Shown here: piece after piece, positions 1 to 64,000 of the stretch
Layout: the number at the start of each line of letters is the position of its first letter
How positions within the stretch are numbered: the stretch's first letter is position 1
Origin: Pyrofollis japonicus
GTDB lineage: Archaea > Thermoproteota > Thermoprotei_A > Sulfolobales > Pyrodictiaceae
DNA: 64,000 bases
Direction: 5' to 3'
NCBI RefSeq assembly: GCF_033097485.1
Contig: NZ_AP028634.1
Location: 1,603,126-1,667,125, forward strand
Notes under the pieces: generated by a model
What the model was told of the DNA's origin: nothing
What the model saw: the letters and a program-made list of their open reading frames with translations, nothing else
Database searches by the model: none
Position numbers and translations under genes: made by a program

Positions 1-207
1 AATAAGCCTGCCATTAACCAGTACCTTTGTCTCCTCGTTTATACTATCGCCTTGCACGAGCCGCCCCTGGAGCTTCGGAAACTTCTCCTCAAGCATCCTG
101 GCAAGCTCTATGACCGTAGTACCATCGGGGACCTCTAGCTCCACGAGGTGCTTGCGGCCAGCAAGCTCATAGTACTCTGCGAACAGCTTCACCCTAACCC
201 TAGCCAT
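1..207 (-). CDS. MoaD/ThiS-like ubiquitin-fold sulfur carrier (partial)
   Basis: The 69 visible N-terminal residues begin MARVRVKLFAEYYELAGRK and continue with a VPDGTTVIELARMLEEKFP segment, the beta-grasp pattern of MoaD/ThiS/SAMP proteins. Such proteins carry sulfur for molybdopterin or thiamine synthesis, or act as archaeal ubiquitin-like modifiers, through a C-terminal Gly-Gly. That end lies beyond the window, so sulfur carrier and protein modifier cannot be separated. The ATG at 207 follows a GGTGA ribosome binding site. The reading frame is open to the left edge. Confidence 0.75.
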   Translation of the reverse strand, partial: MARVRVKLFAEYYELAGRKHLVELEVPDGTTVIELARMLEEKFPKLQGRLVQGDSINEETKVLVNGRLI

Positions 208-355
208 AACTCGTCACCACTCCTCGGAAAAGGAGTCTAAAACGCGGCAGCCCCTAATAGGGTAGCCCATCATGGGCGCGGAAGGAAGCTGGGCGCCGCG
301 TGCTCCCCCGGCTTTGCGCCCTCGATGCCCTAATTGATAGGTGGCATTGCTTCGT

Positions 356-1456
356 CTACAGAGCCTTTGCTATGAATATGCCGTCCTTATCCCTAATAAT
401 CCTCGCAACAGTCAAGCTGCCTACGCGTAGGCCCCTGGACCCTACGAGTGTGACTACGCGCTGCTTGTCAAGGGTTACTGCGAGGTACTCGCCCCGGAGC
501 CATCCCGGCCCAGCTACTTGGAGCTTGACGCGGGAGCCTCGGCGGAAGGGCTGCTTAATCCTAGGAGCATAGCTCATGCCCCACTCCTCCATGCTCCAGG
601 AGAGCCGCTTCCCCAGCTTCTCCTCGAGCCTCCTCAGCCACTCCCAGTACTTTTCCCAGCTAACCTCCCTCACGCCCTCAGGGTGCCTACCATACCTGTG
701 GCGGATATACTTCTGAATAGTTACGGGCGGCCACTTCTTACCTGCGCCGATGCGATAAGCCCACTCAACTATCTCGACCACATCTTCGTCGTTAAGCCCG
801 GGAAGCCAGACAGGTGTCACGTGCAGGTCTATGCTAGTCTCCCTGGCAACGTACTCAGCTACTTCTCTAACCCTCTTGGCGCTATACCACGGAGTGCCGG
901 TGAGCCTCCTTGCCTTCTCCTCGTTAAGGCTCTCTATGCTGAGATTTATGCGATCCAGTCCAGCCTCCTCCAAGGCGTCCACGATCTTCCTGGAGAGTGT
1001 CGCCCCGTGGGTCTCGGCGGCAACGCTCCTCACAACGCCTGTCTCCTTGAGTAGCCTCACAAGCCTAGGCAGCCAGGGATAAGTAAAGGGGTCTCCAACA
1101 CCGTCTATGAGGGCCTCGACAGCCACGCCCTTCTCTACTGCGACACGGTGAACCCACTCAGCAAGCCACTCAGGGTCAACAATGTATTCGGCCTGCCTCC
1201 ACCGGCTCCGGGGCCCCGCATCAACGCTACAGAACACGCAGCTAAGCACGCAGAGAGTCGTCGGCCGCACCTGGAGCACGTTAGTGCCTCTATCTATAAC
1301 CCCGAAGGCAATGTGGCCTAGGAGCGGAAAGGGCCTATCCACGTAGAAGACGGGCCTGCCCCATGCACGCCTCCAGACCTTGAGGCCAAGCGCTTCAGCA
1401 ATCTGTTCCTCTATCAGCAGCCTTCCCCTCACAGAGCACGGTACCTCTTGCTCCAT
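356..1456 (-). CDS. Radical SAM enzyme with C-terminal TRAM-like domain
   Basis: This 366-residue protein has the radical SAM cluster motif CxxxCxxC at C69, C73 and C76, followed by the glycine-rich GVGDPF segment expected of the SAM-binding barrel. The last 60 or so residues (RRGSRVKLQVAGPGWLRGEY onward) are beta-rich and resemble a TRAM/OB nucleic-acid-binding module. It matches the general pattern of an uncharacterised archaeal radical SAM family. The substrate is unknown; the TRAM-like tail suggests RNA, but that is inference. It is followed on the same strand, after a 150-base gap, by the MoaD/ThiS-like gene, and preceded by the methyltransferase gene. Confidence 0.8.
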   Translation of the reverse strand: MEQEVPCSVRGRLLIEEQIAEALGLKVWRRAWGRPVFYVDRPFPLLGHIAFGVIDRGTNVLQVRPTTLCVLSCVFCSVDAGPRSRWRQAEYIVDPEWLAEWVHRVAVEKGVAVEALIDGVGDPFTYPWLPRLVRLLKETGVVRSVAAETHGATLSRKIVDALEEAGLDRINLSIESLNEEKARRLTGTPWYSAKRVREVAEYVARETSIDLHVTPVWLPGLNDEDVVEIVEWAYRIGAGKKWPPVTIQKYIRHRYGRHPEGVREVSWEKYWEWLRRLEEKLGKRLSWSMEEWGMSYAPRIKQPFRRGSRVKLQVAGPGWLRGEYLAVTLDKQRVVTLVGSRGLRVGSLTVARIIRDKDGIFIAKAL

Positions 1457-1494
1457 TAGCGCTAAGTGTCTCCTAGAACCCTCTTATCAAGCTA

Positions 1495-2109
1495 TCAAGC
1501 CTGGGTTCTCCTTACCCTGGGCCTACACCCCGGTGGAGGGGGCTCATTGCATCCCGCAAGGGCTTGCAACTCCCTAGTCCATTCACGTATTTGTTCTCCG
1601 CGCCTAGCGTAACGGGTATCGCTCAGCCCGATGACGTAGACATGTATGGTTCTCAGTATATCGTTCTCGTCTCGCAGCCTAGGAGTATAGACTGGCACCC
1701 AGCCGGGCACAGGAAAATCAATAGTAACTACTCGTGCACCAGGCCTTAGCTCCTCCTCAAGCTTGGATCTCAGCGCCTCGTTTATGCTACGGTAAAGATA
1801 CATGTAGACCAGTGTGGCGCCTTGTAGGCTAGTCTTGAAGAAGTCTTGCTCGATTATCTCTACCCGGTCCTCTACGCCATCCATGTGCGCCTTGGCCCTC
1901 GCAGCCTCAACTAGCACCGGGTCAATCTCAACGCCAACAGCTCTGCGGACACAGAACTCGCGTGCAGCAATAATCACGGCTCGCCCGTCTCCCGCACCCA
2001 GGTCGTAGACGGTGTCGCAGGGCGACGCCCATGCAGCCTCAAGCGCGGCATAGACTATGCTCAGCGGAGTAGGTATCCAGGGGGCAACCTTCCCGCCTCT
2101 CTGCCACAC
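1495..2109 (-). CDS. SAM-dependent methyltransferase, aKMT4-like protein lysine methyltransferase
   Basis: The 204-residue protein has the class I SAM motif VYDLGAGDGRAV (about residues 34-45), an acidic E at the end of the next strand (GVEID), and the segments IPTP, DFFKTSLQGATLV and PGARVV...F..PGW. These align in order with my memory of Sulfolobus aKMT4, the Dot1-related enzyme that methylates lysines of chromatin proteins such as Cren7. It has an N-terminal extension and a longer C-terminal tail than aKMT4. The GTG start at 2109 is the first in frame. Another small-molecule or protein methyltransferase of the same fold remains possible. Confidence 0.7.
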   Translation of the reverse strand: MWQRGGKVAPWIPTPLSIVYAALEAAWASPCDTVYDLGAGDGRAVIIAAREFCVRRAVGVEIDPVLVEAARAKAHMDGVEDRVEIIEQDFFKTSLQGATLVYMYLYRSINEALRSKLEEELRPGARVVTIDFPVPGWVPVYTPRLRDENDILRTIHVYVIGLSDTRYARRGEQIREWTRELQALAGCNEPPPPGCRPRVRRTQA

Positions 2110-2207
2110 AATAATCCCCGAAAGACTATAATAACTACTCCATGTTTTAACGACACCTATGAATGCGGGAAACTAATCAATGAGATGTCCGCAAAAGGTC
2201 CGGGGCT

Positions 2208-2795
2208 ATGAAGGGGTGCGTCGCCGGAATAGATGATGGCTACTTTAAGCGCGGCTGGCGCAAAACAACCTTTGTCCTTGCAGCGCATTGCTGGAGAAAC
2301 AATGCTCTATGTCCGTGCCTGGTGCTTGGCGACTTTGTCGAAATCGATGGTATGGATTCAACGGACAAGGCGATAAGCCTTGTTAAGAGAGCTCTGCGTG
2401 AGCTAGACGGGCTCGAGGCAGTACTCCTTGACACAGTCATATTTGCTGGCTTCAACATACTCGATGCAAGAAGGCTTAACGAGGAAACAAGTGTTCCTGT
2501 TATCCCCGTCTTCTGGTACGAGCCAGATCGAGACGCAGTACGCAGAGCAATAACCAAGCACTTCGACGACGCGGAGCAAAGGCTCAAGCTCCTCGAAGAA
2601 ACATGGTCGAGACTGACGAGGATCGTGTGCAGCAAGGGCTCCCTACTAATAGCTCCCTACGGCTTGAGTACTGATAAGGCGTGGGAACTCGTCTGTAGCC
2701 TGCAAATATATACTCGTCAACCTGAACCACTCTTTACAGCCCATGTAATGGCCTCAAGGCTTTCTAGCATTTTCCTCGGAGAGAACAAGCAATAA
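2208..2795 (+). CDS. DUF99 family protein (endonuclease V-related fold)
   Basis: The 195-residue protein shows the DUF99 (UPF0215) hallmarks in order: GIDDGYF at residues 7-13, DGMDST near 48, a DTVIFAGFN segment, and PVIPVFWYEPDRDAVRRAI. The conserved aspartates are placed as in the endonuclease V-like RNase H fold to which DUF99 has been related. Its role in archaea is not established; a nucleic-acid function is inferred from the fold. It is monocistronic, divergent from the methyltransferase gene. Confidence 0.8.
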   Translation: MKGCVAGIDDGYFKRGWRKTTFVLAAHCWRNNALCPCLVLGDFVEIDGMDSTDKAISLVKRALRELDGLEAVLLDTVIFAGFNILDARRLNEETSVPVIPVFWYEPDRDAVRRAITKHFDDAEQRLKLLEETWSRLTRIVCSKGSLLIAPYGLSTDKAWELVCSLQIYTRQPEPLFTAHVMASRLSSIFLGENKQ

Positions 2796-2916
2796 TCATC
2801 GCAACGTATTATCGTTGTTATCGTTATCCGTAACAGTATTGTGTTTAGCTGGGTTTCACTTACTCAATAGTTTTTTAGTCCTGGGTAATCATAGAATGTG
2901 AGTGGTGTAGCGCGTT

Positions 2917-4080
2917 TTGCCCAAGAAAATACTAGTCCTCGGCGGTGGCTCTGGCGGCGTTGTTGCGGCTAGAAAACTCGCGCTCGAGGCTAGGAAGCAT
3001 AAGGACCTTGACATCGAGGTAACGCTGGTAACTAACTCGGAATGGCACGAGTTCCAGCCCCTTTACTTTGACGTAGCGCTTGGCGCAGCAGTGCCAGACG
3101 AAGTGCGTGCCCCCATAAAGAACATGGAGAAGTTCGGAGTAAAAGTCGTAATAGATACAGTCAAGAAGATAGACGCTGCTAAGCGAACTGTTACGGGTGA
3201 GAAAGGGAGCTACAACTACGACTACCTCATAGTGAGCCTAGGTGTCAAGTACGGATGGGACGCCTACCCTGGCCTAGCAGAGGCAGGCGTCCATAACTAT
3301 ACACTTGACGGCGCACTCGAAATGGCAAAAGCAATGGCGGCCTTCAAGGAGGGCAAAATCGTAGTGTTGGTACCTGAATCGCCTCACAGGTGCGGTATGT
3401 ACCCATTTGAGGTATCTACTCAGCTCGCAGAGACGTTTAAGAAGATAGGCAGGAAAGTCGAGGTAACACTTGTAGGGCCTTATCCGGACATATTCCCTCT
3501 CGGCAAGGACGTGACGAGGCCGTGGAAAGAGAAGTTCGAGGAACTCGGCATCGAGTATATTAGGCACAACGGCTTACAGGAAGTAGACCCGTCGAGAAAG
3601 ATTATACGTGCCGGAAACATAGAGGAGCGCTACGACCTACTAATCAAGGTGCCGCCCTCTAGGCTTCCAGATCCTCTAGCCGAGAGCGAAGGCTTCCAGT
3701 GGAAGCAGGACCCAAGATGGGCCCCGGTCCGGGCTAGGGACTTCCGCCACCCCGACTACGATGACGTCTTCCTCATAGGCGAGCACTCAATGCCTCCGGC
3801 AGGTCTGCCAACAGCAGGTGTGCCAATACACTTTGCAGCCGATTACGTAGCAGAAATAGTGCTCAATGAACTATTAGGCGGCTACCCGATAATGGGCTAT
3901 TACACGATGATGGATTGTGTGGGCTACTTCGGTCTCAGCGGTTATGCAGGGACATGTGAGACGGTGTTCGACGAGAGCACCGAGAAGTGGAAGCTGACGT
4001 GCTACACATTGATGAGGTCGCCGATCATAAGGCTCATGAAGGAGGCATTCTACAAGGCATGGATAGCCTCGCTCAAGTAG
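2917..4080 (+). CDS. sqr: Sulfide:quinone oxidoreductase-like flavoprotein
   Basis: This 387-residue protein opens with the FAD Rossmann motif VLGGGSGG (residues 7-14) and keeps the second dinucleotide-fold region around GKIVVLVP (146-153). C159 (PHRCGMYP), C334 and C347 are candidates for the redox-active cysteines that oxidise sulfide and pass electrons to FAD and membrane quinone. The C-terminal helical segment could dock to the membrane. The adjacent DUF1641 gene is the usual SQR neighbour in crenarchaea. The TTG start is preceded by GGTG. Type III/V SQR or a related sulfur flavoprotein cannot be distinguished by eye. Confidence 0.85.
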   Translation: MPKKILVLGGGSGGVVAARKLALEARKHKDLDIEVTLVTNSEWHEFQPLYFDVALGAAVPDEVRAPIKNMEKFGVKVVIDTVKKIDAAKRTVTGEKGSYNYDYLIVSLGVKYGWDAYPGLAEAGVHNYTLDGALEMAKAMAAFKEGKIVVLVPESPHRCGMYPFEVSTQLAETFKKIGRKVEVTLVGPYPDIFPLGKDVTRPWKEKFEELGIEYIRHNGLQEVDPSRKIIRAGNIEERYDLLIKVPPSRLPDPLAESEGFQWKQDPRWAPVRARDFRHPDYDDVFLIGEHSMPPAGLPTAGVPIHFAADYVAEIVLNELLGGYPIMGYYTMMDCVGYFGLSGYAGTCETVFDESTEKWKLTCYTLMRSPIIRLMKEAFYKAWIASLK

Positions 4081-4123
4081 CATAACCTAAGCTCGAGTAC
4101 ATGTTAGATGGGGTGGTTAGTCC

Positions 4124-4561
4124 ATGAGTGAGAAGGAAAAAGTACTCCTCGACGAGGAGAGCCTCAAGGTACTCGAAGACCTAGTAGAGATAGCAGTACG
4201 CCTCAAAGAGAGCGGACTACTCGATATGCTCAAAATACTAGCTGAGAAAAGTACGGATATATTCGCATACATTTCCACCGAGGTGCCAATACACCGGCTC
4301 CTAGCACTGGGTGATGCAGCCACAGCGGCGGCTGCCAAGCTAAAGCCCGAAGAAGTAGTAGAAATGAAGATCAACGTTGAGGAGGCGACAGAGTGCCTCT
4401 TTAAATCACTTGCAGCGGCAAAAATGACTGAGGTAAGGCCTGTGTCAACCCTTGGCCTCCTACGAGTCCTCGGAGACAAGGACGTACAGGCAGGACTAGG
4501 CTTCCTCATACTGCTCGCAAAGAACCTAGGAGCATGCATAAGGTCGAAAGCCCAGAAGTAA
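4124..4561 (+). CDS. DUF1641 protein, partner of SQR
   Basis: The 145-residue, largely helical protein has the DUF1641 pattern: LEDLVEIAVRLKESGLLDML, a central amphipathic helix, and a closing STLGLLRVLGDKDVQAGLGF segment. DUF1641 genes commonly follow sulfide:quinone oxidoreductase genes. A role in membrane attachment or assembly of SQR is suggested in the literature only by such context. It starts 43 bases after the SQR stop behind a GGTGG ribosome binding site, so the two are probably one transcript. Confidence 0.8.
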   Translation: MSEKEKVLLDEESLKVLEDLVEIAVRLKESGLLDMLKILAEKSTDIFAYISTEVPIHRLLALGDAATAAAAKLKPEEVVEMKINVEEATECLFKSLAAAKMTEVRPVSTLGLLRVLGDKDVQAGLGFLILLAKNLGACIRSKAQK

Positions 4562-4772
4562 TCCTTTCCCTATACAGTGTTTTTGCTCAACCATTTATCT
4601 TAAATTATATTCCATTCCTTGTGCCAAACTCGGCTCCCATAGCTGATCACGGCCCTACATGAGCAAGAGAGGAAATATTCTAAATTGAGGCCTGGTAACT
4701 TGTACCTTGTAATCCGCGTGGGTTATGAGTAGGGAGAAAAGGTGGACCCGGAAGGCCCGCAGCGGCGTGTAG

Positions 4773-4846
4773 CGGGCCGGCCGGGATTTGAACCCGGGAC
4801 CTACGGGTTAAAAGCCCGCCGCTCTTCCAGGCTGAGCTACCGGCCC
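4773..4846 (-). tRNA. tRNA-Lys (UUU)
   Basis: All four arms can be folded on the minus strand: a 7-bp acceptor GGGCCGG/CCGGCCC, D arm GCTC/GAGC, anticodon stem GCGGG/CCCGT with loop CTTTTAA giving anticodon UUU, and T arm CCGGG/CCCGG with loop TTCAAAT. The discriminator base is G and CCA is not encoded. No intron is present. The body is nearly identical to that of the tRNA-Ala at 25968-26041. Confidence 0.95.
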
Positions 4847-4899
4847 ATGCCCGTGGATAGAGTTTCTACCACTATGTGTGGGGATAATTAGGTCTTCGG

Positions 4900-6126
4900 T
4901 TACTCGGCCTCTTCTAGCTCCCTAATTATTTCCCTCAGCCGGGGATCCTGTGCTATTGCTGACAGCACGGTTTTTTCATCGGCTGCGAGTGTTATCATTC
5001 GCGTCTTGCCATAGCGTCCCCTACTCACAACCCTAGCGGATAAGACTCCTAGCATGTCTAGCTCGTTGATTATGTCGCTTATCCTTCTCTGCGTGACAGC
5101 CTCAACGCCTACTCTCTGGGTTAGTTCGCGGTAGTGTGAGTACAACTCGCCTGTTGTTGTGTATGGTCGCCCAGATATGTGTTGAGCCCGGAGCGCGGCC
5201 AGTATGGCTAGCCTCGCGTGGAGCGGAAGCGTGGAGACGACCTCGTATATCCGGTCTCTCTCGAGCTGCACCCAGGCCTTCTTCACATGCTCGACCGTGA
5301 CTCTGGGGCTATTCTCGCGCTCAGCCATCTCGCCGGCTACCCTGAGGAGGTCAAGGGCTCGCCTGGCGTCGCCGTGCTCTCTTGCAGCTAGTGCTGCACA
5401 GTATGATATGACTGCCTCGTCAACTACGCCTGGCTGGAAGGCCTGGCTAGCCCTCTCCCACAAGATATCGCGCAGCTGCTCGGCATTGTATGGCGGGAAC
5501 ACTACTTCTTCCTCTCCTAGGCTGCTCCGGACACGGGCATCAAGCATCTCGACAAACTTGACGTCATTGGTTATGCCCACGAGGGACACCTTGGTAGAGC
5601 CCGGTGGGAGGTCATATCCTATTCTTGTGAGCTTGTATAGGAGGTCGTCGCCGCGTCGCCGGACTAGCCAGTCAACCTCGTCGAGGACAACTATGAGTAC
5701 GCCTTGCTGCTTGGAGAGGGCGCGTACGAGCCTCGTATAGATCTCAGCTGTAGAGAGGCCCGTGAATGGCACTCTTACCCCGATCGCGGAGGCAATGTCT
5801 GCTAAGACCTTGTACGGTGTGTCGCGCTGCCTAGTATTGACGTAGACGTAGCGAACGTTTACTCCAAGCTGCTTCGCCTTAGCCTCCAACCTTTGCAAAA
5901 CGTAGAGAGTCACAGCGGTCTTACCGGTGCCGGTAAGACCGTAGATAAACAAGTTGTTAGGCCTACTCCCCTTAAGCGCCTGGGCTAACACGCTGCCAAC
6001 GCGTCGTATCTCCTCCTCCCGGTGGGGAAGCCTATCCGGAATATAGTCTGGGCTAAGGATGTCACGGTTCCGGAAAATCCTTGACGCTACTACGCGCTCA
6101 AATATCTCGTCAAGCACGTCGCTCAA
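4900..6126 (-). CDS. orc1: Orc1/Cdc6 replication initiator
   Basis: The 408-residue AAA+ protein has Walker A GLTGTGKT (residues 63-70), Walker B VVLDEVDW (D149, E150), the sensor/arginine region around ITNDVKFVEMLDARVRSSL, and a C-terminal winged helix (from about residue 300) ending in a basic wing, RVVSRGRYGKTRM. Orc1/Cdc6 proteins bind origin recognition boxes and load the MCM helicase. The TTG start follows AGGACC. The gene sits directly upstream of tRNA-Lys. Archaea often carry two or three paralogs; which one this is cannot be decided here. Confidence 0.95.
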   Translation of the reverse strand: MSDVLDEIFERVVASRIFRNRDILSPDYIPDRLPHREEEIRRVGSVLAQALKGSRPNNLFIYGLTGTGKTAVTLYVLQRLEAKAKQLGVNVRYVYVNTRQRDTPYKVLADIASAIGVRVPFTGLSTAEIYTRLVRALSKQQGVLIVVLDEVDWLVRRRGDDLLYKLTRIGYDLPPGSTKVSLVGITNDVKFVEMLDARVRSSLGEEEVVFPPYNAEQLRDILWERASQAFQPGVVDEAVISYCAALAAREHGDARRALDLLRVAGEMAERENSPRVTVEHVKKAWVQLERDRIYEVVSTLPLHARLAILAALRAQHISGRPYTTTGELYSHYRELTQRVGVEAVTQRRISDIINELDMLGVLSARVVSRGRYGKTRMITLAADEKTVLSAIAQDPRLREIIRELEEAE

Positions 6127-6210
6127 GGTCCTAGAAGCCCCCGTTTCAGATGCTTCAAGTAGAGCAATGGAGAAGATTATAACGCATAGGGCCTAAAGGA
6201 GGCACTGGTC

Positions 6211-7236
6211 TTAGAGTAGCCCGGCCACAGACAAGCATATGAGTATTACTCCTATAGTCGTCTGGAGAAGAAGCAGTATGACAGTAACTTCGGGCTCTCT
6301 TGCTCTTCCACGTAGCCTTCTCAAAACCCTTATTGCGAAATGAGTCAGGCTATACACCTTGTCATACGGCTCTATGAGACTTCCGTCTTCTCGGGGTATG
6401 CCGAAGTTTTCCTTGTATACACCGTTCCTAAGCCCACGCAAGAAGAGCATAAACTCTATGAAGTAGAGCGTGAACAGCGATACCCCGAACTTCTCCATGT
6501 TGCCCAGCACGACGAGCGCTGCATAGTAGGCCCCAACACCATAGGTCAGAGCGTTTCCTGGGAAGACACGTGCAGGATACCAATTATAGAGCAAGAACCC
6601 CAACAGAGTCATCATCATTATTAGAGCCGCCTGCACAATGAACACGAGGCCCTTCATATAGGCATAGATCGACGTGAACAACATGAGGAGAATTCCCATA
6701 CCTGCCTCGAGGCCATTATACCCTGCAAGCATGTTGAAGGCATTGGCTGCACCAAGAACTCCTATAGGGACTGCTAGCAGCGGATAAGCCAGCCCTAGGT
6801 CAACGACACCTATGAGCGGTAGCGCGAGAGTCGATTTACCGGCTTTGATGACTACGAGAGGCAGCGCGACTGGAGCCATGAAGACTATCCGGGCCCATCT
6901 CGGAAGCCCCTTCTTCCAGCCAAGTATGTCGTCTAGAAATCCTATGAAGGTTGCAAGCAAGAGCAGAGAGACAAGGGCATAGAGCTCGGCAGGATAATAC
7001 ATGCTGTTGGAAAGGTATGTGTAGAGTGCCTCTAGAACCAGTAAGCCGAAAGCGGCAGCAACGATAGCCCAGACGCCTCCAGCTTCTGCAACCTTTACGT
7101 CGCCAGGCTTGTTCATATCTTTGCCGACGAGGCCTCTCTCGTGTGCAGCCCTAATCCAGGCTGGCTCAACAGCAACGACTATGGCGAAGGCTACAATACT
7201 GCTCGTAACAGCGTAGACGATGTCGGCGGAGTTCAA
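6211..7236 (-). CDS. UDP-GlcNAc:dolichyl-phosphate GlcNAc-1-phosphate transferase (GPT/MraY/WecA superfamily)
   Basis: The 341-residue polytopic membrane protein has about ten hydrophobic helices and the family's cytosolic motifs: GKDMNKPGDVKVAEAGG near residue 40, IGFLDDILGWKKGLP (the DD metal/catalytic pair) near 100, and NAFNMLAGYNGLEAG near 165. This spacing matches archaeal and eukaryotic Alg7-type enzymes, which start N-glycan lipid precursors on dolichyl phosphate. The TTG start is preceded by GGAAGAGGG. It lies between the replication initiator and the ABC-class ATPase and forms no obvious operon with them. Confidence 0.9.
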   Translation of the reverse strand: MNSADIVYAVTSSIVAFAIVVAVEPAWIRAAHERGLVGKDMNKPGDVKVAEAGGVWAIVAAAFGLLVLEALYTYLSNSMYYPAELYALVSLLLLATFIGFLDDILGWKKGLPRWARIVFMAPVALPLVVIKAGKSTLALPLIGVVDLGLAYPLLAVPIGVLGAANAFNMLAGYNGLEAGMGILLMLFTSIYAYMKGLVFIVQAALIMMMTLLGFLLYNWYPARVFPGNALTYGVGAYYAALVVLGNMEKFGVSLFTLYFIEFMLFLRGLRNGVYKENFGIPREDGSLIEPYDKVYSLTHFAIRVLRRLRGRAREPEVTVILLLLQTTIGVILICLSVAGLL

Positions 7237-7356
7237 CCCTCTTCCCTTCCCGTGCGCAAAGCCCTAGTCTCACATACGCTCACTTTACCATGTTCACAGC
7301 GAGGACAAAAATGCTTCCAAGCACTAATAGAGCACAGTACTGTTAGACCACTGCGA

Positions 7357-9066
7357 TTACCCGGTATCTAGTGGCCTCATACTTATGCTTGGCAAGCGGT
7401 TCAGCAAGAACGCGATATCAAGAGCCCTCAGCTCTCCAATACCGGGATGCCTGGCAAGCCTGCCAGGATCGTCTCGCAACACGTCTTCAAGCTCCTTAAC
7501 GACTTCTAGCAATGGTCTCCCCCTGTTTCTCGCCGAAAGAGCAGCTATCACCGAGTAGGTATTGAACTGGTAGGCGTCCTCCAAGTGAATATTGTGCATA
7601 ATAGGTATGGGCGTCTCCAAGGTCTTTGAGTCAAGCATTTTCGCCCTAACCCTGGGCTTGCGAAGCTCCTTAGCTGACTCGATAACCCTTTTCCGGGGAG
7701 GCTTGTACCTCGCAGTGCTGCGCAATGTGAGTAGTTTTGAGGCGAGTTCTCTAGCACTCTGAGTAGCATCTCTAGGTCGATAATCCTCCATAACTACCAC
7801 TGTGTCCGCGGCGCCTAGTAATGGGAGAGAACCAGTACTTACAACTATGATGGAGATGCCGTGTTCGACCATGCTCCTAGCCAGCTCTGAAAGCGGTGTC
7901 ACGGTACGCCTCCCCATGATCCCCGTGACGCGCTCATCCAAGTAGAGCATGTTCGTGGCAGCTGTATCCTCGTCGAGTAGTAGTAGCTTTGCTCCAGCCT
8001 CTACTGCTTCCTGTATCGCTGCAGCAACGCTAGTTGCACCGCTTGCATCGCTTGTTGAGAAGCACTTGGAGGGCTTCTTCCCCGGCAGGTCATGGATAAA
8101 GGGCTCAACGTCTACGCAGCTGATATACCTGCCATCTTCTGCTCTGATATACATAGCCTCACGTACTGTGACTACGCGTTCTCTCCCATCGCCCGGTATG
8201 TGGTTCCACACGCCTGCCGCAATTGCTTCTAGCAGCGTAGTTTTGCCGTGGAAAGCACTCCCAGCGATAACCGTGACTCCCCTCCTTATCCCCATCCCCG
8301 TGACAGTGCCGCAGCAATCGGTCTCAATCTCTACGCGTAGGCTAGGAGGCGACTCAAAGGGCACGGCGCCTGGAAGAGGCTCTTCGCAGCCGCCGCACTT
8401 CCTAGGCAGTACTGCGCCATCGCCCACAAAGGCCACTAAGCCGAGTCCTTGTAGTTTCTCGCGTAGCTCTTCCTGAAGCCTCCACGTGTCCAGGTGTGTT
8501 CTAAGGCTAGCAGTATCGCGCCTCGCTCCACTGATTGACGCGCGAACGGCTTCCGGTACATCCCTTAACAGTAGCTCCTCAGCCTCTTCGCCGAGGACGC
8601 GCCTCCTCCTAGAAGGCAGGCCTACGTGAAGCCTTGCAACAGCTACGTTTCTTCTCACTACCAGCGAGGAGCGCTTAATCATTATAGGCCCGGGCCTCGG
8701 TACGCCGAGGTAGCCGCTGTGCCCCTCTCCTACCTTCCTACTCCGGCGTCGGAGCTCCGTGTAGAGCCTCCGTAACAGCCAGTCAGCAAGCGCCACCGGG
8801 TAGCGAAGCATCCAGGAATCAAGACTTGTAAGCCTAACCGTTGCCTCAACAACGCTCGGCGGCGCAAAGGGGTCACCCTGGACCTTTACAACTCTTATCC
8901 TAACACCCTTTACCTCCTCCTCGGCGCCCAGGAGCTCCTTGTACGCCTTGTAGCCTCTCCCATCGATACGGCGGAGAACCTTACTGACAAGCCTCAAGGC
9001 GCGCCTACACCCTTTGTGTACCTCGGCTACGAGCGCCCATAACCTAGCCTGTATGGAGACGTACAA
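7357..9066 (-). CDS. Predicted ABC-class ATPase (COG3044 family)
   Basis: The 569-residue protein begins with the family signature RIDGRGYKAYKELLGA and QGDPFAPPSVVEA (residues 33-78). It then has a Walker A GSAFHGKTTLLEAI (near 270) and Walker B KLLLLDEDTAAT (near 365). The length fits COG3044 proteins, stand-alone soluble ATPases sometimes misannotated as isopentenyl-diphosphate isomerase. No transporter subunits are adjacent. A trypanosome member binds RNA, so a nucleic-acid role is possible but unproven here. The TTG start at 9066 is the only reasonable one upstream of the conserved N-terminus. Confidence 0.85.
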   Translation of the reverse strand: MYVSIQARLWALVAEVHKGCRRALRLVSKVLRRIDGRGYKAYKELLGAEEEVKGVRIRVVKVQGDPFAPPSVVEATVRLTSLDSWMLRYPVALADWLLRRLYTELRRRSRKVGEGHSGYLGVPRPGPIMIKRSSLVVRRNVAVARLHVGLPSRRRRVLGEEAEELLLRDVPEAVRASISGARRDTASLRTHLDTWRLQEELREKLQGLGLVAFVGDGAVLPRKCGGCEEPLPGAVPFESPPSLRVEIETDCCGTVTGMGIRRGVTVIAGSAFHGKTTLLEAIAAGVWNHIPGDGRERVVTVREAMYIRAEDGRYISCVDVEPFIHDLPGKKPSKCFSTSDASGATSVAAAIQEAVEAGAKLLLLDEDTAATNMLYLDERVTGIMGRRTVTPLSELARSMVEHGISIIVVSTGSLPLLGAADTVVVMEDYRPRDATQSARELASKLLTLRSTARYKPPRKRVIESAKELRKPRVRAKMLDSKTLETPIPIMHNIHLEDAYQFNTYSVIAALSARNRGRPLLEVVKELEDVLRDDPGRLARHPGIGELRALDIAFLLNRLPSISMRPLDTG

Positions 9067-9154
9067 GCACTTAAGTACATGCCCCCTTGCAGAAAGAACA
9101 TGGAATAACGGCCCGGCTCATAAAGTAAGTTAGAGATAATCAACCGGTCAAGGT

Positions 9155-10060
9155 GTGCATGTTTTGCAGCAATCCGATCTAAGAGCCCAGCTCAAAGAAT
9201 TCCTCGTAGAGCTGATAAAGGTTGCTGAGACGAGGCTTCCTGTAGACGTTTACGAGGCGCTCAAAAAGGCCTATGAGACCGAGGAGAACCCTATCGCGAA
9301 GCAGCACCTGGAGGCAATACTTAGGAACAGCGAGCTTGCAGCAAAACTAGGTAAGCCGATATGCCAGGACACGGGCACCCCGGTCTTCTACGTTGAGATG
9401 GGGGCAGAATTCCCGCTACGCGCCGAGTTCTATGACATTGCTAGGGAAGCTGTAAGGGAAGCTACTAAGCTAATCCCGTTACGCCCCAACGCTGTTGACC
9501 CGTTCCGCAAGAAGAATACGGGTGACAACACTGGGCGCTTTGTGCCATGGTTCGAGGTAGAGATAGTCCCCGGCGACGAGCTACGAGTCACCTTCGTGGC
9601 GAAGGGCGGCGGCAGCGAGGCGCCATCCACGCTCAAAATGGGGCTACCAATACGCGGTGTGCGCAACGTATGGGAGACAGTACTAGAAGCAATAGTGGAG
9701 GCCGGCCCTAAGCCATGCCCACCAGTAGTAGTTGGTGTCGGTGTTGCAGCACTAAGTGACCAAGCCATGGCGCTTGCTAAGAGAGCAGCCCTACTCCGCC
9801 CACTAGGCGAGCGACACCCCGAGCCAGACATTGCAGAGCTAGAAACCAAGCTCTTAGAAGCAATAAACGAGCTAGGGATAGGCGCACACGGCTTCGGAGG
9901 CAAGACCACGGCCCTTGACGTCCACGTAGAGTACGCCCACCGGCACCCAGCGACCTATGCTGTAGCGGTTGCGACGAACTGCTGGGCACTACGCCGCGCA
10001 ACAGGCTACATAACCTCCAGCGGTAAGTGGGAGATAACCTCAAAGCACATAACAGGTTAA
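9155..10060 (+). CDS. fumA: Fumarate hydratase class I, alpha subunit
   Basis: The 301-residue protein matches the N-terminal domain of iron-sulfur fumarases. Three cysteines at the expected places, C70 (GKPICQDTGTP), C188 (PKPCPPVV) and C276 (ATNCWALR), would hold the 4Fe-4S cluster that activates water in the fumarate/malate reaction. GGGSEAPST and GAHGFGGKTTALDVH are also typical. The GTG start at 9155 sits just after AAGG, and an in-frame TTG follows two codons later, so the start is approximate. The beta subunit follows 17 bases downstream. Confidence 0.93.
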   Translation: MHVLQQSDLRAQLKEFLVELIKVAETRLPVDVYEALKKAYETEENPIAKQHLEAILRNSELAAKLGKPICQDTGTPVFYVEMGAEFPLRAEFYDIAREAVREATKLIPLRPNAVDPFRKKNTGDNTGRFVPWFEVEIVPGDELRVTFVAKGGGSEAPSTLKMGLPIRGVRNVWETVLEAIVEAGPKPCPPVVVGVGVAALSDQAMALAKRAALLRPLGERHPEPDIAELETKLLEAINELGIGAHGFGGKTTALDVHVEYAHRHPATYAVAVATNCWALRRATGYITSSGKWEITSKHITG

Positions 10061-10077
10061 GACAAGAGGTGGGACCC

Positions 10078-10680
10078 ATGGCCCGGATATATCACCTACG
10101 TACACCCCTAAGCGAAGAAGATGTAAGGCAGCTAAGAGTAGGCGACACAGTATACTTGTCGGGAATAATCTTCACTGCCAGGGACGCGGCGCATAGAAAG
10201 ATCCTCGATCTCATTAACCGCGGAGAACCATTGCCCTTTGACCCCAAAGGCTTAGCTGTCTATCACGTGGGCCCCGTTGTGCGCAAGAAGAACAGTGAAT
10301 GGGAAGTAATCGCCGCTGGCCCCACGACGAGCGCGAGACTTGAACCAGTCGAGCACGAGTTCATAGCCAAGACGGGCGTACGCATGGTCATAGGAAAAGG
10401 AGGAATGGGGAAGAAGACAGCTGAGGCATGTAAGAAGTACGGCGCAGTCTACGCAGTGTTCACTGGAGGAGCAGCAGTACTAGCAGCCCAGGCAATAAAG
10501 AGAGTCGTAGACGTCTACTGGCTAGACGAACTAGGTATACCAGAAGCAGTATGGCTCTTCGAAGTAGAGAACTTCGGCCCACTAACAGTAACAATAGACT
10601 CAACGGGCAAAAACTACTACGACGAGATACTAGAAAACGCTAAGAAGAAAGCCCAAGAAATACTCGCAAAGCTACAATAA
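10078..10680 (+). CDS. fumB: Fumarate hydratase class I, beta subunit
   Basis: The 200-residue protein is the C-terminal-domain homolog of class I fumarases, with LRVGDTVYLSG near residue 22, GPTTSARLEP near 83, and GKGGMGKKTAEACKKYGAVY near 107 as conserved landmarks. The frame is open further upstream, but the ATG at 10078 has a GAGGTGGG ribosome binding site and gives the family N-terminus. It forms the two-subunit archaeal fumarase with the upstream gene. It converges with the succinate dehydrogenase operon, so malate-fumarate-succinate steps are encoded side by side. Confidence 0.93.
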   Translation: MARIYHLRTPLSEEDVRQLRVGDTVYLSGIIFTARDAAHRKILDLINRGEPLPFDPKGLAVYHVGPVVRKKNSEWEVIAAGPTTSARLEPVEHEFIAKTGVRMVIGKGGMGKKTAEACKKYGAVYAVFTGGAAVLAAQAIKRVVDVYWLDELGIPEAVWLFEVENFGPLTVTIDSTGKNYYDEILENAKKKAQEILAKLQ

Positions 10681-10811
10681 AACTCGCAGAACCCTAGAGT
10701 TTTCTTCCCTATCTCCCTAACCTCTTTCTACTTCTACCTTAAAAGAGAAGATGGCTTAGAGAAAAATCGTGTTCAGCGAAAATAAAGAGGTCATAGTGGG
10801 CTGCGTCTTGG

Positions 10812-11735
10812 CTACTCTTTTAGCCATTCTTCTCTGAAGTCAATCGTTACTGGCTCCTTGGCTTGTTGCTCCGGGTCTACACCCGGCAATAGGTTATGCT
10901 TAGGATACTCTGCCTTCACTTCTCTCAGTGGCTTCTCTAGAGGCCCTGCTACGGGGCTTCCCTTCTCTTTCTTCCAGAGCCCCAGTCTTCGCAGGAACAC
11001 TATTCTTCGTAGGCGCTGTATTGCAGCAGCCGGGTCAACCTCCTTGGGGCATACTGCGCTACAGCTTGCTGCGAAGTGGCAGCGGTGGCATCCATGCTCA
11101 GTATCTACTACTACTATTCTCTCCTCGGCGCCCTCGTCGCGCACATCTGCTATAAAGCGGTAAGCCTGGGTTAGCGCCTGTGGGCCTAGATATTCGGGGT
11201 CACTCGCCGCGACGGGACAAGCGGCGTAGCAGAGCCCACACATGATACACAATGTATACTGGTATATCTCTTCGAGCTCCTCGGGCTTCATTAGGAACTC
11301 TCTAGGCGCCTCATCAACCTCCTTGGGATCCTTCCTTATAATGTACGGCTTAATGCTCTTGTGCTTCTCGAAGAACCCGGAGAAGTCTGTTATTAGGTCT
11401 CTGACTACCGGGAAGTTCGGCAGCGGCTCTACAGTTATCACTGGGTTCTCTGGAGTTGCTACTGCGCCTACCTGGGTCTGACAAGCGAGCCTCGGTACAC
11501 CATTGATGAGCATGCCGCAGCTGCCGCATACACCCATGCGGCAGCTATACCTCATGGATAGTGTGGGGTCAAGGTGCTCCTTGATCCATAGCAGTGCGTC
11601 GAGCACGGTCATGCCTCTATAGGTCGGTATCTTGTACTCTTGCCACCATGTCTTGTTCTTGTCTGGGTCGTATCTCTTGACCCTAACTATTACCTCTTTA
11701 GGGGGCTCGGGTATTGATTTTAGTTCCTCAGCCAT
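10812..11735 (-). CDS. sdhB: Succinate dehydrogenase/fumarate reductase iron-sulfur subunit
   Basis: The 307-residue protein carries the three cluster sites of SdhB/FrdB. The 2Fe-2S ligands are C65, C70, C73 and C85 (SCRMGVCGSCG). The 4Fe-4S set is C163, C166, C169 and C173 (CIMCGLCYAAC). A further set at C216, C219, C225 and C229 (CHRCHFAASCSAVC) belongs to the third cluster. It relays electrons from SdhA to the membrane quinone site. It has a longer C-terminal tail than bacterial SdhB. It starts at an ATG with GAGGTG and is the last gene of sdhACDB. Confidence 0.95.
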   Translation of the reverse strand: MAEELKSIPEPPKEVIVRVKRYDPDKNKTWWQEYKIPTYRGMTVLDALLWIKEHLDPTLSMRYSCRMGVCGSCGMLINGVPRLACQTQVGAVATPENPVITVEPLPNFPVVRDLITDFSGFFEKHKSIKPYIIRKDPKEVDEAPREFLMKPEELEEIYQYTLCIMCGLCYAACPVAASDPEYLGPQALTQAYRFIADVRDEGAEERIVVVDTEHGCHRCHFAASCSAVCPKEVDPAAAIQRLRRIVFLRRLGLWKKEKGSPVAGPLEKPLREVKAEYPKHNLLPGVDPEQQAKEPVTIDFREEWLKE

Positions 11736-11778
11736 ATTTGGGCACCTCTAACCTGGTCAGCTCTAATCAATTCACGGG

Positions 11779-12129
11779 CTAGGTCATTGCTAGTACTGTG
11801 TGTAAGCCTATGGCTCCAAAAATAACGAACAATAACCATATGACAGTTTCAACGAAGATTCTCCATCCTTTACCGGTGCGTAGCTCGAGTAGCATTCCGC
11901 GTAGCCCATTAAGTCCATGGAACAGTGCTACGATGAGCAATGTTCCTAGAATCCATCCATAGCTCGAGTACGCCTTCTTTACTGGCTCCACCTCGACGCT
12001 TTCCTCGTAGCTCTTGGCACCTAGGGGGCTCAGTCCGGGCACTCTTTCTATTAGGTGGAAGGTCAATACGAATATGAGTATGATTGCCGTTATGTATTGC
12101 CATATCTGTATACTTGATGCACGACCCAT
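11779..12129 (-). CDS. sdhD: Succinate dehydrogenase membrane anchor subunit
   Basis: The 116-residue membrane protein has three hydrophobic helices: an N-terminal one with FHLIERVPG, a middle one containing FHGLNGLRGMLLE, and a C-terminal one. H-x-LNG-x-R is the pattern of cytochrome b-type SdhD subunits, and the histidines are candidate haem or quinone-site residues. It lies between sdhC and sdhB with gaps of about 33 and 43 bases. Assignment as D rather than C rests on gene order and size. Confidence 0.8.
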   Translation of the reverse strand: MGRASSIQIWQYITAIILIFVLTFHLIERVPGLSPLGAKSYEESVEVEPVKKAYSSYGWILGTLLIVALFHGLNGLRGMLLELRTGKGWRIFVETVIWLLFVIFGAIGLHTVLAMT

Positions 12130-12162
12130 TTCCCCTTCACCCGATCATGTATCATGTAATTT

Positions 12163-12645
12163 TTAGAATATTTTTCCGGTGAAAATCAGTATGCCAGCGA
12201 GTATCCACGCGATGAAGCTTAGCACGAAGACTACGTATATGGCTGTTCTCTGTCCGCTCCGGAGGCTTGGCGGAATGTATGGCGGCTTCGGCTTCTCCGG
12301 CCTACCTATCCCTATGGCACAGAACTCTACGCAGAGCAACCGTATGCCATTAAGCCCGTGGTAGAATACTGCACCAGCAACAATCCACTCGCCTATCTTG
12401 TTGACCCAGCTAGTGCTAAAGCTGCTCATTATCTCTGTCCACTTAGCAGGGTTCGTCGTATAACTTGTAACAATGATGTGCGCCAAGAGGTAGAAGATTA
12501 TTATTGCGCCAGTGACTCTGTGAAGTACGAAGGCTACTCTTTCAGGATTGTTCTTAATTTTTAGGAGCCAAGGGTTTAGGCTTGCAGCCCAGAATCCAGG
12601 CATATTGCGCAGCTTAGGGGGCTCCTTCTTCGACTTCTCGGACAC
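12163..12645 (-). CDS. sdhC: Succinate dehydrogenase cytochrome b subunit
   Basis: The 160-residue membrane protein has the SdhC signature HRVTGAIIIFYLLAHII (residues about 43-59) followed by FYHGLNGIR in the next helix and a third C-terminal helix. These histidines are the usual haem b ligand and quinone-site positions. The GTG start follows GGGTGAG. It is second in sdhACDB, 55 bases after sdhA. Confidence 0.87.
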   Translation of the reverse strand: MSEKSKKEPPKLRNMPGFWAASLNPWLLKIKNNPERVAFVLHRVTGAIIIFYLLAHIIVTSYTTNPAKWTEIMSSFSTSWVNKIGEWIVAGAVFYHGLNGIRLLCVEFCAIGIGRPEKPKPPYIPPSLRSGQRTAIYVVFVLSFIAWILAGILIFTGKIF

Positions 12646-12700
12646 GGATTCTCACCCAGAACCTTGATTCAATCACATTATAAAACATCGTTGAAAAGGA

Positions 12701-14458
12701 CTAGTACTTTCTCTCTATAGGTTTCCACGTGGTTATTGTCACAGGTATGTATGTTACCTCTAGCTTGCCGTCAGCGTTCATGTACGTTATTGTGTGCTTG
12801 AGCCAGTTCTCGTCGTCTCTCTTGGGGTAGTCTGTTCGGAAGTGTGCTCCGCGGCTCTCTGTTCGTAGAAGCGCACCGTAGGCAACGCTATAGGCTACGT
12901 CAAGCATGTTCTGCGTCTCGAGGACGGTTATGAAGTCTGTGTTGTAGATGCGGCTCTTGTCGCTCGGGTATACGTTCTTCATTGCTTCTCGTAGCTTGAG
13001 TATTGTCTGGAGTGCCTTCTTCAGCCCAGACTCGTCGCGGAACACGTAGACGTACTTGTCCATTGTTTCTCTCAGCTGAGCCCTAATCTCGTAAACCGTT
13101 GCGGATCCTGATTCATGTTTGAGGAGCATGTCGAAGATCCTTTTCTCCTCCTTCTGTATGCTCTCCTCGCTCGGCTTAGGCTCGGGTGCTCGTAGCTCCT
13201 TCATCTTCATGACGTATTGTGCTGCTTGTCTGCCAGCTATCCTGCCGCTTGTGAGGCACTCAGCGGTGCTGTTCGAGCCCAGCCTGTTGGCCCCGTGCAC
13301 GCTGGCACATGATACCTCGCCGGCAGCCCATAGCCCCTTTATCCACTTATTCTCGACGCTCAGTACCCGGTAGTATATGTCCGTGTGTATGCCTCCCATT
13401 GAGTAGTGGGCTACCGGTCTTACAGGTATGGGTTCCTCGACAGGGTCTATGCCTGCGTGCTTTATGGCGATCTCTCGGACGGCTGGGAGGCGCTCGTTGA
13501 TCTTCTCTTCGCCGAGGTGGCGTAGGTCTAGGAGGACGTACTCGAGGCCGCTAACTGGGTCTTTGAAGCCGCGCCCCTCGAGGATCTCTGTCATCTCTGC
13601 CCGCGAGACCACGTCTCGCGGTGCTAGCTCCATTTTCTGCGGAGCATATCGCTTCATGAATCGTTCTCCCTTGTTGTTGATAAGGTAGCCTCCTTCGCCT
13701 CTCGCGCCCTCGGTTATCAGTATGCCGCTTGGCACTAGGCCGGTCGGGTGGAACTGTATGAACTCCATGTCTTTGAGCGGTATCCCAGCCCTCAGAGCCA
13801 TTGCCTGGCCGTCGCCGGTAACAGTGTGCGCATAGGTTGTGAACTTGTAGATGCGCCCAGCGCCGCCGGTGGCGATTATTCCTGCTCTTGCGCGGAAGAC
13901 GAGGAACTCTCCGGTCTTCATGTCTATGGCTGTTACTCCCTTGAACTCGCCGTTCTCAACTATGAAGCTAGTGACGTAGACCTCGTCGTAGCGGTCCCAG
14001 TTCTCATAGCCTACTAGGCGGCTGTAGAGGGTCTGCATCTCGTAGAAACCAGTCTTGTCTGCCGCGAAGCATGCGCGCGGGAAGCTGTGGCCTCCGAAGG
14101 GCCTCTGCGCTATCCTGCCGTCCGGCCTCCTGCTCCAAGGCATGCCCCATCGCTCTAGCTGGCGAATCTCCTCGGGAAGAAGCTTAACCATCATCCATAC
14201 TGCGTCCTGGTCTGCGAGGAAATCAGCACCCTTGATAGTGTCCCATGCGTGAAGGGCAAAGCTGTCGCCCTCTTCGGGGTAGAGGACTGCGGCGGTTCCT
14301 CCCTCTGCGGAGACGCTGTGGCTCCTCATGAGCTGGATCTTGCTTATGAGTGCGAGGCTTACCTTGTCGCCGGCAACCCTCTTTACCTCCAACGCGGCGC
14401 GGAGGCCAGCAATGCCCGAGCCGATAACGACTATGTCGTAGTAGAGTGTGTCTGTCAA
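12701..14458 (-). CDS. sdhA: Succinate dehydrogenase/fumarate reductase flavoprotein subunit
   Basis: The 585-residue flavoprotein has the FAD motif VIGSGIAGLRAAL (11-23) and the flavinylation region RSHSVSAEGGTAAV with H47 as the expected covalent FAD site. It also has the substrate-site segments EFIQFHPTG, ITEGARGEGGYL and VHGANRLGSNS, and the late R-x-x-H-x-R pattern SRGAHFRTD. It interconverts succinate and fumarate at the membrane. The TTG start is the family N-terminus. Direction in the cell (reductive or oxidative) cannot be told from sequence. It leads the sdhACDB operon. Confidence 0.95.
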   Translation of the reverse strand: MTDTLYYDIVVIGSGIAGLRAALEVKRVAGDKVSLALISKIQLMRSHSVSAEGGTAAVLYPEEGDSFALHAWDTIKGADFLADQDAVWMMVKLLPEEIRQLERWGMPWSRRPDGRIAQRPFGGHSFPRACFAADKTGFYEMQTLYSRLVGYENWDRYDEVYVTSFIVENGEFKGVTAIDMKTGEFLVFRARAGIIATGGAGRIYKFTTYAHTVTGDGQAMALRAGIPLKDMEFIQFHPTGLVPSGILITEGARGEGGYLINNKGERFMKRYAPQKMELAPRDVVSRAEMTEILEGRGFKDPVSGLEYVLLDLRHLGEEKINERLPAVREIAIKHAGIDPVEEPIPVRPVAHYSMGGIHTDIYYRVLSVENKWIKGLWAAGEVSCASVHGANRLGSNSTAECLTSGRIAGRQAAQYVMKMKELRAPEPKPSEESIQKEEKRIFDMLLKHESGSATVYEIRAQLRETMDKYVYVFRDESGLKKALQTILKLREAMKNVYPSDKSRIYNTDFITVLETQNMLDVAYSVAYGALLRTESRGAHFRTDYPKRDDENWLKHTITYMNADGKLEVTYIPVTITTWKPIERKY

Positions 14459-14689
14459 AACTATACGCCTCTATCGGGCACGAAATCTCTCTTTGCTCCA
14501 AGTATCAAAGGGGGATGGTAGGCCTCATTAAGTGTATTGGCTGCTATACTGTCTAACACTTAACACCGGTTTCACGATAAAAACATTATAGTATAGAATC
14601 TATTATTATCTTACCTTTTCGCCAAGAAATTATTGCGCTAATTCATTAATACTGTGGAAAAGAGCAATAATTCGCCGTGGTAGCGCGAT

Positions 14690-15886
14690 TTGAGCGCAGA
14701 CAAGTGCCCCGAAAGACTTGTCGTCATAGGTGGCGGCTTCGTAGGCCTCCACGCAGCCGTACATGCTGCTAAAGCTGGGGTCAAGGAGGTAATAGTTATC
14801 GATATAAGCAAAGACGTAGTTGACCGCATCAATAGCAGTGACAAGGACAAGCTACACGTCCGCGAGCCATATGTTCTAGAAAACTGGGATACTGTGCACC
14901 GCAAGATACGCGCCTCGACGAGCTACAGCGACGCCAGCGGCGCCAGACACTTCATAGTAGCTGTGCAGACGCCGAGGCGTGGGGAGAGGGTAGACTATAC
15001 TCCGCTGAGGAGTGTCGCGGAGAGTCTTGCTCAATTCCTCGGCCCGGGCTCGCTCGTCGTCTCCGAGGTGACGATCTATCCTGGTGGAACCTACGAGCTA
15101 CTAGCAAAGCCTCTCTCAGAGCTAAGCGGGCTAAGGCTTGACGAAGAACTCTTCGTGGCCCATGTGCCGGAGCGGCTCAGCGCTGGGTCGAGGAAATGGA
15201 CTCCTGAGAACATTCCCCGTGTCGTGGGCGGCATAGGGCCTAGGAGCCTGGAGGAGGCTCTCAAGCTGTACCGCGACTGCCTTGGGGCCCTCGTGCACCC
15301 GGTCAACGATATACGCGTGGCCGAGGCCTCGAAGCTACTTGAGAACAGCTTCCGCCTCCTCAACATATCGTACGTGAATGAGCTGAAAAGATTCTTCGAC
15401 AGAATAGGCCTAGACATCCGTGAAGTCATAAAGGCTGCCTCAACGAAGCCATTCGGCTACATGCCTTTCTATCCCGGCCCCTACGCTGGGGGCGCGTGCC
15501 TGCCAAAGGACTCGCTCATGCTCGAGGAAAAGACGGGCTCGTTGCTCCTAAGAATCGCCCGCTACATTAACGAGTCACAGCCTCTGTACTATGCCGCATT
15601 GCTACTAAAACGGATACGCCGAAGCAGCGCGAAGAGGATACTCTTCTACGGGCTCGGCTTCAAGCCTAACTCGCCTTACCCCGTTGAGAGCCCAGTGCTA
15701 AGGGTGATAGAGGAGCTTAGGAGCCTAGACCCGGGCCTCGAGATAAAGAGATTCGACCCACAGATACCCTGGCTCAGCGACTTCGCCTCAGAGCCGGAGG
15801 CCCTGGAGTGGGCAGAGATAGTTGTCAGATGGGGATACAAGGACCGCCCACTAAATAAACCGGTTATCGATCTCGAGAAACTATGA
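14690..15886 (+). CDS. UDP-glucose/GDP-mannose dehydrogenase family (nucleotide-sugar 6-dehydrogenase)
   Basis: The 398-residue protein has an N-terminal Rossmann fold (VVIGGGFVGLHAAVHAA, residues 10-26), the central VPERLSAGS and EASKLLENSFRLLNISYVNE segments, and the catalytic-cysteine motif GGACLPKDS. It oxidises the C6 hydroxyl of a nucleotide sugar to a carboxylate, giving a uronic acid such as UDP-ManNAcA or UDP-GlcA. The TTG start follows GTGGTAG. Its stop codon overlaps the next gene's ATG by four bases (ATGA), so it is translationally coupled to the glycosyltransferase that may use its product. Confidence 0.88.
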   Translation: MSADKCPERLVVIGGGFVGLHAAVHAAKAGVKEVIVIDISKDVVDRINSSDKDKLHVREPYVLENWDTVHRKIRASTSYSDASGARHFIVAVQTPRRGERVDYTPLRSVAESLAQFLGPGSLVVSEVTIYPGGTYELLAKPLSELSGLRLDEELFVAHVPERLSAGSRKWTPENIPRVVGGIGPRSLEEALKLYRDCLGALVHPVNDIRVAEASKLLENSFRLLNISYVNELKRFFDRIGLDIREVIKAASTKPFGYMPFYPGPYAGGACLPKDSLMLEEKTGSLLLRIARYINESQPLYYAALLLKRIRRSSAKRILFYGLGFKPNSPYPVESPVLRVIEELRSLDPGLEIKRFDPQIPWLSDFASEPEALEWAEIVVRWGYKDRPLNKPVIDLEKL

Positions 15887-16899
15887 AGCGGGAAGAGATC
15901 TCAATGAGAGACAAGGCTGGGAGCCGGGTACTCTTAACAGCGGCGCCTGGAGGCCACTCAGGCTACGCAGCAGCCATAGCACACTACCTTAGGGAGCAAC
16001 ACGGCGTGGAACCAGTCTTCATCGTGGCAGAGCACGATGAGTGGACACCCCAGAAGCTCTCAAGACTAGGCCAAACCATAAGGGTGCCTATGCCTAGGCG
16101 CCCCGGCGAGCCGCTCTTCAAGACTCTTCACCGGTGGCCCCGGGCGTTTCTCCGCGCACTCAGCATCGTGGATAAGGATTACCGGGTCCTCGTAAGCTGT
16201 GGTGCAAACCTAAGCGTCGCCCCAGCACTAGTGGCTAAGGCTAAGGGCTTGCGACTAGTAAATGTTGAGAGTATTGTGAGGCTAGTAGAGCCGGGACGAA
16301 CCCCTAAGCTGCTCCACCGCTTCGCCGACGAGACACTGGTCCACTGGCCTGAGCAAGCAAAACTACTACCAGGCGCGAGAGTGGTCGGCCCAATCTATGA
16401 GCCACCCCGCTACAAGCCCCGCGACGAAGGATACATACTGGTCACAGCCGGCACAATGGGGCACCGAGAACTCTTCGACGCCGTCTCGGAGCTCGGACTA
16501 CGAAACATAGTCCTGCAGACCGGCAGAGTAGACCCCGAGCCCTACAGGAGGAAGCACCCCAACTGGATAGTGTTCCGCTACGACCCCGACCTCGACAAGT
16601 GGATAGCGGGCGCAAGCATAGTGATAACCCACTTCCCCGGAATGACTTCGGCCACCGCTGCACTGGCCTACCAGAAGCCCGTAGTCCTAGTAGCATCACG
16701 ACACCTCATACTATCAGCTTCGCAGAAAAATGCGCCACTCTACGCGGAAAAAATAGGTGCAGTATATGTTGACGAGGTAACGCCGAAGAACATAGAGAAG
16801 GCAATAGAGAGGGCCGAGAAGATAAAGCCAAAGAAGCACCCTAACGGAGCCGAGAACGCGGCCAAGATAATAGCCGAGATGCTGAAAGAGAGCCGATAA
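15883..16899 (+). CDS. Alg14-Alg13-like fused glycosyltransferase
   Basis: The 338-residue protein looks like two GT-B half-domains in one chain. The N-terminal half opens LLTAAPGGHSGYAAA (about 17-31), resembling the Alg14 membrane-associated acceptor domain. The C-terminal half from about residue 185 (ILVTAGTMGHRELFDAV, then SIVITHFPGMTSATAALAYQ and KPVVLVASRHL) resembles Alg13/GT28 donor-binding domains. Eukaryotic Alg13/14 adds the second GlcNAc to dolichol-linked N-glycan. Here the donor may be the uronic-acid nucleotide made by the coupled upstream gene; that is inference. Confidence 0.75.
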   Translation: MKREEISMRDKAGSRVLLTAAPGGHSGYAAAIAHYLREQHGVEPVFIVAEHDEWTPQKLSRLGQTIRVPMPRRPGEPLFKTLHRWPRAFLRALSIVDKDYRVLVSCGANLSVAPALVAKAKGLRLVNVESIVRLVEPGRTPKLLHRFADETLVHWPEQAKLLPGARVVGPIYEPPRYKPRDEGYILVTAGTMGHRELFDAVSELGLRNIVLQTGRVDPEPYRRKHPNWIVFRYDPDLDKWIAGASIVITHFPGMTSATAALAYQKPVVLVASRHLILSASQKNAPLYAEKIGAVYVDEVTPKNIEKAIERAEKIKPKKHPNGAENAAKIIAEMLKESR

Positions 16900-16929
16900 T
16901 CACGAGAACCCTGGTAGGGTTAGGCTAGG

Positions 16930-17280
16930 TTGCGGCGCCTAAGCCACAAACAGCGCCAACACCCCTGCTGCCGCAAGGGCTACCGAGGCGAGCTATGCGA
17001 ACTACTAGAAGCCCTACTACGCAACGCAGCAACCCTATTCGACAAGAACGACTGCCTAAACAGCGACGGGAGACGCTTATTCGAAATCATGGTCAGGCTT
17101 CTCCTAGACGAGCACCCAGAGCACAGAAGAGTAGTTGGCAGAGCTAGAAAGAAACCATGTATAGAGGAAATAGTTAGCTTAGCCTCACTGACATTCTATG
17201 AATGTGATGCACTAGAGCTTTATCATAAAGCACGGGGGATCATTTCACCTTATTCATATGTGCGTCCACAGCGACAATAA
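16930..17280 (+). CDS. Hypothetical small protein
   Basis: The 116-residue ORF is not recognised. It has a basic start (MRRLSHKQRQHPCCRKGYRG), a helical middle (LCELLEALLRNAATLFDK and LFEIMVRLLLDEHPEH) and no membrane segment or signal peptide. It starts at a TTG 30 bases after the glycosyltransferase, on the same strand, and codon use resembles its neighbours, so expression is plausible. Five scattered cysteines (C13, C14, C23, C42, C77 approx.) are noted without a clear metal-binding pattern. Confidence 0.45.
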   Translation: MRRLSHKQRQHPCCRKGYRGELCELLEALLRNAATLFDKNDCLNSDGRRLFEIMVRLLLDEHPEHRRVVGRARKKPCIEEIVSLASLTFYECDALELYHKARGIISPYSYVRPQRQ

Positions 17281-17457
17281 TGCTATTGTCTACAAATAAG
17301 CCACATCTGCTTTGACTTCCCGTAATTAATCTTATACATGCTCATTAGATCCGACCGTATACTAAGAATCATCTTTGCAAGCCGCGTGTATAAGCTTGCA
17401 ATGTTGTCCTATCAAGATACTTGACTCATATGATACTAGAGTTTTGCCGCCTAGGGG

Positions 17458-17472
17458 TTAGAATTATATATG
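17458..17472 (+). promoter_or_regulatory. TATA-like promoter for the sugar ABC importer
   Basis: A TTAGAATTATATATG element lies about 45-55 bases before the TTG start of the binding-protein gene. This spacing fits an archaeal TATA box with a short leader carrying the AGGTG ribosome binding site. It is the best promoter candidate for the six-gene run to 25.4 kb. Confidence 0.5.
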
Positions 17473-17514
17473 GAGGATTTTAGCTAATAATAATGTAGAG
17501 ATAGGTGTCTGGTT

Positions 17515-18921
17515 TTGCGTGGCCAAGCACGTACTACTTCTATTATAATAGCTACAATAATAATCATCATAATAGTTGGTGGACTAGCCTGGTACTATAG
17601 CTCGCGTGGAGGCAAAACAACGCCAACTACTTCTCCACCGCTCTCTTCGTCTACCTCGTCGCCAGCTACTTCTCCAGCAGCTCCGGCAACAAGCACTCCT
17701 ACCGGTAAGGTAAAGATTGTATGGGCTTCAACACAGCTAGTCCCACCAAAAGAGCAGGCATTCGTTAAGCAGGAACTCTTGCCGTCCTTTAAACAGGAGA
17801 CGGGGATAGATGTAGAGTTTGTCGGAATGAGCTATAGTGATCTCTCATTGAAGCTAGAAAGCGAGGAGAAGGCTGGCAAGGTTACTATTAGTGTTATTGC
17901 TGACCTCCATGGAGGGCTCGACCTTTTTGCTAGCAAGGGGTGGCTAGAGGATCTCAGCAAATTCCCTCCACTTAGCGGAAGGACATTCCCAAAGATCCTA
18001 GAGGATTATAGCCACCTGCACGGAATAAAAGCGTATGTCCCATGGCTCACAGCAACGTATGTAATGGTGGTGAACAAGAAGGCCTTTGACTACCTCCCGC
18101 CCGGCTTAACAAAAGAAGATGTAATAATGGGCACCGAGAAATGGACCTATGATGCACTGCTAGCTTGGGCAAAGAACCTCTACGAGAAAACCGGTAAGAA
18201 GCTTCTAGGCTTCCCGGCAGGACCTCACGGCCTATTCGTAAGATTCTTGCACGGATATCTATACCCGTCATTTACCGGTGCCCAAGTAAAGAACTTTGAT
18301 AGCCCCGATGCAGTAAAGATGTGGAATTATCTAAAGGAGCTCTGGAAATACGTCAACCCTGCAAGTACGACATGGGATGCAATGGCTGACCCACTGCTAA
18401 GGGGAGAGGTCTGGATCGCCTGGGACCACACAGCCAGAATAAAAGATGCTATAACGACAAAACCTGAAGACTTCGTTGTCGTACCGACCCCTAGAGGACC
18501 CAAGGGACGTGGCTTCATACTAGTAATAGTGGGGCTCGCCATACCCAAGAATGCACCACACGAAGATGCTGCATGGAAACTTATCGACTACTTGACGAGA
18601 CCCGAGACAGAGGTAAAGATCCTTAAGAATGTAGGCTTCTTCCCAAGCGTACAAGAAGCAGCAGGAGCAGTTCCTGAAGGCCCGCTAAAGGTTCTCGCAA
18701 AAGGCGTTAACAGCCTCCTGAACACGAAGGACGCATTAGTAGCCATGATTCCTAGCCTAGGAGCTAAGGGAGGAGACTTCAAAGAGATCTATATAACAGC
18801 GTTTCAGAGAATAGTACTACAAGGCCAAGACCCTGCAAGCGTTACAAAGGAACTAAAGCCGCAACTATTGAAGCTGTTTGAAGAGGCAGGAGCGCCCCTA
18901 CCGCCGCCAGACAGCGGATAA
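17515..18921 (+). CDS. ABC transporter solute-binding protein (carbohydrate type, family 1)
   Basis: The 468-residue protein has a membrane anchor helix at residues 8-27 (a run of Ile) followed by a Thr/Ser/Pro-rich stalk to about residue 62. That is the usual layout of surface-anchored crenarchaeal binding proteins. The rest is a family 1 solute-binding fold: KVKIVWAST, then alternating lobes with tryptophan and tyrosine-rich segments (WEDLSKFPPLSG, AWDHTARIKDAI) that could stack on sugar rings. The TTG start follows AGGTG. It is first in a transcript with two permeases and an ATPase. The sugar is not known. Confidence 0.88.
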   Translation: MRGQARTTSIIIATIIIIIIVGGLAWYYSSRGGKTTPTTSPPLSSSTSSPATSPAAPATSTPTGKVKIVWASTQLVPPKEQAFVKQELLPSFKQETGIDVEFVGMSYSDLSLKLESEEKAGKVTISVIADLHGGLDLFASKGWLEDLSKFPPLSGRTFPKILEDYSHLHGIKAYVPWLTATYVMVVNKKAFDYLPPGLTKEDVIMGTEKWTYDALLAWAKNLYEKTGKKLLGFPAGPHGLFVRFLHGYLYPSFTGAQVKNFDSPDAVKMWNYLKELWKYVNPASTTWDAMADPLLRGEVWIAWDHTARIKDAITTKPEDFVVVPTPRGPKGRGFILVIVGLAIPKNAPHEDAAWKLIDYLTRPETEVKILKNVGFFPSVQEAAGAVPEGPLKVLAKGVNSLLNTKDALVAMIPSLGAKGGDFKEIYITAFQRIVLQGQDPASVTKELKPQLLKLFEEAGAPLPPPDSG

Positions 18922-18960
18922 CCGACATAGTAACGCTCATTGACGCAAGAGGGGGCTCGT

Positions 18961-19887
18961 ATGGCATCTGCCTCACACGTTTTTTCAATTACGCACGGAG
19001 CAAGCAGTTATACAAGGTTGGCGGAAAAACTAGATAGGATAATGCCCTACTTGCTTGTAACGCCTGCGCTCATCTACATGCTCTTCTTTATAGGTTACCC
19101 GCTCCTCCAGGGTATCAGACTCGCGTTTTTGGATGAACATGGTCACTTCACTACGGCGAATGTAGACTATCTCTTAAGTAGCCCACTTTCAAGATTTAAA
19201 GACGCACTCGTCTATACAATAGTTATTACTGGAATAGTTGTTCCGACAGAGTTCGTGATAGCCCTATTGATGGCGTTCTTTTTTAACAGTTTCCGTTTCC
19301 GCGGAAAAAACGCAGCCATTTATGTTGCAATACTTCCCTTAACTATAAGCGATGTAGCTGCAGGCCTTATCTGGTACTCTATGCTAACTGGTAACGGATT
19401 TATAAACAAGCTTCTTATTAATCTCGGAATCATTTCGCAACCTGTACAGTTCTTCGGATACGCGCACCGGGACATGGAGCTCTTAGCCATAGTGGTTACT
19501 GAGATTTGGAGAAGTACTGCAATAGTGTTCGTAATCCTACTAGCTGGTCTACAGATGATAAGCTCGGAGTACCTTGAGGCTGCTGAGGTTTTTGGTGCAT
19601 CAAGTTTCCAGAGGCTTCGTTATATCGTATTCCCGTTGCTACTCCCAAGCATACAAGCAGCGTTAATTATCAGAACCCTCTTTGCTCTACAGATTTTTGG
19701 CGATGTATGGATACTTGCTGGGCGCGACATACCTGTCCTCGCAGGAGAGGCCTACTACGAACAAGTGGAACTCCACCACGCGGGCGTTGCAGCGCTTTAT
19801 GCACTAGTCATAGCGGCTATATCTATAGCTCTTGGAGCTTTCTACATCAAGGTTTTCCGTGCAAAATACTTGGAGACGGGGCGTTAA
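18961..19887 (+). CDS. ABC sugar transporter permease 1 (MalF-like)
   Basis: The 308-residue membrane protein has six predicted helices and the permease EAA loop EYLEAAEVFGASSFQRLRYI, which contacts the ATPase. It resembles MalF/UgpA-type importers. The frame is open from a TTG at 18940, but the ATG at 18961 is preceded by GAGGGGG at good spacing and is preferred. It pairs with the next gene, which starts 3 bases after its stop. Confidence 0.9.
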   Translation: MASASHVFSITHGASSYTRLAEKLDRIMPYLLVTPALIYMLFFIGYPLLQGIRLAFLDEHGHFTTANVDYLLSSPLSRFKDALVYTIVITGIVVPTEFVIALLMAFFFNSFRFRGKNAAIYVAILPLTISDVAAGLIWYSMLTGNGFINKLLINLGIISQPVQFFGYAHRDMELLAIVVTEIWRSTAIVFVILLAGLQMISSEYLEAAEVFGASSFQRLRYIVFPLLLPSIQAALIIRTLFALQIFGDVWILAGRDIPVLAGEAYYEQVELHHAGVAALYALVIAAISIALGAFYIKVFRAKYLETGR

Positions 19888-19890
19888 GCT

Positions 19891-20712
19891 ATGAGTGAAC
19901 TAAGCCCAACACTTTATGCGCTTAAGGGCATATTGGTGGCAGCTACTGTAGCAATAATTGTGGCATGGGTGCTTGTACCCATACTCATATCAATACTATA
20001 TGCCTTTGCACTTCCAGGCGACTACTATAATCCCCACAAAATTATCCCAACAAGATTCACGCTTGAGCACATAGACGAACTACTAGTATTAGGTGCGAGC
20101 AGAGCAGCAACTAATAGCATAGTTGTGGCACTCTTAACTATTGCTATAAGCTTCGTACTAGGACTTCCCGCTGGCTATGCCTTCGCAAAGTTCTTCTTCC
20201 CGGGCAAAGACACGCTAAAGCTGCTCATAGTAGGCCTTAGGATGTTCCCTGTAATAGTAATAGCAGTACCCCTTGCCACGCTCTACATAAGGATAGGTAT
20301 CTACGATACATCTCTTGGTGTAGCCCTGGCACACACCGCTATGGCGCTCCCCTTCGTAATCCTAGTTACCTCTAGCATCTTTGCCGGAGTCCCTAGAGAC
20401 CTTGAGGAAGCAGGACTTGTTTTCGGTCTTACAAGGCTAGGGGTCTTTGCCCGGATAACACTGCCTCTGGCTCTTCCCGGGCTAGCAGCTGCAGCCATAT
20501 TCACATTCATAATGTCTTGGAACGAGGTATTTATAGCATCAATACTGACGACTCTGAATAGAACGCTGCCTGCATTCATACTCGTATCAGCTATGGCTGC
20601 TCCTGACTTCATTAAGTTCGCGGCATCTTTCCTCATAGTTCTTCCCGCAATGGTGTTCGTTTTCATAGCGAGGAGATACCTTATAGCAATGTGGGGTATA
20701 ACGATAAGGTGA
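19891..20712 (+). CDS. ABC sugar transporter permease 2 (MalG-like)
   Basis: The 273-residue membrane protein has six hydrophobic helices and an EAA loop DLEEAGLVFGLTRLGVFARI. It carries the SWNEVFIASILT segment typical of MalG-type permeases. It would form the transmembrane pore with the preceding permease. The ATPase gene's ATG is only five bases after its stop, consistent with one operon. Confidence 0.9.
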   Translation: MSELSPTLYALKGILVAATVAIIVAWVLVPILISILYAFALPGDYYNPHKIIPTRFTLEHIDELLVLGASRAATNSIVVALLTIAISFVLGLPAGYAFAKFFFPGKDTLKLLIVGLRMFPVIVIAVPLATLYIRIGIYDTSLGVALAHTAMALPFVILVTSSIFAGVPRDLEEAGLVFGLTRLGVFARITLPLALPGLAAAAIFTFIMSWNEVFIASILTTLNRTLPAFILVSAMAAPDFIKFAASFLIVLPAMVFVFIARRYLIAMWGITIR

Positions 20713-20717
20713 AGCTT

Positions 20718-21809
20718 ATGGTGGATGTACACTTAGTTGGTGTAACTAAGCGGTTTGGCAAAGTAGTAGCAGTAGACCATATAGATCTTGATGTTGAGGA
20801 CGGTGAATTCATAGTATTGTTGGGGCCGAGCGGCTGCGGTAAGACAACAACACTGCGCCTCATAGCAGGCCTCGAAAAACCTGATGAGGGGCATATACTC
20901 TTTGGGAACCGTGACGTAACTAGGCTTCCTCCGAGAGAACGTAATGTCTCGATGGTCTTCCAGAGCTATGCTGTTTGGCCGCACATGAGGGTCTTTGATA
21001 ACATAGCATTCCCGCTCCGCATAAAGAAATACCCCGAGGAGGAGATAAGGCGGAGAGTGAAATGGGCTGCTGAACTCCTCCAAATAGAGGATCTCCTTGA
21101 CCGCTACCCCGCCCAGCTCAGCGGTGGCCAGAGACAGAGGGTTGCAGTAGCTCGCGCAATAGTTGTTGAGCCTGACGTGTTGTTGATGGATGAGCCTCTA
21201 AGCAATCTTGATGCATTACTAAGAGTCAAGATGAGGAGCGAACTCAAGAAGCTTCAAAGAAAGATAGGAGTCACGACAATTTATGTTACGCATGACCAGG
21301 TTGAGGCAATGACTATGGGGGATCGTATAGCCGTCATGAATAAGGGCAGGATAATGCAGATAGGGACGCCCGACGAGGTTTACAACAAGCCTGCAAACCT
21401 CTTCGTGGCGGGATTCATTGGGAGCCCTCAAATGAATTTCATAGATGCAAAAATAGTTGAAGAGGATAAAGGCCCAGTAATAGACATAGGTTTCGCGAAG
21501 ATACCGATACCTAAAGAATACTCTGAGCTAGTCAAGCCGCTAAGGGAGCAAAAGGTCGTTGTTGGTATAAGGCCGGAGCACATCTATGTCGAGGAAAGGT
21601 GTCGTGAAGGAACGTTTCCGCTCGAAGGCATAGTAGACTTTGTTGAAATGCTTGGCTCAGATACAATACTTCACGTAGACGTTGGCGGTAAAATATTAGT
21701 AGTGAGGCTCAGCGGGAGCCGTAGTTTCAAGCTAGGTCAACGAATAAGGATATGCATAGACATACTGAAAACGCATATCTTTCGCCAAAGCGGGGAGACA
21801 GTATTCTGA
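20718..21809 (+). CDS. ABC sugar transporter ATPase (MalK/UgpC-like)
   Basis: The 363-residue ATPase has Walker A GPSGCGKTT, Q-loop VFQSYAVWPHM, signature LSGGQRQRVA, Walker B VLLMDEPLSNLD and the switch histidine YVTHDQVEAM, then a C-terminal TOBE/OB domain from about residue 240. The family N-terminus MVDVHLVGVTKRFG starts at 20718 behind AAGGTGAA; the upstream in-frame start at 20691 lies inside the permease gene. It powers the importer encoded by the three preceding genes. Confidence 0.93.
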   Translation: MVDVHLVGVTKRFGKVVAVDHIDLDVEDGEFIVLLGPSGCGKTTTLRLIAGLEKPDEGHILFGNRDVTRLPPRERNVSMVFQSYAVWPHMRVFDNIAFPLRIKKYPEEEIRRRVKWAAELLQIEDLLDRYPAQLSGGQRQRVAVARAIVVEPDVLLMDEPLSNLDALLRVKMRSELKKLQRKIGVTTIYVTHDQVEAMTMGDRIAVMNKGRIMQIGTPDEVYNKPANLFVAGFIGSPQMNFIDAKIVEEDKGPVIDIGFAKIPIPKEYSELVKPLREQKVVVGIRPEHIYVEERCREGTFPLEGIVDFVEMLGSDTILHVDVGGKILVVRLSGSRSFKLGQRIRICIDILKTHIFRQSGETVF

Positions 21810-21873
21810 ATAGCTCGGCCATGCAATGCCCTTTCACGTGCTTAATTCATTCATCATCAAGGTGTGTTGAAAA

Positions 21874-23109
21874 GTGCAGGGCACTAGTAGCGCATATGAC
21901 TCGATAGATAGGGTGCTTAGGTCTATAGGAGAGAGCGAGATAGTTGTTGGAATACCTTCCCGTAACGTTGCTCACACGATAGCCTATGTGTTGCACAATA
22001 CTGTTGAGGGCTTGAAGAAGTACTTGGCTGGCACATCGGCATCAATAATAGTATGTGATGGTTATTCTAATGACCCTACAGTTGATATTGTTAAGGCTTA
22101 TCGGAAGAGCACCGATATTCCTATATACATTATACCCAATAACGTGTCTAAAGGTAAGGGAGGCGCAATAAAACGCATAATAGAACTCGTATCTGAATAC
22201 TCAAGCGCGAAAACGCTCCTCTTGATCGACAGCGATCTCCGAAGCATTACTCCCGAGTGGATACCGCTTCTACAGAAAGCTGCTATGTGTGGCTTCGGGG
22301 CGCCAAACTACCATAGGCACAAATATGATGCAACAATAACAAATTTTGTTGCAAGGCCATTAGTGGCTCTAACGTTTGGGTTAAACATAAAACAGCCTAT
22401 TGGAGGTGATTTTGGTCTCTCAAGACGCTTAGTAGATGTGTTAAACTCTAGCCCGCTCTGGAATAAGAATCCGTGGGCACTATACTTCGGCATAGACATC
22501 TTCTTGACTATAACAGCGCTCGCGGAAGGATTTGATGTGTGCGAGGCTCTTCTGAAAGCGAAGATACATGAGAGCAAGGATCCGGCTAGGCATCTTAAAA
22601 GCATGTTCATTGAGGTAACGGGGAGCACCTTCATATCTCTTAGTTACTACCTTGATAGTTGGAGTAGGCTGGAGCTTAACTCGGTTAGAGAGCCAAGGGT
22701 TATACGTGAACCCGAAGTCCCTGATATGTATCCGTGGGAGGTTAGGGTAAACCCGGAACTAGCCTTAGAGGCCTTTAAGGAAGGCTTACAAAAATACGCC
22801 AAGCTCTACGAGACGATATTCTCGAAGAACGTTTTTGAAGAGATTAGAAGAGGGCTAGGCCTCAGCAGCGATACTTGGAACAAGGTATTAATTGAGCTGC
22901 TCGCTTACAGCATTATAAAAAGAACAACTAATGTGAGAGAGATTCTTGATGCTATGTTCCACATTTGGCAAGGCAGGCTCTATAAGTATTACAACGAGAC
23001 AAGAAAACTTAGTAATGAGGAAGCATTGCGCCGAGTAGATAGGGATGTGAAGTCAATAATTGAGCTGCGTGACATGCTCCTAGAACGTATCAAGCCGAGG
23101 CTTAGCTAG
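21874..23109 (+). CDS. Glycosyltransferase, GT2/GT81-like (glucosylglycerate synthase type)
   Basis: The 411-residue GT-A enzyme has VVGIPSRNVAHTI at residues 23-35, the donor-site VCDGYSNDPT, a KGKGGAI loop, the metal-binding LLLIDSDLRSI (DSD motif), and IGGDFGLSRRL in the acceptor region, followed by a helical C-terminal domain. This order resembles glucosyl-3-phosphoglycerate and glucosylglycerate synthases, which make charged compatible solutes. The acceptor is inferred, not shown. The GTG start follows AAGGTG. It lies 65 bases after the importer ATPase and before the hydrolase gene. Confidence 0.7.
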   Translation: MQGTSSAYDSIDRVLRSIGESEIVVGIPSRNVAHTIAYVLHNTVEGLKKYLAGTSASIIVCDGYSNDPTVDIVKAYRKSTDIPIYIIPNNVSKGKGGAIKRIIELVSEYSSAKTLLLIDSDLRSITPEWIPLLQKAAMCGFGAPNYHRHKYDATITNFVARPLVALTFGLNIKQPIGGDFGLSRRLVDVLNSSPLWNKNPWALYFGIDIFLTITALAEGFDVCEALLKAKIHESKDPARHLKSMFIEVTGSTFISLSYYLDSWSRLELNSVREPRVIREPEVPDMYPWEVRVNPELALEAFKEGLQKYAKLYETIFSKNVFEEIRRGLGLSSDTWNKVLIELLAYSIIKRTTNVREILDAMFHIWQGRLYKYYNETRKLSNEEALRRVDRDVKSIIELRDMLLERIKPRLS

Positions 23110-23169
23110 CACACTTCCACTATATAGTTCTTTTCCGCGGCTTAGCAAAAGCATGATGAGTGAAGCGTC

Positions 23170-25371
23170 ATGGGTAAGGAGAAGGCTTGGTGGAATAAGC
23201 CCTTACGCGTTCTTCAATTCAATTTTGAAGATAGCTTGGGCTTGTTTACCCCTCGTATACGGGGACGCGATGTAGCAGAGCTTGCCAAGAGAATCTACGC
23301 CAACATGGTGGTGGTGTTTGCTCGCGATGCCTTCGGCTACACGTATTACCGCGGATCAGGCATTGGTCCCATGAGGCCTAGTCTGCGCGGTGACTTTCTA
23401 CGCGAACTCCTTGAAGAAGCACATAGGCATGGTATACGAGTAGTAGCAATGGTAGCTCATACAACGAACAAGCTACTCTACATGAAGCATACTGAGTGGG
23501 CCCAGAAGAACCTGCGTGGAGAACCAGTGCTACTCGAACATGCACCAGCGGAGACGGCTTGGGAACCAGAATGGCCTCTACTCTGCCCCAATAGCCCCTT
23601 CTTAGAACACGCTGCCAAGGAGGTGAGTGAGGTAGTGGGCCTGGGAGTTGACGGGATATTCTTTGATAGTTTTCGTTACCAGCCGGATCCTGAGAAGGCT
23701 TGCTACTGTGAATGGTGCCAAGCAAAGTTCAGAGAAGAACACGGCTATGACATGCCAACCAAGCCCGATTGGGACAATCGTTTGTGGAGAACCCTCTGGG
23801 ACTGGAGATACAGTGTTGTAGTAAGGGCTCTCCAAAGACTGGCAAAAGAAGCGAAGAAGACGAGCAAGGAGATACACGTTATGTATAATAGTCATCCAGG
23901 TGGATGGGCTGGCCGCACGAACCGAGTAGTCGAAATGGCGCGGGGCATCCTTGACGGGGTCTTCGCGGAGTGTAGTGAGGCTGACTTCGAGCCGCCGGGC
24001 TTCATAGCGGAGATGGTGAAGCTCACCCGCGCTATGGCCGGGCCTGGTGTAAAAGTGTATGCATCCCGCAATGCTTTCCACTCGCTGAAGCCGACACAGC
24101 CAGCTCCGCCTCCCCTAATAAGACAAGGTCTTCGCGAAGCAATAATTGCTGGAGGTGAACCCTGGGTACTAGTATTCTCAAGCATGCTTGCTACGACGAA
24201 GAGTTTTATCGAGCCCGTCGAGCAGGTTTTTAGGGAGCATGAGAAGCTGGAAGAATACCTTGCTGGCGCTGAGCCCCTCCGATTCGCTGCGATAGTTATC
24301 TCAAACACTGTTAGGGACCACTATGGTAGACTAGAGCCAAGTAAGTACGTAGACGAGACACGGGGCTTCTACTATTCTCTGCTACAAAGCCATATACCAG
24401 TAGAGTACTTGCTTGACAAAGATGTGTCAAGCATGAGTAAGTACTATAAAGTGTTAATACTTGCTGACACTGCATGCACGGACAGTGAGTTGTTAAATGC
24501 TCTACGTAGTCATCTTGAAGAAGGTGGGACGATTATTGCCACACATCAAACAAGTCTCTATGATGGAGAATGTTTGCCGGCAGGAGGGTTGCTGGCAAGC
24601 AACATACTTGGTGTAGAACTCCTCGGTGAACCCATGACACTAGAATGGGCTTATATCGAGCCCACTAAACCAGGCTTCTTTGGCATCGAGGAGCCGCTCC
24701 TCGTAGGCGATAACCCGAGAGATATGAGAAAACCACTACACTTGGCAAGCCTAGTACCAGTAACATCTCTTGACGATAGAGAGGTGCCGCTGCAGATAAG
24801 ACTTCCTGCCTACCGATATGGCCACGAATACACTCTTGGCCGCTCATCGCCTCCTCCTGGACCGCGTACAGAGCTACCAGCGCTAGTACTCGGGAAGAGA
24901 GTTGCATACTACCCCTGGCGCCTCGGAGCAAACTATTGGGCCACGGGGAACCCTGTGTACAGAAACCTTATAGTAAGAACACTTGAAGCCCTAGGAGGGG
25001 AACCACCGCTCCATATAGGTGCTCCAATAACAGTCCTCGCTGAGCCATGGAGACAGAAGGACAGAGTCATAGTACATCTGCTCAACTATACAGCAAACCA
25101 AAGAATACTAGCAACAGGCTTTACAGGAGCAAAACAACCCCTACCGAGCTACAGTAGTGGTCCTCCAATACACCCCGTTACAGAAATCATACCAGTACAC
25201 GACATCGAAATAAGAATCGACCCAAGCTTATTCGGGTACAAAAGAATCAAGGCATACTCAGCGCTGGACAAGAGAACAAAACTTGAAACAAGAATCAATA
25301 ACAACAAAATAATTATCAAGATTAGTAGGCTCAAAGAGTATGACGTTATAGTCGTTGAGCCTGAAGCCTAG
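23170..25371 (+). CDS. Putative glycoside hydrolase with TIM-barrel and glutamine-amidotransferase-like domains
   Basis: The 733-residue protein has no signal peptide. The N-terminal 330 residues read as a TIM barrel (VLQFNFEDS, ANMVVVFARDAFGY, GIRVVAMVAH, GVDGIFFDSFRYQPD, then EIHVMYNSHPG). The D in FFDSF and the E in FAECSEADFE are candidate catalytic acids. Residues of about 375-480 resemble the class I glutamine-amidotransferase-like trimerisation domain of GH42-type enzymes (KVLILADTACTDSELL, GGTIIATHQTSLYDG). The C-terminus is beta-rich. Its substrate may be the sugar or glycerate glycoside handled by its neighbours. The exact GH family is not recognised. Confidence 0.65.
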   Translation: MGKEKAWWNKPLRVLQFNFEDSLGLFTPRIRGRDVAELAKRIYANMVVVFARDAFGYTYYRGSGIGPMRPSLRGDFLRELLEEAHRHGIRVVAMVAHTTNKLLYMKHTEWAQKNLRGEPVLLEHAPAETAWEPEWPLLCPNSPFLEHAAKEVSEVVGLGVDGIFFDSFRYQPDPEKACYCEWCQAKFREEHGYDMPTKPDWDNRLWRTLWDWRYSVVVRALQRLAKEAKKTSKEIHVMYNSHPGGWAGRTNRVVEMARGILDGVFAECSEADFEPPGFIAEMVKLTRAMAGPGVKVYASRNAFHSLKPTQPAPPPLIRQGLREAIIAGGEPWVLVFSSMLATTKSFIEPVEQVFREHEKLEEYLAGAEPLRFAAIVISNTVRDHYGRLEPSKYVDETRGFYYSLLQSHIPVEYLLDKDVSSMSKYYKVLILADTACTDSELLNALRSHLEEGGTIIATHQTSLYDGECLPAGGLLASNILGVELLGEPMTLEWAYIEPTKPGFFGIEEPLLVGDNPRDMRKPLHLASLVPVTSLDDREVPLQIRLPAYRYGHEYTLGRSSPPPGPRTELPALVLGKRVAYYPWRLGANYWATGNPVYRNLIVRTLEALGGEPPLHIGAPITVLAEPWRQKDRVIVHLLNYTANQRILATGFTGAKQPLPSYSSGPPIHPVTEIIPVHDIEIRIDPSLFGYKRIKAYSALDKRTKLETRINNNKIIIKISRLKEYDVIVVEPEA

Positions 25372-25428
25372 CTCCTCTTCCATAAGACTCTCAAGCAGGG
25401 TCCGGCTACAGCCAAAGGGATCACCACT

Positions 25429-25866
25429 ATGACAATGCATAATTGTGACGCCTACCACGCCCTCGCAGTAGGATTAGTAGCTTTTTTGCTTGCAACAATA
25501 ATTAGTCTCACCCTACAGCACCTTGTCGGCGAGTCTCTTATAGTGTTCCTAACTTACCCTGCTCTTAATGGCCTTCTTGTAGCGGCTTACGCTACTCTTA
25601 ACCATGAGTGCTGGCATATGTACGCGGCTGCGTTATTTGTAGGACTTCCGGCCATACTTGCCAGCTCCGTAGCCCTGGCTGCTGCCCATGAGAGTGACAT
25701 AGAGCCTATTATACCCTTGGTAATCTACTACGCTATTGCATTATTTACGTACACCTTATCCTATTTAATTATCGGCTTTATTGTGCGAAATAATCGGCCT
25801 TGTTCAAGCAATAATGGGTTCCAACATTGCTACCTTGATGCACGTATGCACTATCTCTGCAACTGA
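25429..25866 (+). CDS. Small membrane protein of unknown function
   Basis: The 145-residue ORF has four hydrophobic stretches (about residues 10-32, 38-57, 66-88 and 97-119) and ends in a short Cys/His-containing tail. It has no recognisable family. It starts 58 bases after the hydrolase stop on the same strand and could belong to that transcript. The start could be the ATG at 25429 or the one two codons later. Confidence 0.45.
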   Translation: MTMHNCDAYHALAVGLVAFLLATIISLTLQHLVGESLIVFLTYPALNGLLVAAYATLNHECWHMYAAALFVGLPAILASSVALAAAHESDIEPIIPLVIYYAIALFTYTLSYLIIGFIVRNNRPCSSNNGFQHCYLDARMHYLCN

Positions 25867-25967
25867 AATTATATATCTCACTAAAACTCGCCATACGAAC
25901 ATATATGAATCGATTAAAGAATATAGAAGGATTTGCAGTACTGCTTTGTTGGAAAGATTGGGGGTGG

Positions 25968-26041
<74 letters not shown>

Positions 26042-26107
26042 ACCCTCTTTGCCCAGGGTTTCCGTGTAGTATGCATGGGTTTCTCTACGAGGCAGTTATA
26101 TTGTCTT

Positions 26108-26545
26108 CTATCTTGGAGTACTTGTCTTTGCTGATGCGCTTTCCACGGCCTTTCTAACCTCGGATATGCTTGGCAGCTCTGCTATCATTCGCGCTCTTAG
26201 CGTTATTGTTACCTCTCCCTCTTCCGATGCGTACGTGACGTCGTATTCCTCTACTCCTCTAAACTCCTCTGACTCCTCGATTAATGTGGAGAGTTCTTCC
26301 TCGAAGCCTTGCTTGTCGAGGCCCTTGTCAACGCGGAGCGAGTAGACTGCTTCCACGCCGTCGGGGCTAGCATCTATGAATATGCTTACTACGCCGTTCC
26401 CGGGTGATAGCTGTACGACTATGCGTGGCCCATAGGGGTCTATCTCGAAGCTCTCAACGCTATCAATGCTGGCGCCCAGCGGCTCTATGATCGGCTTGAG
26501 TGCGTTCTCTAGTAGCTTTACGAGCTTCTCACGCCGATTCTCCAA
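26108..26545 (-). CDS. Conserved-looking hypothetical protein
   Basis: The 145-residue acidic protein is not recognised. It alternates short beta strands (RIVVQLSPGNGVVSIFID, EGEVTITLRARM) with helices (LVKLLENALKPIIEPLG), suggesting a compact alpha/beta fold. It has no cysteines, signal peptide or membrane segment. The TTG start is preceded only by a weak GGGGCG. Good coding character and a clean intergenic position support a real gene. Confidence 0.5.
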   Translation of the reverse strand: MENRREKLVKLLENALKPIIEPLGASIDSVESFEIDPYGPRIVVQLSPGNGVVSIFIDASPDGVEAVYSLRVDKGLDKQGFEEELSTLIEESEEFRGVEEYDVTYASEEGEVTITLRARMIAELPSISEVRKAVESASAKTSTPR

Positions 26546-26720
26546 TATTTGCTCGCCCCGGCCACGTCCTTGACCTAATTTAGGTGCTCTCGTTGAGTTA
26601 AGTGTGTTCTCTCCTCACCGGTTCTTGCCGAATCCTTTACCCTTTTCGAACTAATCCTTTAAGACTCCTAGTCCTAGCATGTTCACTTGTGCAGTGCCCC
26701 ACCGCCCTGGGTGCTACGAA

Positions 26721-27938
26721 GTGATTGTGGAGAATTATGTCCGGCCAGCTATACCCCGGCTTCTAGGAGAAAAAGGCTTCATCTATATTGCTAAGGCCCG
26801 GGAGCTCGCAGCTAAGGGCATAAGGGTTGTAAACTTCGGTGTCGGACAGCCCGATTTCAAGCCTCCTCGTCACGTAATAGAGGAGGCTAAGAGAGCCCTT
26901 GACGAGGGGTTCACAGGGTACACTGAGTCCCAGGGTATAAGGGAGCTGAGAGAGGCTATCGCCGACTACCTTAACGAGAGGTACGGGGCAGGTGTATCTC
27001 CCGACGAGATACTCGTAACCACGGGAGCGAAGACAGCCATATTCATGAGCGTCTTCGCGCTCCTTGAGCCCGGGGACGAGATACTGGTTCTCGAGCCAAG
27101 CTACTACGCCTACTCTGAGGCAGCGCGCGCAGCCGGGGCTCGCCCCGTCTTCGTCCCATTGGAGTGGAGGGGGCCGAGCGAAGGCTTCCGGATAAGCGTC
27201 GAGGCAGTCGAGGAAGCAATAACCCCTAGGACGAAGCTCATGGTTCTCAATAATCCTCACAACCCTACGGGGACGGTGTTCTCCCCGGAGGAGGTGGACG
27301 CGCTCTACGACATAGCGCGGAGGAAGAAAATAGTTATACTCGCCGACGAGATATACGATAACTTCGTCTACGAGGGCAGGTTCAAGAGCCTGCTCGAGCA
27401 CAGCGAGTGGAAGGACTACGTGATATATGTTAACGGGCACTCCAAGACCTTCGCGATGACCGGGTTCAGGCTAGGCTACCTCGCCGCCAAGAAGGAGGTT
27501 GTAGCAGCTCTCCGCAGGCTGGCAGTAAACATCTACAGCTGTGCCCCAAGCATCAGCCAGCGAGCCGGGGTAGCTGCTCTTCGCGGGCCCTGGGAACCAG
27601 TGAAAGAAATGATAGAAGAGTATCGTGCTAGGAGGAACCTGGTCTACGAGGAACTATCCAGGATACCTGGCTTCGAGGTAGCAAAGCCCCACGGAGCCTT
27701 CTACATCTTCCCAAGGATAGCAAAGATACTGGAAGAGGCAGGTCTAAGCACCGACGAGTTCTCCGAGAAGCTGGCAGCAGAGAAGGCAGTAGTAGCTCTC
27801 CCCGGCACCAATTTCCCAGACAAGGCCGGCGAGGGATTCCTGCGGATAAGCTTCGCGGTCTCCAGGGACGATATACGCGAGGGAGCGAAGCGGATCAGGG
27901 GGTTCGTCGAAGAACTCCTAGCAGGGTCGAAGAAGTAG
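26721..27938 (+). CDS. PLP-dependent aminotransferase, class I/II (aspartate aminotransferase-like)
   Basis: The protein has the fold type I landmarks: NFGVGQPDF, GYTESQGIRELREA, TGAKTAIF, NNPHNPTGTVFS, ILADEIYDNFVY, the PLP lysine K242 in HSKTFAMTGFRLGY, and the carboxylate-binding arginine in FLRISFA. It would transfer amino groups between aspartate or another amino acid and 2-oxoglutarate. The frame opens at an ATG at 26679 that lacks a ribosome binding site. The GTG at 26721 has GGGTG at good spacing and gives the usual family N-terminus (405 residues), so it is preferred. A leaderless ATG start is the alternative. Confidence 0.9.
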   Translation: MIVENYVRPAIPRLLGEKGFIYIAKARELAAKGIRVVNFGVGQPDFKPPRHVIEEAKRALDEGFTGYTESQGIRELREAIADYLNERYGAGVSPDEILVTTGAKTAIFMSVFALLEPGDEILVLEPSYYAYSEAARAAGARPVFVPLEWRGPSEGFRISVEAVEEAITPRTKLMVLNNPHNPTGTVFSPEEVDALYDIARRKKIVILADEIYDNFVYEGRFKSLLEHSEWKDYVIYVNGHSKTFAMTGFRLGYLAAKKEVVAALRRLAVNIYSCAPSISQRAGVAALRGPWEPVKEMIEEYRARRNLVYEELSRIPGFEVAKPHGAFYIFPRIAKILEEAGLSTDEFSEKLAAEKAVVALPGTNFPDKAGEGFLRISFAVSRDDIREGAKRIRGFVEELLAGSKK

Positions 27939-28016
27939 CGCCACTAGCCCCTCCCTCTAAGCGCTATTTTCTTAGCCTAGGCAAGGACTATCCCCCTGGA
28001 AAAGGGTCTAGGAGGA

Positions 28017-28787
28017 GTGCAGCAGGGCCGGCAGGCGCCGCGGAGCCTTGTAGACCTTGTCCTAGGGGAGGCTGGGCAGCTCCTAGAGCTGAACCCCGGC
28101 ATCTTGGAGAAGAGGTTCAAGGAGAGGGAGATATACCAGAGCCTAGTCGTGGAGCCTCCCCTCGCTATCCGCCTAGACGGCGTTGGGTGGGGGAGGCGGC
28201 TCCGCGGCAAATATCGGTGGCCGCGCGACCCAAGTGTTCACCGCGCCCTCGTGGATGCTGCTGCCGAGCTACTAGGGTTCCTCAATGCTTGCTGCGCCCT
28301 AGTGATAAGCGACGAGGTGAGTGTTGTCCTCGTCTCGGAGCCGCCATATGGCGGGAGGGTTGAGAAGCTCGTGAGCACGTCGGCTGGCCTCGTCTCTGCG
28401 ACAGTGTCGAGGCTTCTCGGAGAGACGCTCTACACTGATGCGCGGATAGCCAAGCTCTATAGTGTCGGGGACGCGGAGACGTATATATTGTACCGTATGA
28501 GGGTCGGCTTCAACAACTACGTCTCAAGCCTATACCACATGCTCCCAGGCTCGGCTAGGGGCCAGACACCAGGGCTCAGAGAAATGCTCAAGGTGCTAGC
28601 GGAGCGCATCGTCAGCGATGAGGCCTGGGAGCCTTGGCGCCTAATGGGGACGTGTGTGGCGAGAATGCCTGCAGTCAAGCGAATCGACGGGAGAAGGGCT
28701 AGGAGGAAGAGAATAGTAGCTCTTGACGCCTCCCCGGGGCTCTGTAAGCGGATGATTAGGGAACAATTCTCAGCCCAGAGCACGTAG
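28017..28787 (+). CDS. thg1: Thg1-like 3'-5' RNA polymerase (tRNA-His guanylyltransferase family)
   Basis: The 256-residue protein carries the Thg1 palm motifs. AIRLDGVGWGRRLRG contains the first metal aspartate, VISDEVSVVL the second metal site, and GRVEKLVSTSAGLVSATVS and GFNNYVSSLYHML are further family segments. Thg1-like enzymes add nucleotides to the 5' end of RNA in the reverse direction, to repair tRNAs or to add G-1 to tRNA-His. The GTG start sits only two bases after GGAGG, too close for normal use, so the true start may differ. QueC follows 45 bases later. Confidence 0.85.
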   Translation: MQQGRQAPRSLVDLVLGEAGQLLELNPGILEKRFKEREIYQSLVVEPPLAIRLDGVGWGRRLRGKYRWPRDPSVHRALVDAAAELLGFLNACCALVISDEVSVVLVSEPPYGGRVEKLVSTSAGLVSATVSRLLGETLYTDARIAKLYSVGDAETYILYRMRVGFNNYVSSLYHMLPGSARGQTPGLREMLKVLAERIVSDEAWEPWRLMGTCVARMPAVKRIDGRRARRKRIVALDASPGLCKRMIREQFSAQST

Positions 28788-28832
28788 GAGGGCAAGGGAT
28801 GAAGCTATAAGTGCGGCTTCGAGCCCATAGCG

Positions 28833-29729
28833 TTGCAGGGATTGAGGCCCAGTAGGGAGGTGCTGGGCTGGTTGAGCAAGGTTGCTCAGCTGAGAGGCGT
28901 CGAGCCACGCGTGGAGAAGCCTTGTAGAGTGGTGGCGATTGTCAGCGGTGGCCCCGACAGCTTCGGCTACATGGTCCAGTGGCTTGCCAGAGGCTGCACC
29001 GTGCACGCTCTTAGCTTCAACTATGGGCAGAAGGGTAGCAAGGAGCTAGAGGTAGCCAAGCGGCTCATAGAGAAGGCAAATAGGCTCGCCGAGGAGAAGG
29101 GCTGGGGCAGGATAGTCGAGCACCGCGTAGTGGACATAGGGTTTATGAGGAGCCTGTGGATCAGTAGCCAGCTGACTAGCGACGAGCTAGAAGTCACAGA
29201 GGAGTACCAGCCAACAGTAGTTGTACCCATACGCAACGTCGTAATGCTCTCAATAGCCACCGCCTACGCCTACAGCCTCCTAGACAAGCACCCCGACGAA
29301 CACGTATACGTTGTCTACGGCTCGCACTACAACGACATCAAGCCCAGGGAGGACACCTGGGAGCCACTGTACCCCGACTGTAGCCCGGAGTGCATCGAGA
29401 CGCTGCAGACAGCTTTCCGTATCTGCCACTTCCGCGGCGCACGCCGCCTAGAAATCTGGAGCCCGAGCCGCCAAGGCTTGACAAAGGCGGAGAACTTGCG
29501 CAGGACCTACGAGCTGGTCGGAGACCTTGTCTATGAGACCTGGAGCTGCTACCTAAGCCACCGCCACCACTGCGGCCGATGCGAGAGCTGCAGGAACCGC
29601 CACCAAGCATTCCTGGAAGCAGGGATACCAGACTGCACCCTCTACGAGCACCCACCCGGCAACCCAGAGGACTTCGTCAGAGTCGGCGACGCATACGTCC
29701 ACAAGAGCTGCGCCCACCGCTACACCTAG
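28833..29729 (+). CDS. queC: 7-cyano-7-deazaguanine synthase QueC
   Basis: The 298-residue PP-loop enzyme has the ATP motif [11 protein letters not shown] near residue 36, [27 protein letters not shown], and the zinc site C...[14 protein letters not shown] near residue 247. QueC converts carboxy-deazaguanine to preQ0, the base inserted into archaeal tRNA as the precursor of archaeosine. It is longer than bacterial QueC (about 230) mainly at the N-terminus and C-terminus. Its pairing with a Thg1-like gene suggests a tRNA-processing locus. Confidence 0.92.
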
Positions 29730-30024
29730 GGCTGGTCTCCCCTAGCAAAGCAGCTCCTTCCCTATACGCGGCGGGTAAGCGGTTCTACTGGTTTCCCTCT
29801 AGTACACTTGTTCATGACAACACTTAATTCTAGGCAACCGTTCCCTCAACATATTGGGGGACTCGTACCCCCGGGTATACGCTAGGTGATGAGTTATCAG
29901 GTCTAGGCGGCTGCCGCCAAGACCGGATATAGGTTCGGGCCTCGTATCGCTTGGGCTGTTCGCGGTACTCGTTGCAGCGGGGATCAGTGTAGCGGCGGCG
30001 GCGATAGTCGCGGGCATCATAGGT

Positions 30025-30684
30025 GTGATAGTGCTCCCCGCGTTCCTCTTCGTGAGAGAAGTAGCCGTGTTCAGCCCCACTAGGGTTCTCGAACCCCAGG
30101 AGGCTGGCCTAGTGGCAGAGTGGTTCCTCAAGGCTGCCCGGCTCCTCGGCATAGGCAGCCTATCAATATTCTATACTTATAGGAAGGGCGCTGGGCTCCA
30201 AGTAGTACAGCTCAGCGGCTCCCCGGTTTCATCTAGGCGCGGAGAGGAGAGCGGGAGCGTGCAGGGAGCCCTAGCAGTGCTAATACACCGCGCCGCCTGG
30301 CACGCCATGCCGGCCGTGACGCGGCTTGAGAAGAACGTGTTCGTAGCTATACCTGCCAGGATAATGGAGACTCTGTACTCCTTGGCTGGGAAGGGTGCAC
30401 GGGGAGCCTACCTCAGCCTCCACACCCGTGGCCACGTCAAGCTCGTCTACAAGACCCTCTACGAGCTAGCCTCTGCAGGCCAGTCCCGTACAGGCAACGA
30501 CCGAGTATACGCCTCCTACCTAGCCACAAAGACCTTCACGAGGATGCTCGTAGAAGGCGATATCAGGATTAGCCCAGAGCTAGCCGAGAAGATAGACTCA
30601 CTAGTCCCCGTCGAGCCGCCCTGGATAAAGAGACGGGTGCTCAAACAAATAGAAGAGGAGTCAAGAGCATTCATAGAGCCCTAG
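30025..30684 (+). CDS. Membrane-anchored hypothetical protein; true start probably upstream
   Basis: The 219 residues from the first usual start codon (GTG) begin with a hydrophobic segment and continue into a soluble, unrecognised domain ending in a charged helix (WIKRRVLKQIEEESRAFIEP). The same frame is open back to stop codons at 29887-29892 and encodes a positive patch (RSRRLPPRP) followed by a first hydrophobic helix. The intact protein therefore probably has a two-helix hairpin. No ATG, GTG or TTG exists in that extension, though a GGTGATGAG lies before an ATC at 29896. The function is unknown. Confidence 0.55.
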   Translation: MIVLPAFLFVREVAVFSPTRVLEPQEAGLVAEWFLKAARLLGIGSLSIFYTYRKGAGLQVVQLSGSPVSSRRGEESGSVQGALAVLIHRAAWHAMPAVTRLEKNVFVAIPARIMETLYSLAGKGARGAYLSLHTRGHVKLVYKTLYELASAGQSRTGNDRVYASYLATKTFTRMLVEGDIRISPELAEKIDSLVPVEPPWIKRRVLKQIEEESRAFIEP

Positions 30685-30850
30685 CCGCGGGGAGGCAGGC
30701 AGCTCAGCAAACCGCGGCACAATACCCCCACCCCACGAAGCCCCTGGGCGTCGGGCAAGGGTGGGGTCATCACTGCTGAGCAGAATCCCTCTTCTCCACG
30801 GGCTCCGTGCGGCAAGCGATCCCCACGGAGGGCCGGCGTGTCGGCAGAAA
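30685..30850. ncRNA. Candidate structured RNA, strand unknown
   Basis: This GC-rich gene-free stretch folds into a long arm of nested stems: CTCAGCA (30703-30709) with TGCTGAG (30774-30780), ACCCCAC (30730-30736) with GTGGGGT (30761-30767), and GCCC with GGGC inside. A second hairpin pairs CTCCGTG (30803-30809) with CACGGAG (30824-30830), and a third GCCG with CGGC (30832-30845). It does not show motifs I know from RNase P or SRP RNA. The minus strand contains a C-box-like GTGATGA and a CTGA, but no clear internal boxes. Confidence 0.35.
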
Positions 30851-30953
30851 AGCACTTCTTCACAGCCCTCTGTGCCTGGGCGCGTTGTGATTCCTACCTG
30901 GCGGGTTTTTCTCTCAGACACACCGTAAGTATTGAGGGACCGGTTTCTGGGGT

Positions 30954-31391
30954 TTAGGGATTACTTTCTTCGACCCTTATCTCTAGGCTAATCGGTGTTT
31001 CTGAGCGAAGCGTGTCGGCTACCGGGCAGCACTTCTCCGCCTCCCGGACCAGTTTCTCAAGGACCTCTTTCGGGGCCTTGCCCTGGACGCGTATGGTTAG
31101 CCGGATGTTCTGGAGCCCGGGCTTCGCCTTCCCAACGAAGCCCCGAGGATCGACGTCAGCCTCTGCCCGTGCCTCTACGAGGCCCACCTCTATGCCCCTG
31201 CGCGTAGCGTGGAGCCTCGTAACCATGGTTATGCAGGCTGCGAGCGCGCCCAGCAAGGCCTCGAGCGGGCTGGGCCCCTCATCGGTGCCACCCAGCTCCC
31301 TCGGCTCGTCAAGCATCATTACGTGGTTCCGGGCCCTCGCCTCGACGCGGAATCCACTAGTGCTCTGGGTCTCAACAACTATGTGGAGCAT
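30954..31391 (-). CDS. OsmC/Ohr-family peroxide-detoxifying protein
   Basis: The 145-residue protein has the OsmC pattern DEPRELGGTDEGPSPLEALLGALAACITM followed by an alpha/beta domain and ESxCCPVADTL. The two redox cysteines expected of the family are in AACIT and KCCPVAD. OsmC proteins reduce organic hydroperoxides with thiol donors. The ATG start is clean. It is monocistronic and converges with the upstream hypothetical gene across the structured non-coding stretch. Confidence 0.88.
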   Translation of the reverse strand: MLHIVVETQSTSGFRVEARARNHVMMLDEPRELGGTDEGPSPLEALLGALAACITMVTRLHATRRGIEVGLVEARAEADVDPRGFVGKAKPGLQNIRLTIRVQGKAPKEVLEKLVREAEKCCPVADTLRSETPISLEIRVEESNP

Positions 31392-31446
31392 GGTGGGATA
31401 AACACCCCGTGTCAGAATGATTTCTTAGTATGCGCAGTTTAAGTAA

Positions 31447-31474
31447 GTATCCACGCTTTGGATACATAGCGTGG
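31447..31474. other. Two mutually exclusive hairpins
   Basis: GTATCC (31447-31452) can pair with GGATAC (31460-31465), while CCACGCT (31451-31457) can pair with AGCGTGG (31468-31474). The two stems share bases and cannot form together. They lie about 210 bases before the gene at 31684 and just upstream of the OsmC gene on the other strand. The rest of 31475-31683 is GC-rich with no convincing ORF. Confidence 0.3.
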
Positions 31475-31683
31475 TGTTTGCCTGGGATCCCTTCGGCTCC
31501 GGGGCTCAACAAGGAGGGGAATAAGGGGCGTGTAGAAACTACTTGGTTACTGGGGCCTGTGAGATTCTGGGATCAACGAGACCCATGCCGGCGAGCCCCC
31601 TGGTGGGTGATGAACGGGCCTGCCGCCACCGAGGCCCTCTTCCCCCGGCGGCGCAGGGGCTCCGTAGCCTTAATTGAGGCTCC

Positions 31684-32832
31684 TTGTTGCACTTCTTTGT
31701 CTCTCGGGGTGTACGCGTCCTGGGTAGGCTTACTGCTTTCCTGCGTGAGCGCGCCTCGGAGATAGTCGTGGCGGTGGATGAGCTGTTCTCGCTTAGGCGC
31801 AGCCTTGTATCCAGCCTTGTTGGCCGCGACCTCTCCGAGCTCGTCCGCAACGAGTACTACGCAGAGATGCTTCTGGGCGGGCTGCGGCCAGAGGAGTGGA
31901 GGAGGCCCCGCTACCCCCTGGGTAGCCTCGCTGGCTTCTACCACGAGGTCCTCGGGATAGGAGTCGATAACCTGAAGCTCCTCCTGGCAAGGCTGAGCGA
32001 CGGGCTCCCCTTGACCCTGGCTACCCGGGGCATAAGGGTCGTGGAGGAGGAGACAGAGCCCCTCCAGCTAATAGGTGCGATACGTGGCTACGCCGCCGAG
32101 ATAGCTAAGCGGCTCGGCGCAGAAGGCGAGGCGGCTAGACAGGAGGGCAGCGGCCCCGCCACCGAGGAGCCTAGCGGAGAGAACCACGTGGCGCTAGAGC
32201 TTTTCGGTAGCCTCCTAGACGCCTTGCTGAAGACTATTCCCCCTTACAGCGAGGAAGCAACCCTGCTCTACGCGGCATCAGTCTCGCTCCCAGTTGACGC
32301 GGTGGACGGGGACGTCTTGGAGGAGCTGAGAGGGCTGGGGGCAGAGGAGAAGACGAGGCTACCCGGGTGCCCGGAGAGGCGGGACCGATGCCTCCTCGGC
32401 GCGGTGAGCGGAAGCGTGCTCGAACACTACTATTGCTTGGCGAGGGCCGCGACGAGGCTCATCCAGGACAAGAGGATAAGGGCCTACTACGAGCTACCCA
32501 GCCCCCTACGAGACATCCTGGAAAAACTACCACCCGAGACCCTTACCGACCAGCTACTGGTTGACACAGCCCAGTACGCTAGGAAGACCCCCTGCCTCCC
32601 AAAGGAGCCGTGCAAGGAGCCGCCGCCGTGCCTCCCCACGGGCTACGCAGTGGCAGAGATAGAGCTCCCCCTACACGACGTCATCGTGGAGCTACCCGGG
32701 GGCAGAGAAGCAGTACTAGCAGAGATCCTTGAGCCCCTACGCCCGCAGCTATGCAGCGGACTAGCCAGAGCAGCCCTAGCGGGCACGAGGCTCCAGCTCA
32801 CCTACATAGTCAAGGCAGCGAACCCGACATGA
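31684..32832 (+). CDS. Hypothetical protein with Pro-Cys spacer
   Basis: The 382-residue soluble protein is not recognised. It is mainly helical to about residue 300, with a low-complexity acidic linker near 145-165 (EGSGPATEEPSGE). A Pro-Cys segment CLPKEPCKEPPPCLP near 305-320 separates a small alpha/beta C-terminal domain ending QLTYIVKAA. There is no signal peptide or membrane helix. The start is at adjacent TTG codons and is uncertain. Codon use matches neighbouring genes. It is the last gene before the gene-free inverted-repeat zone. Confidence 0.5.
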   Translation: MLHFFVSRGVRVLGRLTAFLRERASEIVVAVDELFSLRRSLVSSLVGRDLSELVRNEYYAEMLLGGLRPEEWRRPRYPLGSLAGFYHEVLGIGVDNLKLLLARLSDGLPLTLATRGIRVVEEETEPLQLIGAIRGYAAEIAKRLGAEGEAARQEGSGPATEEPSGENHVALELFGSLLDALLKTIPPYSEEATLLYAASVSLPVDAVDGDVLEELRGLGAEEKTRLPGCPERRDRCLLGAVSGSVLEHYYCLARAATRLIQDKRIRAYYELPSPLRDILEKLPPETLTDQLLVDTAQYARKTPCLPKEPCKEPPPCLPTGYAVAEIELPLHDVIVELPGGREAVLAEILEPLRPQLCSGLARAALAGTRLQLTYIVKAANPT

Positions 32833-32897
32833 ATCCTACCCGAAACCCACTAAGCATAAATACAGCCACCGAGACCTATAAAGTAAACGGGTGGGAA

Positions 32898-32926
32898 CCC
32901 GGGGACACCTAAACCCCTCCGGGGAA
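32898..32926 (+). repeat. 29-bp inverted repeat, left copy
   Basis: CCCGGGG, nine variable bases, then CCCCTCCGGGGAA. The reverse complement of 33707-33735 has the same two blocks with the same nine-base spacer, so 20 block positions match exactly. The second block is also a hairpin by itself (CCCC-TCC-GGGG). Confidence 0.6.
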
Positions 32927-33706
32927 TAAGGCATCAGAAACACATCATTCCATAAATTTTCCATAAACCAGTCATCTTTTACAAGCCACAAAGTCCGCAT
33001 CATTCTCCGAAACCTATGAGGCACAACTACTTACATAACATTATAGCCTAATTCTAGTAGCACGTGACCTTGCCTCACGCAACAAAAGCGGCCATAGCAT
33101 TCATGATTACATAGGTTACCCAAAAACTACGCCATTGCTAGCCACGTCACCGGCCTGCGCCATTGCCGTCTCCCTCGGCGCAAAAAGCCTCCCCGAGCCA
33201 AGAAAGGGCGATGAAAGGGAGGAGCAAGGATTCGGAGAGTAAGGGCAGAGGATAGGCGAGCAGATACTGATCTACAAGCGATGCTTAGAAAGTATGCAGA
33301 ACAACGAACCTTCAACGATTACAAGGAATAAGTACCGATGACTGTGAGGAGAAGCACGCTGGTGTACTGAGGGCCGTCAATTGGCTATGAAGACTGCAAC
33401 GACGAAGAAGCCTCGCGAAAAATAGCTAGATAGCGGCAGCTTGCCGGAGGCGATGACGTCGAAGCTAGAGCATGGGCTAAGAGAATGTGTGTAGTAGCGG
33501 CTGACGGCCATGAAGAGGTTGCAAGAGAGACGCTACCGCGAAACCGCTCAGCGAGGCTTATCAAATCAAGGGGTCTTGTGGAGCGTAGGATATTGCAAGC
33601 ACAGCGATCTTGTGGACGTTGATAAGCCGAATAATCGGTGCTGAGGCTCTTGCTAGGGAAGATAGAAATGCATCGATTGCATTGATAGTGCTTTGCTAAA
33701 ACATGG
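32927..33706. other. Gene-free zone with decayed coding traces
   Basis: No intact gene is visible between the two inverted repeats. The plus strand from about 33337 reads, across several stops and frame changes, as charged protein-like sequence (for example AGGDDVEARAWAKRMCVVAA near 33437-33496 and RIIGAEALAREDRNASIALI near 33626-33685). This suggests one or more genes in decay. No family could be named, and no CRISPR-like spacing or tRNA was found. Confidence 0.35.
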
Positions 33707-33735
33707 TTCCCCGGAGGGGAGGGAGAGCCCCCGGG
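33707..33735 (-). repeat. 29-bp inverted repeat, right copy
   Basis: Plus-strand TTCCCCGGAGGGG, nine bases, then CCCCGGG: the inverted counterpart of 32898-32926. It also abuts the end of the ribbon-helix-helix gene at 33758, so it could double as a terminator hairpin for that gene. Confidence 0.6.
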
Positions 33736-33757
33736 CCTCTTTACTAGTTCCCTAGTT

Positions 33758-33967
33758 CTAGATATAACCTAGGGCTCTTAGCCTCTCCTTGACCTTCTCC
33801 TCATCTTCTTTGCTGAGTTGCTCGCTTGGCTCCTCCGTGCTAAGCGCTTCCTCTAGGAGGAACTCTATTAGTTCCTCTACGCTGTTGAAGCCGCCTTGTT
33901 CCTCTATGAATTTCTGTGCTTTCTCGTAGAGATCTTTCCTTATCTCTACCTGTATCTTTTCCGCCAA
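33758..33967 (-). CDS. Ribbon-helix-helix-like small protein A
   Basis: This 69-residue protein starts with a beta strand (KIQVEIRKDLYEKAQKFIEE) followed by GFNSVEELIEFLLEEAL, the strand-helix-helix layout of CopG/MetJ-type DNA-binding proteins. It ends with EDEEKVKERLRALGYI, a tail nearly repeated in the second small protein at 37957-38199 (EERLRRLGYI-like). It lies 53 bases after the AlkP-type phosphodiesterase on the same strand and could be cotranscribed. Operator or partner is unknown. Confidence 0.65.
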   Translation of the reverse strand: MAEKIQVEIRKDLYEKAQKFIEEQGGFNSVEELIEFLLEEALSTEEPSEQLSKEDEEKVKERLRALGYI

Positions 33968-34020
33968 GGCCTGGATCCTCCCTTCTCTAGCTGGTTTTTG
34001 TAGGCGTTTTAGGTTCTGCG

Positions 34021-35376
34021 CTAGCTTTTCTGAAAAATTATTTCCTCGAGGTGCTTCCTTATGCTTATTATCTGCATCTCGCCTTTGAAGCCCTTGTCAA
34101 GGGTTCCCTCGGGGTCATAGACGCTATATACTCCTATCCAGTCATGTACTGCGTCGTCGGGACCCCGGTCATTCTCGGAGAGATAGTTTGTGGGCCATCC
34201 TAGGGTTCCTGCTGGGCGCCACCATAGGTCGTCTAGGTACACCATTAGGTCTGGTGCGTCGCCGTTAACCACGGGGTAGAGCTCTGTGGGTCTGTAGGCC
34301 ATGTTCTTCCATTGCTCGCCGCTGGGGCCCCGTATCTTCTCGATGTCTTGTCTCAGTTGCTTGACTGTCTCCTCGTAGTATTTTGGCTCCACGGCGCCCT
34401 TCTTCTCCCTTCCCTTGAGGTTTATGAATACGCGGCTATAGTATCCTCCCCATGCCCATGCTACTGTGTGCTCCCAGTCAATCATGTCTTCCCGTAGATC
34501 GGTTCCGGGCTTCAGCTCCCTTGGGTCTGCTTTTAGCTTCAGGTAGCCCTGCTCCACCAGCCATTGATTAATAGCGAACGCTCCCTTCATGGCCTTGATC
34601 CCGTGGTCGCTCACGACTACTACCACGGTGTCTCTCGGCAGCTTCTCGTGGAGCTTCTCGAACCACTCGTCTATCCTCCTATACACCTCGGGTATGACCC
34701 TGCTGTACTCCGGGTGATACTCGTAGCGTGGGTGTGTCTCGTCGAAGTACTTCCAGAAGGCGTGGTGCGCCCTGTCAACGCTTATCTCTACGTATGCGAA
34801 TAGGTCCCACTGCTTCCGCGTAGCAAGGTACTCTACTTGTCGGAGGTGGTTGTCGAGCATGTGCAAGAGCTCCTTGGCCACCTTGCTCTTCTCGTGGCTC
34901 CGGTAAACAATGTCGAATACTGTTGGCCCGGTTGCGTTCTCCAGCTCCTTGCGGAGCCAGGGCGGGAAGGTGTAGGGCTTATCCGGCCCCGGTGTAGTGA
35001 AGTCGGTGACCATGAAGCCGTGTACTGGCTTCGGCGGATATGTCGGGGGCACACCGTATACTCCGACGCGCAGCCCCTTCCGGCCAGCATCCTCCCATAG
35101 TGTTGGGTAGCGGATGTACTTGCTGTTCACAATATAGTAGCTAAACTCTCCCGGCCTGCGGTGGCGGAACCCGTAGATCCCTAGCTCTCCCGGCGTCTTC
35201 CCGGTGTACATCACCATCCACGCGGGAACGGTTATCGGAGGGTGACATGTACGCATATGGTATCGTTGCCCGTCCTCAACGAGCTGGCTGATGTAGGGGA
35301 ACCACTTGTGCCCCTCCTCGTACAAAACCCTCGGCGGCAGAGAATCAAGGCCTAGTATGAACACTCTTCTAGCCAA
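34021..35376 (-). CDS. AlkP-superfamily phosphodiesterase/nucleotide pyrophosphatase
   Basis: The 451-residue protein matches type I phosphodiesterase/nucleotide pyrophosphatases. A first metal aspartate sits in LGLDSLPP (D11), the probable nucleophile T49 in PPITVPAWM, TDFTTPG follows, and VVVVSDHGIKAMKG carries the second metal site. It has no signal peptide, so it acts in the cytoplasm. Enzymes of this fold cleave phosphodiester or pyrophosphate bonds in nucleotides. Given its neighbours, APS or PAPS turnover is a possible job, but only by context. Confidence 0.82.
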   Translation of the reverse strand: MARRVFILGLDSLPPRVLYEEGHKWFPYISQLVEDGQRYHMRTCHPPITVPAWMVMYTGKTPGELGIYGFRHRRPGEFSYYIVNSKYIRYPTLWEDAGRKGLRVGVYGVPPTYPPKPVHGFMVTDFTTPGPDKPYTFPPWLRKELENATGPTVFDIVYRSHEKSKVAKELLHMLDNHLRQVEYLATRKQWDLFAYVEISVDRAHHAFWKYFDETHPRYEYHPEYSRVIPEVYRRIDEWFEKLHEKLPRDTVVVVVSDHGIKAMKGAFAINQWLVEQGYLKLKADPRELKPGTDLREDMIDWEHTVAWAWGGYYSRVFINLKGREKKGAVEPKYYEETVKQLRQDIEKIRGPSGEQWKNMAYRPTELYPVVNGDAPDLMVYLDDLWWRPAGTLGWPTNYLSENDRGPDDAVHDWIGVYSVYDPEGTLDKGFKGEMQIISIRKHLEEIIFQKS

Positions 35377-35483
35377 CCCGGAAAACCCATAGCCCCATCC
35401 TTGAACACCGGTATAAAAGGCCTAAAGACGCCAATAACGCTCCTATACTTGGTGCATTTGACTAAATAATGGGATTGGGCTTA

Positions 35484-36560
35484 TCAGCTAGTTACTCTAT
35501 TTATTTTCGTGTCCCCTCGGAGATAACTGGTTATTGCATTGATTATTTCCTCTGCTTGGTCCTTATTGCTGAACTCTACTACAACCACGTTGGTCTTGCC
35601 GCCTGGCTTCACCCCTCTTTCTCGGAGAAACCTAGCCAGGCCAACGAGCTCCTTGGAGACACTCCTAATGTAGACGTAGCCTCTCTTTTCCCTCGGCATA
35701 TAGTGTGCCAGGACCATTACCTTGTCAGGGTTCTCTGCTGCAAGCCTCCTCCCGATGGCGCTCGTCACATAAGCGTCAAGGCTCAGCCAATAAACAGCTA
35801 TGGCTTCGTCCTTGTAGAGCTTCTCCAGAGACCCGAGGGCCTTTTCTACTATTTTCTCTGCCTTTGCAAGGGCCTCGCCGAGCACCCTATCGTTCAGCGC
35901 TCCAAGAGGATCCTCGGCAAGCCTTCTAACAGCGTAGCGAAGACAACTGTAGTCTAGCAGCCGGTAGCAAGAATCAATACTCCTAGCAAGACGGCCAGCC
36001 TCCTCGAGCGAGACATTAGTCTCTTTTAGCAGCTCCTCGGCCAGGGCTAGGCCTGGGTGCTCTCTCCCAGCTTTGAGGAAGGCTTCGAGATCACCTACAA
36101 CGCCTAGGGCTGCTAGGAACCTGTCTCCAGTGTCTCGGGGTTCTCCTAGCAACTTGTAGACGAGGAGGCTGTTACCCGGATAGTCCCTCTCAGAGCCCTT
36201 CTTGAGCGCTACAGGGTTGCAGTAAGTGCTTAGCCTCCTAGGCGGCTCCACAGCGTGGTGGTCGACCACGGCTATAGGCGTGTTGGTCCTCTCTACGAGC
36301 TTGTCGTACTCTTGCCCGGGGATCCCATAGTCAAGCACAGCTAGAAGAGCATCCCTAGGCGGCTCGGGTACTGCCTCGGCGGTGTAGACGCCTATCCTTG
36401 GTACATCTGTGCCGACGAGCCTCCCTCCGAGCCTCCTCGCGAGAAGCGCTGCCGAGGCCACGCCGTCAGCATCCCAGTGATGAACAACGAGCACCTTCCT
36501 GGCTCCAAGGATAATAGTTATTGCTTGTTCACATTTTTCCGGGATTATCACGGTGCTCAC
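35484..36560 (-). CDS. DHH-family phosphoesterase
   Basis: The 358-residue protein has the DHH motifs VVHHWDADGVASAAL (residues 24-38, D30), LAVLDYG, and AVVDHHAVEPP near 96-106. A DHHA1-like C-terminal half ends with RSVSKELVGLARFLRERGVKPGGKTN. Family members include RecJ/GAN exonucleases and oligonucleotide or 3'-phosphoadenosine phosphatases. It could degrade nucleotides such as pAp, the by-product of PAPS use, but this is context only. It sits between the AlkP enzyme and ATP sulfurylase on the same strand. Confidence 0.82.
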   Translation of the reverse strand: MSTVIIPEKCEQAITIILGARKVLVVHHWDADGVASAALLARRLGGRLVGTDVPRIGVYTAEAVPEPPRDALLAVLDYGIPGQEYDKLVERTNTPIAVVDHHAVEPPRRLSTYCNPVALKKGSERDYPGNSLLVYKLLGEPRDTGDRFLAALGVVGDLEAFLKAGREHPGLALAEELLKETNVSLEEAGRLARSIDSCYRLLDYSCLRYAVRRLAEDPLGALNDRVLGEALAKAEKIVEKALGSLEKLYKDEAIAVYWLSLDAYVTSAIGRRLAAENPDKVMVLAHYMPREKRGYVYIRSVSKELVGLARFLRERGVKPGGKTNVVVVEFSNKDQAEEIINAITSYLRGDTKINRVTS

Positions 36561-36627
36561 CTTATCCGAATAGCTCTACCCCGTCCAAGGAACCTAGCTG
36601 CCTCTTCGTGTTCAACCACATGGGTCT

Positions 36628-36699
36628 CTAGATTGCTTCGCGGAGGAAGCCCTTGGCTCTGCGCTTAAGCTTTGCTACTAGCTCGTCGCTCAAAAACAA
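36628..36699 (-). pseudogene. Possible HEPN-domain gene remnant
   Basis: A GGTG-preceded TTG opens a 23-codon frame reading LSDELVAKLKRRAKGFLREA before a TAG. The pattern resembles the first helix of HEPN proteins. A second fragment after a shift (VVEHEEAARFLG) is similar in character. The region is too short for a firm call. Confidence 0.25.
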
Positions 36700-36746
36700 T
36701 CGCACCTTTCGGAAACACGGTATTGGAAAACAATTAGGAAGGGAAG

Positions 36747-37913
36747 TTATTGCTGTGCCTCGTCCTCGGTTATGAATGGGTTAGGGTGGCTTAGGATCAC
36801 CTCTGCTACCTCGGGGCGCATCATGTACTCTGGCGGCTTTTCTCCACGCTTTATCATTTCTCGTAGCTTTGTGCCGCTTATCCGTACCCGGTACTCTTCA
36901 CCGTGGGGGCATATCTTCTCGTTAACCATTTGGCCGCACTTCTTGCAGTAGAACGCCTCCCTTACGAACAGCGGGGTTATGCCCAGGTCCGGGAACTCTC
37001 TGAACAAGTCCCACGCCTCGTACGGGCCGTAGTAGTTTCCTACGCCGGCGTGGTCCCTGCCTACTACGAAGTGGGTTGCCCCGAAGTTCTTCCTCACGAT
37101 GGCGTGGTGTATCGCTTCCCTGGGCCCGGCGTAGCGCATCTCCATCCTCAGCACGCTGAACACTACGCTTTCTCTCGGATAATAGTGCTTTATGAGCGCC
37201 TCGTACGCCGCTACTATGACCTCGTCCCTGTAGTCGCCGGGCTTCTTCCACCCCACAAGCGGGTTTATGAAGAGCCCGTCGGTGAAAGTGAGCGCTGCTT
37301 TCTGGACATACTCGTGGCCGAGGTGGGGCACGTTACGCGTCTGGAAAGCAGCTATGGTCTTCCAGCCCCTCGCCTCGAAGAGTACACGCGTCTCCTTGGG
37401 CCACAGCCTATACTTCTCAAATGGCTCCGGCAGGTCTCGCAGTAAGTCTACCGGGCCGCCGACTAGGAGCTCCTTCCTCCCCATGGTCTTCCGTACGCCG
37501 GGATGCTCGGCGTCGGTGGTCTTGAACACTTTGGCGGCGTATTCCTTCTTGTCCCAGCCATAGATCTCCTCAACCCTCATAAGGGCGAGCGGCTCCCCCT
37601 GATGATACAGCGCGATGTCGTCCCCCTCCCTCACCCCTGCTATCTCGTCCGGAGATACGTCCAGCACAATGGGTATCGTCCAGGGGATGTCGTTGCTCAG
37701 CCTCATATCGTCGAGGACGCTCAGATAGTCCTCTTGCACGAGGAAGCCTTCCAAGGGGCTATAGACGCCGTGGGCAATGTTAGCTACGTCCGCCGCCAGG
37801 CCGGCCCCGAGCACTACCCGGGGAAGCTCCCTCGCCTCCTCTAGGAGGCGCTGCCTACGCCTATCAGCAACAGTGCGGTCAACCAGCCTACCTCCATGAG
37901 GGCGCGAAACCAT
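36747..37913 (-). CDS. sat: Sulfate adenylyltransferase (ATP sulfurylase)
   Basis: The 388-residue enzyme has QTRNVPHLGHEY (191-202), the ATP-binding HxxH motif, and GRDHAG (285-290). It also has the archaeal zinc site C323, C326, C335 and H337 (FYCKKCGQMVNEKICPHG). It makes adenosine 5'-phosphosulfate from ATP and sulfate, or runs in reverse in sulfur oxidisers. The frame is open to 37988, but the ATG at 37913 has GAGGTGA at good spacing and gives the family N-terminus. It starts 43 bases after the ribbon-helix-helix gene. Confidence 0.95.
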   Translation of the reverse strand: MVSRPHGGRLVDRTVADRRRQRLLEEARELPRVVLGAGLAADVANIAHGVYSPLEGFLVQEDYLSVLDDMRLSNDIPWTIPIVLDVSPDEIAGVREGDDIALYHQGEPLALMRVEEIYGWDKKEYAAKVFKTTDAEHPGVRKTMGRKELLVGGPVDLLRDLPEPFEKYRLWPKETRVLFEARGWKTIAAFQTRNVPHLGHEYVQKAALTFTDGLFINPLVGWKKPGDYRDEVIVAAYEALIKHYYPRESVVFSVLRMEMRYAGPREAIHHAIVRKNFGATHFVVGRDHAGVGNYYGPYEAWDLFREFPDLGITPLFVREAFYCKKCGQMVNEKICPHGEEYRVRISGTKLREMIKRGEKPPEYMMRPEVAEVILSHPNPFITEDEAQQ

Positions 37914-37956
37914 CCAACCAATCACCTCGAGCAACCATGTTCTAGAGCATGGGGGG

Positions 37957-38199
37957 CTAGATGTAGCCCAGCCTCCGAAGCCTCTCAATAATAGCCTGCT
38001 TCTCCTCCTCGGAGACGACCTCGCTCCTCAGCTTCTCCTCCTCCATCTCAGCAACGACCTCTCTCAAGACATAGGTGACGAACTGTGAGACACTAGTGAA
38101 CCCCGTCCCCTCTATGAGCTTCTTTATCCTCTCGTAAAGCGTGACCGGGATAGAGACCGTCGTGTACCTCGTCCTCCTAGAAGCAGCCCGTTCATCCAA
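37957..38199 (-). CDS. Ribbon-helix-helix transcriptional regulator B
   Basis: The 80-residue protein has a basic N-terminus and a ribbon strand TTVSIPVTLYERIKKLIEGT followed by FTSVSQFVTYVLREVV, the CopG-type DNA-binding layout. Its C-terminal tail SEEEKQAIIERLRRLGYI resembles that of the protein at 33758-33967. It directly precedes sat and is divergent from the TSUP permease gene. The divergent promoter holds a 16-bp perfect palindrome and a 20-bp near-palindrome. Autoregulation and control of sulfate genes is the likely role, by inference. Confidence 0.75.
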   Translation of the reverse strand: MDERAASRRTRYTTVSIPVTLYERIKKLIEGTGFTSVSQFVTYVLREVVAEMEEEKLRSEVVSEEEKQAIIERLRRLGYI

Positions 38200-38234
38200 G
38201 GCTCTGTTTCCCGGGAGGGTCTTGTCATAGCTCC

Positions 38235-38288
38235 ATTAATTAAATTTTATTAATGAGTGCTGTAGCGAGTCGTAATTAGATCTAATTA
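38235..38288. promoter_or_regulatory. Divergent promoter with two palindromes, candidate RHH operator
   Basis: TAATTAGATCTAATTA at 38273-38288 is a perfect 16-bp palindrome. ATTAATTAAATTTTATTAAT at 38235-38254 is a palindrome except for one mismatched pair. They occupy the 114-base gap between the RHH regulator-sat genes (-) and the TSUP permease gene (+). AT-rich palindromes here could also serve as TATA elements for both directions. Confidence 0.55.
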
Positions 38289-38313
38289 ATGCCGGGGGAG
38301 GCCGTGAAGCTTC

Positions 38314-39090
38314 TTGCCGTCCCTAGGGCAACTAGTGCTCTATGCCGCGACCGGGTTCCTCGCAGGCCTACTCGACTACGGGTTCGCGGCAGGCTTTGGC
38401 CTTGTCGCCAGCCTAGTGCTCGTAGGCCTCCTAGCCATGGATCCTAGAGCCGTGTCCGGAGCAGCAGCCCTAGCCCAGGTCGTGACAGCTGCCCCGGCGC
38501 TCCGTGCTCATCAGCGCCACGGCAACACCGAGGAAGCTAGGCGCAATCCCGGGACCCAGAGAATTATCCTTGGGCTCTCATTTTCCTCCCTCCTAGGCGC
38601 CGTCGTGGCAGGCTCACTGTTCTCACAGCTTCGGCGTGAAGCAGCTCTCCTCATCTACCCGGTCGGGCTCCTGGGCCTAGCAGCCCTCCTAGCAGCGACC
38701 CGCGACGAAGAGGAGGGCAGAGGCACTGAGAAGCCCGGCCTCGTGCCGCTTCTCTACGGCTTCGCCGCAGGAGCCTACAAGGCAGTGATAGGTGGCGGCT
38801 ATAGCGCGTTCATGGTTCTCGCGAAGAAGAAGCTAGGCCTAGGAACCCGCGCCGCCATCGCCCTGACCCCGGTCACGAAGCTCCCAAGCTTCCTAGCAGT
38901 AGCCGCGACATACGCGGCCAGCGGCCACATAGACTGGAGCCTCACCACCATGTTATCGCTAGGCGCCCTGGCCTCAACACCCCTCGCTGCAAAGGCGCTG
39001 CACAATACAAGCCCCGAGGCTGCAAAGCGAGCACTAGTAGCAGTGCTGGTTGCTGTAGCTGTGTATCGGTTCGTGGTTTGCAGAGGCTAG
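38314..39090 (+). CDS. TSUP (TauE/SafE/DUF81) family permease
   Basis: The 258-residue membrane protein has about eight hydrophobic helices in two repeats. The TSUP loops appear as FLAGLLDYGFAAGFGLV and GAYKAVIGGGYSAFMVLAKK, followed by an A..TP.TKLPSF segment. TSUP proteins move sulfite, sulfate, taurine-type organosulfonates or related anions. The TTG start follows GGGGGAGG at a long distance, so the exact start is uncertain. Its divergent position to sat supports a sulfur oxyanion substrate. Confidence 0.8.
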   Translation: MPSLGQLVLYAATGFLAGLLDYGFAAGFGLVASLVLVGLLAMDPRAVSGAAALAQVVTAAPALRAHQRHGNTEEARRNPGTQRIILGLSFSSLLGAVVAGSLFSQLRREAALLIYPVGLLGLAALLAATRDEEEGRGTEKPGLVPLLYGFAAGAYKAVIGGGYSAFMVLAKKKLGLGTRAAIALTPVTKLPSFLAVAATYAASGHIDWSLTTMLSLGALASTPLAAKALHNTSPEAAKRALVAVLVAVAVYRFVVCRG

Positions 39091-39094
39091 ATAA

Positions 39095-39130
39095 GTTACA
39101 GGGGGTGTAACCTGGTTACAGGGGCGTAAC
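39095..39130. repeat. Tandem GTTAC...GTAAC repeats
   Basis: GTTACAGGGGGTGTAAC (39095-39111) is followed after three bases by GTTACAGGGGCGTAAC (39115-39130). Each unit has inverted GTTAC/GTAAC ends. They lie five bases after the permease stop and just before the decayed ATPase gene, so they may be its old operator, a terminator, or a mobile-element scar. Confidence 0.5.
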
Positions 39131-39132
39131 TT

Positions 39133-39466
39133 GCTTTATTCAGGCTAGGGATCAGGGAGAATCCCAGCGAGTTCTATGACTACGAGGACGTGCTCCGCCT
39201 CTTCGTAAAGGGCTTGAGGGACGAGATGACAAGATGATAGTTGTCAAGGGTATTTGCAGGGTAGGGAAGTCGCCGCTCACACGTGGAGCCAGCTCAAGAC
39301 ATGCCTGGAGACAAGGATAGGACGGAGGCTAAACAATAGCCAGTTCACGAGATATCTCAGAGAGCTAAGAGACTACGGCTTCATAGAGAAAGACCGGGGA
39401 CCACTACGTCTTCGCAGACCCATTGATACGAGCCGCGCTGTCACGCCTGAGGAGAGGGTAAATTAG
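39133..39466 (+). pseudogene. Decayed archaeal ATPase (MJ-type, DUF234-associated)
   Basis: Three pieces in different frames read as a family member with its middle deleted. The N-terminal LFRLGIRENPSEFYDYEDVL ends at a TGA at 39235. The next frame gives IVVKGICRVGKSPL, a Walker A remnant. A third frame (39254 on) gives the C-terminal winged helix, SQFTRYLRELRDYGFIEKDR. Intact members run to roughly 350-450 residues, so most of the ATPase core is missing. Confidence 0.7.
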
Positions 39467-39486
39467 TAGTTCAAAGTTCTCCGTGG

Positions 39487-39885
39487 CTAGGATAGTTCTG
39501 CGAGAAGTTGCTCCGTGCTTATAGACTCCGGGTACTTCTTTAGCTCCTTGTCTTCAGTTACAAGGCGGTACCCGCGACTACGGGCAACGTATAGGTAAGA
39601 TGCATCATAAAACGTTAGGTTCTCGTTTATCGCTAGCTCAGCAACCTTGTCAATAGCTCCCTCGATGCTGACTACTTGTACGGCTCCAAGAACCTCTTTG
39701 AAGAGTATTGCGGTCTTTAAAGGGTTCTTTATCCTTCCCCTGCGATACTCTTTCCAAATAGCGTTGCCAACCTCGTAGAACGTTAAGTCGAGAACAGCAA
39801 AGGAGCTAGTGTAGAGAAGTAGTTTCTCCCTGAGCTTGAGAACGAGGGGGTAAATAGCTGAAGCGTCTAACAAGTACTTTGCCAA
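39487..39885 (-). CDS. vapC: VapC-type PIN-domain toxin
   Basis: The 132-residue PIN protein has the first acidic residue in YLLDASAIYPL (D7), a conserved E in FYEVGNAIWKE, and TFYDASYLYVARSRGYRLVTEDKELKKY with the remaining acidic residues. PIN toxins cleave RNA, often tRNA or rRNA. Its ATG lies six bases after the VapB stop, so the pair is one operon. Confidence 0.9.
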   Translation of the reverse strand: MAKYLLDASAIYPLVLKLREKLLLYTSSFAVLDLTFYEVGNAIWKEYRRGRIKNPLKTAILFKEVLGAVQVVSIEGAIDKVAELAINENLTFYDASYLYVARSRGYRLVTEDKELKKYPESISTEQLLAELS

Positions 39886-39891
39886 GGAGGA

Positions 39892-40116
39892 TTACCTCTC
39901 CTCACGTATCCCCCTAATAGTCTTCACCCACTCCTCCTCAGAGACATCCATGGATTCAAGAGCCTCTTTCATAAGCCTCCTAAACCTCTCCATCTTGGCT
40001 CGCCGAACCTCTTCCTCCAATGCCTTCTCCACGACACGCCGGATATCTATGCCGAGCCTCTCAGCCTCCTCCTTAAGCCTACGACTAACCCTTACAGACA
40101 ACACCGCCGTAGACAA
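39892..40116 (-). CDS. vapB: VapB-type antitoxin
   Basis: The 74-residue antitoxin begins STAVLSVRVSRRLKEEAERL, the archaeal VapB ribbon-helix-helix pattern, then has a helical, charged C-terminus that would cover the VapC active site. The frame is open to 40329, but the TTG at 40116 gives the family N-terminus. A TATA-like CTTATATAC on the minus strand at about 40152-40160 fits a transcript starting just before it. Confidence 0.82.
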   Translation of the reverse strand: MSTAVLSVRVSRRLKEEAERLGIDIRRVVEKALEEEVRRAKMERFRRLMKEALESMDVSEEEWVKTIRGIREER

Positions 40117-40268
40117 GCACCATGCACCAATTACCAGTATCCGGGCCCCATGTATATAAGAACAACGTCTATAGCGGCTAAGGCACTTATCGCCATGCTG
40201 GAATAGATTTACGGCTAAGCTGGGTATTGTAGCGCCCACCGTGCTAGATGAGCACCTGAGGTACAGGA

Positions 40269-40278
40269 GCCTATAAGA
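40269..40278 (+). promoter_or_regulatory. TATA-like promoter for APS kinase
   Basis: A CCTATAAGAT element lies about 40 bases before the ATG of the APS kinase gene, at a distance fitting an archaeal TATA box with a short leader. It is divergent from the vapB promoter near 40152-40160. Confidence 0.4.
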
Positions 40279-40316
40279 TACCTCAATCCCCACACGTACC
40301 CCCGGGTTCCCCAAGA

Positions 40317-40874
40317 ATGGCTGAGACAAGGTGCCTTGAGAGGGGCGTAGTGGTCTGGCTCACCGGGTTACCGGGGAGCGGCAAAACCACGCTAGCAACC
40401 AGGGCGGCGGAGAAGCTGCGCAGAATGGGGTACCGGGTAGAGGTTCTCGACGGCGACTGGGTAAGGAAAACAATCAACCCCGACGCGGGCTACACGAGGG
40501 AGGAGAGGAGGCGCCACCTCCACCGAGTCGCGTGGATAGCGAGGCTGCTGGCAAGGAACGGCGTAATAGTGCTCTGTAGCTTCGTCTCACCGTATCGCGA
40601 AGTCAGAGCAGAGGTCCGGAGGATAGTAGAAGAAGAGGGTATACCGTTCCTAGAAGTCTACGTCAAATGCCCCCTCGAGGAGTGCATCCGCAGAGACCCA
40701 AAGGGGCTGTACAAGAAGGCCTTGAGGGGAGAGATCAAGCACTTCACCGGGGTAAGCGACCCCTACGAGCCACCCGAGAACCCGGACCTAGAACTAGACA
40801 CAGTAAATAACACCGTGGAGGAGAACACAGAGAAATTGCTAGCCACAATTCTTAAACACATAGGTATGGGCTAA
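40317..40874 (+). CDS. cysC: Adenylylsulfate (APS) kinase
   Basis: The 185-residue P-loop kinase has Walker A GLPGSGKTT (17-25), VLDGDWVRK, CSFVSPYREVRAEVR with the sulfate-site residues, EVYVKCPLEECIRRDPKGLY, and FTGVSDPYEPPENPDLELDT. These are diagnostic of CysC. It phosphorylates APS made by ATP sulfurylase to PAPS, the donor for sulfotransferases and for PAPS reductase. It stands alone on the plus strand, 2.4 kb from sat. Confidence 0.93.
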   Translation: MAETRCLERGVVVWLTGLPGSGKTTLATRAAEKLRRMGYRVEVLDGDWVRKTINPDAGYTREERRRHLHRVAWIARLLARNGVIVLCSFVSPYREVRAEVRRIVEEEGIPFLEVYVKCPLEECIRRDPKGLYKKALRGEIKHFTGVSDPYEPPENPDLELDTVNNTVEENTEKLLATILKHIGMG

Positions 40875-40972
40875 AATAGTCCCTAAAACTCTCACCAGAG
40901 GCTCTTTCAGCCTCCTTGCAACTAGGCAATAATGGTTTATGCTGGTACCTATAGGGCGTGCTGGCGACTTCG

Positions 40973-41395
40973 TCACTTTGCTTGCACCTTCTCCTTTATG
41001 GCTTCTACTAGCTTCTTTACCTCAGGGTACACGTCCTCAACATCGTTCCTCGTGCCCTATTCCTCGTAGAAGCAGCAGGTGTGGAGCCCGGCTGCACGCT
41101 GGAACACGAAGCGAACCCATGCCCCAAGCTCTTCCGCGACGCAATCCTTGTACTCCCATAGCTCTCTGTGGCTCGCCAGTCTCCTACCCTCCCTCCACAA
41201 CGCGTAAGCCTTCACAGCCGATGCTACAGCACCCCACAGTTTCTCCGCGGCCCGCCTCCTCCGGGAACCACGTAGTAGCCTCCAAGTACTCCTATGCCCT
41301 CTCCTCGGGATCAAGCCCTTGCAGAAGCGCCTCAACCACGTACTCCGTTACTGGTACTCCCAGCTTCCTAGCCTCGTGCTCAACGTGTGCTCAGC
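40973..41395 (-). pseudogene. Decayed PaREP1/HEPN-family gene
   Basis: The central frame (41057-41335) encodes AAEKLWGAVASAVKAYALW and LASHRELWEYKDCVAEELG...LHTCCFYEE, the core of PaREP1 proteins. The expected N-terminus (EARKLGVPVTEYVVEALLQG) lies in another frame ending at a TAG near 41307. The expected C-terminus (DVYPEVKKLVEAIKEKV, stop at 40973) lies in a third. At least two frame changes plus a stop mark it as a pseudogene. From 41396 to 41645 I see no gene. Confidence 0.72.
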
Positions 41396-41645
41396 AAGGC
41401 TCCTTGGAAGAGAAATTGTAAGGGACAAATCCAGAGAAATCCCTACCTATATTGTGCGAGCCCTGCCTTATAGGGAGGATAGGGAGTGCTTTGAAACAAG
41501 CCGTGCTGCTGGTACAAGGACGTCTAGCAGAATCGTGTTTTACGCCGGGCATGCTAGGCTGTGAGGAAGCGAGAACAGCGCTGAACCTAAATGCGACATA
41601 TCCGGGAGGCGATCTCATGCCCTACCTTGCTCTTCGTCGCCTTGT

Positions 41646-42788
41646 TTATGCCTCGTGGTCTAGGAGTTGTACTATGTGTTTGAATCGTTCCTTGAACCTC
41701 TCGTGGGAGAACTCCATGGCCCTGGCTTGCGCCTTTTTGCTCAGCCTCGGGTAGTCTTTGAGGGCCTTCTCTACTGCCTCTACGGCTTCCTCTACCGTGT
41801 TGTAGCCTAGGCCGTATCTTCCATGATACGTTATGTCGTTCCATGGCCCCCCGCTCCTGTGTACCACGGGCACTAGGCCTGCTGCCATGGCCTCTACAAC
41901 TGCTATGCCGAAGTGCTCCCCTATCATCGCGTGTATGTAGACCTTTGCCCTAGAGTATAGCTTGACTTGGTCTCTGCGCGGATAATCAACGTGGAGCCTC
42001 ACGTTGTGCAACTTGTACTTCTCTATGAGTTTCCGCAGCCTCGCAATGTATGGCGGTGACACTTTCCCGCTTGTAGCACCTACAATATGGAACTCCACGT
42101 CTGTCAAGTACTTGGCGACCTCGATCACTAGCTCGTGGCGCTTCTCCGGCGTAAACCTTCCACAGGCAACCACAATATCCTCCCGCTCCTCCGGCGGCGT
42201 CCTACCAGCCTCCAAGAACTCGTCTATGTTCACCGGCGGATACACCACTATAGCCTCCGCTCCGATATGGCGCCTAATCACGTCCCTCGAGTACTCCGAG
42301 TTCGTGAGCAGGACACGCCACCGCATCCTCTTAGCCATATAGCCCTGTATGGTCTCGTAGGGGGCGAAGTAGAGCCTCCAGAACAACGACTTAGAGTACT
42401 TCGCCGCGCTCGGCGTCTCGCGGAGAATAGCGAACGTCGGGAAGTGCATGTAGACTATGTCTGTTGACAGAGGAAGAGTATCGCCATGAGTATTGATTGT
42501 TAGGCTGCACTTCTTCCTATTGACTAGGAGCCCTAGAGCAGAGAGAAGCCTCATATAGATGCCGAAGGTCCTCACGGGGAAGGGTAGGACACTGTACTCC
42601 TCGTCGGGCCGGGGCGCCCGGCCACCATAGACGCGGTCAACCTTAGCCCAGTTGGTAGGCTCGGTAGTGATCAACAGCACCCGGTACCCGAGCTCCTTGA
42701 GCGCCTCGAGGACGGCCATTGCTAAGCGCTCGCCGCCGCCAGTAATGTTCAGCGAGTTATGAACAATACACGCCCTACGCTCACGCAT
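41646..42788 (-). CDS. Glycosyltransferase family 4 (Alg11-like)
   Basis: The 380-residue GT-B enzyme has an N-terminal GGGERLAMAVLEALKELGY (17-35) and the donor-domain segments ACGRFTPEKRHELVIEVA, HVDYPRRDQVKLYSRAKVYIH and GEHFGIAVVEAMAAGLVPVVHRSGGP with the retaining EX7E pattern. The HFGIAVVEAMA motif and overall length resemble Alg11-type mannosyltransferases. It probably acts at the cytoplasmic face on a lipid-linked glycan. It is followed upstream on the same strand by a second GT4. Confidence 0.85.
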   Translation of the reverse strand: MRERRACIVHNSLNITGGGERLAMAVLEALKELGYRVLLITTEPTNWAKVDRVYGGRAPRPDEEYSVLPFPVRTFGIYMRLLSALGLLVNRKKCSLTINTHGDTLPLSTDIVYMHFPTFAILRETPSAAKYSKSLFWRLYFAPYETIQGYMAKRMRWRVLLTNSEYSRDVIRRHIGAEAIVVYPPVNIDEFLEAGRTPPEEREDIVVACGRFTPEKRHELVIEVAKYLTDVEFHIVGATSGKVSPPYIARLRKLIEKYKLHNVRLHVDYPRRDQVKLYSRAKVYIHAMIGEHFGIAVVEAMAAGLVPVVHRSGGPWNDITYHGRYGLGYNTVEEAVEAVEKALKDYPRLSKKAQARAMEFSHERFKERFKHIVQLLDHEA

Positions 42789-42896
42789 CCCATCTAGTCA
42801 CCGCTAAGGCTCCAATACGGTACACATTTACACCAGGGATCTACTCTAAAGCCTTTAGCAACTACAACGATGCCTGACCCAACCCGCCTCTTATGC

Positions 42897-44003
42897 CTAG
42901 GCTCGTGTCTTCTCCTCCGCGATCTTCTCCACGAGGCGCGCTATCTTTTCCCGGAAAACCTCTTCCCGGAACATGGCTGCCCTCCGCTGAAGCCGTTCTC
43001 TCAGCTCCTCGAGCTCACGCCTACTACGCGACAACAAGTCCCTTATCCTGTCAGCAGCCTCCCTCGGATAAAGATACGTGAGCTCAGCCGGGAGATATTC
43101 TGGCACCGCGCCGCTTCGATGAGCCACCGGTATAGCCCCAGCCGCCATAGCCTCCACGACACTTATCCCGAAAGTCTCGTTAACCCCGAGATGGAGAAAG
43201 AACATACATCTGTGCAATAGCTCGTTCTTAGTTTCTTCATCGACGAAGCCGAGATGAGTAAATTTTACCCCGATCCTCTTAAGTTCCTTTAGAACTCTTT
43301 TGCCTGCATAATCCATACGCCCTATTATTACCAGTCTCATACTGCTTGGAAGATGTTTAGCTATAAGTGGAAGAAGCAACGCGCCGCCTTCAAGGATAAG
43401 TCTGTTTACAAGTATACAGTTCTCTCGCGGCTTGTTACGATTCCTATATATAAGTATCTTTCGAAGGGGAACAGGCGGATAAATAACGATAGAGTTTACT
43501 CCATATAGCTTCCTGACGAGCTGTACAGTGAAATAGCTATTGCTTATATGGATCATCATCTTCTTGGAGAGATTCCATACCGGGTTAAGTACAGCATTAA
43601 TAGCATTAGACACATGTTCATATAATGATGAAGGCGATTTCTTCCAGAACTCTATACCGGCTGGCGGCTGATGATAAGTAAGGTCACCAAATACCGGAAA
43701 ATCAGGCGAAGCAGAAGTAATAACAACATGTCTTGAGCCGCCAAAATAGTATAGAGAAGAAGCCAGGCAAAAAACCTTAATAAATGGTTCAAGAGCTATC
43801 CTTAAAGCTCCCTTAATAAAACGGGGCAGCTGCGTATCATATCTACTCAGCCACTTCGATATCATAGAACTGGATATATTTACGACCTCATAGCCTCTGC
43901 GTACAAGCTCTTCATAAATGACCCGGTACACATATTCTCCTCCGGTGCGCGGCTTATCAATCCGATTTAGATGAATCATTACAATACGTATTCTGTTCCT
44001 CAT
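42897..44003 (-). CDS. Glycosyltransferase family 4
   Basis: The 368-residue GT-B enzyme has TGGEYVYRVIYEELVRRGY (20-38), YPPVPLRK, the domain-linking LVNRLILEGGALLLPLIAKHL, HLGFVDEETKNELLHRC, and HLGVNETFGISVVEAMAAG with the EX7E pattern. It is paralogous in layout to the gene at 41646. Codon use becomes more AT-rich toward its N-terminal half. Acceptor and donor are unknown. Confidence 0.83.
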   Translation of the reverse strand: MRNRIRIVMIHLNRIDKPRTGGEYVYRVIYEELVRRGYEVVNISSSMISKWLSRYDTQLPRFIKGALRIALEPFIKVFCLASSLYYFGGSRHVVITSASPDFPVFGDLTYHQPPAGIEFWKKSPSSLYEHVSNAINAVLNPVWNLSKKMMIHISNSYFTVQLVRKLYGVNSIVIYPPVPLRKILIYRNRNKPRENCILVNRLILEGGALLLPLIAKHLPSSMRLVIIGRMDYAGKRVLKELKRIGVKFTHLGFVDEETKNELLHRCMFFLHLGVNETFGISVVEAMAAGAIPVAHRSGAVPEYLPAELTYLYPREAADRIRDLLSRSRRELEELRERLQRRAAMFREEVFREKIARLVEKIAEEKTRA

Positions 44004-44214
44004 TGCATCTCTCCTGCGTAATCGTTAAAGCCCTTCCAAGAACTTCTATTTTTACCAGCATCCATAAAAAGTCAATATTAAGACAAGGCATCATAATATG
44101 CTTTTGAGACTAGAACTCAGATGGAGTGACCTATAGCGTTTTATTAGCCCTTTGTTTAGCGTCTCAATAGGCGTTGATTATATGGAGTAAAATCGCATTA
44201 TATAATAATGATAC

Positions 44215-44406
44215 CTATACAAACCTATAGTTCCTATCCGACCTATAACCGTCATAAAGTATAATAACCTCGTAGTCGTCGAAAGACTGGTTCAACAAGC
44301 TATCAATCGATATCCTAAAGTACCTCAGCCTAGGCCTAAATACCGGCAGAACCACCGATACCCTTACCAGGCCCCCAGGCACAGCCCGAGGAACACTGCC
44401 CAACAA
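44215..44406 (-). pseudogene. Truncated GT2 glycosyltransferase N-terminus
   Basis: The 63-residue frame reads VRVSVVLPVFRPRLRYFRIS and IDSLLNQSFDDYEVIILYDG, the first strand-helix-strand of a GT2 GT-A domain, then stops. No continuation of the donor site or metal motif is found in 44004-44214 in any frame. It is a broken gene fragment rather than a short intact protein. Confidence 0.6.
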
Positions 44407-44440
44407 GAACCCATAAATCGATTACAGCTAAGATATGTAG

Positions 44441-45460
44441 TTAGGAAGAGAACCTATCATGGACCCTCGAGGGTCTACCATGATGCCCCCCAACATGTGC
44501 TCTGCCCAGCTCTCCTAGGAGTGCCTCAGCAGTCCTCCTCACAGCCTCCCTGCTGTTCATCCTCGGCTCCCACCCAGTGTCCCTCCTTATCCTCACTATG
44601 TCTAGGAGCATGAGCTTGACATCGCCCGGCCAGCCCCTGCCGTCCGGCGTCGCGGGCTTATAGACGTACTCCACGCACCGGAGCCCCATAGTCTCAACAA
44701 CAATATCCGCTATCTCCCTGACAGTCACCCAGTCAGTATTCCCCACGTTATAGACCTCCTCCCGCTTCCCCGCCTCGAGCACGTGCTCCACAGCCCTCAG
44801 CGTCGCCTCCACAGCGTCATCAACATACAGGTAGCTCTTCCTCTGCGACCCGTCGCCAAGAATCTCCAGCATCATCGGGTTCTCCTTAAGCTTCATTATG
44901 AAGTCGTAGATTACACCGTGGCGGAGCCGAGGCCCCACGATATTAGCGTAGCGCAGCACAAGACACTTCATCCCGTAGAGCCTTGCATAGGTTAGACACA
45001 TGGTTTCTGCAGCAGCCTTTGTAGCACCATATATACTTATCGGTCTAAGGGGGTGAGTTTCGGGTGTTGGGATCTTCTCGGGATCACCATAAACGGTGCT
45101 CGAAGAGGCGAAGACAACGAGTTTTACATTATTTTGACGAGCGGCCTCTAATACGTGCATGGTGACGGTAACGTTCTGGTGGTAGTGGTCTAGGGGCTCC
45201 CGGACGCTGTGCCGAACCTCCGGGTTCGCAGCTAAGTGGAAAACAATATCGACATCTCTGAATGCTTCGAGCCACTCGTCTGGCCTCAGTAGATCGCCTC
45301 TAATGAATCTAAAGCTAGGAGATCCTATAGCATTGTCTAGGTTCTCTAGACGGCCTGCAGATAAGTTATCTATACCGATAACTGTGTATCCCTCTTCTAG
45401 AAGCCGATCAACAAGGTGGCTACCAATAAACCCGGCGGCACCAGTAACAATGGCTCGCAA
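44441..45460 (-). CDS. NAD-dependent UDP-sugar epimerase/dehydratase (GalE-like SDR)
   Basis: The 339-residue extended SDR has TGAAGFIGSHLVDRLL (6-21), FHLAANPEVRHSV, the catalytic ASSSTVYG and SIYGATKAAAE (Y-x-x-x-K), and RYANIVGPRLRHGVIYDF. This pattern fits UDP-glucose/UDP-GlcNAc 4-epimerases. The last 20 or so residues are unusually His/Arg-rich (HVGGHHGRPSRVHDR) and look like an added tail. The TTG start follows a strong GGAGGTG. It lies in the glycosyltransferase neighbourhood and would supply an epimerised sugar donor. Confidence 0.87.
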   Translation of the reverse strand: MRAIVTGAAGFIGSHLVDRLLEEGYTVIGIDNLSAGRLENLDNAIGSPSFRFIRGDLLRPDEWLEAFRDVDIVFHLAANPEVRHSVREPLDHYHQNVTVTMHVLEAARQNNVKLVVFASSSTVYGDPEKIPTPETHPLRPISIYGATKAAAETMCLTYARLYGMKCLVLRYANIVGPRLRHGVIYDFIMKLKENPMMLEILGDGSQRKSYLYVDDAVEATLRAVEHVLEAGKREEVYNVGNTDWVTVREIADIVVETMGLRCVEYVYKPATPDGRGWPGDVKLMLLDIVRIRRDTGWEPRMNSREAVRRTAEALLGELGRAHVGGHHGRPSRVHDRFSS

Positions 45461-45607
45461 CTATAAGCACCTCCTAGAGCAGGTAAATACGCGGAGGACT
45501 TTAGAAAAGTATTCTAACCTCAAGCTCATCTAATAATAGTAAGTTTTCAGAGAATTCTTCTTTCTAATAATAATTCCTAATTATTATTATTTTAGTCATG
45601 TATATAG

Positions 45608-45616
45608 TTTATAAAA
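45608..45616 (+). promoter_or_regulatory. TATA-like promoter of the secreted propeller gene
   Basis: TTTATAAAA stands about 61 bases before the GTG start, inside a strongly AT-rich 120-base divergent region. A second TTATATACT at about 45621-45629 is an alternative. The GAGGAG ribosome binding site lies between it and the gene. Confidence 0.5.
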
Positions 45617-45676
45617 AGCCTTATATACTTGCTATTCCTCTACTAGTAAGTGAGTACGTGCGAGGAGACCGTATAA

Positions 45677-47035
45677 GTGGAAAATAGTCTCTTCCGTATA
45701 GGAGTCCTCTCTCTGGCCCTTCTCCTCTTTGCAGGAGCTGTGGCCCTCACGCATATAGTTTTTGCAGATAATAATAGCAACAATGTCTATGTGACTGACC
45801 TCATTGCGGCCCAGCACACCAAGGTTGGCGAGGTAAGGGTTTGGAGTGATGGCGAGAACCTCTACGTCACCTACCTTATCACGGCTTCGCCTAAATGGAG
45901 CATGGTTGAAACCCATCTAGCAGTTGCCAAGAGCCTCGACGATATTCCACACACGAAAAAAGGTAACCCAGTGCCAGGCAAGTTCCCCTATAAGGCAGTA
46001 CACAATCCACCCACAACAGCAGTAACCTATACAATACCACTAAAGGATATCGGTGCTAAGCCAGGAGACACCGTCTACATAGCAGCACATGCAGTGGTAA
46101 TGAAGACCGTGTGGAAAGAGCCATATAGGGAGACAATGTATCTAAGCGATACAGGGCAAACAGGAAATGATAGTAAAGGCGCAAACATATACAGGTACAG
46201 TGTAGACGACTTCGCGAAGAGAGTCCTCCTAGACTTCATAACCCACTTGCCGGCCCCAGTCTTTGACCAGATAGACGCCCTAGCAGCCACTCCAGACGGT
46301 AAGTATATCTACGCGATTGATCGCTACAGCCATCATATAGCAAAGATAGACCCCCGAACCGGTAAGTGGAAAGACCTAGGCAAAGTAACAAACCTAGCCA
46401 ACGGAGTAGTACTAGCAGCATTCTCGCCCAGCGGCGAACTCTGGGTAGCAAGCCAAGACACCAACCACCTCTACGTAATAAACTTGAGAAGAATGAAGGC
46501 AAAAGACATGGGCGGAGTAACCTACCTGGGCAAGCCCTTCAACTTCCAAGGTGCAGACATAGTGTTCACCGCAAGTGGCACATTATATGCCTGGAGCAAT
46601 TATGATAGTAAGGCACAGCCACGCGGAATGTACATAATAGACGTGGCAACCATGACTGCCACGTATATAGGCACTCCACATGGACCGAACTACGTGACCG
46701 GAATGGCTATAAGGCATGGAGGACTAGGCCCAATAATGACCTCAGCACACATCTCTCACACAAAGAACAAAGTATTCTCAATGACAGTAGGTGGGCCAGC
46801 GGCAACATTCATAGAGTATACACCATACTACTATGGATACTACTATGGCTTACCAAAAGAATTCAAACTAGGATACGGCGATATGACAGTAGGAGCACTA
46901 GCCAAGCCAATATGCAGTAAACAGGAAACAGCATGGGCAAAAGGAGAACCGTTTAGTCACTGCCACTGCGGATGCGGCTGCCACGGAAACTGGGCAATGT
47001 ACTTCACATACACAATACCAACAACAAACAACTAA
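45677..47035 (+). CDS. Secreted protein: beta-propeller inserted in a split domain, with CxCxCxC cluster
   Basis: The 452-residue protein has a signal peptide (hydrophobic residues 10-29, ending in VFADNN). Residues of about 30-150 (VGEVRVWSDGENLYVTYLIT, VETHLAV, GKFPYKAVHNPPTTAVTYTI, YIAAHAVV) match a domain known from secreted bacterial proteins. Its usual C-terminal strand, E-T-A-W-x-x-G...NWAMYF-x-Y, appears only at 415-446. In between are beta-propeller-like repeats (LAATPDGKYIYAIDRYSHHI, AFSPSGELWVASQDTNHLYV). H428-H436 reads HCHCGCGCH, an alternating cysteine cluster. The ligand and role are unknown. The GTG start follows GAGGAG. Confidence 0.75.
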   Translation: MENSLFRIGVLSLALLLFAGAVALTHIVFADNNSNNVYVTDLIAAQHTKVGEVRVWSDGENLYVTYLITASPKWSMVETHLAVAKSLDDIPHTKKGNPVPGKFPYKAVHNPPTTAVTYTIPLKDIGAKPGDTVYIAAHAVVMKTVWKEPYRETMYLSDTGQTGNDSKGANIYRYSVDDFAKRVLLDFITHLPAPVFDQIDALAATPDGKYIYAIDRYSHHIAKIDPRTGKWKDLGKVTNLANGVVLAAFSPSGELWVASQDTNHLYVINLRRMKAKDMGGVTYLGKPFNFQGADIVFTASGTLYAWSNYDSKAQPRGMYIIDVATMTATYIGTPHGPNYVTGMAIRHGGLGPIMTSAHISHTKNKVFSMTVGGPAATFIEYTPYYYGYYYGLPKEFKLGYGDMTVGALAKPICSKQETAWAKGEPFSHCHCGCGCHGNWAMYFTYTIPTTNN

Positions 47036-47040
47036 CTTAA

Positions 47041-47205
47041 AGCTCAGCGAAAAGGGGAAGCCTCTCCCAAAAGGCTCGGCAAGTCTCGAGGTGCGGGCCA
47101 GAGAGAGGACCCCAGCCCCCAAGAGGGGCGCCAAAGCCCCCCGGGGAACTGCCCCCGGAGGGGCAGTGGAGCCCCTAGGGGGCCACACAGTAGACACGGT
47201 TTTTC
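47041..47205. other. GC-rich hairpin cluster and probable terminator
   Basis: This gene-free stretch contrasts with AT-rich flanks and contains several strong hairpins, including CTGCCCC/GGGGCAG and GGGGC/GCCCC, ending in GGTTTTTCT. It probably ends the upstream transcript. The element 47153-47182 (CCCCGGAGGGG, nine bases, CCCTAGGG) resembles the right inverted repeat at 33707-33735. A stable RNA is also possible. Confidence 0.45.
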
Positions 47206-47362
47206 TAAATTCTATCCTCTTTAGTGTCATTGTAGACATAAAATACTTAATAATTATATAGATTCATGAAATTATGGTATAAGCTAATAGTAGTTGGCCG
47301 GCTCCGATAAAACCCGGCTGCACCGCACTAGCAATTCTAGCTAGCTCATGCTCAACTGTCTA

Positions 47363-47371
47363 TGTTATATA
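47363..47371 (+). promoter_or_regulatory. TATA-like promoter of the subtilisin-like gene
   Basis: TTATATAAT lies about 65-73 bases before the GTG at 47436. A transcript starting about 25 bases downstream would exclude the upstream in-frame TTG at 47373 and supports the later start. A second AT-rich ATTTATTTATAT follows at about 47386-47397. Confidence 0.5.
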
Positions 47372-47435
47372 ATTGTTCAACCACAATTTATTTATATGGG
47401 CATCGCGGCTAATCCCCAGTATATTGGTGCTAAAG

Positions 47436-50400
47436 GTGGGTTCTCGAATCTTTAAACAAGTCCTTCTATCAGTTACGCTAGCAATATTTCTAATGAGTAT
47501 GCTATCGCCTATTGTGTCGATCGTGGGAGCAACAAGCTATACAAATAGCCCTATTAGGCCAGAAACCCTCAAGGATATTCCACTACCTTCGCTGCATACA
47601 ATGAGTGTAACCGGAAAATCAAGCGACATTGGCGACAATATCCGCAAGGCTTTTGCCGAGAACATTGTACCAGACAAGATCATAGTAGTATATGATAAAA
47701 GGGCTATAGAGTCACCAGCGAATAAGCAGATGCTCGAAAAGCTTAACTTCCAGTTCGGGTTCAAGAGCCTAGCTAGGCTTAAAGCGTTTAGAAAAGTTGT
47801 AATAGACGTAGTCAAGCTGCCAAAGAGCATGGAGATTAAAAGCTATAAGGACTTCCTCCGCGTCAAGGAAATCTACAAGCACTTACCCTTTGTCAAAAAC
47901 GTATATCCTGACGTGAAGTACAAGCCAGCAGCGGTCGCAATAAAGTTTCTCAACGGCACGGTAGTAAATCTCGAATCTATGCCACTAATGTCAACAAGTA
48001 GCTCGCAACCCGCGCCAGCAAGCCTCAATATAAACGATGGCTATGCACATGATCTATGGAACCTCGAATTCATAGGCATCGAAAAAGCATGGAGCTATAC
48101 CACAGGCTCGCCAGATGTTGTTGTAGCAGTCATTGACACGGGTATAGTGCTTCACCCCGACCTCGTAGGCAATATATGGGTTAACCGGGGCGAAATCCCT
48201 GGTAACAATATAGACGATGATGGCAACGGCTACGTTGATGACTTCTATGGCTACGACTTCGCAGATCACGATCCCTACCCATGGGATACAGATGGGCATG
48301 GAACACATGTTGCCGGCATCATTGCAGCAGAAGCCAATAATAGCATAGGGGTTGCAGGCGTCGCTCCCCATGTCAAGGTAATGGCTCTAAAGGCGAGTTG
48401 CGACTACTGCAGGTTTCTCGACGGGGATGCAATACTTGCTGCAATAGACTATGTGATAACGATGAAGGAGCGCGGCGTCAATATAGTCGCCGTATCAGCT
48501 AGCTGGGGTTCAGCATGGATCGGGCTGCCACCGGACATTGTCTTGAAGTACTTTGAGCAACCACTCTACGACGCGATAAAGGAGCTTGGGAAACATGGTA
48601 TATTATTCGTTGTTGCCGCTGGAAACTATGGTACATTTATTGATGATGCTGCCGTGACTATTACTCCGGCCGAGTACAACTTACCTAATGTTATCAGTGT
48701 CGGCTCGGTAAACTCTGATGGGTATCTATCCTGGTTCAGCAATTACGGATACGGTAGTGTTGATTTGCTTGCCCCCGGTGATTGGATTCTATCAACATAC
48801 GGGTATACGTGTTGTGGCGGCAGAACACGGACGGACTATACCTGGATGAGCGGTACTAGTATGGCAACGCCGCACGTAAGCGGCGTAGCAGCACTGCTAG
48901 CAAGCTACTTCAAGAATCACGGTATAAAACCGTCAAACCTAAGCATAGCGATAAAACTAGCATTGCTTCTCACAGCCAACCAATCATATCACGATGAAAA
49001 CGCTATGAAATGGGTCAAAGCAGGATACCTAAACGCCTCGACAGCACTCGAAACAGTAGTAACAAATCCCTCTAAGGTAGGAGCAATACTGATTAGTCCA
49101 ACACCTCTCCCATATCCGGGAGCCAGCCAGAATCCAGATGACTCGATGAGAGCAGACCTTGTACCAGCAGGAGTAAATGTAACCTTCAAGGTGCTTGCAG
49201 GAACCGTGACCGGCTCCCTCGACAACACGGTAGTCAAGGTAATAGATCATGCGACAGGCAGAGTCATAGGCGTTCTTCGCGACGACGGTACTTACCCGGA
49301 CGAGGCGGCAGGCGATGCGGTCTATACAGGAAACGTTGTCATACCAATAAATACGTCGTTACTAGGACTAGCGCAGGAGCGCAACATAACGATAGCGGTC
49401 TACGATTCCGCAGACAACATGCTCTATGCTAGAACCTATACCCTTAAGGTAATGAACATAGGTGCAACCTATGAGGCAAAACCAACACAGTTCACTTGGG
49501 TAAACTGGGAAGACCTTAACACGAACCCCATTTACTACTTTGATATAATGAATGGAGTCTTTACCCCTGTACATAGCATAATGATATACAAGGCGATAAC
49601 CAATATATTTGGCATCAACTGGACCCAAATGACACAGTGGCAGTATGGTAGAGAATTACGCGATATGATACCGCCGCTAGGGAAAGTATATAAACAGCCA
49701 TCAATAATCATTGGCTCCCTTGCAGTAGGAAGAATGTGGAGCCAGTGGATAGGTTCGCCCCCACTCTTCTATGGCCCCGAGAATATACATGGTATATTCG
49801 CGGAAATAGTAGCAGTAGCAGTCCCAGATCCAGACACGCATATACATACCTATAAGCTTCAAGTGATACCAACAACAATTGACGGAGTAAATGCGAAAGC
49901 ATATATCATGCACGAATTTGGCTGCAGCTACGGTGCTGAATGCAGAGGAACAGATTTGGAGATAATAGCCCTAGACAACGGCTCAATAATAATGAGCTAT
50001 GACCGTCTTAACACAACGGTCTTTAAAGCATCACCAATAGCGTTCATAAGCCTAGGAGGAATACTGTCAACAGTTTACAACATCTCCACACTCGCAGATA
50101 GTGACGGAGTAATACGGCAGAAATCAATAATCTTCAACCCAGTACCACTAGTGCAACAACCAACACCACAGCCAACATACAACATGGAATGGGGCGTCGT
50201 CAGCGTGACGCACGTACCAAAGTTCGTCAGCTTCCAGAAAACCTACACAAACCCAGTAGTCGTAGCTGGGCCAGCAACCTACAACGGCCCTGACCCAGTG
50301 ATACCCTCAATACTTAGCATCAATAACACTGGCTTCACTATAGCACTCAAAGAATGGGACTATCTCGACGGGAAACATACTAGTGAGGACGTTGGCTATA

Positions 50401-50951
50401 TCGTTGTAGAAGCTGGTACACACCATCTAAGCGACGGAAGACAAATAGAAGCTGGCTATGCAAATGCATCAACCACCGGCTGGAGATGGGTACAATTCCC
50501 AGAGTCTTTCGATGCGACACCAATAGTAGTAGCAAGCATAGCCAGCGATACCCCACACACAGTAACAGTGAGAATAAAGGGTGTAAACACTACCGGATTC
50601 TTCGTCATGCTGGAACCACAGGAAAGCCTCAAAGACTCGGTATCCCTTAGCGCCAAGGTATCATGGATAGCAGTCGAACCCGGTGCTACTGATGTACTAG
50701 AGGCAGGTACAGTTGCATTGCCAGAAGGCAACAACCCATCAGCAACGATAAACTTCGCTAACACCTATACGAAAAAACCAATAGTACTAGCATCGATAGA
50801 GACGTTCAAGGGTGCAGACCCAGTAATACTGAGAATAAAGTCGCTCACAACTGCATCAGCAACGCTAATGATGCAAGAAGAAACCTCAAAGGATTCTGAA
50901 ACATATCATGTGAGCGAAACAGTAGCATATATAATACTATCACCAAGCTAG
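47436..50951 (+). CDS. Large secreted subtilisin-like serine protease (S8) with C-terminal beta repeats
   Basis: From the GTG at 47436 the protein has 1171 residues: signal peptide (1-32), a propeptide-like region to about 190, and an S8 catalytic domain. Catalytic residues are D234 (VAVIDTGI), H288 (DGHGTHVAG) and S475 (SGTSMATPHVSG), with oxyanion asparagine in VVAAGN. After about residue 540 come beta-rich domains. Near the C-terminus two or more repeats of the type VVVAGPATYNGPDPV, then GFTIALKEWDYLDGKH, resemble surface-protein modules. The extracellular targets could be S-layer or peptide nutrients. The frame is open to 47373, but a GGTG and the promoter position favour 47436. Confidence 0.9.
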   Translation: MGSRIFKQVLLSVTLAIFLMSMLSPIVSIVGATSYTNSPIRPETLKDIPLPSLHTMSVTGKSSDIGDNIRKAFAENIVPDKIIVVYDKRAIESPANKQMLEKLNFQFGFKSLARLKAFRKVVIDVVKLPKSMEIKSYKDFLRVKEIYKHLPFVKNVYPDVKYKPAAVAIKFLNGTVVNLESMPLMSTSSSQPAPASLNINDGYAHDLWNLEFIGIEKAWSYTTGSPDVVVAVIDTGIVLHPDLVGNIWVNRGEIPGNNIDDDGNGYVDDFYGYDFADHDPYPWDTDGHGTHVAGIIAAEANNSIGVAGVAPHVKVMALKASCDYCRFLDGDAILAAIDYVITMKERGVNIVAVSASWGSAWIGLPPDIVLKYFEQPLYDAIKELGKHGILFVVAAGNYGTFIDDAAVTITPAEYNLPNVISVGSVNSDGYLSWFSNYGYGSVDLLAPGDWILSTYGYTCCGGRTRTDYTWMSGTSMATPHVSGVAALLASYFKNHGIKPSNLSIAIKLALLLTANQSYHDENAMKWVKAGYLNASTALETVVTNPSKVGAILISPTPLPYPGASQNPDDSMRADLVPAGVNVTFKVLAGTVTGSLDNTVVKVIDHATGRVIGVLRDDGTYPDEAAGDAVYTGNVVIPINTSLLGLAQERNITIAVYDSADNMLYARTYTLKVMNIGATYEAKPTQFTWVNWEDLNTNPIYYFDIMNGVFTPVHSIMIYKAITNIFGINWTQMTQWQYGRELRDMIPPLGKVYKQPSIIIGSLAVGRMWSQWIGSPPLFYGPENIHGIFAEIVAVAVPDPDTHIHTYKLQVIPTTIDGVNAKAYIMHEFGCSYGAECRGTDLEIIALDNGSIIMSYDRLNTTVFKASPIAFISLGGILSTVYNISTLADSDGVIRQKSIIFNPVPLVQQPTPQPTYNMEWGVVSVTHVPKFVSFQKTYTNPVVVAGPATYNGPDPVIPSILSINNTGFTIALKEWDYLDGKHTSEDVGYIVVEAGTHHLSDGRQIEAGYANASTTGWRWVQFPESFDATPIVVASIASDTPHTVTVRIKGVNTTGFFVMLEPQESLKDSVSLSAKVSWIAVEPGATDVLEAGTVALPEGNNPSATINFANTYTKKPIVLASIETFKGADPVILRIKSLTTASATLMMQEETSKDSETYHVSETVAYIILSPS

Positions 50952-51124
50952 TTTATATTTTAATATATTGTTTTTTAGTATAAATACGTAAGATATTATA
51001 GATTTAAATATCTTATGAAAAGAAATTATATATGATGTTCCTATTAAGTATATTGGTTCTAACTATTTTTGCGCACCACCGTATCCTACGATTAATTAAT
51101 ATCGTTTAGGTCGCTAACTATAAC

Positions 51125-52075
51125 TTATCTAGTCTCTAGCCTATGCTGTAGCTTTCTAATAGCCCTAAGAAGGCGTAGTTCTGCTCGTTTAGCATATACA
51201 GCAAATATAGATAAAAGAAGTGATTGTGCGCCAACAGCAGTTAAAATAATAGCTACTATCCCTTTTATGTAATGCTTAATACTTTTAGCAAAATATTCGT
51301 AGGAAGTCCATACTCCAAGTACGATACCTGGCACGAGGAGGAGGGCACCGATAAGGGCTATGAGAAAGATAGGATTATAGCTCCAAGAAAGACGAATCAT
51401 GTCAAGAAATATTTGAAGCCCGTGTGTGACCTTTAGCTTTTTCTCTCCTATTCTTTTACGATATGTTATAGGGTACTCGCATATTTCTTCGCCACTTCCT
51501 GCGACATGGGCAGCAATTTCTGCTTCTATGCTAAATCCTTTTGTCTCAAACAGTGCATAGTCAAGCAAATCTCTTTTTACGAGATACATTCCTGATAATA
51601 CATCTTGGAGTCTTGTACCAAATAGAAGATTGAAGGTCTTTGTCAAAAACCAATTACCAAACCTGTTAAGTAAAGGTATATTGTTTCTACCGCTCAGTCT
51701 AGCGCCAATGACTTCTCCGCAATCTTTTTCCAGCGCTAACCTGAGCATTTCCCAGATATAGTGAGCTGGATAGGTATAGTCTCCATCTATTACTAATATA
51801 TATTGGGTTTTAGTTAAGCTTATACCTTTACGGACAGCATCTGCCTTTCCGTTTCCGTCTTGCTCTACAACCATAACTCCCTTAGAAGAAGCGATCTCAC
51901 GAGTATTGTCGGTACTATGTCCATCAATGACTATTATTTTGTCGCGGGGAACTCCTACTTTAAGTAATTCATCTATAACTAGCCCTATTGCATCCTCCTC
52001 GTTCTTTACAGGTATAATAACCGTAACAAGCCTGCTAAGCTTGTAAAGTTTTTCACTCGATTGCATCTGCTCCAA
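51125..52075 (-). CDS. GT2 glycosyltransferase, dolichyl-phosphate mannose/glucose synthase-like
   Basis: The 316-residue enzyme has a GT-A domain (VTVIIPVKNEEDAIGLVIDE, IVIDGHSTDNT, QDGNGKADAVRKG, and the metal motif VIDGDYTYP). It ends with two membrane helices (about residues 235-260 and 270-295). This is the layout of archaeal dolichyl-phosphate sugar synthases, which load a sugar onto a lipid carrier for use outside the cell. It starts the AT-rich block. The polytopic protein upstream could be a transferase that uses the lipid-linked sugar. Confidence 0.85.
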   Translation of the reverse strand: MEQMQSSEKLYKLSRLVTVIIPVKNEEDAIGLVIDELLKVGVPRDKIIVIDGHSTDNTREIASSKGVMVVEQDGNGKADAVRKGISLTKTQYILVIDGDYTYPAHYIWEMLRLALEKDCGEVIGARLSGRNNIPLLNRFGNWFLTKTFNLLFGTRLQDVLSGMYLVKRDLLDYALFETKGFSIEAEIAAHVAGSGEEICEYPITYRKRIGEKKLKVTHGLQIFLDMIRLSWSYNPIFLIALIGALLLVPGIVLGVWTSYEYFAKSIKHYIKGIVAIILTAVGAQSLLLSIFAVYAKRAELRLLRAIRKLQHRLETR

Positions 52076-52180
52076 ACACCATATAAGTTAATTATAACTC
52101 GTAGTCATAGTTTTTTCTTTATCAGCCCCTTACATAGAGGATCCTTTCTTAAGATATCGAATACAATTCATAAGTTTTTA

Positions 52181-54100
52181 TTATGGATCATTAACTCTTA
52201 TCCACACTTTATATTCTCCTATGGAGCCTATTGAGATAAGCTTGAGTTCTGAAGCAGTTCTTTTTGTTATTATCATATTAGGCTTAGAAAAGATTATTTT
52301 TATTTCATATTTATCTAATATATACTTCTTTATACTAAAAGGTATTTGCGAGAAATTGTACTTACCTACGGCGGTATAACATATATCAAACAAGATAGAC
52401 GTATATACTCTGGTCTTAATCATGACATGCCTTGGGTCACATCCCAAAACCTTTTGAGGGAAGAGACCCCATAGAATATTTGCCTCTGGAGTAGCTGGCA
52501 AAAGAACTCTTCCTTTACTATTTTTAACTAAGTAATATAAGTTACTTATTAAATCTACATTTATTAGCTTTCTTTGAATTGGAGGATTTATTTTCAGTAT
52601 ATGTATAATTGTAGTAAAGAATAATATAACTATGATTAATATAATAATTAATCTTAATGTTTTTTTATTATTTAAATAAATAGATAAGAATCCAATCGAT
52701 GAAAATATAGATGTTACAATCATTATTAGAATATAAATTCTTGTAAATAAAAGGAATGGTGTAACAGTAATGAGAGCAATTGAAAAGAACAATGTTGAAA
52801 TAAATACTTTTTTATAAATTATTATATTATTTTTAATATATTGATAAAAACCTATTATAGCAAGAATATAAAAGATAGTTCCAAAATATTGTGTTGCCTT
52901 TAAATAGGCATTCACTAAGAACTTCGTGTATGGTATAAATTTGTAGCGTACATATAATCTTGGGTCGAAGGTCTTTCCAAGTACACCAGGCTCTATTTCT
53001 AAATATGGTATGTTTTTCCTAGGTTGCAAGTATTTCCATGTAGGAATGACATTTTTTCCCCATCCTTCTGTATAAGCTTTAAATACGGGTGTTGATTTAC
53101 TTAGAGCTAATGTAAAAATAAATAAAAAAACTATAAGAAAAATTAGTTTTTTATATATATTGCTTTTATATTCTTTTTTAATAATATTGAATAATAACGA
53201 TAATATTATATAGATTATGGCAGTTGCTAAAAATGTATAATGAAACATTATCAAAGAATATAGAATTAGAATTAATATTGCTATTTTTACATATTTCTTG
53301 TTAAATGATAAATTATAGGCAGTAATAAATGTAATGAAATATAACGCTCCTGCTATTGCATTACTGTTTATTGGATATGAAAGAACGTAGCCAAGCGCTG
53401 ATACTATTAAAATTGTCAAGATAATTATTAATACATATATCTCTCTTTTATTTTTAATATATAATATTTTATCAATATTAGAAAATATATTAAAAATTAT
53501 TCCTAATATTGATAAAAATATACCGAATATAAGTAGTGATATAAAAAACGAGCTAACTAGTATAGAAACGTGAAGTATGCTATGAAGATTCTCAACAATA
53601 TTTATTGTATCAAAATGTTTTATTAAAGGAATTGTTTTAATGAAAAATGTCGAATATAATGATATAATTATAGCAGATCCTAATGGATAAAAAGCGGGAT
53701 CGATGCTTGCAGGCTGATAACGGGGGATTTTTCCTTGGACAATAATATAGAATGCTTGAGATATTATGTTATTTTGATCCCATATATAAGGTAACAATTT
53801 ATAGGATTTAATACCTATAATTATAACCATTAGCATAACTATTGATAATGCTAGAAATACTTCTTTATATACAAAATTTAAGGAAATACTCTTTTTTAAA
53901 TCTCTTAATATAAGATATACTAGAAATAATGATGTCGCTATAACAGTTATTATAATATAAAGACTTAATCCTATAGTCAGTATTAATAGATGACTAATTA
54001 ACGTATTTAACGAAATATAGATAGTTAACATTAAAGTTATGATTTTAAATATATTTGCTATTCTAAAAAATAGAATATTTAGATATTTATTTTGAGTCAT
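52181..54100 (-). CDS. Polytopic membrane protein, GT-C glycosyltransferase-like
   Basis: The 639-residue protein has roughly twelve or more hydrophobic helices and a C-terminal soluble part from about residue 510. A loop after the early helices reads LLPYIWDQNNIISQAFYI and GKIPRYQPASIDPAFYPLG. An acidic residue in the first large loop is what GT-C transferases use, but no exact DxD motif is clear. The base composition is far more AT-rich than most of the window, with Ile, Lys and Asn codons dominating. It overlaps the next gene by 14 bases. An oligosaccharide polymerase is an alternative. Confidence 0.65.
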   Translation of the reverse strand: MTQNKYLNILFFRIANIFKIITLMLTIYISLNTLISHLLILTIGLSLYIIITVIATSLFLVYLILRDLKKSISLNFVYKEVFLALSIVMLMVIIIGIKSYKLLPYIWDQNNIISQAFYIIVQGKIPRYQPASIDPAFYPLGSAIIISLYSTFFIKTIPLIKHFDTINIVENLHSILHVSILVSSFFISLLIFGIFLSILGIIFNIFSNIDKILYIKNKREIYVLIIILTILIVSALGYVLSYPINSNAIAGALYFITFITAYNLSFNKKYVKIAILILILYSLIMFHYTFLATAIIYIILSLLFNIIKKEYKSNIYKKLIFLIVFLFIFTLALSKSTPVFKAYTEGWGKNVIPTWKYLQPRKNIPYLEIEPGVLGKTFDPRLYVRYKFIPYTKFLVNAYLKATQYFGTIFYILAIIGFYQYIKNNIIIYKKVFISTLFFSIALITVTPFLLFTRIYILIMIVTSIFSSIGFLSIYLNNKKTLRLIIILIIVILFFTTIIHILKINPPIQRKLINVDLISNLYYLVKNSKGRVLLPATPEANILWGLFPQKVLGCDPRHVMIKTRVYTSILFDICYTAVGKYNFSQIPFSIKKYILDKYEIKIIFSKPNMIITKRTASELKLISIGSIGEYKVWIRVNDP

Positions 54101-55070
54101 TTTTAAATACCTTTTTTAAAAGTATTAATATCATTATAGTAAGTGTATCTAATACACTTATAGGCTTGATGGAAAAATCATTTGCAAGTTCTTGTAATAC
54201 TGTATTTATGGCTTCTCTTACGTAACCATAATTTATACTATATAAATCCTTATCAAACGCAGTTTTCAAAAAATTATTATATATTTTTGAAAAATAGGAA
54301 TATTTTTTAAATATGTATAATCTAGATGCTTTATATGGTTCTGTGAAATGATAAGCTACAGCGTTTAATGATAAACATACTCGCATTTTCTTACGAAAGG
54401 CCCATATAATAGTTTTATTGTCATCTCCTCCTATAGGCTTTCCAGACATATAGCCTAGAAACTCATCGTTTTTCATATTCAAGTATAATTGTCTCTTAAT
54501 AGAAAGATTTGCACCCCATAGTCCTGATGAGCATGATGTGTAGCAATAAGATGGAGGCTCTATCACTATTATGTCATCTGATTTAATCCTTAGGCCACAT
54601 CGGCAAAGAAACCATGTATTATAAACCGTCAGGCCCCTTGCAATATATCTTGAAAAGCTTTTTTTAACAATATTTTTATAGGGTCTAGGAGGCAACAGAA
54701 TACCAGCTACAACATCACATCGATATTTATGGAAGGCTTTATGTACCTCATAACCCCATTTAGGACTTACAATAACATCATCATCTAGAAAAGATACTAT
54801 CTTGCCAGAAGCTATTCTTGCTAGCCTCCGTCTGCATGCTTCTAGAGGATCAGACCAGCCACATACATGAACAATTTTAAACTCGATATTATATTTGTTT
54901 GATAAATTAGTTATAATGCTCTTTAATCGAGGATTGTCATTATTTAGATTATTAATAATTATTTCTCTAATGTATTTTCTATTTTGATTGAGCATTAAGG
55001 TTCTTAAAAGATATGGTAGAACCTTTCTCTTATCTGCTGCTACTATTGCAACACTAATCTCTCTCTTCAA
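54087..55070 (-). CDS. GT2 glycosyltransferase
   Basis: The 327-residue enzyme has a GT-A domain: VAIVAADKRKVLPYLLRTLM (8-27), VHVCGWSDPLEACRRRLARI, and the metal-binding VSFLDDDVIVSPKWG near residue 95. A later GGDDNKTIIWAFRKK resembles the ED acceptor motif. No transmembrane helix is apparent apart from a hydrophobic C-terminus (ILILLKKVF). The TTG start is preceded by GGTGAC. It shares the AT-rich composition and strand with its neighbours and overlaps the membrane protein gene. Confidence 0.8.
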   Translation of the reverse strand: MKREISVAIVAADKRKVLPYLLRTLMLNQNRKYIREIIINNLNNDNPRLKSIITNLSNKYNIEFKIVHVCGWSDPLEACRRRLARIASGKIVSFLDDDVIVSPKWGYEVHKAFHKYRCDVVAGILLPPRPYKNIVKKSFSRYIARGLTVYNTWFLCRCGLRIKSDDIIVIEPPSYCYTSCSSGLWGANLSIKRQLYLNMKNDEFLGYMSGKPIGGDDNKTIIWAFRKKMRVCLSLNAVAYHFTEPYKASRLYIFKKYSYFSKIYNNFLKTAFDKDLYSINYGYVREAINTVLQELANDFSIKPISVLDTLTIMILILLKKVFKNDSK

Positions 55071-55123
55071 ATAAATGTCACCATAGAACTAAAATTCGCT
55101 TAAAATTTGCATCAAACCGAATG

Positions 55124-56068
55124 TTAATCAATAACCACCAAAGGGACGTATCTTAGCTCACTGCTATACAAAAGTGGCGGATGAAAAAATACTCTTATAC
55201 CATAGAAATAACCTCTTGCAGTACTTTTTTTTGTAAGTAGTTTATGGAAAGTTTCCTTTAAAATGAGACTTTTTCTAGTAAATATATTAAAATCATTTAA
55301 TAATGATTCATGGATAATATTTACTAATGATGATATGATTACTTTAATCAGATTTTCCCCTAGTAGCTCTCCGTGGTCAGAAGTGACTACTATAGTTCCG
55401 TCAAGATTTTTTATAAGCTTATATACATAATTAAGTACAATTTTGACATTATCCTCATACATACGGGCTAATAATTTCCAATTATGAGATATTATTTTGT
55501 TTAGTGTATTTCTTATCATATGGTCAAGAGATCCCTTAAGGAAGTCTTCACCGCTACTTTTATAAGTAATTTTTTTAAGCATATTAACGAACTCTTCACT
55601 TAAATAAGGATAATGTGGTTGTATAAACCATATTATTGACCTTTTCATTTTTTGAGTTCTTTTCCATACTTCAGTGTTAACTCTTACTATCCTATAGAGT
55701 CTCCACGGCGGTACAGTCATTAATTTGTCGCTCCAAGCTATTTTCCATACTTCAATAACTCTCTCAAATTTATCTTTGGCCTTCCAACATATACCCGAAA
55801 CACATGTTTCTTTATTAGAATTATTTATATAGGGATTAGCAGAAAAAACGACTGTATTGGGAAACTTTTTCGTAAAAACAGATGAAAGCCATTCTAAAGT
55901 CCAAGATGCAGGGCTTTTTGCTTTGTATACTGTATATTGTGTTAATTTCCATAATTTAGCAAAATAATCATAACGACAAGCGTCCAGTACGATAAGGTGG
56001 TCCCAAGACAAATTATGAATTAGATTTATTTGATTTATAGCTGATTTGTTATCAGTTATAATTCTCAA
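55124..56068 (-). CDS. Alkaline phosphatase/sulfatase-fold protein
   Basis: The 314-residue protein begins with LIVLDACRYDYF (25-36), a sulfatase-superfamily first strand in which C31 stands near the metal aspartate. It has the second metal site TIVVTSDHGELLGE near residue 230. It lacks a recognisable CxPxR formylglycine motif, so it need not be a sulfatase. Similar proteins occur in archaeal surface-glycan clusters. No signal peptide is seen. AT-rich, same strand as the glycosyltransferases. Confidence 0.7.
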   Translation of the reverse strand: MRIITDNKSAINQINLIHNLSWDHLIVLDACRYDYFAKLWKLTQYTVYKAKSPASWTLEWLSSVFTKKFPNTVVFSANPYINNSNKETCVSGICWKAKDKFERVIEVWKIAWSDKLMTVPPWRLYRIVRVNTEVWKRTQKMKRSIIWFIQPHYPYLSEEFVNMLKKITYKSSGEDFLKGSLDHMIRNTLNKIISHNWKLLARMYEDNVKIVLNYVYKLIKNLDGTIVVTSDHGELLGENLIKVIISSLVNIIHESLLNDFNIFTRKSLILKETFHKLLTKKSTARGYFYGIRVFFHPPLLYSSELRYVPLVVID

Positions 56069-56138
56069 CGTTTGTTGCCCTAATAGACTTTATTTCTTGT
56101 TTAGATCATGTCTGAAATCTCTCCTGGTTCCGCAAGAA

Positions 56139-56582
56139 TTATGGCCAAGTTCTTAGCCATGGATTGTCTAAGAGCTGTATACCTATAGCGAGGAGTACGT
56201 CCAAACCCTTCTCCAGTAGCTGTGTGAATAACCTCTTCGTCTCACTGACTAGCAAGTGAAGGATAGCTGCGTAGACTGCCCTCCCTCGAACAGTAGCCAT
56301 TTCGACCATTACCCAAATATTTCGCAATATCTCAACTAAGAAAGCTGATTGGTAAACGGTAACAGGGGCCCGTGCAGCTGCTACGAGGAGTGCTCGTTGC
56401 TCGCTTGCTAAGGTTCTCCATGCTCCATTGCGGAGTGCTCTTCTAAGGAGCCGCTGCACTGCAACGCGTGGAACCGGGTAGGGCCCTGGGGCAAGGAGTT
56501 CAACAGTAAGCCTCCAAGCAGCTTCCCTAGCCTTAGCGTATTTTTGCATAGCTAGTATTGATAGTCTTGTTAATAACGTCAA
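56139..56582 (-). CDS. Hypothetical helical protein
   Basis: The 147-residue protein is not recognised. It is almost entirely helical and rich in Ala, Leu and Arg (YAKAREAAWRLTVELLAPGP, RRALRNGAWRTLASEQRALL). Its base composition is GC-rich, unlike the AT-rich block immediately after it, so it marks the edge of that block. It could start at the TTG at 56582 or an internal ATG before QKYAKAREAAW. Confidence 0.5.
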   Translation of the reverse strand: MTLLTRLSILAMQKYAKAREAAWRLTVELLAPGPYPVPRVAVQRLLRRALRNGAWRTLASEQRALLVAAARAPVTVYQSAFLVEILRNIWVMVEMATVRGRAVYAAILHLLVSETKRLFTQLLEKGLDVLLAIGIQLLDNPWLRTWP

Positions 56583-56922
56583 GGCCCCAGGGCCCCGCAG
56601 ACCGAATGTCCGAAAAAGAAAACATACTGTCCTATAGGGGGATATAAGCCTATCAACCGAGAAGGCGAAGATATCACTATAATATGTGCTTCACGCCAAG
56701 TGTCTAACCGAAACATGCTTCTTTCGTTATGGATTAAGAAGCTATTCGACAAAATCTTTTAAAGAGTAACAAGAATAATTAAAACATAATCATTAGAGCC
56801 ATATGGATGATATAATGTAAATTTCAACTATAATATAAAGTCAAGATAAATTAATGGTTCATAAGAGTTACCTAGCACTCTGCTGCAAGCTGTGCCGTAG
56901 AACTTGAATACTTCAATACTTC
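56583..56922. other. AT-rich intergenic stretch without a gene
   Basis: No ORF of coding character, tRNA or clear repeat is seen. Several TATA-like runs (TATAATATG near 56680, GATATAATG near 56810) could be promoters for the flanking minus-strand gene at 56582. Confidence 0.5.
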
Positions 56923-57672
56923 CTAGTTCTCATTATTGACATCTAAGAATTCTTTTATTTCTTCGTGATTAAGTTTCTTATATCTTTCGAGGCTTCCTAC
57001 GTCGTACCAGGGGCCTTTATAGATATAGGCTTTTACGCGCATTTCGCTCCTTATCATCCAGGGGATTAGGTCTCCCATTATGTCGAAGCTTTTGCCGAGT
57101 TCTTTCTCGGCTTGTGGCAGTACGTTTGGGTTTAGGGTGAGTATGGCTATTGTTGCTTTTATTTCTAGCCAGGGTTTTTCTCGTAACTCTACTATGTTGT
57201 TGCCCTCGAGCTTGGCTACGCCTACTGGTACTCGATACCTGTCTGCGAGTGCTAGTACTGCGTCAGCTTTTTCCCGGACGTGGTACTCTAGCAGTTCTTT
57301 TACGTTTAGGGGGGCGAGTATGTCTCCGTACCATATTAGGATCGGGTTTGAGTTTAGGAGGCCTTGCTTGTAGGCGTTGAGGACTGCGCCGCCAGTGTCA
57401 CGGTACTCCTCGGTGTCGAGGCTGTAGTGTATTCTTACTCCCCATCTCTCGCCGTTGTTGAAGTAGTTTCGTATCTGTTTCCATTTGTAGCCTACGAGGA
57501 GCACGATCTCTTTTATGCCGTGTTTTGCGAGCCACCGGATGATGTACTCTAGAAGCGGCCTCTCATCGGGGCCTAGTGGAATCATGGGCTTAGGCACTAT
57601 CTCTGTGTAGGGGCGGAATCTTGAACCCTCGCCTCCGGCAAGGATGGCTGCGACGATATTGTTTATGTTCAA
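56923..57672 (-). CDS. Sugar-phosphate nucleotidyltransferase
   Basis: The 249-residue enzyme has the nucleotidyltransferase signature ILAGGEGSRFRPYTEIVPKP (residues 10-29), ERPLLEYIIRWL, DTGGAVLNAY and the metal-site WYGDILAP. It makes an NDP-sugar (GDP-mannose, UDP-glucose or dTDP-glucose type) from NTP and sugar-1-phosphate. It lacks the C-terminal beta-helix of longer family members. The TTG start follows GGAGGG. It probably feeds the nearby glycosyltransferases. Confidence 0.87.
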   Translation of the reverse strand: MNINNIVAAILAGGEGSRFRPYTEIVPKPMIPLGPDERPLLEYIIRWLAKHGIKEIVLLVGYKWKQIRNYFNNGERWGVRIHYSLDTEEYRDTGGAVLNAYKQGLLNSNPILIWYGDILAPLNVKELLEYHVREKADAVLALADRYRVPVGVAKLEGNNIVELREKPWLEIKATIAILTLNPNVLPQAEKELGKSFDIMGDLIPWMIRSEMRVKAYIYKGPWYDVGSLERYKKLNHEEIKEFLDVNNEN

Positions 57673-57879
57673 GAGGCTGACCCTCCAGAGAAAAGAGCCT
57701 CTGATACGTCTGGCTTATATCCATATTGCTATATTGTTCTTGGCATGCACTCTTACTGTTTCTTGCATAACTCCATTATGATATTTAAAACACTTAAGTA
57801 CATTAAAAGATTATTTTTGTATTCAGAAATTATCCATATTGGAACCAAGGTGAGGCTTCCTACATCTCTGGCTTAGCGG

Positions 57880-58845
57880 CTATTGTAATGTATCACTGTG
57901 TTTTGCTAGTATTTTTAGCTTTTCTAGAGCCTCGGTGAATGGTATGAGATCTAGTGGCGCCGTCGTGGTCAGTACGAGTTTCTCGGGCTTGCAGGTCTTC
58001 TCCACTTCTTGTATTGCTTGCCTTGTTTTCTCTAGGGGGTCTGGGTAGATGCTGCGGGCGTTGATTACTCCTAGTGCTAGGCCCTGGGGGCAGGCCTTGG
58101 CTAGTGCCTTTAGGGCTTTGCTGGGTGCGTCTGCGTAGCTTATTGCCACGTAGTCTGCCTTGGCCTCTGCTAGTTCTTGCATGGCTTCGGGGCTTGGGGG
58201 GTGGTAGTAGACTGAGAGGATCTTTGTGCCCGCTAGTGGCGCGAAGTATTTGTTGAAGAGCTCTGCGACGAGCTTGGCGTCCTCCTTGGTTGCGTCGGGG
58301 TCTCCTAGCCAGGGCTCGGCTACCTCGAAGCCAGCTGCGCCTGCTTCTAGGGCTTTTCTTGCCTCCTCGGCTAGTATCCTTGCTATCTCCTCCGCGAGCC
58401 CCTCTGCGCCGATCCCGGCCTCGTTCTTGGAGAGCTTGGCAAACGTCACCGGGCCCGGCACCAATACGCGTAGCCCGTGGCCCTTGGGCAGCCGGGGTGC
58501 TAGCAGCTTGGCCCTGGAGGGAAGCACCCAGCGCGCGGGGTCAGGCTTGTCGCGGAACACGGGGACGCGGTAGAAGAAGTTGTTGTCGAAGAACCTCTGC
58601 AAACCGTCCACGGCGACGTTCCGCCACGCCTCGGCGAAGGGCCGGAACATGTCGTGCCAAGACAGCACAGGGTCAGCAACCAAGCGGTACCCGAGCCCCA
58701 CCTGCGCGCCGACCACCAATAGCTCCTCGAAGAACACTGTTCGGTAAGCCTCCAGGAACCCCACCGCGCCGTTATCCAGGTCCCTCATAGCGTGCCTAGC
58801 GTTATCACTACGGGGGAACCCTCCTAGCACAAACGCCTCAACCAT
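57880..58845 (-). CDS. MetE-like protein lacking the zinc site
   Basis: The 321-residue protein starts MVEAFVLGGFPRSDNAR, the archaeal MetE-type N-terminus, and has LVPGPVTFAKLSKN near 125 and a TIM-barrel pattern to the end. Core methionine synthases hold zinc with HxC, E and a C-terminal DCGL cysteine. Here the corresponding places read YYHPPSPE, ISYADAP and TTAPLDLIP, so the cysteines are absent. It may be the non-catalytic half of a split enzyme or act on another substrate. The frame is open to 58908, but the ATG at 58845 follows GGTGG and fits the family start. Confidence 0.7.
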   Translation of the reverse strand: MVEAFVLGGFPRSDNARHAMRDLDNGAVGFLEAYRTVFFEELLVVGAQVGLGYRLVADPVLSWHDMFRPFAEAWRNVAVDGLQRFFDNNFFYRVPVFRDKPDPARWVLPSRAKLLAPRLPKGHGLRVLVPGPVTFAKLSKNEAGIGAEGLAEEIARILAEEARKALEAGAAGFEVAEPWLGDPDATKEDAKLVAELFNKYFAPLAGTKILSVYYHPPSPEAMQELAEAKADYVAISYADAPSKALKALAKACPQGLALGVINARSIYPDPLEKTRQAIQEVEKTCKPEKLVLTTTAPLDLIPFTEALEKLKILAKHSDTLQ

Positions 58846-59185
58846 CAAGCCACCACCCACACCAAGAGCTGCTACAGCACAGAGTCCTAAGACAACCACC
58901 ACAAACAAGCCAATACAAAAACCCTACCACCCTCCACTCTCTACGACGAAGCGGTTCGCCACGTTCCTCTCCGGGGCCTAGTAGTTATCCTGCGGGGAAG
59001 GGGCTGTACAGCTGAGCACGTATATCATTAGTAGCTGCTAGCCCTGCCCGTCATACGGTATGGTTGTCTCTGGGAGGATGAACCCTGGCACGGAGTTGTA
59101 CGGGACTATGCGTGTTCCTTACTGCTAGCCGGGGCTACACTTTATACCGTGTCTACGAGCATATACTGTTTTGAGGGTGTTTACA
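58846..59185. other. Intergenic stretch with a possible gene remnant
   Basis: Most of this gap has no gene. On the minus strand near 59040-59115 a short frame reads RIVPYNSVPGFILPETTIPY before a TAG and looks coding-like. No family was recognised. A TATA-like CTTTATACC near 59140 could serve the VapBC operon. Confidence 0.35.
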
Positions 59186-59410
59186 GTGAGCGTAGTCATT
59201 AGTGTCCGTATACCCCGAAAGCTAAAGGAGGAGCTTGAGAAGCTCGGCGTGAACTACTCTGCAGCGATCCGCAAGTTTCTCGAGGAGCTTGTTCGCCGGG
59301 AAAGGGCTCGCAGGCTACGAGAGGAGCTTGAGAGGTTTCGAAGAAGCGTAGACAGGGTTGAGGGTAATCTCGCTGCCGAGTTCATCCGGGAGGATAGGGA
59401 TGCGCGCTAG
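59186..59410 (+). CDS. vapB: VapB-type antitoxin
   Basis: The 74-residue antitoxin begins SVVISVRIPRKLKEELEKLG, the ribbon-helix-helix pattern, followed by a long charged helix and ends FIREDRDAR. The frame is open to a TTG at 59171, but the GTG at 59186 has GAGGGTG upstream and gives the family N-terminus. It overlaps the VapC start by 11 bases. Confidence 0.88.
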   Translation: MSVVISVRIPRKLKEELEKLGVNYSAAIRKFLEELVRRERARRLREELERFRRSVDRVEGNLAAEFIREDRDAR

Positions 59411-59840
59411 ACCCGTCGTTGTGGATGCGAGCGTGGTAGTGAAATGGGTTATCCCGGAAGAGTATTCTGAGCAGGCGCTGAGACTGCTCAACGACCATCT
59501 TGACGGCAAGATTGAGGCACACGCTCCATGCCTAGTAGTCTTCGAGGCCGCGAGCGCTCTGAGAAAATACGTGCTCCGCGGAATACTGTCCGAGCAACAA
59601 GCGCGAGAAGCCATGAAACTCATATGGAAAGCAGAACCCGTCATAGAGCACATAGGCTCGCAGCAAGCAATCGAGGCGCTCAGCCTCAGCTTAGAGCTAG
59701 GCATAACACCCTATGACGCAGCCTACCTCGCATTGGCGAAGAAGCTCGGAGCAGTACTCTTCACCGCCGACGAGAAACTATTAGCCAACCCAAAGATAGC
59801 AGACATGAAGATAGTCAAGCACATAGCCAGCTACGAGTAG
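59400..59840 (+). CDS. vapC: VapC-type PIN-domain toxin
   Basis: The 146-residue PIN protein has VVVDASVVVKWVIPEE (about 6-21; first acidic residue D9), a conserved E in FEAASALRKYVL, and ITPYDAAYLALAKKLGAVLFTADEKLL. The ATG at 59400 follows GGGAGGATAGGG and replaces an upstream in-frame start that lies inside vapB. It is the toxin of the overlapping VapBC pair. Confidence 0.92.
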   Translation: MRARPVVVDASVVVKWVIPEEYSEQALRLLNDHLDGKIEAHAPCLVVFEAASALRKYVLRGILSEQQAREAMKLIWKAEPVIEHIGSQQAIEALSLSLELGITPYDAAYLALAKKLGAVLFTADEKLLANPKIADMKIVKHIASYE

Positions 59841-59882
59841 GGCCAACCCAAGCACAAAGCAGCGGCCTTAGAGCTACATACG

Positions 59883-60521
59883 CTATCTCTTCTTCCTGCC
59901 TTGGAGTAATTGGCGTAGGAGCTCCTCTACGCGTGGGCTCACGTACTTGTCTGGGCACGGGGGCTCTACTGGTTCCCCGCGTTTGGCTTTCTCGACGCGC
60001 TCTGGGAACCCGAGCACGATTTCACGTAGTAGCTCATTGGTGTCGAGGACTCCCTCGTACTTCTCCCTGTAAATAACCCTCCCGTTTTCGGCTAGCGCTG
60101 CGAGCGTCGTCGGCGATGCCTTTACCAGGTATTCTTCGAAGGTCTTGGCGGCTGCCTCTGAGTCGCAGTCCTTTTCGAACCAGGCGCAAAGAACTATTAC
60201 GTAGAAGTAGCCCTGCCTATCCCCATGCTCCTCTATGAAGGGGTACCAGTACTTGTCATGGATTCTGCAAGCAGGGCATCTAGTGTTGTCGAAGTAGACG
60301 ACGTAGGTGCCGTCTCCTAGTTCTCCCGGCCGGAACGCCTCTCCCTCGGTGCGTAGCAGCCTCCACTTCCGGGTAGAGGGGTCGTAGACGTATATGCCGT
60401 GCCTGCTTCCGGGGCCCACCTTCTCCACTACTTCTCCGCTCTCCTCGCGCAACTCTCTCCACATCTTCTTGGCCTTCTCCTCCAGGAGCCTCTTGATCTC
60501 CTCGTTGACCGGGCTACCCAT
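59883..60521 (-). CDS. Thioredoxin-fold protein with CPAC motif
   Basis: The 212-residue protein has a thioredoxin-like strand and active site, TYVVYFDNTRCPACRIHDK (72-90; C82, C85), later SPTTLAALAENGRVIYREKYEG with a cis-Pro-like position, and a helical N-terminal extension of about 40 residues. CPAC is unusual compared with CGPC of thioredoxins. There is no signal peptide from the ATG at 60521, which follows GGGGGTGA; the longer open frame to 60659 is less likely. It may be a cytoplasmic redox or thiol-disulfide protein. Confidence 0.75.
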   Translation of the reverse strand: MGSPVNEEIKRLLEEKAKKMWRELREESGEVVEKVGPGSRHGIYVYDPSTRKWRLLRTEGEAFRPGELGDGTYVVYFDNTRCPACRIHDKYWYPFIEEHGDRQGYFYVIVLCAWFEKDCDSEAAAKTFEEYLVKASPTTLAALAENGRVIYREKYEGVLDTNELLREIVLGFPERVEKAKRGEPVEPPCPDKYVSPRVEELLRQLLQGRKKR

Positions 60522-60671
60522 GGATCCGTCACCCCCAGGAGCTAGATTGGGAGAATCCTCTTGGCTCGCTGGATCCTTGCAAAGCGGTAGAGGTGTAGCA
60601 GCGGGATCACACCGAGAAACAAATAGCAAAGCCAAATTCCTACTACACGGCTTAACCATCTTGCGGTATTT

Positions 60672-61079
60672 CTAAGGAATAACCTTTAGTCCCAGCTTTG
60701 AAGCTCTTCTCCGAAGCTTTTTATCATACGTAGCCAATACGAGGCCATGATGAAGAGCCATGGCAAGAATGATATAGTCATTCACCTCTTTTACATTCTC
60801 CCCATCTACTTCAAGCATATGGAGCGCGTTAAGAATAACTATTTTGGGTTCTAATACGTATGTTATCCTAGGGTCTTCAAAGTATTCTTGTAGTTTTTGT
60901 GCAACAAAGTCCGGGCTCGCACCCACGAGTCGGAGCATGACCCATATATATTCGTGGATAACAATTGATGGAATATAGATTTCCTTGGCGCCATCAATAA
61001 TCCCTATCGCCTCCTCGTGGTGCTCACTATCCTCAACGGTCTCGTATACTAGGATATTCGTGTCAGGAAGTAGCTTCAA
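60672..61079 (-). CDS. vapC: VapC-type PIN-domain toxin
   Basis: The 135-residue PIN protein has LLPDTNILVYETVED (D6), a conserved E in IPSIVIHEYIWVML, and VKEVNDYIILAMALHHGLVLATYDKKL with the further acidic residues. The TTG start overlaps the antitoxin's end by 17 bases, as is usual in these operons. Its partner is an AbrB-type antitoxin rather than a ribbon-helix-helix one. Confidence 0.9.
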   Translation of the reverse strand: MKLLPDTNILVYETVEDSEHHEEAIGIIDGAKEIYIPSIVIHEYIWVMLRLVGASPDFVAQKLQEYFEDPRITYVLEPKIVILNALHMLEVDGENVKEVNDYIILAMALHHGLVLATYDKKLRRRASKLGLKVIP

Positions 61080-61302
61080 TCATCATCTCCTCAACAGCTT
61101 CCTCCATTTCCTCAACACTTATCTTCTTACCAGCCCTTAGCGTCAACCTCCTTTTTCGCAACGGAACTATTTTGATAACACCTTCAGCCTCATCATAAAC
61201 TACTTTAACGAGATCACCCTCCTTTATCCCTGCCTTGGCCCTTACCGCTGCAGGAATAGTGACCTGGTAATGACGAGTAACCTTAACAACCTCTTCAACC
61301 AC
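61063..61302 (-). CDS. vapB: AbrB/SpoVT-type antitoxin
   Basis: The 79-residue protein has the swapped-hairpin pattern KVTRHYQVTIPAAVRAKAGI followed by EGDLVKVVYDEAEGVIKIVP, then a helical acidic tail (EEMEEAVEEMMIEA) that would bind the toxin. It would autoregulate the operon. The upstream 61303-61517 holds no gene. Confidence 0.9.
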   Translation of the reverse strand: MVEEVVKVTRHYQVTIPAAVRAKAGIKEGDLVKVVYDEAEGVIKIVPLRKRRLTLRAGKKISVEEMEEAVEEMMIEATS

Positions 61303-61517
61303 AATAATTCCCTAGTAAGGAAGTGTATACTACTACTACATAAGGATTTCTAGTAGAGAGCTATTATCCGCAATAAGGCGTTTAGATAAAACCGGTAGCT
61401 CAATACATATTTCAGGAATACTCTTTCGCCTACCGCTCCAAGGCCCGGTCCAGCAATTTTTCAATAATCCTTCATACTCCCTAGTCCTCTTAGCACTACA
61501 GAGCGGCGCGGCTCCGA

Positions 61518-62262
61518 TTATGCTGCCTCCACCGGCCTGTAGATACCCTTCTTCTTGGCCTCCTCTAGCATCTCTAGTACCTTGTCGTCGCCTAGGTCGC
61601 GCCACTCAACATAGGCGTCTGCTACGGCGAAGACGGGGCCACCCCTAAGGTTGAGCACTGCCACCCTCCTGGCCTCCTCTGCGACCCTCTTGGAGCCGTC
61701 GATGCTCCCAGTGGGTGCTGCGGCGTAGACCCGTGCCCCCAGCCCGTTGAGAAACCTTGTGGCTGCGACCATTGTCCAGCCAGCAGCAATGCCGTCGTCA
61801 ACGACAAGTACCGGTGTATTGTCTAGTCTCGGGTACCTAGGCGTGCCCCTCAGCAAGGCGAGTCTCCTCTTCACGGCCTCCGACGCCCTAGCCACCTGCT
61901 CCTCAGCAACCTCCTCGCCGAGCAACGCGGCCACGGCCTTGTCAACCACTACTGTTCCGCCGGGAGCAACTGCGCCGAACCCGGCCTCGGTTGTCCAGGG
62001 AAAGGTCGCCTTCTTCACCGGCACCACGTCCAGCACGGCGCCAAGCCTCTCGGCAACCACGATGCCGACTGGGACGCCTCCAGCAGGAATAGCGTAGACG
62101 ATGCGAGGCCTAGGCACAAGTCTCTCACTGATCAACTGTCTCAAGGAACGCGGCCAGCTTCTCCCCGGCATCCCAGCGGTCGCGGAACACCGGGGCACGC
62201 CAAGAAGCCTCCTCACAGTAATAGACGCCGTCGATAACGGAGACGCTGCACTCCAGGGACAC
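61518..62262 (-). pseudogene. Phosphoribosyltransferase-like gene with a frameshift
   Basis: Two frames make one gene. A GTG at 62262 opens SLECSVSVIDGVYYCEEASW and FRDRWDAGEKLAAFL, the N-terminus expected for COG1926-type phosphoribosyltransferases. At about 62140-62150 the frame must shift to continue RQLISERLVPRPRIVYAIPA. The rest has GGVPVGIVVAERL, a PRPP-type loop PVLVVDDGIAAGWTM, and ends at 61518. A one-base change, sequencing error or programmed shift are all possible. If translated alone, the downstream frame lacks its N-terminus. Confidence 0.65.
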
Positions 62263-62448
62263 TATGCAACGCACCCTAGTGGTAGCTAATATGAGAAGAG
62301 TATGATAATCCTTGACGTAATTGTGTTCTTCTCCGTACGTCCTGCCAAGGAGCGAAGCAGTGATTATTCGGTGGAGTGCGGGAGGGGTTCCGTAATACCT
62401 TACCAGCTATCTATAACCACTATTTACTTATGTAGTACCCAAAAGGTA

Positions 62449-62677
62449 TACATTAACGTTAGTACTCGAGTAAGAGTCCCGAGAACTTAAAGAGGAAATG
62501 AATAAACTATGGGGGATCGGCTTGACTAAGGAAATAAGAGCATACGTGAGGAAGCGAAGACGCGCGTATAGGAAGCAGAAAGCGCTCGAAGAGATTAGCA
62601 ACGGGCTCGAAAAGCTCCCTGAGAGCCCAAAGGGCTTAGGAACACGGCTCGTGAGGGAAGACCGTGACAATCACTAA
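62449..62677 (+). pseudogene. Decayed VapB antitoxin gene
   Basis: In one frame NVSTRVRVP resembles the VapB start, and a one-base shift at about 62482 leads to ELKEEMNKL...GLTKEIRAYVRK and a tail ending GTRLVREDRDNH, typical of VapB. No proper start codon is present. The frameshift and missing start mark it as broken, although the last 51 codons remain open from a TTG at 62522. Confidence 0.65.
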
Positions 62678-62820
62678 TACATCTGACTCGGTGAAGCACA
62701 TGATTATGGGTACAGGGCTTCTAAAAAGACCCAAGCGATAGTGTTATCAAGCTAGAGGACGAGGCTACTTAAGAGCAAGGCGCAGAGAAGCTAGGCATAA
62801 GAACGATACTCGTCCCATAG
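62664..62820 (+). pseudogene. Decayed, internally deleted VapC toxin gene
   Basis: A GTG overlapping the VapB tail begins MTITNTSDSVKHM, like a PIN N-terminus. The frame ends soon after. Near the right end EQGAEKLGIRTILVP resembles a PIN C-terminus. Roughly 80 or more internal residues are missing. Confidence 0.5.
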
Positions 62821-62828
62821 CTTGCCTA

Positions 62829-63647
62829 TCAACTCCTGCAGGGTGGTGGGGGGCAAACCGTTACGCTGTAGGTCCAGCCGCATCTCCCGCACACCGTGCT
62901 TATCCTTACCCCGCCGCATCCCGGGTTTCTCTCCTCCTTTGCCTCGAGCACCGCTCCGCACATGGGGCAGCGTCTCGGAACCACGAGTACTAGCTGGTGC
63001 CCATCCTCAATCCTCTCCTCTACGTCTACTAGGAGGCCCAGTCTCCGCATCTCTCCTATCTCGGAAAGAATAGTGTCTCTGAGTCTCTCGGAGAGTGTTC
63101 TTGCAATCCTCTTCGCCGTACGTGTCGAGACGAGGCAGTCCAGGTTAGCTATAGCGGTTAGCTGCCTAGAGGCAGCCTCTAGGAACGCGGCCAACACGTC
63201 CCTGCCCCTATTGAGCCTCGTTGCAGCCGACTCGAGGAGCCCGGTGAGCATTAGCTTGGCCAGCGCGTCGGCGTCGCCGAGTATCCTTTTCGACTCTCCG
63301 TCCTCCAGTACTCTGCGCACGCGCTTAGCCAGCTCCTCGGGGTAGCCAGACTTCTCCAGAGCCTCCTCAAGCAGCAAGGCTCTCCGCCGGGGGCATAGCT
63401 CTCCGGCTTTCTTCTCGAGCGCAGTCACAGCGTCACTGAGCAGGCTAGCAACAAACACGGCCTCAGCGTCAGCGCCCTCTCCAAGGGCTACCCGGTAAGC
63501 ATAGAGCGCCGCGAGGACAGCGTGGTTGACGAGGAGCCCGCTGCTCCCCCAGACCTCCTCCTCGACGCCCTTAACGGCCTCAATGAGCCTCCGATGCCTC
63601 TGGAGAAGCTCTTCGGGCCTAGCCACTTCTTTGCCGGCCTTACTCAT
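62829..63647 (-). CDS. Degenerate HD-domain protein with C-terminal zinc ribbon
   Basis: From the ATG at 63647 the protein has 272 residues. The N-terminal helical part has a histidine (NHAVLAALYAY, H42), then ASLLSDAVTAL where HD hydrolases have LLHDIG-type residues (S71, D72), and ILGDADALAKLMLTGLLESA. This resembles the HD superfamily, but the HD pair is changed to SD, so activity is doubtful. The C-terminal RRCPMCGAVL...CGRCGWTYSVTVC is a zinc ribbon. GGAGG lies upstream. A longer frame to 63752 exists. Function unknown. Confidence 0.6.
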   Translation of the reverse strand: MSKAGKEVARPEELLQRHRRLIEAVKGVEEEVWGSSGLLVNHAVLAALYAYRVALGEGADAEAVFVASLLSDAVTALEKKAGELCPRRRALLLEEALEKSGYPEELAKRVRRVLEDGESKRILGDADALAKLMLTGLLESAATRLNRGRDVLAAFLEAASRQLTAIANLDCLVSTRTAKRIARTLSERLRDTILSEIGEMRRLGLLVDVEERIEDGHQLVLVVPRRCPMCGAVLEAKEERNPGCGGVRISTVCGRCGWTYSVTVCPPPPCRS

Positions 63648-63832
63648 TGCTGGCGCAGCCTCCGAGGGAATAGGGGTCGCTTGCGACGTAATTATCCTTA
63701 CTATCGAAAACACGGCACCGTGGGCGAGAATATGGAGCTTCGGCTCGCCCATAGGTTTAAGAAGCCCTGGGGATTCGTCTTAAGACTAGTTGTTAACTGG
63801 AAAGGGTTTCGAATAGAGTAGGTGAACAAGGT

Positions 63833-64000
63833 ATGGGTAAGGCAATGAGTGCTTTGAAGGCAATATTCTACCTGGTAGTGATAGCGGGTATAGCGTTCTT
63901 CATCGTGGACCTCTACTATACTAGGAGCGGGTGGAGCACAAGCCTAGCAGAGAAGCCGGAGATACAGCCGCAGGGGACAAACATAAGGATAAACCTTGTC
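63833..64000 (+). CDS. Membrane-anchored protein, partial at right edge
   Basis: The first 56 residues show one N-terminal membrane helix (LKAIFYLVVIAGIAFFIVDL, about 8-27) followed by a charged, polar region. The ATG follows AGGTG and a short spacer. The frame is open to the window edge. The protein is not recognised; it could be a signal-anchored surface or membrane-complex subunit. Confidence 0.6.
   Translation, partial: MGKAMSALKAIFYLVVIAGIAFFIVDLYYTRSGWSTSLAEKPEIQPQGTNIRINLV

Follow-up and report, generated by a model that had tools for sequence, protein, structure and literature searches.

The closest described counterpart of the locus studied here is the sulfate gene cluster of Pyrococcus yayanosii, in which PYCH_17520 is a putative copG transcription factor, potentially regulating the sulfate pathway (PMC8268124, in its parts on this cluster). 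Those parts describe a small ribbon-helix-helix (RHH)/CopG gene before sat, along with a DHH pApase, a phosphodiesterase, an APS kinase, and an adjacent TauE gene. They also report a characterised pApase, encoded in a relative at the position of the DHH phosphoesterase gene listed below, and the lack of an intact sulfate reduction pathway in some organisms with sulfate activation. In Palaeococcus, a CopG gene and sat have neighbouring locus numbers, according to the available parts of PMC6981617. Among the RHH proteins treated in the corresponding parts of PMC5569661, MetJ is named as a repressor; F55 of SSV1 is a small protein that binds tandem repeats covering the start site and BRE, its own gene included; and E73 is given an elaborated ‘RH3’ domain in a title cited there.

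The window, by which we mean the whole 64-kb stretch of DNA that was analysed, is part of the 2,005,174-bp single-contig genome of Pyrofollis japonicus. In the genome collection, the sat loci nearest to it carry the label Pyrodictiaceae. The features of the locus are as follows.

33758–33967, minus strand: RHH2, an RHH1 paralog (40% over 67 residues, LGYI end in common).
34021–35376, minus strand: type I phosphodiesterase/nucleotide pyrophosphatase (Pfam PF01663).
35484–36560, minus strand: DHH phosphoesterase (Pfam DHH; synteny).
36747–37910, minus strand: sat, ATP sulfurylase (TIGR00339, 402.5 bits, above cut-off; open frame from 37988, start provisional).
37957–38199, minus strand: RHH1, the 80-residue RHH protein proposed as the binder (Pfam RHH_1, 20.2 bits, cut-off 20.5; superposition on the NikR domain; family recurrence before sat).
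38234–38255, no strand: candidate operator site 2, CATTAATTAAATTTTATTAATG, a 22-bp near-palindrome (two 11-nt arms, 91% complementary).
38273–38288, no strand: candidate operator site 1, TAATTAGATCTAATTA, a perfect 16-bp palindrome with two exact TAATTA boxes 10 bp apart.
38314–39090, plus strand: divergent TauE/TSUP permease, the probable second target (Pfam TauE, 95.2 bits).
40317–40874, plus strand: cysC, APS kinase (TIGR00455), a target in some relatives.

Read along the minus strand, the order is RHH1, sat, DHH phosphoesterase, type I phosphodiesterase, and RHH2. The earlier note on this DNA had spoken of a new sulfur regulator. Regulation by a CopG-type gene had already been conjectured in print (PMC8268124, same parts); no operator for a sulfate-cluster CopG gene was found in the open-licence literature searched, including the available portions of PMC8268124, PMC4463584, PMC6981617, PMC6367845, PMC5840216, and PMC5569661. 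To the description of the PYCH_17520 cluster in the parts of its paper that are available, the present analysis adds the operator with its 10-bp boxes and the sites at permease and cysC genes. New are the operator definition and a small target set, and the system is unusual mainly for the breadth of operator conservation.

MetJ, the methionine repressor, binds tandem palindromic boxes, one dimer each, 8 bp apart. Its likeness to the present system, a proposed RHH repressor of a sulfur-related pathway with tandem palindromic boxes at a fixed spacing, is one of layout only and not of homology. The box here is TAATTA at 10 bp whereas MetJ uses another box at 8 bp, and the ligand and longer chain of MetJ are not seen in RHH1. 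E73 resembles RHH1 in that the RHH1 model also has a third helix, but E73 and F55 are viral, with other box sequences and no metabolic targets. NikR has the RHH DNA-binding domain on which the RHH1 model superposes; in contrast to NikR, the 80 residues of RHH1 leave no room for a C-terminal nickel-binding domain. Metabolic regulons whose operator has been defined are, to our knowledge, few in the hyperthermophilic archaea of this phylum.

RHH1 was modelled as a single chain (mean pLDDT 80.8), and the single-chain model has no assigned strand; a non-helical N-terminal segment is followed by helices at residues 19–28, 37–58, and 64–77. Residues 10–54 superpose on the DNA-binding domain of NikR (residues 1–45) with a Z score of 5.8 and 1.3 Å over 45 residues, and the model also superposes on HP0222; these superpositions come from a second-look aligner with five chains, so that other RHH structures are also possible. 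The predicted fold fits the strand-then-two-helices RHH layout. A Foldseek search of the model against the PDB returned four matches, none under E 1, and the best PDB profile match of RHH1 is NikR (E 0.0048). Single-sequence scores are weak: RHH_1 is matched at E 0.01 by 32 of 65 relatives and CheR_N by 40 of 65, the NCBIfam NikR models score 13.5 to 14 bits on RHH1 against cut-offs of 105 to 119, and PADLOC has no match for RHH1.

The RHH1 and permease ORFs, both with TTG starts, end at 38199 and start at 38314, respectively, which leaves the 114-base divergent gap described in the earlier note. The perfect 16-bp palindrome that the note placed in this gap is there, as is its 20-bp near-palindrome, which is contained in the 22-bp near-palindrome of site 2. 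The core of site 2, 38237–38252, consists of two boxes 10 bp apart with one mismatch (TAATAA on the minus strand), and both palindromes are one motif, TAATTANNNNTAATTA (TAATTA-N4-TAATTA), with 0 and 1 mismatches. Of 5000 dinucleotide-preserving shuffles of the gap, 4 contained a perfect palindrome of at least 16 bp, and site 1 is the sole such palindrome in the window. The exact motif occurs once in the whole genome, in the RHH1/permease gap. With two mismatches allowed, there are 138 matches in the genome versus 128 for the reversed control pattern; matches of this kind are common, so only strong matches carry weight. When the window and seven relatives are aligned, mean column conservation is 0.88 and 0.90 in the two sites versus 0.50 in the rest of the gap. 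A chance palindrome is rejected by the shuffles, by the uniqueness within the window, and by the conservation at sat-linked RHH1 genes.

The survey of that conservation drew on a search of 197 order genomes for RHH1 (78 have a match at E 0.001, paralogs counted in), on 80 sat loci from the genome collection, and on further stretches. After removal of near-identical loci, 77 genes encoding YTTVSIP directly before sat were kept, and two of them (L047 and L072) were dropped for too little upstream DNA, leaving 75 with at least 150 nt. The motif, with at most one mismatch, lies within about 150 nt upstream of 65 of the 75 and is exact in 55, counts that are not independent since the sat-linked loci are related by descent. 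In L057 and L064, it is in place with two mismatches, and in L050, L085, L104, L179, L093, and L068, it lies farther up, before a cysC, RHH2, or permease gene; L051 and L015, which have RHH1 beside sat, show no motif in 779 and 551 nt upstream, respectively. As controls, the motif was found in 32 of 6198 windows drawn at random from the same loci and upstream of 16 of 222 other mechanical ORFs of at least 150 codons, permease and cysC genes among them. The exact motif is present in 6 of 20 genomes of the family, once in each, at five RHH1-sat promoters and at one TauE permease (G028).

When 398 genomes of the phylum were searched with the 65-sequence alignment, 46 had a match at 1e-15. All 28 matches from outside the order were taken and 6 already in the earlier set were left out, leaving 22 new loci, of which 13 have an RHH1 relative that lies 15 to 28 nt upstream of sat. 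The recognition strand (Y/F)TT(V/I)SIP is kept in twelve of the 13, each of them with an exact copy of the motif. The copy is close by in eleven; in L265, it lies 888 nt upstream, in front of the cysC gene of the same set. The expectation of the earlier note that the palindromes would be conserved in close relatives and would recur before sat orthologs is thus borne out, the motif being kept in the seven-relative alignment and far beyond; its further suggestion, the same palindromes upstream of the RHH-like gene at 33758 (RHH2), fails, as no motif is found near that gene.

The motif is built as a 10-bp repeat. Among the 65 promoters, the hexamers TAATTA, TCATTA, or TAATGA form 75 pairs at 10 bp, 11 at 20 bp, and 5 at 30 bp, with none at 9 or 11 bp and at most 5 pairs at each other distance. 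Seventeen of the 65 have arrays of 3 to 5 boxes, none with more than one mismatch, and the permease promoters of L052 and L053 have four exact boxes in a row each. The 16-mer is preceded by T in 53 of 65 cases and followed by A in 47 of 65. No fixed TATA offset was found across all loci, the composition upstream of the boxes being nearly flat. In the Thermococcales and Geoglobus rows only, judged by eye, the first box comes a few to about 20 nt after a TATA-like run, and the last one is followed by a ribosome-binding site; the boxes would therefore cover the start site. These euryarchaeal rows are MAG contigs, and the RHH1 of the Geoglobus-labelled locus is close to the Thermococcus ones, so that a binning error or transfer is possible.

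Presence of the motif is tied to RHH1 proteins with the (Y/F)TT(V/I)SIP strand. Sat loci with 600 nt upstream number 68, and the motif is present at 44 of the 51 with a strong RHH1 and at 0 of the 17 without (nominal Fisher 7.7e-11, for related loci). The 17 include six thaumarchaeal loci and three (L041, L083, and L096) that are also among the seven changed-strand loci, while L101, with a changed strand and no site, is counted as strong RHH1 in the 51. Sat-adjacent RHH genes with a changed strand (L041, L083, L088, L096, L101, L173, and L177) have the motif in none of seven cases; an eighth row, L094, was left out, its gene being cut by the contig end, and L177, a weak relative (37%), was kept. 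L255, the thirteenth new sat-linked locus, has a different strand and no copy. The changed-strand proteins differ in more than the strand, being the more divergent ones overall (37 to 57%). Another palindrome common to the changed-strand loci was sought by eye and none was found. YTTVSIP is invariant in the 65 aligned sequences because the genes were picked by that strand; among the held-out loci, F replaces Y and I replaces V. Also invariant in the 65 are L77, G78, and Y79 at the C-terminus. A strong RHH1 (at least 85 bits) is found in 55 genomes of the order, all 55 with sat, and 33 order genomes have sat without a strong RHH1. The link breaks farther out: no sat match is found in G326 or G489, where the strand is changed. 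RHH proteins with and without the changed recognition strand offer a natural comparison.

The same sites recur at permease and APS-kinase genes. A survey of 42 distinct genomes, 23 of them chosen for having RHH1, gave 47 exact sites against 12 for the control: 25 at RHH1-sat promoters, 7 at TauE/TSUP genes (three being overlapping pairs of one four-box array in G001), 3 at cysC, 2 at a DUF2061 gene, and 10 elsewhere with no evident sulfur role, as judged by eye. The L219 permease, without a Pfam match, was counted as such because it shares 31% identity with the L220 TauE protein over 187 residues (E 3e-18). In L180 and L222, the permease gene is elsewhere in the genome and has its own copy of the motif, which fits control in two directions. 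Within the window, cysC has no nearby motif (no match with up to two mismatches in 38289–45567). No sign of a large regulon was seen. Across the 197 order genomes, exact sites number 100 versus 37 for the control in those with a strong RHH1 and 110 versus 88 in the rest, a modest genome-wide excess. Six one-mismatch sites, to about 1.47 Mb, were seen in P. japonicus itself among the matches listed: two are inside ORFs, one is in an overlapping ORF, and the rest are beside genes without evident sulfur role or have no long ORF near. The recurrence at sat, permease, and cysC genes points to what may be a small, widely kept control circuit for sulfate use.

RHH1 relatives away from sat behave differently. 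The operator is conserved at the own promoter of sat-linked RHH1 genes, but none of 9 relatives not beside sat has a site within about 150 nt of the relative's gene; those nine genomes contain four exact copies of the motif and five of the control pattern. Seven of the nine relatives (L250, L251, L252, L260, L267, L275, and L276) keep the recognition strand YTTVSIP intact. G509 has no site at RHH1 or at sat. It follows from the nine and from G509 that self-regulation is not a rule of the family. G513 has one exact site 46 nt before a TauE permease and none close to its sat. In G227, copies with one mismatch lie immediately upstream of sat and about 220 nt upstream of RHH1. Exact sites are also present in genomes without a strong RHH1 (G101, G008, G034, G044, G120, and G155); G034 and G044 have three copies each of one repeated 16-mer.

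We consider it probable, from the sequence evidence above, that the two palindromes are operators through which RHH1 represses its sat gene set and the divergent permease. By analogy with MetJ and F55, each TAATTA hexamer, itself palindromic, may be the box of one RHH dimer, with neighbouring dimers filling two or more boxes 10 bp, about one helical turn, apart. As both sites are A+T-rich stretches of the gap at promoter distance, the operators probably overlap the TATA region and the start site of both divergent promoters. Bound RHH1 would keep TBP/TFB or RNA polymerase off; given the placement of the boxes over the promoter, core-promoter blocking is the most likely mode. RHH1 would thereby repress its own set (RHH1-sat-DHH-phosphodiesterase-RHH2, presumably an operon) and the TauE/TSUP permease, so that sulfate uptake and activation would rise and fall together. 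The signal may be APS, PAPS, or pAp, or perhaps the level of cysteine or sulfide. The proposal of the earlier note, an RHH autoregulator facing both directions, gains support from the conserved sites and from the permease copies elsewhere, with binding and repression as its predicted steps.

RHH1 might instead bind the palindromes as an activator or dual regulator that helps to recruit TBP/TFB when sulfur is short. There is precedent in the RHH protein AvtR, which both activates and represses (PMC5569661, in the section concerned), and the Palaeococcus CopG gene and sat both go up with elemental sulfur (PMC6981617, likewise in part). However, the boxes of the Thermococcales and Geoglobus rows lie between the TATA-like run and the ribosome-binding site, where a bound protein would obstruct, and we regard activation as unlikely. 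The position and A+T-richness of the sites would also suit plain core promoter elements (TATA/BRE) of the divergent genes to which nothing binds specifically. Such elements would not account for the retention of both arms and of the exact 10-bp step, nor for the arrays of 3 to 5 boxes in 17 of the 65 promoters. Moreover, sat genes without a close RHH1 need promoters too, yet none of the 17 sat loci lacking a strong RHH1 has the motif, and the Thermococcales rows have a separate TATA-like run. A core promoter element only is therefore disfavoured, and we hold it to be very improbable indeed.

Another factor, RHH2 or a different RHH protein, could also bind the boxes while RHH1 does something else. 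RHH2 is a paralog and is often in the same gene set, and the DUF2061 sites of G101 stand in a genome without a strong RHH1. Against this, L082 and L103, in which RHH2 alone is directly before sat, have no site, which disfavours RHH2 as the binder; the site is present along with RHH1 in L065, L069, L076, and L086, where the stretch retrieved contains no RHH2 match; and the presence of the site follows the RHH1 strand. This alternative is highly unlikely in our judgement. RHH2, with its LGY(I/L) C-terminal end, recurs in the sulfate gene cluster (the window, L052, L082, L103, and others).

Returning to RHH1 as a repressor, one short motif ties an 80-residue protein to sulfate activation and to a permease across a wide range of archaea, and it gives a handle on the role of sulfate activation where the sulfate reduction pathway is not intact. 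It is tempting to propose, tentatively and at somewhat less than even odds, that RHH1 is a dedicated archaeal regulator of sulfate uptake and activation, with a DNA code, (Y/F)TT(V/I)SIP and TAATTA at 10 bp, fixed across much of its own phylum and the Thermococcales- and Geoglobus-labelled loci. The number of boxes would be tuned per promoter, and the signal would come through the third helix from a pathway product (PAPS or pAp) or from contact with Sat. The motif is an argument for assigning the box-carrying permeases to sulfate uptake; if RHH1 is such a dedicated regulator, these TauE/TSUP permeases would be sulfate importers and not sulfite exporters.

Several arrangements were seen in passing. 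In L089 (G185:C1, about 22950–26450), two copies of RHH1-sat-RHH2 are arranged head to head on either side of one operator; they form a near-perfect inverted repeat, possibly an assembly artefact. In L180 (3570–7222, G028), the permease and RHH1 are divergent and about 3.6 kb apart, with an identical 16-mer, TAATAACATTTAATTA, at both ends and, by eye, an RHH-like and a PIN-like ORF between them. In the window, a PIN-domain gene and a CcdA-like antitoxin gene (39487–40329, minus strand) lie between the permease and cysC. As cysC is closely downstream of the permease on the same strand in L032, L034, L035, L036, and L045, the pair looks inserted in the window. Finally, two exact sites 25 bp apart are directly before a DUF2061 membrane protein gene in L218 (2081–2121, G113) and L233 (1501–1541, G101), the assignment resting on Pfam for L218 and on likeness for L233. 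G101 has these two sites although the genome, 99% complete, contains neither a strong RHH1 nor sat, and similar site pairs are present in G145 and G192, of the same genus as the genomes with the DUF2061 sites.

Follow-up and report, generated by a model that had tools for sequence, protein, structure and literature searches.

A beta-propeller in the insertion slot of a split, unnamed beta-sandwich domain of a predicted exported archaeal protein

The window, by which is meant the whole 64,000-nucleotide stretch of DNA that was analysed (64 kb, 50.6% G+C), contains a reading frame whose two ends look like the two parts of one protein domain, and a long region of a different type lies between them. 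This raises the question of whether a single domain is in fact interrupted by another, whether such an arrangement is found elsewhere, and what a protein built in this manner might do. The gene and its associated signals are as follows.

45677..47035, + strand: whole open reading frame, GTG start codon, open for 452 codons (452 amino acids); predicted exported socket-domain protein with a propeller insert
45608..45616, + strand: putative TATA-like box of archaeal type, TTTATAAAA (pattern match)
45662-45665, + strand: GAGG, a short, putative Shine-Dalgarno-like sequence upstream of the GTG start (pattern match)
45680..45766, + strand: signal peptide, residues 2-30 (ENSLFRIGVLSLALLLFAGAVALTHIVFA), ending in ...THIVFA (read directly from the sequence)

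At the amino acid level, a V-x-A sequence predicts cleavage of the signal peptide after A30. The protein is thus a candidate for secretion and may be located at the cell surface; as its C terminus displays no visible anchor, it may be released rather than surface-held. The genome consists of a single contig of 2,005,174 bases (completeness 99%) and has one copy of the domain that hosts the insert, the one encoded here. A homologue of the gene was not found in 57 related genomes, four of which are of the same genus.

The proposed halves of the host domain and the parts of the insert between them are located as follows.

45782..46099, + strand: N-terminal half of the host (socket) domain, residues 36-141, ending in YIAAHAVV; AF2 pLDDT mostly 86-98
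46100..46237, + strand: linker and N-terminal strands of a closing propeller blade, residues 142-187, assigned from the repeat pattern; the linker is of low confidence in AF2
46271..46849, + strand: four blade repeats, residues 199-237, 244-281, 292-336 and 340-391, delimited by eye; DUF6923 over cut-off
46874..46912, + strand: strand YGDMTVGALAKPI, residues 400-412, thought to close the propeller and in the position that ...DLASG... takes ahead of ETAW in the propeller-like guests of bacteria
46913..47032, + strand: C-terminal half of the host domain, residues 413-452, an ETAW ... GNWAMYFTY hairpin; both strands of high pLDDT

A reading made from the sequence only had suggested that a domain of secreted bacterial proteins is split in this protein, and profile searches bear this out. 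Half-HMMs, whose seed alignment included the window halves as rows, match residues 36-141 (E 2.8e-46) and 417-449 (E 4.9e-14), which are 275 residues apart; beyond the seed, the same half-HMMs also match homologues in which the two halves are contiguous. The A5 profile, which was built from uninterrupted homologues alone and has no window row, matches the two halves separately (N half, E 3.7e-40; C half, E 1.4e-5). Uninterrupted homologues come from both archaea and bacteria, and in 39 of them the half-HMMs place 5-15 residues between the halves, the exception being L078 with 47. The existence of two halves was correctly foreseen, but the N-terminal half had been ended at GKFPYKA (residue 107), and it extends to YIAAHAVV (residue 141). 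The insertion sits in the loop just after this sequence.

The conserved residues of the domain are retained on both sides of the insert. E417, W420, W439 and G101 are identical in all 33 rows of the full alignment (A2), and E78, H80, G101, F103 and H138 of the window protein occupy near-invariant columns. The N-half signature ...W...ETHLAVA...GNP.PG.FPYK...YIAAHAVV and the C-half signature ETAW.xGxxF...NWAxYFxY are both present in the window protein.

Structure predictions are consistent with these alignments. An uninterrupted homologue is modelled by AF2 as a beta-sandwich with a mean pLDDT of 95.5 and a pTM of 0.88. Both halves of the window protein are modelled with confidence, the C-half strands at a pLDDT of ∼90-95, with an overall pTM of 0.55. 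From this confidence and the strand assignment, the two halves appear to pack together; pieces lying apart, which the sequence-only reading had named as the adverse outcome, are not what the model suggests. In some homologues the order of the halves is altered. Circular permutants, with the C half placed before the N half and few residues between, are found in L057, L076, L079 and L082, and a normal host copy followed by a permuted copy in one chain is found in archaeal L002, L004, L007, L026 and L036. The latter five are Desulfurococcaceae-type proteins. The new ends of the permutants are located in the insertion loop. Such permutants imply that the original ends adjoin and that both halves belong to one fold; the models and the permutants thus agree with the earlier suggestion that the C-terminal strand would complete the domain. 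Since homologues are uninterrupted, key residues are kept, the AF2 halves are confident and permutants exist, the host domain of the window protein is truly split, and the protein represents one domain interrupted by a propeller.

The host domain is ∼130 residues long, and its predicted fold is an immunoglobulin-like beta-sandwich. No meaningful match to Pfam or NCBIfam was found with 36 members, nor did the host profile find a sequence relative in the PDB. The fold is weakly similar to carbohydrate-binding sandwiches, including 4iyk (E 4e-4) and the N-terminal glucan-binding domain of insect GNBP3 (TM about 0.5-0.6). When genome contigs were pattern-scanned with just the window protein, no relative emerged; the domain profile A1 found relatives across bacteria and archaea. 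Homologues were also found in the same phylum. The family is defined by alignments A1 and A5, and A2 comprises 33 proteins. Seventy genome loci were found via conserved peptide patterns, and the MAG contigs among them may contain errors. A tree of the host halves, based on 126 columns, leaves most branches without resolution and is used for its supported clades alone (L053 with L054, and a propeller-like clade with support 98/87). By eye, many members have signal-peptide-like starts or the look of lipoproteins.

The region between the halves, about residues 146-410, is a predicted DUF6923-type beta-propeller. It had been described as propeller-like from the sequence, and this description is strengthened by a Pfam match to DUF6923 (PF21959) at residues 201-342 (41.7 bits, cut-off 27) and by Foldseek matches of the window model to propellers in the PDB (TolB, Kelch, PknD). 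The TM-scores of these matches are low (about 0.3), owing to the lack of a modelled last blade. AF2 gives blades 1-3 a pLDDT of ∼80 (model residues 170-303), model residues 306-381 are unreliable, and the last blade (residues 335-410) has a pLDDT of 30-44. The propeller probably has five blades, i.e. the four repeats and a closing blade formed by one strand that precedes them and one that follows.

The insertion loop is also occupied in other members of the family. Inserts of 168-271 residues are present at the same loop in 28 further homologues. They fall into classes that have no sequence similarity to each other and represent at least five unrelated kinds: thioester-like (13), an unnamed domain (5), propeller-like (4), DUF642 (1, in L023) and two further unnamed kinds (3 and 2), proportions that are not population frequencies because the loci were chosen via sequence patterns. 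A link between L045 and L058 in the clustering is a 13-bit chance match, and these classes were kept separate. A PDB search with the guest profiles gave nothing useful.

The hallmarks of a thioester domain are a bond-forming Cys and Gln and a TQxxPhiW motif (PMC6194298). All 13 thioester-like guests have a Cys and a QxxIW-like motif, and C55, Q119, W123 and Q179 are invariant in the seven-row alignment A6 of such guests. The thioester domain profile PF08341 matches L059 with 28.9 bits (cut-off 22), other guests being below the cut-off. These guests are candidates for a thioester bond. An adhesion function has been described for thioester domains (TEDs), and the described relatives bind surfaces covalently (PMC4450167, PMC6194298). 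Thioester-like guests of archaea occur in predicted secreted proteins of Thermoproteota (L009, L011 and L013), Thermoplasmatota (L074) and Methanomassiliicoccales (L075); L013 is incomplete, with the Cys part alone seen. No description of archaeal covalent adhesins of the thioester type was found in the papers searched.

The propeller-like guests of L053, L058, L064 and L065 are so classified by repeat pattern, with a weak DUF6923 match in L058. L053, with a propeller-like guest, and L054, with a thioester-like guest, have hosts that share identical residues in 93 of 135 columns and form a sister pair in the tree (support 100/86). Computation thus places different guests on closely similar hosts. 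No convincing sequence homology was seen between the window propeller and the bacterial propeller-like guests, and the window host lies outside the clade of these bacterial cases (support 98/87). The simpler reading is therefore that the window propeller may have entered the common slot in an event of its own. When 400 genomes of the L065 phylum were scanned with a profile, seven matched, and no closer propeller case emerged. In L050 (5654-7492, + strand), a Bacteroidales lipoprotein-like sequence, the halves of a host-like domain are seemingly permuted and a propeller-like region comes after this domain; it looks as if a guest has been left hanging at the opened slot.

The sequence-only reading knew of no described protein with the arrangement of the window protein. 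The papers searched agree with this, but the arrangement seemingly recurs in four bacterial proteins. More widely, different guests occupy a common slot in this family, and the window protein exemplifies this pattern.

The reading that we consider fairly probable is that of an exported surface binding protein, in which an unnamed beta-sandwich socket presents a propeller head. The loop before the last hairpin (from ...YIAAHAVV to ETAW...) would be a tolerated insertion slot. A single folded domain would grip both ends of the DUF6923-type propeller in the slot, with no flexible linker, and in relatives the slot carries other heads, notably those that are thioester-domain-like. The propeller would be a ligand-binding head, for a sugar or a protein, and the socket its rigid presenter. 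We infer the binding function of the propeller from the slot relatives, whose described thioester kin bind surfaces.

Several known systems resemble parts of this arrangement. In Cpa of Streptococcus pyogenes, a class I thioester domain is found inside an isopeptide domain, so that the head is likewise held at both ends (PMC6194298). However, Cpa has another host domain, a thioester guest is the only one described, and the protein is at the tip of a Gram-positive pilus, whereas the window family has an unnamed host, is found in bacteria and archaea, and carries several kinds of guest. In integrin alpha, an inserted extracellular I domain alters binding, which is a similar situation, but there the propeller takes the role of host and the I domain that of guest (PMC12422189); in the window protein the propeller is the guest. 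DUF6923 (PF21959) is a repeat family whose function is not known, and its description holds nothing on insertion into host domains.

Domain insertion is already known in a few surface proteins, including cases of binding domains in surface domains. Here, one unnamed host of many bacterial and archaeal phyla takes up guests of at least five unrelated kinds in a single loop, and it is permuted there as well. This suggests that the host domain is a plug-in adhesion or sensing module. The family is a natural test case for the evolution of rigid two-point presentation and head exchange. It might also provide a protein engineering scaffold for high temperatures and a route to new adhesins, and it suggests that archaea may have covalent adhesins of the thioester type.

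An additional element of the window protein is found in the C-terminal half of the host.

46958..46984, + strand: HCHCGCGCH loop in the final hairpin turn, residues 428-436 (located in the sequence)

The position had been given exactly from the sequence. The cysteines of the protein are residues 413, 429, 431, 433 and 435, such that four of the five are in the loop, and none of 200,000 shuffles of the protein yielded CxCxCxC. The loop represents a gain of about seven residues over all aligned homologues; the others have a short turn, such as TNRG, and this turn varies among homologues in length and sequence. CxCxCxC is absent from all 62 other members that have a readable C half, a few of which have one or two unrelated cysteines. 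The cysteines, whose conservation the sequence-only reading had made a measure of the motif, are thus found in 1 of the 63 readable members, which by that measure speaks against the motif as part of the design, although the nearest homologue is about 51% identical. The CxCxCxC loop is a private elaboration of the window protein. As it is in the turn between the last two strands of the host, it probably lies at that end of the domain which is remote from the propeller.

By way of a guess, albeit a plausible one, the loop could be a binding site for a soft metal ion (Cu, Zn or Ni). It may even be the working part of the protein, presented by the socket and propeller for the capture or delivery of extracellular metal, a proposal that we regard as rather doubtful. 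Seven soft-metal ligands are found within nine residues, and the extra length and the result of the shuffles also speak for it, as does the unstructured His/Cys-rich tail of the Escherichia coli nickel chaperone SlyD, which binds Ni(II) (PMC7055735). The SlyD tail shows a similar density of metal-binding residues, but it is the C-terminal tail of a prolyl isomerase that has no homology to the window protein (PMC7055735). The presence of the motif in a single member of the family argues against a metal role, as does its absence as an exact HCHCGCGCH codon motif from viral contigs in a DNA motif search; by eye, a metal gene adjoining the locus is not obvious. The idea matters solely if binding is real. 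Tentative in the same way is a broader proposal, in which the host is a universal socket whose loop repeatedly swaps binding heads and opens in permutants, with a metal-capturing loop added at the opposite end in the window protein; cells would then alter their adhesion targets by exchanging heads on a constant holder.

At the DNA level, the loop sequence is hexamer-like (CACTGC CACTGC GGATGC GGCTGC, 46958-46981), and this detracts from a metal function, as the loop may be a chance expansion. Because these are near-repeats of a hexamer, an origin by slippage is possible. This leads to the proposal that the loop is a neutral or recent replication-slippage expansion that has no function and is located in a tolerant surface loop. 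We consider it somewhat unlikely. The period-6 look of the DNA, the variability of the turn in homologues and the singleton nature of the gene are in accord with it; however, Tandem Repeats Finder detects no array at a score of 30, and keeping four cysteines that serve no purpose would be expensive for a hyperthermophile in a protein predicted to be exported.

A different view of the whole protein is that it is an enzyme, with a lactonase-, esterase- or oxidoreductase-like propeller, and that the host domain is a mere anchor. Some secreted propellers do have enzyme activity, and DrSOD (PDB 9m58) is among the top Foldseek matches. DrSOD (DRA0202) of Deinococcus consists of a Cu/Zn-SOD and a six-bladed propeller and resembles the window protein in having an exported Ig-like sandwich and a propeller in each chain (PMC12362111, PDB 9m58). 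It differs in that a true SOD (residues 24-184) is followed by the propeller, the domains being in series and without insertion (PMC12362111). The Pfam Lactonase match of the window protein is weak (13 bits, as opposed to 21.7), and the thioester and DUF642 guests of the same slot point to binding rather than catalysis. An enzyme therefore appears improbable. A Cu/Zn-SOD, which the match to 9m58 had brought to mind, was rejected, as there is no Pfam SOD match and a model of the host alone has no SOD among its best folds.

Very improbable is a disulfide ladder, either stiffening the loop or cross-linking molecules at high temperature, for which the predicted export and the presence of C413 together with the four loop cysteines may be cited, but disulfides of adjacent CxC are strained, C413 would be at a strand start at the opposite end from the loop, and the loop is modelled by AF2 at middling confidence (block pLDDT about 63) with no secondary structure, which lends no support to the rigid ladder first proposed from the sequence.

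In the genomic surroundings, the gene directly downstream of that of the socket-propeller protein encodes a predicted exported protease.

47373..50951, + strand: S8 subtilase, predicted exported, 1192 amino acids, with two H-type lectin domains

No match to this subtilase was found at E 1e-20 in 38 related genomes. In L033/L151, too, an S8 gene comes immediately after the host gene (pair at 7418-10217, - strand, in L151, and at 45677-50951, + strand, in the window), and this gene order occurs in two different archaeal families. Between the window and L151 subtilases, the catalytic domain alone matches (33% identity). The subtilase is a possible, if weak, candidate for a functional partner; as a conserved partner it was set aside, since two of the eight archaeal host-gene loci read are too few for such a claim.

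Glycosyltransferase-, epimerase- and sugar-nucleotide transferase-like open reading frames are seen by eye at 41646-45460 and 51125-57672, and the surroundings of the gene are probably devoted to a surface glycan. A 939-residue open reading frame that lies some 3 kb upstream of the window (L095, 788-3604) has a leader, AIATIIGGVLLAIALLALL, that is similar to those of archaeal pilins, and at its C-terminal end it has a DUF6923-type propeller, the sole other one in the genome.
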